DNA from: a virus
IMG/VR virus record: IMGVR_UViG_3300020463_000142
Coordinates: 1 to 23,280 of that record
Length of the DNA stretch: 23,280 bases
Direction: 5' to 3' (one strand)
Position 1 is the stretch's first letter. Every line of letters begins with the position of its first letter. The notes under the pieces are model-generated. The model saw only the letters and a list, made by a program, of their open reading frames with translations, was not told where the DNA came from and did no database searches. Shown one piece after another: positions 1 to 23,280 of this stretch. The position numbers were made by a program, and so were the translations under genes.

Positions 1-92
1 ATCCAACTTACAGAAAAAAGTTTTTGATCCAACATAGTTTGTTGTCCAACTTCTACTATATTTTTAAATGGTATGTCAAAATTAGTTTGCAT
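1..92 (-). CDS. 5' end of a further gene, cut by the left window edge; product uncertain
   Basis: An ATG at 92-90 opens a frame that runs 30 codons to the left edge without a stop. It begins MQTNFDIPFKNIVEV and ends at the edge with LDQKLFSVSW. It overlaps the 3' end of the preceding gene by 11 bp, the same kind of overlap as at the next junctions upstream, and this supports it as a real gene. The ribosome site is weak (AGAAG, about 10 nt upstream). The short N-terminus with a KLFSVSW-like strand resembles the lead-in to radical-SAM proteins that I recall from marine phages, where a CxxxCxxC cluster would follow soon. That is recollection, not evidence: no cysteine is visible here. I am fairly sure this is a gene start and unsure of its function. 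Confidence 0.55.
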   Translation of the reverse strand, partial: MQTNFDIPFKNIVEVGQQTMLDQKLFSVSW

Positions 93-747
93 TTTTGTAA
101 GTTTCTTCTAGCCAAGCAAAATCGTTTATTTTTGAAATTGCTTCTTTGTTTCCTTTATTTTCTGTTCCATACTTTCTGCCTGCTACTGCTCCGTCAACAG
201 CAATTAAATCTTTTGACTTGCACCAAGCATCTAGTCTTGCATCTGTTTCACTGTCCTCTTGTCTGTCAATGACTTTGCTAGACAATTTTACACACTCTCT
301 AAAAGCACTTTTCCAAGTGTTGAAAGGACTAGTGTTAAACGCAGAAACGTTTGATATCTGTTCCATTGGTCTAAATCTATCACTTATACTTGTAGTCATA
401 TCAGTAGTTCCTATACTCATATTTAATGTCAAATTGGTAGGCAATAGTTTTACACCGCCATATCCATACACTAATTCATTTACTGGGTTTTTGCTACGCC
501 ATACGTGGACAGCATTCATATCCTTTTCAGGCACTTTGTAATCAAAGTTGAAGTCTTCTTCTATTAATGCATCTCCATCTACCACATAGAACATTTTTGT
601 ACAGGCTTTTTTAGCGGCTTCGATGTGTGCTTGATGTATTCCTTTTACTCCATGTACTCTTTGTGCAATAGGAAACCTATTTTGCAACTGTTTAAAATTT
701 TCTTCTGCGTTAGGTTCTTGATAGGAAATGAAAATTATATCAAACAT
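82..747 (-). CDS. Glycosyltransferase-like protein with DGD motif (shorter paralogue)
   Basis: This 221-residue protein begins with a beta strand (FDIIFISYQEPNA) and has a VVDGDALIEEDF stretch with D57-G58-D59. That is the usual metal/nucleotide-sugar motif of GT-A glycosyltransferases, placed after the first half of a Rossmann-like region. It is a clear paralogue of the 307-residue gene just upstream: both have EPNAE, RVHGVKG/RVHGVYG, DGD and a SPF-W---FRE-VK motif (residues 140-154 here). A strong AGGAG site precedes the ATG at 747, and the start overlaps the upstream stop by 8 bp (ATGTTTGA), so the two are probably coupled. No membrane segment or signal peptide is seen, so it should act in the cytoplasm. 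Donor and acceptor are unknown. It could be a non-catalytic GT-A relative, because only the DGD motif is visible. Confidence 0.6.
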   Translation of the reverse strand: MFDIIFISYQEPNAEENFKQLQNRFPIAQRVHGVKGIHQAHIEAAKKACTKMFYVVDGDALIEEDFNFDYKVPEKDMNAVHVWRSKNPVNELVYGYGGVKLLPTNLTLNMSIGTTDMTTSISDRFRPMEQISNVSAFNTSPFNTWKSAFRECVKLSSKVIDRQEDSETDARLDAWCKSKDLIAVDGAVAGRKYGTENKGNKEAISKINDFAWLEETYKNAN

Positions 748-1663
748 TGCGTCTCCTTTTCCATATCCTTGGAGTATTAAGATATACTTCTTTAAAAAAT
801 TTACTTTGTTCTGGACTTAAAGGTTCTGTACCGAATTCCATATCATGTTTTTCTTTAATTTTATTACCTAGGTCTACTATTTGTTTTTTGCAACGTTCTT
901 CTGTAAATGGATTATCGTTGTTATTTGGGTTAAGTTCTAATCTCCAATATTTTTCATAGAAGTCAAACTCTCTTGTTTGAACAATATCCCAATCTGTACA
1001 ATTAGTGAGATAACAACCTAGCCTTGCACCATGTATAGCAAAATATCCATTATCAACATCTGCACCAACATTTAACCATACAAGTAATCTTTGATAATTT
1101 TGCCACCATAAATCTTTTATATTGTCTACACGTGCATTTCTATCAAGACTCATCTTTACTCCTTCTCTAAAACCTGCTCTCCAGGCTTGGAAAGGACTTG
1201 CATTAATATAACTTGTTGAAAAGTTTTCGTTAAATTGGTAATAGTTGTCAAAATGACAAAACTCTATTACATTTTTATCTTTGCCATCATGATTTTCATG
1301 TGTCTTCATTTGACGAACAAAGTCTTTTGTCCAACATTTTAAACTTCCGTTGCCATATTGTAATCCATTAAGGTCTATTCGCCCACACCAACTAAATTGA
1401 TATGTGTTATCTACTCCGAGACTGGGTAAGTCCACTATAACTTTTGTAAAATCAGGTTCAATTATGGTGTCACCATCTACTGTTATAAACCTATCTGTAT
1501 CTGAAGCGTCAGCACAGGCTTTGTGTGCGGCATCAAACCCATACACCCCATGAACTCTTTTCGCCCATGGTACTTTCTTTTTCAAATCGGCAAAATTTTT
1601 TTCAGCATTTGGCTCGTCGAAACTTAAAAATATAAAATCTGTGTCAGCAATTTTAAAACTCAT
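740..1663 (-). CDS. Glycosyltransferase-like protein with DGD motif (longer paralogue)
   Basis: This 307-residue protein carries TDFIFLSFDEPNA near the N-terminus, RVHGVYGFDAAH at about 36-47 and ITVDGDTIIEPDF, with D63-G64-D65 as the probable GT-A metal-binding motif. A second shared block, NASPFQAWRAGFREGVK (154-170), matches the 221-residue paralogue downstream. It differs from that paralogue in a longer C-terminal half with a basic end (RIWKRRRNV). A GAGGT ribosome site sits just upstream of ATG 1663, inside the end of the preceding gene, which it overlaps by 11 bp. It is soluble by eye. The likely role is transfer of a sugar to a phage or host glycan or protein; the substrate cannot be read from the sequence. 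The family identity is inferred from motif and fold pattern only. Confidence 0.6.
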   Translation of the reverse strand: MSFKIADTDFIFLSFDEPNAEKNFADLKKKVPWAKRVHGVYGFDAAHKACADASDTDRFITVDGDTIIEPDFTKVIVDLPSLGVDNTYQFSWCGRIDLNGLQYGNGSLKCWTKDFVRQMKTHENHDGKDKNVIEFCHFDNYYQFNENFSTSYINASPFQAWRAGFREGVKMSLDRNARVDNIKDLWWQNYQRLLVWLNVGADVDNGYFAIHGARLGCYLTNCTDWDIVQTREFDFYEKYWRLELNPNNNDNPFTEERCKKQIVDLGNKIKEKHDMEFGTEPLSPEQSKFFKEVYLNTPRIWKRRRNV

Positions 1664-2264
1664 CTAATACCTCATAAGAATAATTGTATAATTTCCTGCA
1701 AAACAGTCTTGGAACAAAATTAGGCGTATAATTAATTTCTACCTGTCTGTTCTTTATCAAATCATTTAGATTTACTTCTAAAATACTATCCACTATCATG
1801 GTATTGTCTTGGTCGGTAGTAAAAAAGTTGTACACGTTAGTTTTTTTCATATCAATTGTTTCTGATAGATTGTCTGCTAGTGTATCATCTATTGTTACAA
1901 CAAATTTTTTATTATTTTTGCTTAAAGTAAATCTAATACAAGAGTCTGTGTCGTTATATTTGATTTCATACAAAAATTTGTTCTCAACAACAGCCATTGC
2001 GTCAACATTGTTGTCTTTTACTTGGACTGCATCTTTCTGAACAAGAACATACTGGTTGTTTTGTAGTTCTACCTTAAAATCAAAAAATGTTTTAACACCT
2101 TTTTGTATTTGATTTGCTAGATACTCATCGATTTCTACGCAGTTGCCTTGTTTTTGTGGAGTCATTCCTGTAACTTTGCCTGTGTCTGGATTAAATGTCA
2201 CATAAAAATTGTGTTTAGTTGGTTCTGTCGTAATCACTAATGGTGGTCTTACAAATGGTTTCAT
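1653..2264 (-). CDS. Unrecognised 203-residue protein between two glycosyltransferase-like pairs
   Basis: I do not recognise this protein. It is predicted mostly beta (many alternating hydrophobic stretches), starts MKPFVRPPLVITTEPTK, and has a FNPDTGKVTGM turn near residues 24-34 of the kind seen in phage structural or fibre-associated proteins. It has three cysteines (C42, C109, C191), no signal peptide and no membrane helix. It is translationally coupled on both sides: its ATG overlaps the stop of the upstream gene (ATGA), with GGAG as ribosome site, and its end overlaps the next start by 11 bp. Lying inside a glycosyltransferase-like set, it could be the acceptor protein, a partner or an accessory structural protein, but nothing in the sequence decides between these. 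Confidence 0.75.
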   Translation of the reverse strand: MKPFVRPPLVITTEPTKHNFYVTFNPDTGKVTGMTPQKQGNCVEIDEYLANQIQKGVKTFFDFKVELQNNQYVLVQKDAVQVKDNNVDAMAVVENKFLYEIKYNDTDSCIRFTLSKNNKKFVVTIDDTLADNLSETIDMKKTNVYNFFTTDQDNTMIVDSILEVNLNDLIKNRQVEINYTPNFVPRLFCRKLYNYSYEVLDEF

Positions 2265-3082
2265 TTTAAATTCTCCATTAGTTGTTCATTGACAAAATTA
2301 TCCTCTACATAATGGAAAATTCCCGTTTGAATGATATTCCCCACAGCGAGTTCTTTGTGTCTATTAAAGTTGTAGTCGATATATGCTGTCCAATTTTTAA
2401 CATCTGCTTTCCAATTTTGTATTTTAGGCTTCATGTGTGTAAATGTTAACACATTGCTCTTACTAAACACCTGATGTTCTTTGTTTAATAGTTTTATTGC
2501 CATTGCTGTCGCAACGTCCATACTACACCATGTCTGTTTAAAATTATTTGCAAACCGTTCACTGTATTCTTTATAATTTGTTACTATATCTGACACCAGT
2601 GCGTAAAATTTTTCGTTACTTTCGGATTTCTTAAAATAGTGTAATCCACAGTACACATTGGGTAGTTGGTTATGCACAAAGACTTTCCTGTAAAAATCGT
2701 CATTTGCGATCTCATTCCTGTAAGTTTTAACTTTGTTGGTGTAAAATAGTTCGTATGGTTCCAATAAAGTCCAGAAATTTTGTAAATTTTCTAGTACTAG
2801 CATATCAACGTCTAAAACTATTGTTCTTTCGAACGGTGATGTATTATAAATTTTACTTCTATTTTCTATTTTCCAAGTTGAATTTGTGCTTAGGTCTTTA
2901 CCAGGTATATCCTTTACAACGTCAAAATACTTTTCATCTGCTTTTGCAACTTTCATATCTGTAATAAGACATATCTTTTCATCTGGATTGAAAGACTTTA
3001 TACTCATAGCACAGGCAACTGCCTGTTTGTAATAATCAGACCTTTCGTTCTTTTGTGCAAATAAACAAATACCCTTATTCAT
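2261..3082 (-). CDS. Glycosyltransferase-like protein, DxD type (GT8-like), paralogue 2
   Basis: This 273-residue protein opens with GICLFAQKN, followed by a helix (YYKQAVACAMSIK) and a second strand (KICLITD). It then has NRSKIYNTSPFERTIVLDVD, with D91-V92-D93 as a DxD metal/nucleotide-sugar motif, and LVLENLQNFW. This order (N-terminal strand, helix, second strand, DxD after a hydrophobic strand) is typical of GT-A enzymes that work on cellular glycans, such as GT8-like proteins. A shared block, N[KR]S[RK]---Y--SP[FY]--TIV-D-D, identifies it as a paralogue of the 267-residue gene upstream. The start overlaps that gene's stop by 8 bp and its ribosome site is weak, so it may depend on coupling. 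It looks cytoplasmic; the sugar and target are unknown. Confidence 0.6.
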   Translation of the reverse strand: MNKGICLFAQKNERSDYYKQAVACAMSIKSFNPDEKICLITDMKVAKADEKYFDVVKDIPGKDLSTNSTWKIENRSKIYNTSPFERTIVLDVDMLVLENLQNFWTLLEPYELFYTNKVKTYRNEIANDDFYRKVFVHNQLPNVYCGLHYFKKSESNEKFYALVSDIVTNYKEYSERFANNFKQTWCSMDVATAMAIKLLNKEHQVFSKSNVLTFTHMKPKIQNWKADVKNWTAYIDYNFNRHKELAVGNIIQTGIFHYVEDNFVNEQLMENLK

Positions 3083-3878
3083 CTTTTATTACTTTCATTA
3101 AACCTATTTTATTCATCACGTGAATGTTCATGTCTTCAATTTTGCAATCCAATTCACCCTGCAATTTAAACTTCCATGTGTTGTCTTTGTATGATACAAT
3201 TTTATCTCTATCGGTGATGTAAAATAATTTTATAGGCAATTGGATAGGCCAATCGCTTTTCATATGACCATTTATGATGTGCAGTGCTATCGCAAAAGCA
3301 AAATCATTCCTGTACGTATTTTGTAATAGTTGATATCTGAATCTGTAAAAACTCCAGTGATCTTTTATATGATTTATTAAAGTGAATAAACGTCTTACTC
3401 TATCACATTTCTGAAAATAGAATACAGTTGCCCAACACATCTTTATACCACTGTCGCTAATGTATTTCATATCATCTGTCATATTGCTTTCAAAGTCTAA
3501 ATGTTGTGCCTCTTGATTGATTAGGAAGTCATGTCCTTTGCCAAACACTTTTAGTAGCAAGTCGTTTTGCACAATAAAGTCTGTATCCATTACTATTGTT
3601 TCATCGTAAGGAGATAAGTCATATGCAGATGTTCTTGATTTGTTATTCCAGAAAGCCTTTTGTTTTGTATCGCCATCATAAAAGTTCCTTGTCTGATTCT
3701 CTTCTTTTGGAATAACAATTATTTTGTCAAACAAATCTTTGTTAGGCACTTTGTCTGACGTAACTATTGTGACTGGCAACTGTAAATGTTTCTGTATTTT
3801 CTTGCAACAGAACTCAGCCTGTTCTACGTAATTGATTGCTTTATTATTAAAAGCGAATAATACAACACCTCTGCTCAT
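3075..3878 (-). CDS. Glycosyltransferase-like protein, DxD type (GT8-like), paralogue 1
   Basis: This 267-residue protein starts GVVLFAFNNKAINYVEQAEF and has a second strand (PVTIVTSDKVP), then NKSRTSAYDLSPYDETIVMD leading into D98-T99-D100, the probable metal-binding DxD. Downstream, GIKMCWATVFYFQKCD and a conserved-looking NDFAFAIALHIINGH may form the acceptor side; the related gene has CGLHYFKKS and MDVATAMAIKLLN in equivalent places. The ATG at 3878 shares one base with the upstream TAA (TAATG), which implies re-initiation by terminating ribosomes; AAAGG lies about 10 nt upstream. No signal peptide or membrane span is seen. Membership of a GT-A-type glycosyltransferase is inferred from these motifs; the exact family and substrate are not known. 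Confidence 0.6.
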   Translation of the reverse strand: MSRGVVLFAFNNKAINYVEQAEFCCKKIQKHLQLPVTIVTSDKVPNKDLFDKIIVIPKEENQTRNFYDGDTKQKAFWNNKSRTSAYDLSPYDETIVMDTDFIVQNDLLLKVFGKGHDFLINQEAQHLDFESNMTDDMKYISDSGIKMCWATVFYFQKCDRVRRLFTLINHIKDHWSFYRFRYQLLQNTYRNDFAFAIALHIINGHMKSDWPIQLPIKLFYITDRDKIVSYKDNTWKFKLQGELDCKIEDMNIHVMNKIGLMKVIKDE

Positions 3879-4213
3879 TAAATTCTGCCTTTGTCTTGTA
3901 CAAGTTTGTTGTACTCAACAATATAAGCATTAAGATTCTGTTGGTACAAGTCCAATATGTCAGTGTAAAAGGATTCTAAGTCTGCTATCCTTACAGGAAG
4001 GTCATAATCATCTAGCATGATTACGTCTTTTGTTTTGTCTTGGTTTTTAAGTGTGATGCAATAGTTTATTAGTTTTAAATCTATTGTAAATTGATGACCA
4101 ATTGTGAAATGAATGTTGCGTTCAAGATATTTTTCTTTCAACAATCGCAATTGATTATTGTAGACTTTCATCTTGGTTGCGTGATCCAAAGATTCTTTAA
4201 GTGATTTATCCAT
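3878..4213 (-). CDS. Small conserved phage protein, 111 residues, first gene of the second block
   Basis: This is a mostly helical, charged protein (N-terminal helix to about residue 34, a central FTIGHQFTIDLKLINY stretch, then DVIMLDDYDLPVRIADLESF and a C-terminal helix rich in Y, N and L). It resembles a small conserved protein that I recall near the tail genes of marine T4-like phages, with the same layout of an N-terminal NNQ helix, a FTI-LELIN core and an LIDD-D-P-EI-DL turn. Its function is not known to me. The chosen ATG at 4213 is supported because the similarity appears to start before the next Met (residue 15). No Shine-Dalgarno sequence is seen. A sigma70-like promoter ends about 14 nt upstream, so the mRNA leader would be only about 6-8 nt. 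Confidence 0.75.
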   Translation of the reverse strand: MDKSLKESLDHATKMKVYNNQLRLLKEKYLERNIHFTIGHQFTIDLKLINYCITLKNQDKTKDVIMLDDYDLPVRIADLESFYTDILDLYQQNLNAYIVEYNKLVQDKGRI

Positions 4214-4263
4214 GATATTACAAGATATTATACTTTATTTTTGGATTTTAGTCAAATAAGATA
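4214..4263 (-). promoter_or_regulatory. Sigma70-type promoter and short intergenic gap
   Basis: In minus-strand reading, TTGACT (4255-4250) is followed after exactly 17 bases by TATAAT (4232-4227): five of six and six of six matches to the bacterial consensus, with ideal spacing. The expected transcript start is near 4220, only about 7 nt before the ATG at 4213. This is the longest gap between genes in the window. No hairpin followed by a T-run is visible, so I see no terminator for the upstream virion genes here. The heptamer GATATTA occurs three times on the plus strand in and beside the gap (4214, 4224, 4260), the middle copy overlapping the -10 element; this may be chance in AT-rich DNA. 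Confidence 0.5.
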
Positions 4264-5139
4264 TTAGAAATTAGTGCCGGAACCTTCTGCTATACCCGGT
4301 GCTGTACCAATTATGTCCGTAGTTGCTGTTCCTGTAATGGCATCATAACTTAAATTGGATACTGATTCGTCAATATTACCACCTGCTTGATCACGCCATA
4401 CCAATCTAAATTGGATTTGTGTTGCATTTGGTGATTGTGCTTCGATGTAATAATCATTGGCACTGTAGGCTCCACCACCGCCATCAAATCTTTGGTAGAT
4501 GTATTGATATGATGAAGTTAATTCGTAATTGCCTAGTGAACCTGATGCACTACCGCTTCCGCCTGATGCTGTTGTGCCGTGTGCTTTAAAGTCAACATTA
4601 CCAGCACCTGATAACATAGTGTTCCAACTGCTGTCTTTTGAACTACCACCTGACACTGAACTCGTCAATCTTATAAATCCTCCTTGATTAAAGAAATATC
4701 TTCTTGCGTCAGCACTGCCAAATGTTACATCTAATACTAAAGTGATGTCTCCGTTCCAACTGCCTCTTGTTCTTGATGAAGCACTTGTAATTACTTGCTG
4801 TCCACCAGCAACTGTTAATCTGTTTGTGCTTATGTTAAGTGCTAATGCTTCGTATTGATCCCAACCAGAATAGTTAACGCCGTCAGTGTCTTTGACAAGA
4901 TCACCTGCACTAACCTGTTGTAATTGGTTACTTGCTGGATTACCACCATTTTGGTGTTTGTAACATTTTCTGATATCTTCGTAGATGGAATTAATTTGTG
5001 TTGCTTGAATTATGTTCCCTGTTGAAATACTTGAACTGGTTGCAGATTGACCATAGCCACTATCACCAGATCCTGTTTCTAAAACATTTGTAATTGATTG
5101 TCTTAATGTGTTGTATCTTGTTGCTGTAACTAAAGCCAT
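4264..5139 (-). CDS. Gly/Ser-rich virion structural protein (putative tail or adhesion protein)
   Basis: This 291-residue protein starts MALVTATRYNTLRQSITNVL, then GSGDSGYGQS, a linker and an ATQINSIYEDIRKCYKHQNG helix: an N-terminal segment of the kind I recall in virion proteins of marine T4-like phages. After about residue 80 it becomes beta-rich, with GSG and SGGSG runs (about 163-201), repeated aromatic strands (YQYIYQRFDGGGG) and an IQFRLVWRD strand. It has no signal peptide and ends GSGTNF. An AAGGAG site lies 5 nt before the ATG, and an 11-bp gap separates it from the fibre gene upstream. Its position after three fibre paralogues suggests a fibre- or baseplate-associated part, perhaps a small tip protein. 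The structural role is an inference from context. Confidence 0.7.
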   Translation of the reverse strand: MALVTATRYNTLRQSITNVLETGSGDSGYGQSATSSSISTGNIIQATQINSIYEDIRKCYKHQNGGNPASNQLQQVSAGDLVKDTDGVNYSGWDQYEALALNISTNRLTVAGGQQVITSASSRTRGSWNGDITLVLDVTFGSADARRYFFNQGGFIRLTSSVSGGSSKDSSWNTMLSGAGNVDFKAHGTTASGGSGSASGSLGNYELTSSYQYIYQRFDGGGGAYSANDYYIEAQSPNATQIQFRLVWRDQAGGNIDESVSNLSYDAITGTATTDIIGTAPGIAEGSGTNF

Positions 5140-5150
5140 TATTGCTCCTT

Positions 5151-6617
5151 CTAGTTATTTACCAGGCGCAATACTACCTCAACAAGTTTCGTGGATTCTT
5201 CTGAATTCGATTCTAGGGCAAAACCAATTTGTTCGCCATTTGCGTCTGTTGTTCCAAAACCGCCACCGTTTGCATATACTCTTTCGCCTTTGGAGATAGC
5301 ACCTTTTACCAAAACTGGTACTCTACCAACAAAAGCAACTGCTTGACCTTCAGCGTCTTTGTTCATTAAAAATCCTGGATTCTCAGATATTACTCCAAGC
5401 ACTGGATCACCTGCTTCAACTGATCTTGCTTCTGCATCTCCGCCAATTGATACGATTGTTCCCACTGGGTATTCTTGATCTGTTTTGTAAATCTCTGCCA
5501 AGTCAGCATAATTTGCCTGCGTTGCTCTACCACTGAAAGTGGTTGCCGCTATTGTGTTTGTTGCGTCTCTTAATGCAACTGTGTTCACCTGTGCAGTTGT
5601 GCTACCTGGATATGATGTACCACCTTGCAATATTGCTGTGGCTGTGTCTGAATTTCCTTTTAAAGATGTTGCGTGTACCTCATACCATTTGTCGGACACC
5701 GTACCTAATGTTCTGTTTCCGCTTCCTGGATTGATACCAGTTGTTACAACTTCTGCAATACTTGTTACAACGTTGTTGACATTTACTTTTAAATCTATTT
5801 TCGTTCCAACTTCATTTGCAAGTACACCTTCGTTACCATTTGCAATTGAAACTTTAAAATCATTTGAATCACCAACAGTAAAACCTGCATCTGCAAATCT
5901 TACAATTGAACTGAAATTTGTGCTACCAGATCTCAAGTAATCACTTGCTACGAAACCACCCAGTCTATCTGAGTTTGAAGCAGTTCCAAAAAATCTGTGA
6001 TCTGTTGATGTTACACCGTTAGTTGCCGCTTGAGTGTTGACTAATGTAATACCTTTTTTAATTACGTCAAAGCCTGTAATTGTGTTTGACGATTGAGTTG
6101 AGTCTATCGTAAATTCTGTTGAACTGAATGCAACCATTGTCACATTGTTTACTTTGCCTTCAATTATAAGTTGTTGAGCACCTAAAGTGTCTTGTATCTG
6201 TCTACTTGTGAATTGTGTTACTGTAGAACCTACACCTTGTGGACCCACTAAAATAAAACTAGAACCGTCCCATGCATACAATTGACTGTTAGCAGTGTCC
6301 CACCAAAAGTCACCAGTTGTTAATCCTGTCGGAGCAGTTGAACTAATCTCAGCACCACCAGTTGTTCTAAATTTAGAACCGTCATAAAACTTTAATTTTG
6401 AAGTAGAACTGTCAAACCACATTTGACCTGATACTGGTCTTGACGGTGCAGTGCCTCCAGCAAAATTTTCCAGCATATGTAAGAAGTTTTCGTTTTGAAT
6501 TTCACCATAACCTGCATAGTTTTTACCTATAAATCTTAGGTTAGTAGTGTTGTCAATAGTACCGTCTTCTACCGTTGCTATCAATGTTCCTGTAAAATTA
6601 TTAACTGTATATGCCAT
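5151..6617 (-). CDS. Tail-fibre-like protein with Peptidase_G2-like C-terminal domain
   Basis: This 488-residue protein has the same N-terminal module as the two fibre genes upstream: LRFIGKNYAGYGEIQNENF, LLENFA-type helix, P-SRPVSGQMWFD, LKFYDGSKF, GDFWWDTANSQLYAWDG and a VGPQ end (about 25-125). A middle beta part carries FFGTA and a GNRTLGTVSDKW repeat of the type that places fibre strands. From about residue 366, NYADLAEIY, GTIVSIGGDAEA, DPVLGVISENPGFLMN and GRVPVLVKG resemble the Peptidase_G2 (intramolecular chaperone) family of phage appendage proteins, in which a C-terminal domain helps trimerisation and may be cut off. I cannot see whether cleavage residues are kept. AAAGGGC serves as ribosome site. 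A role as receptor-binding fibre on the virion is inferred. Confidence 0.75.
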   Translation of the reverse strand: MAYTVNNFTGTLIATVEDGTIDNTTNLRFIGKNYAGYGEIQNENFLHMLENFAGGTAPSRPVSGQMWFDSSTSKLKFYDGSKFRTTGGAEISSTAPTGLTTGDFWWDTANSQLYAWDGSSFILVGPQGVGSTVTQFTSRQIQDTLGAQQLIIEGKVNNVTMVAFSSTEFTIDSTQSSNTITGFDVIKKGITLVNTQAATNGVTSTDHRFFGTASNSDRLGGFVASDYLRSGSTNFSSIVRFADAGFTVGDSNDFKVSIANGNEGVLANEVGTKIDLKVNVNNVVTSIAEVVTTGINPGSGNRTLGTVSDKWYEVHATSLKGNSDTATAILQGGTSYPGSTTAQVNTVALRDATNTIAATTFSGRATQANYADLAEIYKTDQEYPVGTIVSIGGDAEARSVEAGDPVLGVISENPGFLMNKDAEGQAVAFVGRVPVLVKGAISKGERVYANGGGFGTTDANGEQIGFALESNSEESTKLVEVVLRLVNN

Positions 6618-6635
6618 ATTGCCCTTTGTTTCTAA

Positions 6636-6643
6636 TATTTATC
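6636..6643 (-). promoter_or_regulatory. Candidate T4-type late promoter ahead of the 488-residue fibre gene
   Basis: Read on the minus strand the sequence is GATAAATA, seven of eight matches to the T4 late promoter box TATAAATA, 18 nt upstream of the ATG at 6617 and inside a 32-bp gap. Such boxes need no -35 element. In AT-rich DNA a match of this quality can arise by chance, so its placement just ahead of a gene is the only support. Confidence 0.3.
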
Positions 6644-6649
6644 GTTATC

Positions 6650-8863
6650 CTATGTAATTTCTCTATCAAATTCCCATGCTCCACTGTTGACACCAAATTG
6701 AAGTATCTTAGTTGTCGGAGCAAAAGTGATTGTACCAGTTACGCCTGTTGGATCACTGATATCTTCTAATACCTGTTTGTTTGCGGATCCTACCACTGGA
6801 GTTCTTTGTGCAGTACCACTTGATGCATTGTAATTACCACCTAGCAATCCACTTGATTGTGAATCATAGTTTATTGTAATTGACACATAGTTAGGTGCTT
6901 CCGCTGAAAATTCTGCTGATTGAACAGTGTAGTTTCCATCGATAGTACCTATACCACCACTGAATGTTGTATTCTGTACAACAATGGCTTGTCCTGTTTC
7001 ATAGAAATGTGCCGCACTCATTGTTAATTTTGTAGTTGCGCCTAGTGAGTTATCTTGTGCGTATGTTGTAACACTAGCAATAGTTCTTTGTGCCGCTGTA
7101 ATTGTTTGGTCAACTGGCGTGAAATTTTTGAAATTACCTAAACTTATACTAGGTATGCTAAAACCACCTGTTGTTCCGTAATCAAGTGTTCTAATTCTAG
7201 CAATAACTCCTTGTGCTCTTGCGGCTATGCTTGAATTGTAGAAAGGACTTGATGGGTTACCACTTCCTGGTGGTTGCGGACTTGTTGAGTCGTATCCACC
7301 TGCTGGAAATAATTTTTCTAGTAATACACCTACAGGAGCATAATTGTTTCCTGCGTTTGCACTTAATCCTGTAATATCTAATTGAACACCAATAACTGTG
7401 CTTCCATCTGCGTAGGCTTTTGTTGCAACGTCCTGTGCCGCTGTTGGATCTGCAACACCTGATATTTTTTTGTTCTGTACTTCTATGCTAGTTGTAGCAC
7501 TGTCTAATTTTAATGCGTTGGCATTTAAACTTGTGATTAAACCATCTGTTGGTCCAATTTTTACATTGGCAATAGTTGCTTGGTTAAGAGTTCCTATTGT
7601 AGTAAGACCTGGAGCAGAAGTAACTGTTGAACCTAAAGCGGTTTCAGTCAAAACAGAATTTGTGTTAATTTTAATTCCTTTACCTGATGCAAGATCAATA
7701 TTTTCTGAACTTGTCCAAGAATCTGTTCCATCTTTCCATACAAAAGTTTTATTACCTTGTGATGAATTTAGTATGATACCACCATCGTCTACTGCGGCAT
7801 CATTTCCTACTGTGCCGTCATCTTTTTTACCTAAATCAATATTTTTATCTTCAACTACTAAAGTTGTTACATCTATAGATGTTTGTGTTCCACTTACTAC
7901 AAGGTTACCGTCAATGTTTACATCTCCACCTACATCTAAAGTTTTGCTTGGTGACGCTTTAAAAATACCTACTCTAGCATTTGTGGCATCAATTTTTATT
8001 GCAGAAGTTTCAGCAGGTCTTCTAACTTTAACTTCTACGTCTTGTCCTGTTAATTGATTTGCTACTGTGAACGCATTGTTTGTGAATTCTAATTTTGTGT
8101 TGTTGTTAAGTCCTACCGTCAATCCACCATTGTTTTGGATTGTTATTGCACCTGTTGTTGTGTCATCACTGTCCGCTGTAAGATACTGATCACCAGTTCT
8201 TACTATGCCAGCACCATCTTTTAATGCTTCCGATACAGTAGATGTTCCAACAAATTTGTAATCAGTTCCTACTGTGTTAAAACCTTTTGTAATTGCACCA
8301 GTTGTATTTGAACTTGTTACTAGTTCAGTGATTTGAGCACCTGCCGCCGGAGTAAACGAAGCGTTACTGTGTACGCCTACTAGGCTACCGCCTACGAACA
8401 TTTTCACAACATAGTTTGTAATACTTTGTGTATCTAACACACTAACAACTGTGAAGCCTGAAGTTCCTGATTGTCTTGAATAAGTTGGACCAGCAAGTCT
8501 TAAATTTGTTCCATCAAAGAAATATAATTGACTTGCATTGCTGTCAATCCAAAGATCACCAGCAACCATGTTAGGTTGTGTGGCTTGAACAGTAACACCA
8601 CCACTTGCCGTAAATGCCGTTCCGTTGTATACTTTTAATCTATTTTCTGTTGTGTCGAACCATAACTGACCTCTTGTAGGATTAGTTGGTGCGGCACTGT
8701 TTGCAAAATTTTCTAATAGTTGAATGAAGTTTTCATTTAATACTTCACCAAATCCTGAATAGTTTCTTCCAATAAGTGTTAAGTCACTAGATGTTGTATC
8801 CAATTGACCATCTACTAGGTCAACAAGTAAACTGCCATCTGTTTTGTTCAACTTATAACTCAT
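6650..8863 (-). CDS. Tail-fibre-like protein, 737 residues, with a distinct C-terminus
   Basis: The N-terminal module matches its neighbours: LTLIGRNYSGFGEVLNENF, LLENFAN, GQLWFDT, LKVYNG, GDLWIDSNASQLYFFDG and an LAGPTY end. At about 307-325 the phrase KTLDVGGDVNIDGNLVVSG and then VVEDKNIDLGKKDDG, DDGGIILN and FVWKDGTDSW form a beta module often seen in phage fibres. ISGVADPTAAQDVATKAYAD (about 467-486) is the hinge motif common before C-terminal domains. The remaining 250 residues include a PQPPGSGNPSSP linker and a beta-rich end (EFDREIT) that I do not recognise. The ATG shares a base with the upstream TAA (TAATG), and GGAGG gives a strong ribosome site. It probably forms a trimeric virion fibre whose end contacts a receptor; this is inferred. 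Confidence 0.75.
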   Translation of the reverse strand: MSYKLNKTDGSLLVDLVDGQLDTTSSDLTLIGRNYSGFGEVLNENFIQLLENFANSAAPTNPTRGQLWFDTTENRLKVYNGTAFTASGGVTVQATQPNMVAGDLWIDSNASQLYFFDGTNLRLAGPTYSRQSGTSGFTVVSVLDTQSITNYVVKMFVGGSLVGVHSNASFTPAAGAQITELVTSSNTTGAITKGFNTVGTDYKFVGTSTVSEALKDGAGIVRTGDQYLTADSDDTTTGAITIQNNGGLTVGLNNNTKLEFTNNAFTVANQLTGQDVEVKVRRPAETSAIKIDATNARVGIFKASPSKTLDVGGDVNIDGNLVVSGTQTSIDVTTLVVEDKNIDLGKKDDGTVGNDAAVDDGGIILNSSQGNKTFVWKDGTDSWTSSENIDLASGKGIKINTNSVLTETALGSTVTSAPGLTTIGTLNQATIANVKIGPTDGLITSLNANALKLDSATTSIEVQNKKISGVADPTAAQDVATKAYADGSTVIGVQLDITGLSANAGNNYAPVGVLLEKLFPAGGYDSTSPQPPGSGNPSSPFYNSSIAARAQGVIARIRTLDYGTTGGFSIPSISLGNFKNFTPVDQTITAAQRTIASVTTYAQDNSLGATTKLTMSAAHFYETGQAIVVQNTTFSGGIGTIDGNYTVQSAEFSAEAPNYVSITINYDSQSSGLLGGNYNASSGTAQRTPVVGSANKQVLEDISDPTGVTGTITFAPTTKILQFGVNSGAWEFDREIT

Positions 8864-10878
8864 TAAATTCCTCCACTGTATATGATGTAATTAAGTGTTA
8901 AGTACGGGTTCATCACATCAAATAGTTGTCCCGTTGTGCCTGCTAATCCACCTGTGTTAGGTAATTGTTGTGCGCCGGCTGTGTTGTTTAAATCTGGACC
9001 ACTTCTAGTTGTTACTTCTGCATCACCTGATGCTCCTGCAATCATTCTAGATGCAAAGAACTGATCTCCATTGTTTGCTTGAAGATTGTGTTCGTGTTGT
9101 GGTAAATTTTCTTTTGTAATTGTTTTCTTTTCTGCACCAGCACCTTGTCCTAGGTTATCAGCAAATACTGCCGTTGTTCTATCTGCAGAACCTTGTCCCA
9201 TGTTGTCTTTACCTAATGGGAATCTTCCACGCAAGTCCGGAGTTTTAAATACTGCCGATGTGCTTGGCGTTCCAAATTGAGTACCTATGACTCCAAACAG
9301 TTTGTTGTATGTTGCTCTGCTTATTTCTGCACCATCACACATTAACCAATCTGTAGGAGCAGTTGCACCTGCATAAATCATAATTGATCCTATTGGTGGT
9401 GTAGGTATTGTGTTTACTATAGAACCAACAGTAGTTTTAAATATACCTGTTGTTCCTGATGTTCTGTTTATTATCAATTCGTCTGATACAGAACTTGTTG
9501 TTGTTAAAGTTTGATTTCCTATGAAAGAATTGCTTATAGATGTAGCAAAAGTTTTAGATGTTCCACCTGTTTGTCCATCAAAACTGAATGATGTTGCTGT
9601 AACATCTCCAGTCATATTAAATGTTGATGCTGTTGTTAATTTGTTTGCCTGACCGGCTGTGCCAGATACTGTTCCACTTACATTTCCAGTTACATTTCCT
9701 ACAAAATTATTTGCGTATACATTATTGTATTGGTTGTTCGTAGCACCAATGCTGTATGTGTTGTTAGCCTGTGGTAAAATATTGTTTGCTGTAACATCTC
9801 CTGCGATATTTGTAGCGTCACCAACATAAAGTTTTTTGGCTATGCCTACTCCACCTTTTGCAATTATTGAACCTGAACTTACATTCGTTGCGTCAGTTGT
9901 GCTATCGGATTGTATAGAGCCACTTGATAAAATATTACCTGTTACGTCTAATGCTTGAGTTGGATTAGTTTTGTTTACACCAACTTGTCCTTGCGAACTT
10001 ACTCTTAATACTGTTGTTGTTTGACCTTGATTGTTTAATCTGAAATCTATTTCTTCATCTAATGTACTTAATTGGAATATACCTGCTTGATTCTCAACGA
10101 ACATTTTGAAAGAACCTGCCGCTCCAACTTCTACACCGTCATCTGTTTTTACTTTAATTGGAAAATTTGTTAAACTTGTTGTATCTGATCTTAAAAAGTT
10201 TCCTGCCGCGATAGTTGAAGTACCAACAACAAGGTTTTCTGCCTTTTGTGCCGTACCATAAAATTTTCCTACACCGTCACCAGTTATATTCGCAACACTT
10301 AAATTTAATCCTGGATATAAAGTTGAAAATCCTGCTATGTTACTTTTAGGTGTAAACTGATCAGAAGCAATGATTGCCACTGTCTTCGCTGAAACTTCTA
10401 GTTTTACAATACTGTAATTTAAATCATCTGTGCCAGTAACCACAACAGGACTTGCGCCTGTTGTTAGTCCTGAACTATATTGTGGACCTATAAGTACCCA
10501 ACCTGTTCCTGTGAACAAGTAAAGTTGTTGTGCATTTGTATCAACCCAAAGGTCACCTGTGACGCTTTCTGAAGCACTAGGTTGATTGATTGCTTTTTTA
10601 AGTCCACCTGACGCTACCCAATTGGTACCATCATACACTTTCAATTGATCTGTTCCTGCTGTTGTATCGAACCAAAGTTGTCCTTCAACAGGTCTCGATG
10701 GGGCAGTGCTATTTGCAAAATTTTCTAAAAGATGTAGAAAATTTTCTGCAATTATTGTACCATATGATGTTGTATTTTTTCCTGGCAGTCTTAAAGTAGT
10801 TTCATTATTAATAGTATTGTCATTAATAGTGATAGTACCCTTGTTTACTGCGTCGGAAAAATTAATGGTATATGCCAT
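8863..10878 (-). CDS. Tail fibre with C-terminal tail-collar (MdpB-type) domain
   Basis: This 671-residue protein starts with the shared fibre module (LRLPGKNTTSYGTIIAENF, LLENFANSTAPSRPVEGQLW, LKVYDG, GDLWVDTNAQQLYLFTG, LIGPQY). The middle has repeats (VNKTNPTQALDVTGNI, then NTYSIGATNNQYNNVYANNF). From about residue 489 comes a tail-collar domain as in T4 gp12 and MdpB proteins: PPIGSIMIYAGATAPTDWLM, C514-D-G, TPDLRGRFPLGKDN, LPQHEHNL and an NPYLTLNYIIYSGGI end. H595-E-H597 fits the HxH metal site that, in T4 gp12 and gp37, lets three chains bind a metal ion on the fibre axis. A trimeric receptor-contacting fibre is therefore likely. GAAGGG precedes the ATG, and the gap to the gene upstream is 3 bp. 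Confidence 0.85.
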   Translation of the reverse strand: MAYTINFSDAVNKGTITINDNTINNETTLRLPGKNTTSYGTIIAENFLHLLENFANSTAPSRPVEGQLWFDTTAGTDQLKVYDGTNWVASGGLKKAINQPSASESVTGDLWVDTNAQQLYLFTGTGWVLIGPQYSSGLTTGASPVVVTGTDDLNYSIVKLEVSAKTVAIIASDQFTPKSNIAGFSTLYPGLNLSVANITGDGVGKFYGTAQKAENLVVGTSTIAAGNFLRSDTTSLTNFPIKVKTDDGVEVGAAGSFKMFVENQAGIFQLSTLDEEIDFRLNNQGQTTTVLRVSSQGQVGVNKTNPTQALDVTGNILSSGSIQSDSTTDATNVSSGSIIAKGGVGIAKKLYVGDATNIAGDVTANNILPQANNTYSIGATNNQYNNVYANNFVGNVTGNVSGTVSGTAGQANKLTTASTFNMTGDVTATSFSFDGQTGGTSKTFATSISNSFIGNQTLTTTSSVSDELIINRTSGTTGIFKTTVGSIVNTIPTPPIGSIMIYAGATAPTDWLMCDGAEISRATYNKLFGVIGTQFGTPSTSAVFKTPDLRGRFPLGKDNMGQGSADRTTAVFADNLGQGAGAEKKTITKENLPQHEHNLQANNGDQFFASRMIAGASGDAEVTTRSGPDLNNTAGAQQLPNTGGLAGTTGQLFDVMNPYLTLNYIIYSGGI

Positions 10879-10881
10879 TTA

Positions 10882-11493
10882 TTACCCTTCGTTAAAACCT
10901 GTTAAACTTTGTACTCTAACAGTGTAATCTATTTGTATCAATCTGTTTAAACTTTTTTGTACAGGATGAAAAATTACGTGTGTCAATAATTTGCCTGTTC
11001 CTGATGATGCGTAACTTGTAAGTCCTAATTCATCAAACACATATAAACTGTCTGATGCGGATGCTGTGTCAGTTGCATCTTGTCCATTTGGTTCACCATA
11101 ATCTAATAAACAGGTAACAACAACATCTGTATAGTTTGTTCCATTCACGTGTCTTGTTTCTATCTTATTTCTTTGTGGATCTAAGTTAGATACTGATCTA
11201 TCATCAACAATTTTAGTAAATGTTTGGTTGTACAAACTTGCATTTGTTCCAGTACTGTTTGGAGTTAGATATGTGATAATACCAGTTGGATCAACTGATG
11301 TTCCACCGTTACCAAACGCCATTGAACTGATGAAGCCTTGCCCTGCGTTAGCAACACTTTCAGCCAAAGCAATACTCATATTTTCATAATGGATTGCGTT
11401 ACGTTTATTAACGAATACAGCACCGGATTCAGGGTCATGTATCTTAATATGTCCTTGAACTAATACTCCGCTGTTTTCTTTTATTTTACTCAT
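10882..11493 (-). CDS. Conserved virion structural protein between giant protein and fibres
   Basis: This 203-residue protein begins MSKIKENSGVLVQGHIKIHD, then AVFVNKRNAIHYENMSIALA and a Gly-rich IS-MAFGNGG segment (about 55-64). The combination of V-GHIKI-D, NAIHYENMS and MAFGNGG recurs, as I recall, in a structural protein next to large virion proteins in marine T4-like phages; its exact position in the virion is unknown to me. The C-terminal half is beta-rich and ends LIQIDYTVRVQSLTGFNEG. It has no signal peptide. GGAG lies 6 nt before the ATG (TTGGAGCACAAATG). Placed just before three fibre genes, it could be a baseplate or fibre-attachment component. This is inferred from gene order only. 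Confidence 0.75.
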   Translation of the reverse strand: MSKIKENSGVLVQGHIKIHDPESGAVFVNKRNAIHYENMSIALAESVANAGQGFISSMAFGNGGTSVDPTGIITYLTPNSTGTNASLYNQTFTKIVDDRSVSNLDPQRNKIETRHVNGTNYTDVVVTCLLDYGEPNGQDATDTASASDSLYVFDELGLTSYASSGTGKLLTHVIFHPVQKSLNRLIQIDYTVRVQSLTGFNEG

Positions 11494-11514
11494 TTGTGCT
11501 CCAATTTCTTACTG

Positions 11515-11522
11515 TATTTATT
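11515..11522 (-). promoter_or_regulatory. Candidate T4-type late promoter at the end of the giant gene
   Basis: Minus-strand AATAAATA matches the T4 late box TATAAATA at seven of eight positions, 21 nt upstream of the ATG at 11493. It overlaps the TAA stop of the giant gene, so part of the match is imposed by the coding sequence. It is similar in sequence and distance to the box before the 488-residue fibre gene, which is the main reason to list it. Confidence 0.3.
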
Positions 11523-14500
11523 GCGGCAATGCCACTTCTTTTTGACGTATGAATCTTGCGATGTCATTATTCGTCTGACTCAGTGCTTTTGCCGTATCAT
11601 GCCAAATTTTCCCTTGTTTCCTTATAACCGCAATTTTGGCAGTTGCGGATGGTGTTGTTGTAAATGTTATCACAGGATTAACACCATCTACTGTGAATTC
11701 TGCTTGAACAGTGGTATCTGCCTCTGGACTGTCTTGTCCATTTGCTGGGTCATATACACTAATACTGTTCTTACGTAATCTCTTACCACCTACAAATATC
11801 TCAAATTCATTTGCCGATTTAGGTGTAAATGATATGGTTAGTTGATTATTTGAAACATTTGCTCCAGTATAATTTTCAGTTAAAAACTCATCTTTGTATG
11901 GAACGTTCTGATGTCTACTTTGATCGAACACCTGTGTTGATGCTGTATGTTTAGTAGGAATACCTGTGCCAAATGTTCCTCTTCTAAGTTGTTTAATTGT
12001 GTGTCCTTGTTTCTGATAGTATTCTATTCTTTCACCATCTATAAACAATATACCTGGCAATCTTGCACCAATGCTAGGATCTGTTAAACCTGTTCCGTCT
12101 GTAAGCACAATTTCTCTATCGCTCCAGTTTAAATCTTGTGCTAGATAATACTGCTTGTCATCTCCAACACGTTTGAAGTGAGACCTGTTAAGCATATCTT
12201 TAAATTGTCTGTATGCAAATTTACCTATGAAACTAGGAGCAGAGAAGTGTATAACATCTATCTCATCGTTCTGCGATAAATTTCTATTGATTAATAATCT
12301 ATTCTGATCATTCGAAACTGTGTAGTCAACACTTGGAGCCAACCATTCTCCGTTTACACATACCCAAACATATTGAGCATCAGTAGCCGGTCTTCTTAAT
12401 TGTATCACTCCATTAGTTAATTGATTGTATGTGAAATAATCTTCAGTATTGACAGTAATACTCTGTCTTGCTATTACATCAAACTGTTCACGCTCTATAT
12501 CTTGTATATCATGTTTACTAAATTGATATGCTGTAATAGTTTTTCCATTTGTTGGAGCAGGAGATATTGTTAATACTCCAGTGTTACTTACTGAGTACTC
12601 TCCGTTTTCGATATAAACTTCTAACACATCTCCGATAGCACCAACGCCTGATTCTAAAGTAACACTGCTGTTACCAGGATTCCATCTGTATTGTGCCGCA
12701 GTCAATTCTGTTTTGTTTAAGAAGGCTCTTACATTTGTTGCTAATATAGTTCCAGGTAAAACCTGCCAAGTTTTAAATTGATATTCTCTGATCAGGTTTC
12801 CACCTGTAGCAGTTAAGGTGTGTTGTTTTGTAAATCCGCTTCTTAACACATCGTTATCAACTTTTACAATTACATTGTTTGTAAATGGTTGTTGTGTAAA
12901 TGGTGTAGGCGATAAAGTAAATGCTGTTGTACTTCCATCAGCAGTAAAACTGTTTTGTGTTACTTCACTGAAAGATTGACTTGCACTCTCATACACGCAG
13001 ATATTAATCACTGCATCTTGTGTCGGAGCAGATGTAAATCTAACCGCAACTTTTCCTGATCTTGAATATGTGCTGTCAGTTTCGAATACTGTGTGAGTTT
13101 GATCTACGCCGTTTACTTTTACTAAAGTACTGATGCTGTTTGCTTTAAATTTACCTCTTGTTACAAATTCTGTTGTGCTTCCGTCGCCAGTAAATATATC
13201 TACATCTAAAATAGATTCACCACTGTTGCCCATTGTGATAAAGTTAATTTTAGCACCATTCGTCGGTGCACTATTGAATACTAAATTTTTATTTTGATAA
13301 TCCACTGCATATAAATTGTTATTAAACAAAATATTATCTACAGAAACAAATACAGCATTGTTACTTTGTGGGAAGTCTACGAAAGAATATGTTGTTGTAG
13401 CACCATCACCTATGTAATTGTAACTGTTAATTTTACTTCCTGTGAATGCACCTCTGTCATATACTTGGATATCTAATGTGTCTAACACTTGTCCTGGAAC
13501 AAATTCTTCTGGTCCATGACTTGATGTAGGAGTAACAAATCCGTCTCCATCTATGTTTATATCTTCTGCATTTAATCCAGTAGCAGTTGAGTAAGCAAGA
13601 TCACCACCTTTTACTAATGAATCCACTGCGTCAGGATCAGGTAAGAAACTTCCATCACTTGTAGATTTTCTTACAATGATGATGTCATCACTGCCTGTTT
13701 CAATTGCACTTACATCTACAGTTTTTGTGCTACCGTCACCTTCTAGTGATCTCATCACAGCATTTGTATTTGTAACTGGATTTCCTGTTCCAAAGTTAGG
13801 ATCATCCATTCTAACTAATTTCCAATCCCACTTGTTATTTGTTAATGCTCTAAATCTTCTGTACACATGATATTGTACACCAGACTCTAATGCTTTAGAT
13901 AAGTTTATAGATTGTGTACTTCCATCAAGGTAGAATATTTCATCTTCGTAAGTTGTGTCATACGTGTCCCATTCTCCTGAACCATAACCTGCATTGTCCC
14001 AGCCTGATACATCCTCGAAAGTTATACTTCTTACTTCTACTCCACCGTAATCTATTCCATCAATTACCTGTGCAAGTTCTTTGCCTGGCTGACCATCAGT
14101 TGGTGCATAATATAAATTAACTCTGTCTTGCGTATGTAAAACATCTTGATCAATCAAATATGTTATTGATATTGTAGATAAATTTGTAGGTGGTGAAGTG
14201 AACTGTACATAGCCAGTTTTCCTTGAATATGTTTTTGTTGTATCGTTTTCGTTATTGAAAATAAACGCACTTCTTAATTGTCCAACTCCTGCAACTGATA
14301 TAGTTACTGAATTTGATCTTAAATCCATTGGCCATTTTAATTTAAATTTAAGTTGCGAAGCATTTCCCGTAAATGTTTCTGTTCTTGATAAATTTGCTAA
14401 CAATAATGTTCCTGTTGTTCTATCAAACTTAACGCCTAGATGAGTTGATCTTGTTACTCCTTTTCCTAAGACTGAACTTGCAGTGGCATATGTTCCTGTT

Positions 14501-17500
14501 GTGTTGCCAGATAGGGTTACAGTTGGAGTAGATATGTAACCACTGCCCTCTGTATCAACTCTTATTCTTGTTACTTTACCATTTTTAATGAATGCTGTTG
14601 CTGTCGCTCCAGATCCTCCACCACCAGTAATTGTTACTTTTGGAGCATTGACGTAATCTGTTCCTGCTGTTGCAACATTTATTTCTGTAATGGAATAACC
14701 AACATTGTCTAACCAATGCTTATCTGGATAAGTTGTGATAGAGTTTGTAGTTAGTGATGTTCCACTTACCCTGATGTTACTTGATTGTATGTAACCATCT
14801 AGGTATCTTGGTGGATAATCAAAGTCTGCTATACTTGTATTTGTAGGTTCTGTTTTTTGATAAGCACTTACATACTCTCTAATTTTAGATTTGTATGGTT
14901 TTACTTCTGCAATATAATCTTCAAAGTTTGCAAGATTGTCATTTCTGAATGAACGTTTTTGCTGTAACTCGCCAACATTGTGTTTTGCTTTTATGAAACT
15001 TGTTTTAAAGATCCAGTCATTTAATTTTTCTTCACTTAAAGCATATCTAATACTTGCAAAGAATAATTTATTATATTCAATGTCTAATTCTTCAACAAAG
15101 ATTTTATCTCTCAATGTTTGTAAAATTAATCTTGTTTCCTCAATTGGCTGTCTGTCATACAATTGAACGTCAAAACTATTGCTGTCGTAACCGATATTTG
15201 TATTTGCATAGTCATACAATCTACTGTTAAATTGTATTGTGCCATTTTGTCTACCCACAGTTTTGTAATTTACAGTATAGTCTACCCCGACTTGGCTGTC
15301 TATTTTTTCTAATAACAACCAACCACCAGTACCAATTGTACTAATTTTTACAATATCGCCTACACTATTTTGTAAAGCATCTAATTGATAACTGTAATCT
15401 ACTTTTTGATCTATTGCTGTAAATTGCGTATATCCAGTAGCATACCAATCTGCATAACCCCAATACAATGAAGTATTGTAACTTTGTATTCGTGATCTAT
15501 TCCATTTGTCAGTTGCAGTCCAGTTGTATATTGACCACTTGCCATCAACTAGACTATCTGCTGTAACTAAAGCACTAAAGTTTCTTACTGTGATTGTTGT
15601 TTTAGAATCATAATTTTTTCCTTGCTTTTCAACTTTGACAGCAGTAACCTGTCCTTTTGCATTAATTGTTAATTTGAATACCGCATCTGATCCATTAGTG
15701 GATTTAATTTTGTATGTAGGAGCGACCTTATAGCCTGAACCTGGATTTGTAATAGATACATTTGTTATTTTTCCATCTAAAACTGTAGGCACAAGAGTTG
15801 CTGTAACTAACGGACCTGTTCCTAAGAATTGTAAATCTGCTTCTGTATCAACAGTGCTATCGTATAAGCCTGATTGTGCCACTGGTGCAGGTTCGCTTGA
15901 TGTTAAAGTTGATAAATCTACTTCATCTACGATTAAATTTTTAATTAAAACATCATTGGCTCTAATAATTAATTGTTTTGTTGCTTCAGCATTGTTTTTA
16001 AACCAACTTTGTCTTGGAGTAGTCAATGTTCCATATTTTGCTTTGTCGCTTAATTCTGGATCTGGTACTTGATTCATTTGTTCGTCATATCCAATTAAAC
16101 TGTTGAACCATACATTTTCTATATCTTTAGGTAATGTGCTTGTACCTAAATTTTCAGATACAAGAGCATATTCATTGTGTACGTTTCCTTTAGATTCTGT
16201 GTTAAACAATCTAAAGTTTAGAATAGTATCACTGCCATTTATTAATGTATCACAGTTTACAAGAGCAAATCTATTTGGTCCAAATATTGTCACATATTTG
16301 TAACCTTGTGCTCTTGGATCTTTAATTAAATTTTGCACTGCTTCAGCAGTCATGCCTCTGCCCTCTAATTCAGGAACAGTCTTTTTACCTTTTACCCAAT
16401 AGTAGTAAACATTTTTCATTGTGCCTGCAACAGAATCATATTTTCTACGAGTTACAAAATTTGTTGCGTCAGCAACAGTACCAGTTACTCCTAAACCTGC
16501 ACCTTGAGTAGTTGCAGATAGAGTGTTCCACTCTGTAGGCGTTCTAGTTGATTCTGTCCATTCGTGTACATCGATTGTTGCACCTGGAAATAGTTTATTC
16601 CAATAAGCATTATTGAAGATTACATTGCTTTGATAAGGATAATAGTATACTGCCGTGCTTAGATCCCACCAAAGTCTGCCAACTTGCGTATCAGTCCAAC
16701 TGTTTGTTACGTCTACTGTGCCAGACGCTCCTGTGTTGTTGTACACAGCCGGATCATAAAGTGTTTTATAAAATAGTTCTGCTTCTGCAGGTCCAGGTAT
16801 CTTACCATACAAAGGATCGATGTAATCTAGATTCGCTAATTTTTTATTTGTTACTTTGTCATACAAGAAGATACTTTTAATTTTTGTTAAATCTATTTGA
16901 TCTATACCAGTAGTCATCTCATGAATGCTAGTCCAATTATTTTCTGTTGGAGATTTTCTAAAATTAATTACTGTTCCTTTTTGCTGATTTGTTAATTGCA
17001 ATGTTGGTAACCCAATGTAAACGTGATTATTGTTTATAGTTAAGTTAGAGCCAAATTGTTGTAAACTGTCATTTGCGTAATTAAATTTTTCACCATACAA
17101 CATTGTGTTTTCAAATTTTTGATAGATATGAACAGCACCGCTGTCAGTAAATGTTTTTGTGAATGTAGTCATTTGGTCGTCAAAAGATGTAGTGCCGTTA
17201 TCCAATGTCGTTGGAACTTGCATATCGCCTTTAAGACTTGTTACTGCCAACACACTACCACTAAATGCAAGACTATGTCCAAAGTTTTCAGATACTTCTT
17301 TATCTGGACTTGTTAATGTTTGATTGTAACTGTAAACACCTGTATCGTCAGTTGCTTTTTTGTAAACATAAACAGCACCCATATCTATACTATTGAAATC
17401 TTTTAATGGACTTCCGACAGCAATTAATGTGCCATCTCCACTGATGCTTATATCAGAACCAAAATTTATCATAGCCGCAGAATCATTCGGTGGCACAATA

Positions 17501-20500
17501 GTTTGTTTGTAAGTGTAATGCCCGTTGTCCAATCTATACACAACAACTTTTTGATTGTCGTTGTTATAAAGTATGTTTGCGATAATGTTTACGCCGTTAT
17601 CATCAACATCGAACCTATCTGCAAAACGAACTAATCCGTTTTGTGCTAAAGTACTGTCTTGCTCTAGTTCTATACCTGAATCATTTGGAATATATCCTAA
17701 CATATCTGTTCTTGTGCCTTGTAAAGTCCAATATACAGGATTCCATGCACCAGGAGTTAAGTTTGTGTTTGCTTTGTAAAGTTGATTTGCATAAACAACT
17801 AGTTCGCCAGTAACATAATTTGCTGTGTCATCATACGTACCAGTGTATAATGGATCAGTTCCTAGTGTCCAATTTTTGTTTGCATTGTATTCCACAAAAT
17901 AAATTTTACCAGGATTGTTCGTTGCTAAATTTCCACTTGCTCCTATGAACGCAACAGTCTTATCACCTACTGTTCTAACTTTAATTCTAGAACCTAGTTT
18001 CAAATTTGCTTTTGTATCTGGAACTGTATATGCACTATTGTATGAATAATTTCCTGTACCATCTTTTTTGTAAATTAAGAACGCACCTTCATTGGTTAAG
18101 CCACTTGCAGTACCTTCTCCTATCGGTATATTGAAAATTTTATTCCAATCATAGTTGGTAGAACTTGGCGTGTTTGCACTTGCAGATATTCCGTCTAGTG
18201 TTTGTTCGTCCCACAGCCAATATTCTTTGTCATTAGCAAAATACTCTGTAGCATTTCCTGAAATAGTAATCGCAGATGTGTTCGTAAACACTAATAGTTT
18301 ACCTGCACCATTAAGTCCTGCCATATTTGTTTGTTCAATGTTACCAAGTGTTCTGTTTGGACTTCCTATTCTTGTAATTGTTCCATTTACACCTGCATTT
18401 GAACCTAATGTAAATGTTCCTGTTGAATTTTTGATCCAAACTCTTAATTTGTTTAATGCTGTAAATTGTGTCAACACAACTGTTGCTGTGTTTAATGTAA
18501 CATCATCTCTTACAGTGTCGCCTACACCAGGGAAATAAAAATTATTATTGGAATCACTCTGCGAATCAACATCTATGTAACCGTCCATTACTTCAGCAAC
18601 AGTTTTAAGTCCATTTGTGTCTGTGCTTGTGATATTGATACCTGTAAAATCGAACTTGTTTGTGCCAACAGTGTTGAACCAAACGTTTATCGTATCATTT
18701 TGACTTTTAGTAAACGTTGGTGTAGTACGCACATACCAATTGTTGTTTAATATTCCTGTAGGTGAACCACGTGATACCCATTGGTTAGTACTAGAATCTA
18801 TGTAGTATGATTCATAATAAGTTAAAACTCCAAACTGTGATTGATACATTGGAGTTTGTGGCGTAATTGCTTGTATTGTTTCGTCTATGCTGTTAACAAA
18901 TTTATTTGTGTTCCTCGTTACACCTTGTCTTTTAATATCTTGTATTACTAAATGATTAGAAGTGTCTATACCTGCACTTGTAGAGATGGTTGCATTTATA
19001 TCTACCATCCAAAAACCGCTTAGGTATGAATAATCTTCAACAAGGACTCTATTGTAAGTACCTACTTCAAGTGCACCATACATTAATGTACCTGATGCAG
19101 TTACAACACCTTCAACATCTTTTAAGTAAAGTAAAGTTTTTGTTCCTTCTTTTCTTTTGTAAACAACTGTACCTTCAAAACTAGTTGAATTTACAACAGC
19201 CGTCAGTATTGGATCTACTAAAGTTAGATCAACTTTTAAAATAGCATCAACTTTTTGTACAATCGGCACTTCCGTTGCACTGAAAAGATTAGTTTTAATA
19301 GTTGGGTCACCAACTCCTGCAAAAGGTTTTTGTGTAGCCTTGGTTAAATTGCTTCTGTCTATTGGATAATCACTGCTAAAACCTAAGTATTGCATTATTA
19401 ATCTATCACCAATTTTAGTTCCTTGGTATTGATCTCTACTTGCTCTTATTAGTAAGTGCGTTGTAGTCACATTAGAAAATATATGATCTCCTATTATTAT
19501 GTTAGACGTAGAAGTTTGTGTGCTTTCTCTGTATAATCCAGCACCATCGAACGTTGTAAAGTCCACGGATGGATCTTGACCTGTAATTTGATTCGTGGCT
19601 CTCCATAATTGGTTTTTATATTGAACTATATTGTTGACATTATAGTTTGTACTTGAACTGAACACACCTTTGTATTCCGTTTTAAGGTTGCCGGCTGTAG
19701 GTGCACCAATAACAACAAAGTTTCCGTCTGGACTGATGTCAACTGCTGAACCAAAACTACTGCTAGAGCCAAATAAATCTAAACTTGTTAGCAACGGATC
19801 TTGTGTAGGTGCTTCTATCTTTTGTGAAAATCTTAAATTACCACTTTCAGTGCCTCTAACAAATACATAGATTGCTCCATCACTGTCAGTTGGTTGACTT
19901 ACAAGAACAACAGTATTATTTTTATTTGTTGCAATTACTTGTCCAAAACTTTCATCACCTGAAACAGAGGTTGTGCTGATTTCGTTTTGCGTTTTGTAAA
20001 CAAATTTGTTGTTAACAACTTTCCATTTACCATCATCACTTGCTTCTATCCAGAATTTTTCGTTGTCCCTTATGCCTGACGTGTTTACTCTATTATTAAT
20101 TGCGTCTGTGCTTGTAAATTTCGCACTTATAAATCTGCTTATGTAACCTGTTGCCGTAGATAATTGTTGGAATCCTGTTTTAGGCTCGCACACAATTTTT
20201 GAAGGTTCAACACTTGTACATTTAAAAGTGTAATTTGTTCCATTTGCATACACAACGAATATTTCGCCTACTGTCATTTCAGGTGTGTTCAATGTGTCAA
20301 CTTCTATTGTGTTGTTTACTACATTAATTGCTTGTATTCTTTGTGTCGTTTTAGAATATCTAAAAACATTCCAAGTCGAATTGTAATCTCCAACCCAAAC
20401 ATAATTGTTGTCTACTATATTTGTAATATCCGCCGTCAATAAATCTGCGTATTTGCCAACTGTTAAACTAATATCAACAGGATTGACTGGTCCTGCTGTT

Positions 20501-23280
20501 TTAACATATGTATTTTTGTTATACTTTGTTGGGAAAGGTGAATGTGTATATGCATCTGGTTTCAAATACACTTGTCCTGATTGTATTCTGTATGTTAAGT
20601 CGCTTTCTGTTGTAGGCAAATTATCTGTAAGTTCGATCGGTTGTGGATTTAATCTTACTTTAGATTCGTCTAGTTTAAATTCAACTTCATCGAATACAGC
20701 ACTTGCGCCATATTGTCCTTTGCGTACTGCCCATTCTTCGTAAAAGTCTATGCTTTCTTTATCTGCACTTGATAGAGCATCAAAAATTTTAGATAATGAA
20801 TTCTCTGTTCCCTTTTCTCTTACAAATCCTTGATAAAATTTGTATTGTGCAACATCGTCATTAATAATATTTTTCAAATACGTTCTTGGCTGGTATCCAA
20901 TTAAATGTTGAGCCATTCTTTGTTGTTCAGTGTCAAAGTTGTCTGTATCTAAATCATAAAAATCACCAAATTGATTAGTTCTGTAGTCAAAGTTAGATAT
21001 TAATGTATCACTAGGAGCACCATCTAGCCTTGTCCAATCAGCGTCTACAAATGCAGAAGTGCCTTTTAATTTTGTATTTGCAGTATAATAGAACTGTTTG
21101 TATTTTACTACGTCACTCATTGAGTAATCAGTGAATTGCGTCCATTCTTTAATGTTTGCGACACTGAATACAAAGCCTGGAATGGATTGACTTCCGTCCC
21201 ACTCTGTCAAATATCCTAATACTTTTAATCTATCTTGCTTGTAACCACTTGCTGGATCATATATCAAGTCACTAAATGATGTTTGGTTGTCAATTAAACA
21301 CACTTGTTCTTTTTGTACAAGAGGTACTTTTGCAAAGTAAATTCCGTTTACAGTATTTTTCGTAAGTAAACTAAAATTATTTGCTTGTCTTACAATTCTT
21401 AAAAAATTGCGATCTAATTTGTTTCCGTCTTCTTTTAAGATGCCATATGAGTAAAAATTGTCTATAACATTGTCAGCAACACTGTAACTGGATTTAACAG
21501 TCAATTTTCTTGATGCTGGACTTAAACTTATTACACTACCTTTATCCCATTTTTGAGTTGTCCAGAATAAAAATTCTTTTGCACTCAATTGCCAGTTGGC
21601 AACCACTTCTAAATCTTTGCTAAACTCATTGAAGTCAAAACCTTGATCAGTTAAATATTCTCCATAACCAAGTATAATATCTAAAACTTCTTGTTTAGTT
21701 CTTACTATTGTGCCGTATGGGATTTCTTCTACCGTCGATTTGTCAAATCTTCGTCTTATTATTCCTTCTGCGCCGCCTTCAACAGGCAATTCAACTAATT
21801 TAACAAATTTTGTTAAGTCAAATGTTTCTGTTGATAAGTGTGCTGTCTCGGTTGCATAAAATTGATCATTGTATTTTACATATTGTCCAACATCATAACG
21901 ATTGTTTTCTCCCCAATTTACAAATGAAGAACTTATTCCACCAACGTTTATAACTGGATCATTGGCTTGCTCTATAAAAGAATAGTATTTTACTTGTGGA
22001 GCATTTTTGTCATATCCTCTGATGATGTATCCTGCCGCAGTAAGTTCAACTATCAATGCACTATAAGATAGCATCTTTATAGGAGCACTTGTATTTTGTA
22101 TCAGCCTATAATTTTCTTGTGGTACAAAGACAGATGTTGACGTGTTAGGTGTCTTACTGTCCAATATCAATTGGAATTTGTCTTTTTTACTGTACCCTTT
22201 TATTTTAAAACCTATTTGTGCAACAATACTTTTTAAATTTGTTTTGTATTCAGCATAATCAGTAAGTAAATTTGTTTCTACATATTCATACAAATAGTTT
22301 ACAAGACCTGCGGTGTTTACCACAGTAGTTTCGCTGATGCTACTTGGAAAAATTAAACTTTTAGTTTGTATTGGTAATTCATTTGAGTACACAATTTGAT
22401 CAGCAGTATTTCTACTAATTCTTGATGTGTCCCAACCAACTCCAATCACCTTAGAAGGTTGATGCAATATAAATGCTTTTAGTAATGAGAAAGGATAATC
22501 TGAACTACGTCTCCAAGCAGATTCAACCGGACTCTCGTCGCCAAATTTAAAATTATTTTTTCCTAAAGTTGGATCAACTTGTCTTGCATATGCACTGTCA
22601 AAAGGACTTCTAATATTTCCATCGCTGTCTGCTGGAATGTACCCTGTCAGTCCTGGTCTTGCATAGTTTTCTTTCCTTACAATTTTTTTGTTAGGCTCTC
22701 TTACAATACCTTCTTCTAAGTCTTTCCACAATACTAAATTGTCTTTGGTGTACGGGGCAGGTCCATAAGTTGTTTCCCACCATGTTGGCTCTATGGTGTA
22801 TCCTAACATCTCCCATGGAGTAATGTTAGGTCTATCAGTGTCATATAATTTTTTGTATATTGCTCTCCAGAAACCGTTTAATTGTACACCTTGTGGACTT
22901 ACAGCATGACTGTAATTCCAAGTTCTGCTATCGCCAATCAAATAATATGAATTAGTTGTATAGTCCGTATTTCCAACAAAACCTAGCCACTCGTTGAAAT
23001 CTGGCAACACACTATTGTTAATTGTGGTGCTAGTAAAAAGATTGGTTCTATTAGTGCCAGGTAATAAATCCTTGTAATTCAATATGTTTTCGTCATAGGT
23101 AACTTTAATATTATTGAAGATACGTTTTTCTAGGTCTAAAATTAAGTCATCTCTGAAGTCGTTGTATGCAACAGTAATACTTCCATCGTGCCCTTGTATG
23201 ACGTTCACAGGCGTTACTAATGTTGTATCTGAATACTTCATAGGTCTATATGAAGGATACAATCCTAATTTTGTAGGAGT
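11518..23280 (-). CDS. Giant multidomain virion structural protein (5' end outside the window)
   Basis: The frame is open to the right edge (3920 codons visible, with TPTKLG before the TTG at 23262), so that TTG is unlikely to be the start. Near the edge, INV-GHDGS and RDDLILDLEKRIFNNIKV recall a conserved large virion protein of marine T4-like phages. Residue 1 below is the TTG. Contents: a W/Y-rich N-terminal part (PWEMLGY, YGPAPYT, about 150-175); four chitin-binding-like repeats (about 450, 707, 1200 and 1803); seven FG-GAP-like repeats between 1106 and 2100; GSGY beta repeats (about 2497-2560 and 2855-2918); a helical segment FIKAKHNVGELQQ to AEVKPYKSKIREYVS (about 2705-2810); DGST repeats (about 3170-3480); an IDGERIEYY and RG--GT motif (about 3735-3770); end FIRQKEVALPQ. 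It is probably part of the tail or baseplate; surface glycan binding is inferred. Confidence 0.9.
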   Translation of the reverse strand, partial: TPTKLGLYPSYRPMKYSDTTLVTPVNVIQGHDGSITVAYNDFRDDLILDLEKRIFNNIKVTYDENILNYKDLLPGTNRTNLFTSTTINNSVLPDFNEWLGFVGNTDYTTNSYYLIGDSRTWNYSHAVSPQGVQLNGFWRAIYKKLYDTDRPNITPWEMLGYTIEPTWWETTYGPAPYTKDNLVLWKDLEEGIVREPNKKIVRKENYARPGLTGYIPADSDGNIRSPFDSAYARQVDPTLGKNNFKFGDESPVESAWRRSSDYPFSLLKAFILHQPSKVIGVGWDTSRISRNTADQIVYSNELPIQTKSLIFPSSISETTVVNTAGLVNYLYEYVETNLLTDYAEYKTNLKSIVAQIGFKIKGYSKKDKFQLILDSKTPNTSTSVFVPQENYRLIQNTSAPIKMLSYSALIVELTAAGYIIRGYDKNAPQVKYYSFIEQANDPVINVGGISSSFVNWGENNRYDVGQYVKYNDQFYATETAHLSTETFDLTKFVKLVELPVEGGAEGIIRRRFDKSTVEEIPYGTIVRTKQEVLDIILGYGEYLTDQGFDFNEFSKDLEVVANWQLSAKEFLFWTTQKWDKGSVISLSPASRKLTVKSSYSVADNVIDNFYSYGILKEDGNKLDRNFLRIVRQANNFSLLTKNTVNGIYFAKVPLVQKEQVCLIDNQTSFSDLIYDPASGYKQDRLKVLGYLTEWDGSQSIPGFVFSVANIKEWTQFTDYSMSDVVKYKQFYYTANTKLKGTSAFVDADWTRLDGAPSDTLISNFDYRTNQFGDFYDLDTDNFDTEQQRMAQHLIGYQPRTYLKNIINDDVAQYKFYQGFVREKGTENSLSKIFDALSSADKESIDFYEEWAVRKGQYGASAVFDEVEFKLDESKVRLNPQPIELTDNLPTTESDLTYRIQSGQVYLKPDAYTHSPFPTKYNKNTYVKTAGPVNPVDISLTVGKYADLLTADITNIVDNNYVWVGDYNSTWNVFRYSKTTQRIQAINVVNNTIEVDTLNTPEMTVGEIFVVYANGTNYTFKCTSVEPSKIVCEPKTGFQQLSTATGYISRFISAKFTSTDAINNRVNTSGIRDNEKFWIEASDDGKWKVVNNKFVYKTQNEISTTSVSGDESFGQVIATNKNNTVVLVSQPTDSDGAIYVFVRGTESGNLRFSQKIEAPTQDPLLTSLDLFGSSSSFGSAVDISPDGNFVVIGAPTAGNLKTEYKGVFSSSTNYNVNNIVQYKNQLWRATNQITGQDPSVDFTTFDGAGLYRESTQTSTSNIIIGDHIFSNVTTTHLLIRASRDQYQGTKIGDRLIMQYLGFSSDYPIDRSNLTKATQKPFAGVGDPTIKTNLFSATEVPIVQKVDAILKVDLTLVDPILTAVVNSTSFEGTVVYKRKEGTKTLLYLKDVEGVVTASGTLMYGALEVGTYNRVLVEDYSYLSGFWMVDINATISTSAGIDTSNHLVIQDIKRQGVTRNTNKFVNSIDETIQAITPQTPMYQSQFGVLTYYESYYIDSSTNQWVSRGSPTGILNNNWYVRTTPTFTKSQNDTINVWFNTVGTNKFDFTGINITSTDTNGLKTVAEVMDGYIDVDSQSDSNNNFYFPGVGDTVRDDVTLNTATVVLTQFTALNKLRVWIKNSTGTFTLGSNAGVNGTITRIGSPNRTLGNIEQTNMAGLNGAGKLLVFTNTSAITISGNATEYFANDKEYWLWDEQTLDGISASANTPSSTNYDWNKIFNIPIGEGTASGLTNEGAFLIYKKDGTGNYSYNSAYTVPDTKANLKLGSRIKVRTVGDKTVAFIGASGNLATNNPGKIYFVEYNANKNWTLGTDPLYTGTYDDTANYVTGELVVYANQLYKANTNLTPGAWNPVYWTLQGTRTDMLGYIPNDSGIELEQDSTLAQNGLVRFADRFDVDDNGVNIIANILYNNDNQKVVVYRLDNGHYTYKQTIVPPNDSAAMINFGSDISISGDGTLIAVGSPLKDFNSIDMGAVYVYKKATDDTGVYSYNQTLTSPDKEVSENFGHSLAFSGSVLAVTSLKGDMQVPTTLDNGTTSFDDQMTTFTKTFTDSGAVHIYQKFENTMLYGEKFNYANDSLQQFGSNLTINNNHVYIGLPTLQLTNQQKGTVINFRKSPTENNWTSIHEMTTGIDQIDLTKIKSIFLYDKVTNKKLANLDYIDPLYGKIPGPAEAELFYKTLYDPAVYNNTGASGTVDVTNSWTDTQVGRLWWDLSTAVYYYPYQSNVIFNNAYWNKLFPGATIDVHEWTESTRTPTEWNTLSATTQGAGLGVTGTVADATNFVTRRKYDSVAGTMKNVYYYWVKGKKTVPELEGRGMTAEAVQNLIKDPRAQGYKYVTIFGPNRFALVNCDTLINGSDTILNFRLFNTESKGNVHNEYALVSENLGTSTLPKDIENVWFNSLIGYDEQMNQVPDPELSDKAKYGTLTTPRQSWFKNNAEATKQLIIRANDVLIKNLIVDEVDLSTLTSSEPAPVAQSGLYDSTVDTEADLQFLGTGPLVTATLVPTVLDGKITNVSITNPGSGYKVAPTYKIKSTNGSDAVFKLTINAKGQVTAVKVEKQGKNYDSKTTITVRNFSALVTADSLVDGKWSIYNWTATDKWNRSRIQSYNTSLYWGYADWYATGYTQFTAIDQKVDYSYQLDALQNSVGDIVKISTIGTGGWLLLEKIDSQVGVDYTVNYKTVGRQNGTIQFNSRLYDYANTNIGYDSNSFDVQLYDRQPIEETRLILQTLRDKIFVEELDIEYNKLFFASIRYALSEEKLNDWIFKTSFIKAKHNVGELQQKRSFRNDNLANFEDYIAEVKPYKSKIREYVSAYQKTEPTNTSIADFDYPPRYLDGYIQSSNIRVSGTSLTTNSITTYPDKHWLDNVGYSITEINVATAGTDYVNAPKVTITGGGGSGATATAFIKNGKVTRIRVDTEGSGYISTPTVTLSGNTTGTYATASSVLGKGVTRSTHLGVKFDRTTGTLLLANLSRTETFTGNASQLKFKLKWPMDLRSNSVTISVAGVGQLRSAFIFNNENDTTKTYSRKTGYVQFTSPPTNLSTISITYLIDQDVLHTQDRVNLYYAPTDGQPGKELAQVIDGIDYGGVEVRSITFEDVSGWDNAGYGSGEWDTYDTTYEDEIFYLDGSTQSINLSKALESGVQYHVYRRFRALTNNKWDWKLVRMDDPNFGTGNPVTNTNAVMRSLEGDGSTKTVDVSAIETGSDDIIIVRKSTSDGSFLPDPDAVDSLVKGGDLAYSTATGLNAEDINIDGDGFVTPTSSHGPEEFVPGQVLDTLDIQVYDRGAFTGSKINSYNYIGDGATTTYSFVDFPQSNNAVFVSVDNILFNNNLYAVDYQNKNLVFNSAPTNGAKINFITMGNSGESILDVDIFTGDGSTTEFVTRGKFKANSISTLVKVNGVDQTHTVFETDSTYSRSGKVAVRFTSAPTQDAVINICVYESASQSFSEVTQNSFTADGSTTAFTLSPTPFTQQPFTNNVIVKVDNDVLRSGFTKQHTLTATGGNLIREYQFKTWQVLPGTILATNVRAFLNKTELTAAQYRWNPGNSSVTLESGVGAIGDVLEVYIENGEYSVSNTGVLTISPAPTNGKTITAYQFSKHDIQDIEREQFDVIARQSITVNTEDYFTYNQLTNGVIQLRRPATDAQYVWVCVNGEWLAPSVDYTVSNDQNRLLINRNLSQNDEIDVIHFSAPSFIGKFAYRQFKDMLNRSHFKRVGDDKQYYLAQDLNWSDREIVLTDGTGLTDPSIGARLPGILFIDGERIEYYQKQGHTIKQLRRGTFGTGIPTKHTASTQVFDQSRHQNVPYKDEFLTENYTGANVSNNQLTISFTPKSANEFEIFVGGKRLRKNSISVYDPANGQDSPEADTTVQAEFTVDGVNPVITFTTTPSATAKIAVIRKQGKIWHDTAKALSQTNNDIARFIRQKEVALPQ
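17725..17850 (-). other. Chitin-binding-like (CBM5/12-like) repeat 4, between propeller repeats 3 and 4
   Basis: The encoded segment reads YTGTYDDTANYVTGELVVYA, then NQLYKANTNLTPGAWNP and a YWTLQG end. It is the copy closest to the CBM5/12 pattern, with Y, V-Y, LYKA and the closing W all present. It lies between the third and fourth FG-GAP-like repeats. Confidence 0.5.
19545..19665 (-). other. Chitin-binding-like (CBM5/12-like) repeat 3, inside propeller repeat 2
   Basis: The encoded segment reads FSSSTNYNVNNIVQYKNQLW, then RATNQITGQDPS and a FTTFDG end. The closing tryptophan is replaced by phenylalanine. The copy starts a few residues after the IGAP strand of the second FG-GAP repeat and opens the long insert there. 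Confidence 0.45.
21025..21144 (-). other. Chitin-binding-like (CBM5/12-like) repeat 2 in the giant gene
   Basis: The encoded segment reads WTQFTDYSMSDVVKYKQFYY, then TANTKLKG and a DWTRLDG end. It follows the same aromatic pattern as repeat 1, with the closing tryptophan present. Sugar binding is inferred from the pattern only. Confidence 0.45.
21790..21915 (-). other. Chitin-binding-like (CBM5/12-like) repeat 1 in the giant gene
   Basis: The encoded segment reads WGENNRYDVGQYVKYNDQFY followed by ATETAH and a KFVKL end. It fits the W/Y--Y--G--V-Y---Y-A pattern of small aromatic carbohydrate-binding modules. Three more copies with the same frame follow in the same gene at about 21144, 19665 and 17850. 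Confidence 0.45.

Follow-up and report, generated by a model that had tools for sequence, protein, structure and literature searches.

Blade 2 of a seven-bladed β-propeller in a giant viral protein is interrupted by what sequence comparison identifies as a composite: two halves of a CBM5/12-like module flank a lineage-specific insert of about 465 residues. Comparison with homologs shows that the propeller, in turn, was inserted into a baseplate protein and is optional there. Taking sequences and models together, on balance we favor the view that the region is an exchangeable, probably host-recognizing baseplate module built by successive insertion.

The host protein and its propeller

We analyzed a 23,280-nucleotide virus fragment from IMG/VR, IMGVR_UViG_3300020463_000142, referred to here in its whole length as the window. 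Its giant ORF (Table 1) is incomplete; relatives that extend further upstream carry ~985 additional N-terminal residues, giving a full length of ~4904 aa. All residue numbers follow the ORF as it stands in the window. Genes for tail proteins with collar and Peptidase_G2 domains follow directly downstream (window 5151-10878).

Table 1. Positions of the giant ORF and its parts in the window, with residue numbers and the basis of each assignment.
Feature	Window position	Strand	Residues	Basis or remark
Giant baseplate-associated structural protein ORF	11518..23280	-		3920 codons in window; N-terminus beyond contig end
Conserved N-side host protein	19969..23280	-	1-1104	Belongs to PHROG 10938 (virion structural protein); contains a single CBM5/12-like module at about 455-495
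Propeller region including all insertions	16915..19968	-	1105-2122	Unmatched in propeller-less jumbo-phage orthologs
Blade 1	19801..19947	-	1112-1160	Strands 1115-1156; AlphaFold2
Blade 2, strands A and B (FGSAVDI...VVIGAP)	19675..19755	-	1176-1202	Strands 1179-1193; AlphaFold2 and motif
CBM5/12-like module, first half, in blade-2 B-C loop	19579..19674	-	1203-1234	Three strands
Lineage-specific insert	18184..19578	-	1235-1699	Present in 49/49 long, 0/15 short forms (alignment A2)
Insert, first homologous half	18871..19548	-	1245-1470	hhalign
Insert, second homologous half	18187..18870	-	1471-1698	hhalign
CBM5/12-like module, second half (..DWNKIFNIP..)	18109..18183	-	1700-1724	
Blade 2, strands C and D (GAFLIYKK, YSYN)	18010..18108	-	1725-1757	Strands 1732-1752; AlphaFold2 and motif
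Blade 3	17863..18009	-	1758-1806	Strands 1762-1806; AlphaFold2
Second CBM5/12-like module, intact, after blade 3	17701..17862	-	1807-1860	Pfam, AlphaFold2, profile
Blade 4	17479..17640	-	1881-1934	Strands 1883-1928; AlphaFold2
Blade 5, cleanest FG-GAP repeat	17296..17478	-	1935-1995	Strands 1944-1989; AlphaFold2 and Pfam
Blade 6	17071..17295	-	1996-2070	Strands 2000-2065; AlphaFold2
Blade 7	16915..17070	-	2071-2122	Strands 2079-2121; AlphaFold2
Conserved C-side host protein	11521..16914	-	2123-3920	

The ORF belongs to PHROG 10938 (virion structural protein), with homology on both flanks of the propeller. Using tblastn, the cultured-phage matches of these flanks were solely jumbo-type phages, including PA5oct and its kin, Atu_ph07, Phosso, SCTP-2, Vibrio phage 2.275.O, RaK2, 121Q, CBB and others; the PA5oct ortholog is 31% identical over residues 1-885. 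The orthologs of PA5oct, Atu_ph07, Phosso and 121Q each adjoin an annotated gp6-like baseplate wedge; the window itself stops within the ORF, short of the wedge. By homology, then, the product is a structural protein of the kind encoded beside the gp6-like wedge in jumbo phages such as PA5oct, 121Q and Atu_ph07. No PDB match to gp7 was found for the conserved flanks.

The giant proteins of RaK2, 121Q, PA5oct and Atu_ph07 share both flanks with the window ORF but differ from it in the slot between them. No propeller was detectable by Pfam or profile in the cultured orthologs, whose slots range from 110 to ~1500 residues, and the two flanks match PA5oct, with modest scores, at places only 9 residues apart. 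FG-GAP_2 repeats do occur in Phosso, another jumbo phage within this wider group; however, they lie in a separate protein (XYS97267, at least 15 repeats in the 1850 residues scanned) and not in an insertion in the baseplate protein.

An AlphaFold2 model of residues 965-2150, built with 64 homologs and with the insert kept in, had a mean pLDDT of 88.6 over 1186 residues and contained seven blades of four antiparallel strands each, arranged in one closed ring. Pfam FG-GAP_2 (PF14312) matched the ORF at E 2e-16 (60.2 bits against a curated cut-off of 23) and passed in 15 of 17 orthologous slots scanned, failing in L064 and L079. The FG-GAP motif is clear in blades 1, 5 and 7, and in blade 2 up to the break. 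It is degenerate in blades 3 and 4, and the count of seven repeats is therefore based on the model and the homologs and not on seven clean motifs.

Among PDB structures, the best matches to the whole model were integrin αM, αX and αL (Z 27.3-29.2 over 354-362 residues at 3.2-3.5 Å), in alignments that span model residues 129-1155 and thus both sides of the insert. G-beta, ribosomal (RACK1-type) and other seven-bladed propellers came next, at Z 27-28 with ~305 residues aligned. Because these score nearly as high, the seven-bladed fold predicted by the model is firm and the integrin match is the best one without being exclusive. No strict DxDxDG calcium loop, which integrin-type α propellers have in blades 4/5-7, was found in residues 1101-2125, and identity to the integrin α propeller is ~14%. 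With blades 3 and 4 degenerate and strict DxDxDG loops lacking, the propeller is not an integrin-type domain by the published definition (PMC3192720).

A first-pass annotation of this DNA had described a virion protein with a single seven-repeat FG-GAP propeller of integrin-like fold. The model bears out the propeller, its seven blades and its likeness to integrin α; what did not hold is the implication of seven clean FG-GAP motifs. The virion assignment gains indirect support from PA5oct, where the annotation of the ortholog records its detection by ESI-MS/MS and the gp6-like wedge is its neighbor.

A split module and a duplicated insert in blade 2

Blade 2 is broken between strands B and C, with 537 residues between VVIGAP (1189-1194) and GAFLIYKK (1732-1739). 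Blade 5 shows the unbroken order, with IAVGSP at 1953, GAVYVYKK at 1968 and YSYN at 1983. We compared the slots of 75 out of 80 orthologs fetched from IMG/VR with an N-flank profile. Slot length between conserved anchors was bimodal: 496-752 residues in 21 loci and 1095-1418 in the others (window, ~1117). In alignment A2, residues ~1235-1699 were present in all 49 long forms and essentially absent from all 15 short forms, which match the window on both sides of this segment. Six of the short forms showed a single gap of 464-466 residues, running from 1234/1235 to 1698/1699.

The long spacing could in principle be an artifact of assembly or annotation, or two separate domains could resemble one interrupted repeat. 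We found nothing in favor of this reading and give it almost no credence, since the 49 long-form rows come from separate contigs and share the same open frame and edges, homologs without the insert exist, and the model closes a seven-bladed propeller across the insert. The orthologous slots, alignment A2 and the AlphaFold2 ring thus led us to reject it.

The edges of the insert fall within a CBM5/12-like module. On the whole ORF, Pfam CBM5/12 scored 26.8 bits against a cut-off of 26.2, spread over three stretches; taken by itself, the blade-2 copy gives a weak match. The copy around residue 455 matches the chitin-binding domain of chitinase A1. Short forms such as L070 carry the blade-2 module whole (...YKGALDPLEEYSQGDIVSSKGVLWEALRTVTVESSTINLESQDWKRV...), and a profile of it matched the family's intact second module with an hhalign probability of 98.3 (E 1.4e-14). 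In long forms, an LWxA half precedes the insert and a DWxxV half follows it. An HMM made from insert-less blade-2 modules only located the left half N-terminal to the insert in 47 of the 49 long forms (E<1e-3) and, at a lenient E<10, the right half immediately C-terminal to it in 36; in none of the 49 did it match the insert interior. The model agrees: the first three strands are at 1203, 1218 and 1224 in the split module and at 1812, 1827 and 1833 in the intact one, with the same spacing, and the fourth strand of the split module comes ~470 residues late. Alignment and model together indicate that the insert splits the module between its third and fourth strands. The blade-2 copy, a putative sugar-binding module, resembles CBM5/12 (chitin-binding type 3) by Pfam match but differs in being divided by 465 residues.

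Four relatives (L089, L092, L064 and L094) lack the blade-2 module as well. Additional modules of CBM-like and E1_FCCH-like type sit in other propeller loops of some relatives and show that modules can land on the propeller in general.

The first-pass annotation had placed a split of ~535 residues after IGAP in repeat 2, with repeat 5 intact, and both observations stand. It had also pictured a large domain budding from one blade. The exit from blade 2 was borne out, but the insert does not leave the blade directly, as it sits within the CBM5/12-like module in the B-C loop. The comparison of homologs that it suggested supports it: many of the 75 slots are without the insert, and the 15 short forms keep the propeller.

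The insert is, by profile comparison, an internal duplication; its two halves are homologous to each other (hhalign probability 97.9, E 4.7e-13). No third copy was found elsewhere in the ORF by the same kind of comparison. Modeled alone, the insert is mostly β (pLDDT 92.3, pTM 0.88). The model of propeller plus insert (pTM 0.69) does not reliably show how the two are placed with respect to each other.

For the insert, neither PDB sequences nor Pfam nor PHROGs yielded a convincing match, its model matched no PDB structure at E≤1e-3, and tblastn gave no match in 50,697 phage records. No vWA family match was obtained, and residues 1236-1702 contain no DxSxS (MIDAS) motif. The best VIA match was a 1031-residue T4-like phage baseplate chain (Z 7.9 over 87 residues), followed by phi92 endosialidase (Z 7.6) and aIF2-gamma barrels (~7), all at background level. 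Scores to gp7 were weak: one insert homolog matched gp7 domain V, and a gp7b model appeared in the BFVD list. Tetanus HC, eIF2-gamma and EF-Tu were considered as relatives and rejected, their resemblance being taken as generic β likeness. With Pfam, PHROGs and PDB giving no clear relative, these sequence and model searches suggest a previously undescribed and unnamed domain family.

Order of insertion and exchange of the slot

Because relatives lack the insert, the module or the whole propeller, the layers can be ordered as baseplate protein, propeller, CBM module and insert. In a tree of the N-flank, the propeller-bearing group was separate from the cultured outgroups, and bare-propeller and CBM-only forms branched early. 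With outgroups included, a nine-member short clade fell inside the long forms and the insert needed two changes, either two gains or a gain and a loss; without outgroups, the long forms made up one side of a branch (support 78) and one change sufficed. A single gain of the insert is thus allowed but unproven, and both a single gain and a gain plus loss are possible histories on these trees.

The slot regions were 26-37% identical where the N anchor was 53% identical. DNA identity between L002 and the window was 78-84% before residue 900, 89-98% at 901-2100 and 75-89% up to residue 3000; a second tract covers residues 3001-3920. By these comparisons the slot evolves fast and lies within a recombination tract, the latter seen in one lineage (L002 against the window). 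The insert and the blades diverge to a similar degree (0.31 compared to 0.31-0.37), and the insert is therefore no hypervariable tip.

Possible role and comparison with integrins

Several lines of evidence point to an exchangeable adhesion module: the baseplate gene neighborhood of the orthologs, optional presence, a slot that diverges faster than the core, the L002 tract and the CBM-like modules. An adhesion role of the slot is plausible. Computation shows a giant structural protein, encoded beside the gp6-like wedge, with a variable slot that in this marine lineage holds a seven-bladed FG-GAP_2 propeller. The B-C loop of blade 2 carries a CBM5/12-like module in many members, and in most sampled members the duplicated ~465-residue domain is inserted between strands three and four of that module. 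In the scheme that we propose, the propeller would be a rigid hub at the periphery of the baseplate. Insert and CBM modules would point outward from it, on the face of the 2-3 and 4-1 loops, where they may contact glycans or proteins of the host envelope, like αI on the integrin propeller. Homologous recombination across the conserved flanks would allow related phages to exchange the module.

The main competing explanation, which we think unlikely though worth serious consideration, is structural reinforcement: propeller and insert would be load-bearing or spacing elements of an enlarged wedge, with no direct binding to the host. It draws on gene position, as cultured relatives encode the protein beside the gp6-like wedge, on the weak score of one insert homolog to gp7 domain V and the gp7b model in the BFVD list, and on the T4-like baseplate chain as best VIA match, although the Z of that match is within the stated background. 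The weak β-barrel matches of the insert, this chain among them, would fit a structural role and count against adhesion. However, functional jumbo phages of the same family lack the propeller and many relatives lack the insert, so a baseplate can function without either. β-Propellers are frequent protein-protein hubs, and the collar-domain and Peptidase_G2 proteins encoded directly downstream would be candidate partners if propeller and insert were an attachment site for a tail fiber or collar protein and made no contact with the host. We consider such a dock improbable, as the CBM5/12-like modules in several loops suggest glycans over proteins.

The adhesion module that we favor has a parallel in integrins αM, αX and αL, which likewise have a seven-bladed FG-GAP-type propeller with an extra domain leaving the region of blades 2 and 3, optional among members. 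The integrin αI domain (described in PMC3192720) is a vWA domain with a MIDAS, placed between blades 2 and 3; the phage insert, in contrast, is a duplicated β-rich domain without DxSxS, in the blade-2 B-C loop and inside a CBM module. The resemblance is convergence, not membership.

Propellers have their 2-3 and 4-1 loops on a single face. It follows that the phage insert and the integrin αI domain exit on the same side. We tentatively extend the analogy, at less than even chances, to the idea that phages independently evolved an adhesin resembling αI integrins, in which a baseplate FG-GAP propeller would bear an optional ligand-binding insert on the upper side of blade 2. Such an adhesin would have arisen through nested insertions, one step after another, and would be exchanged by recombination.

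A full-text literature search for FG-GAP or propeller domains in jumbo-phage baseplates found nothing, and a 2021 overview of jumbo phages (PMC7824862) mentions neither propeller, FG-GAP nor integrin. A profile search of genome contigs returned one archaeal-MAG contig. In the family described here, living relatives represent different stages of nested insertion: some lack the propeller, some have it bare, some have it with a CBM module, and in some a duplicated domain splits that module. Such coexisting stages are rare and let the order of assembly be read. The data point to a domain family without a name and, for a widespread group of uncultured marine jumbo phages, to the slot that probably binds the receptor. 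If this is true, the integrin arrangement of a propeller hub with an optional ligand-binding insert can arise in virus tails.

A second high-identity tract and a head closure-type segment

Over residues 3001-3920 of the giant baseplate-associated protein, the window and its IMG/VR relative L002 are about 90-100% identical at the DNA level. This tract is additional to the one covering the propeller, and its high identity suggests further recombination. A segment that matches the head closure Hc2 family is located within the same tail protein, and segments resembling it are also present within the slots (the variable stretches between conserved flanks) of the orthologues in Atu_ph07 and Phosso.

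Features of the window
Feature	Window	Strand	Detail
Second tract, high DNA identity to L002	11521-14280	-	residues 3001-3920
PHROG 460 (head closure Hc2) segment	14476-14844	-	residues 2813-2935, E 5.8e-17
Two adjacent-ORF pairs, glycosyltransferase-like	82-1663, 2261-3878	-	DGD and DVD/DTD motifs
Three successive tail proteins	5151-10878	-	similar N-terminal segment

Neighboring genes

The three tail proteins have the N-terminal segment GRNY.G.GE..NENF..LLENFA....P..P..GQ.WFD in common and diverge beyond it, one carrying Peptidase_G2 and another a Collar domain. The ORFs of the two pairs resemble copies, since diverged, of glycosyltransferase-like proteins; neither pair had a match in Pfam.

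Propellers and insert relatives elsewhere

In two relatives, L071 and L047, a domain is inserted between propeller blades 1 and 2 at an identical position; that of L071 is matched by Pfam E1_FCCH (E 7.5e-9). In the jumbo phage Phosso of Sinorhizobium, an unnamed protein distinct from the baseplate protein carries 15 or more FG-GAP_2 repeats (XYS97267, L020 4863-10414; E 2.6e-133 over 1850 residues scanned).

A relative of the blade 2 insert (35% identity) is encoded on contig L101 (1-8625), in a frame open over the entire stretch. The contig is binned in a Euryarchaeota MAG (SAT205). This binning may reflect a host link, or, as is probable, L101 is a virus contig placed in the wrong bin.

Follow-up and report, generated by a model that had tools for sequence, protein, structure and literature searches.

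The window analysed here is the whole 23,280-base stretch of an IMG/VR virus record, and its largest ORF, on the minus strand, encodes a giant virion protein. Four modules of about 42 amino acids lie in this ORF, each single and at a separate site:

11518..23280, minus strand: giant virion protein ORF (P0001), 3,920 aa here, with its 5′ end cut by the contig end
21796..21921, minus strand: module m1, residues 454-495; predicted CBM5/12 fold and, of the four, the nearest to CBM12 (own profile 51.5 bits)
21022..21147, minus strand: module m2, residues 712-753; predicted CBM5/12 fold
19546..19668, minus strand: module m3, residues 1205-1245; predicted to lie among propeller strands
17719..17841, minus strand: module m4, residues 1814-1854; predicted to lie among propeller strands, with a loop resembling the Milano tail-spike docking loop
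17041..19923, minus strand: FG-GAP beta-propeller region (PF14312, E 2.2e-16), which holds m3, m4 and a beta-rich insertion

All four segments had been picked out in an earlier, sequence-only reading as dispersed chitin-binding-like repeats. Each is present where that reading placed it, in one minus-strand ORF and singly, and the predicted structures likewise put two of them, m3 and m4, in the propeller region. A search of 12 window ORFs, the giant one included, with a module profile gave no credible copy outside the giant.

The complete gene in a close relative (L012) encodes 4,898 aa from its ATG, and close relatives reach about 4,900 aa at full length. In PHROGs the giant ORF matches phrog_10938, 'virion structural protein' (E 4.5e-191), a family filed under 'head and packaging', and the database record of the PA5oct homologue notes ESI-MS/MS. 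Upstream of the giant gene in L012, ORFs match hub/lysozyme, gp25-type and gp6-type wedge families, so that the order gp5, gp25, gp6, giant is the T4 order before gp7 (gp5, gp25, gp6, gp7). The giant protein adjoins baseplate wedge genes, and it is by gene order only that we place it in the baseplate. Comparison of two of its profiles, A2 and A8, with T4 gp7 by hhalign gave probabilities of 0.2 and 0.1 per cent; against the PDB, A8 had no match and A2 matched only via m1. The top rows of a BFVD search were other giant proteins of the same family. Elsewhere in the window, at 5151-10878, three successive fibre-type ORFs have N-terminal heads of ~95 aa that resemble one another (ENF..LLENFA....P..P..GQLWFD), as if docking to one kind of partner. 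A 203-aa product is encoded at 10882-11493.

Family and fold of the modules

The sequence-only reading had proposed that the four segments are one small module related to CBM5/12, and profile searches bear this out. With Pfam PF02839 (CBM_5_12), the whole window protein scores 26.8 bits against a gathering cut-off of 26.2, a sum over three stretches; the cut-off is reached by no single module (m3, E 6.9e-6, and m4, E 2.7e-5, both lie below it), and a close relative (L003) scores 23.9 against the same 26.2. Scanned singly against Pfam, 29 of 31 modules match CBM_5_12 at E<=1, although weak PF02839 matches alone mean little, being found at E<=1 in 9 of 14 control genomes and over the cut-off in 2.

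An HMM built from three modules found the one left out with 12.0 bits for m2, 11.8 for m3 and 10.8 for m4, against 3.0 for the best of 50 shuffles; left-out m1 scored only 2.9 bits, level with its shuffles (2.6). In pairwise alignment none of 2000 shuffles reached the score of m2-m3 or m3-m4, and 45 of 2000 reached that of m1-m3. With site profiles built from relatives, all six pairings are significant (m1-m2, E 1.2e-11; m3-m4, 2.4e-11; m1-m4, 4.3e-9; m2-m3, 5.2e-9; m2-m4, 9.8e-9; m1-m3, 5.5e-6), and it is these profiles that settle the membership of m1. The motif said to be common to all four is matched literally by m3 and m4, and m1 and m2 depart from it at one or two positions.

Against the PDB, a profile of all four sites (A6) ranks phage proteins first: the tail spike gp124 of phage Milano (E 3.2e-14, two modules) and the tail fibre of phage 7-7-1 (3.5e-14). 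Vibrio chitin oligosaccharide deacetylases, chitinases and the CBM12 of ChiA1 follow, these chitin-processing enzymes at 4.6e-12 and weaker. The individual site profiles differ in preference. That of m1 favours enzymes (deacetylase, 1e-8; 1ed7, 1.6e-6), that of m2 a phage fibre (9rkv, E 5e-5), and that of m4 the phage fibre (9rkv, E 2.3e-9) and spike (8fqc, E 4.6e-9), both better than any enzyme; m3 matches a chitinase domain (2rts, E 0.0022) and the Anabaena contractile injection system protein All3316 (E 0.0032). Single-sequence phmmer searches returned nothing credible for m3, and for m4 the only sensible matches were 9rkv (E 0.009) and 8fqc (0.017).

In an AlphaFold (AF2) model of residues 425-800 (mean pLDDT 75.3; m1 ~85-91, m2 ~66-79), both m1 and m2 are predicted to adopt the small three-stranded CBM5/CBM12 (chitin-binding type 3) fold. 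By VIA-align, m1 matches 3wx7 (Z 7.0, rmsd 1.2, 45 aligned) and 1ed7 (Z 4.9, rmsd 1.5, 40 aligned), and m2 (model 287-330) matches 9f4a (Z 5.9, rmsd 1.7, 44 aligned), Z values that fall in the tool's 'common' range and are backed by the sequence profiles. T4 capsid chains also appear in the fold comparison (Z 4.9-6.3). The model of residues 1120-2080 (pLDDT 87.6) resembles integrin-alpha headpieces (Z 23.2, 316 aligned, rmsd 3.4), and m3 and m4 are predicted to sit among its integrin-type propeller strands with the hairpin spacing of the family. Fold searches with this 961-residue model return propellers only, which limits the CBM5/12 fold match from models to m1 and m2. Taken together, we regard the four segments as almost certainly CBM5/12-fold (chitin-binding type 3-like) domains.

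Distribution and history of the four sites

Named homologues of the giant protein belong to jumbo phages, namely the PA5oct group, RaK2, GAP32, XaC1, Atu_ph07, Phosso, SCTP-2 and Vibrio 2.275.O (57 records, all below 60% identity). Our survey covered 129 loci, 126 of them with a giant ORF and 89 left after near-duplicates were removed by a crude rule. Among the 62 giant ORFs of at least 4,000 aa, 47 have four modules, 7 have five, 2 have three, 5 have two and 1 has one; exactly four modules in the standard spacing occur in 57 ORFs, and 3 of the 89 giants have none. In three RaK2-type loci (L018, L022, L024) the giant is without a module and an ATP-dependent protease gene lies directly after it on the opposite strand.

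In a 90-row alignment, m1 and m2 are each filled in 81 rows; of the nine rows blank at m1, one (L005) is only a cut contig. Some relatives have m2 without m1 (L124-L127), others m1 without m2 (L016, L019, L020, L021, L129) and others neither (L018, L022, L023, L024). Where a site is empty its flanks close up cleanly, as expected of whole-module indels, and m1 and m2 come and go independently of each other. A propeller alignment, made up of rows chosen because they match that region, has both m3 and m4 occupied in 52 of 52. All four sites are thus of old standing and fixed across a large clade of jumbo-phage relatives.

Identity at the same site across phages is 37-53%, compared with 15-24% between different sites within one protein, and in a FastTree tree the 57 modules of each site fall, 57 of 57, into one near-pure cluster (support at the best split 0.69 for m1, 0.93 for m3, 0.79 for m4 and a weak 0.0 for m2). 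A recent spread of a single module to four places is rejected, since the modules group by site and are more alike within sites than between them. The suggestion that one module had been copied into several exposed sites survives only as an old event, and the old origin of the set may lie in one ancestor or in several.

Further modules occur in a few relatives. Some have a second module beside site 3, as at residues 2275-2314 of the L067 giant ORF; this additional copy clusters with modules of the m1 type, suggesting that modules have moved between sites. A few have an extra module near the N-terminus of the giant (L101, residue 237; L086, residue 230), possibly a fifth site. Outside the giant protein, a gp6-type wedge protein of Vibrio phage 2.275.O (L023, 4368-8228), annotated CBM 5/12, has three such modules in tandem. 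Another PA5oct protein, away from the giant gene (NC_071039.1, 204801-205217, in a 1,015-aa open frame), has three successive PF02839-like matches, all below the cut-off, and a second very large ORF in L043 (12928-20871, ~2,650 aa) has one module.

In three close pairs selection is purifying, with dN/dS of 0.02-0.24 wherever it could be obtained; two of the module values were not computable. Conservation is lower in the modules than in their flanks (m1, 0.41 vs ~0.50; m2, 0.50 vs 0.69-0.78), which fits surface exposure of any kind. The modules could in principle be passive spacers, small stable folds in permissive loops that have neither partner nor ligand and are kept because their removal destabilises the surroundings; the whole-module indels with unchanged flanks at m1 and m2, and the lower conservation of the modules, speak for this. 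We consider it unlikely, since site-specific residues are strictly kept (F744 and W749 in 81 of 81 m2 modules) and most relatives have every one of the four sites filled, four or five modules being, by the counts above, the rule in long ORFs.

Ligand residues and candidate roles

For the ChiA1 CBM12, PMC3701571 describes a core of Trp656, Tyr662, Val668, Tyr670, Tyr675, Cys677, Leu695 and Trp696 and a surface ligand residue, Trp687, which stacks on sugar; for CBM5, PMC8449059 describes an exposed aromatic pair with near-complete conservation across the family. The core aromatics (Trp656, Tyr662, Tyr670, Tyr675, Trp696) have counterparts in the m1 sites (W/F/Y in 81/81; Y in 80/81; an aromatic in 74% at Y470; Y/F in 80/81; a closing aromatic in 93%), and m2, m3 and m4 likewise keep the first Tyr and the Tyr/Trp before Ala. 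By residue correspondence, the motif from which sugar binding had been proposed belongs to the hydrophobic core of the CBM5/12 fold and not to the face that binds sugar.

The ligand positions look different. The counterpart of Trp687 is never Trp in m1 (F 74, I 5, L 2 of 81), is Phe in 81 of 81 m2 modules and is missing in m3, which has no aromatic there; in m4 it is F in 36, W in 12 and another residue in 4 of 52. In printed PDB alignments the same column has Trp in 6 of 6 enzyme modules (1ed7, both of 4ny2, both of 3wx7 and the first of 8yfp, a count that leaves out the variant 4nz1) and Phe in 4 of 4 modules of 8fqc and 9rkv. The CBM5 aromatic pair was not found at any of the four sites; of the three positions per site that were placed by the motif, none has F/W/Y in more than 4 of 81 or 4 of 52 rows, and none ever has Trp. 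In the window itself, three of the four sites therefore lack the known ligand-contact aromatics or have other residues in their stead; the exception is m4, whose Trp, W1846, speaks for some binding there.

Such residues bear on whether the modules bind glycans of the host surface or of particles, for reversible attachment, with a binding face unlike that of chitinases. The fold is that of chitin-binding domains, m1 keeps a His in 74 of 81 rows, as in ChiA1, with a Ser near it and Phe at the aromatic position, m4 has its Trp in a minority that includes the window, and phage records with the names 'chitin-binding type-3' and 'CBM 5/12' already exist. Apart from the lost CBM5 pair and Trp687, the points against are that m4 is nearer to the Milano docking module than to any enzyme, that the three close pairs give no sign of diversifying selection, and that the neck fibre of A-1(L) has a distal carbohydrate-binding module for which PMC10966104 reports no binding to host cells. 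We rate glycan binding as possible but doubtful.

The nearest solved virion relatives point elsewhere. As described in PMC10811340, residues 1-175 of Milano gp124 form a tail-binding module that contacts the wedge proteins BW2 and BW3 through two loops, of which RTDLPPGPFDPANWQ is one; the authors state that the significance of these contacts remains to be determined. This wedge-contact loop aligns with the m4 stretch ANTNLTPGAWNPVYW. From the docking of the Milano loop on wedge proteins together with the lost ligand residues, we consider it rather likely, and likelier than glycan binding, that the modules are small docking or cementing domains inside the tail. The modules, single CBM5/12-fold domains inserted in loops at the surface of what would be a giant structural protein of the tail or baseplate in a marine jumbo phage, have retained the hydrophobic core of the fold and mostly not its sugar-stacking aromatics. 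They would keep adjacent tail proteins or the heads of fibres in place, in the manner of the T4 capsid insertion and of the two related modules in the Milano spike. Physical contact of the loops with wedge or other tail proteins is something we infer from 8fqc as described in PMC10811340.

Docking is also favoured by the ranking of phage spike and fibre before chitin enzymes with A6, by core aromatics that are kept where ligand aromatics mostly are not, by the clean and mutually independent indels of m1 and m2, by the dN/dS values in close pairs, and by the neighbouring baseplate wedge genes. Four points count against it: (i) m1 alone best matches chitin-processing enzymes and has the ChiA1-like His; (ii) the baseplate placement comes from gene order only, the comparison with T4 gp7 gave no match, and PHROGs files the family under 'head and packaging'; (iii) the window's m4 has Trp; (iv) the modules vary more than their flanks, as surface exposure of any kind would allow. 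A more elaborate version, which seems improbable to us, is that the giant protein acts as a socket board, each fixed site offering its own CBM5/12-fold socket to a different accessory fibre or connector, with lineages swapping adhesion gear through gain or loss of whole sockets; that the three neighbouring fibre-type proteins with the common N-terminal head are such partners is similarly a long shot.

In summary, the feature is real, well conserved and of a known kind, and its reading as a sugar-binding device is possible, albeit less likely than a structural role. Automatic 'chitin-binding domain' names in phage virion proteins invite a reading as sugar attachment; here the fold is right and the binding residues are mostly gone. 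Checking for Trp or Phe at the ChiA1 Trp687 position may help to sort glycan-binding from docking members, and four fixed, independently lost sites make the holding role of each insert testable.

Comparison with known systems

Searches of the open-licence literature listed no paper that treats CBM5/12 inserts of this giant protein. The giant virion proteins of PA5oct and PAC2 (the latter named 'chitin-binding type-3 domain-containing protein') are homologues with a module at the m1 site; they differ in having no m2 module and, in the alignment, no counterpart of the propeller region with m3 and m4. The ChiA1 CBM12 of Bacillus circulans (1ed7) and the CBM12-like pairs of Vibrio deacetylases share the fold and core, notably with m1. 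In these enzymes the ligand position is Trp, whereas it is mostly Phe in the window family, and between this position and the closing aromatic the family has a shorter loop than ChiA1, by the residue numbers given in PMC3701571.

Milano gp124 (8fqc) and the phage 7-7-1 fibre (9rkv) belong to the same domain family by profile (E 3e-14) and, like m1 and m2, have Phe at the Trp687 position in each of their four printed modules. Their modules follow one another in tandem at the N-terminal end of a trimeric spike, whereas those of the giant protein are single inserts far apart. The T4 capsid proteins gp23 and gp24 offer a parallel for insertion, having a chitin-binding-like domain set into a virion protein, which, as described in PMC3185693, bridges neighbouring subunits; that insertion is in the capsid, unlike the modules here, which probably belong to the tail, and the likeness seen is one of fold.
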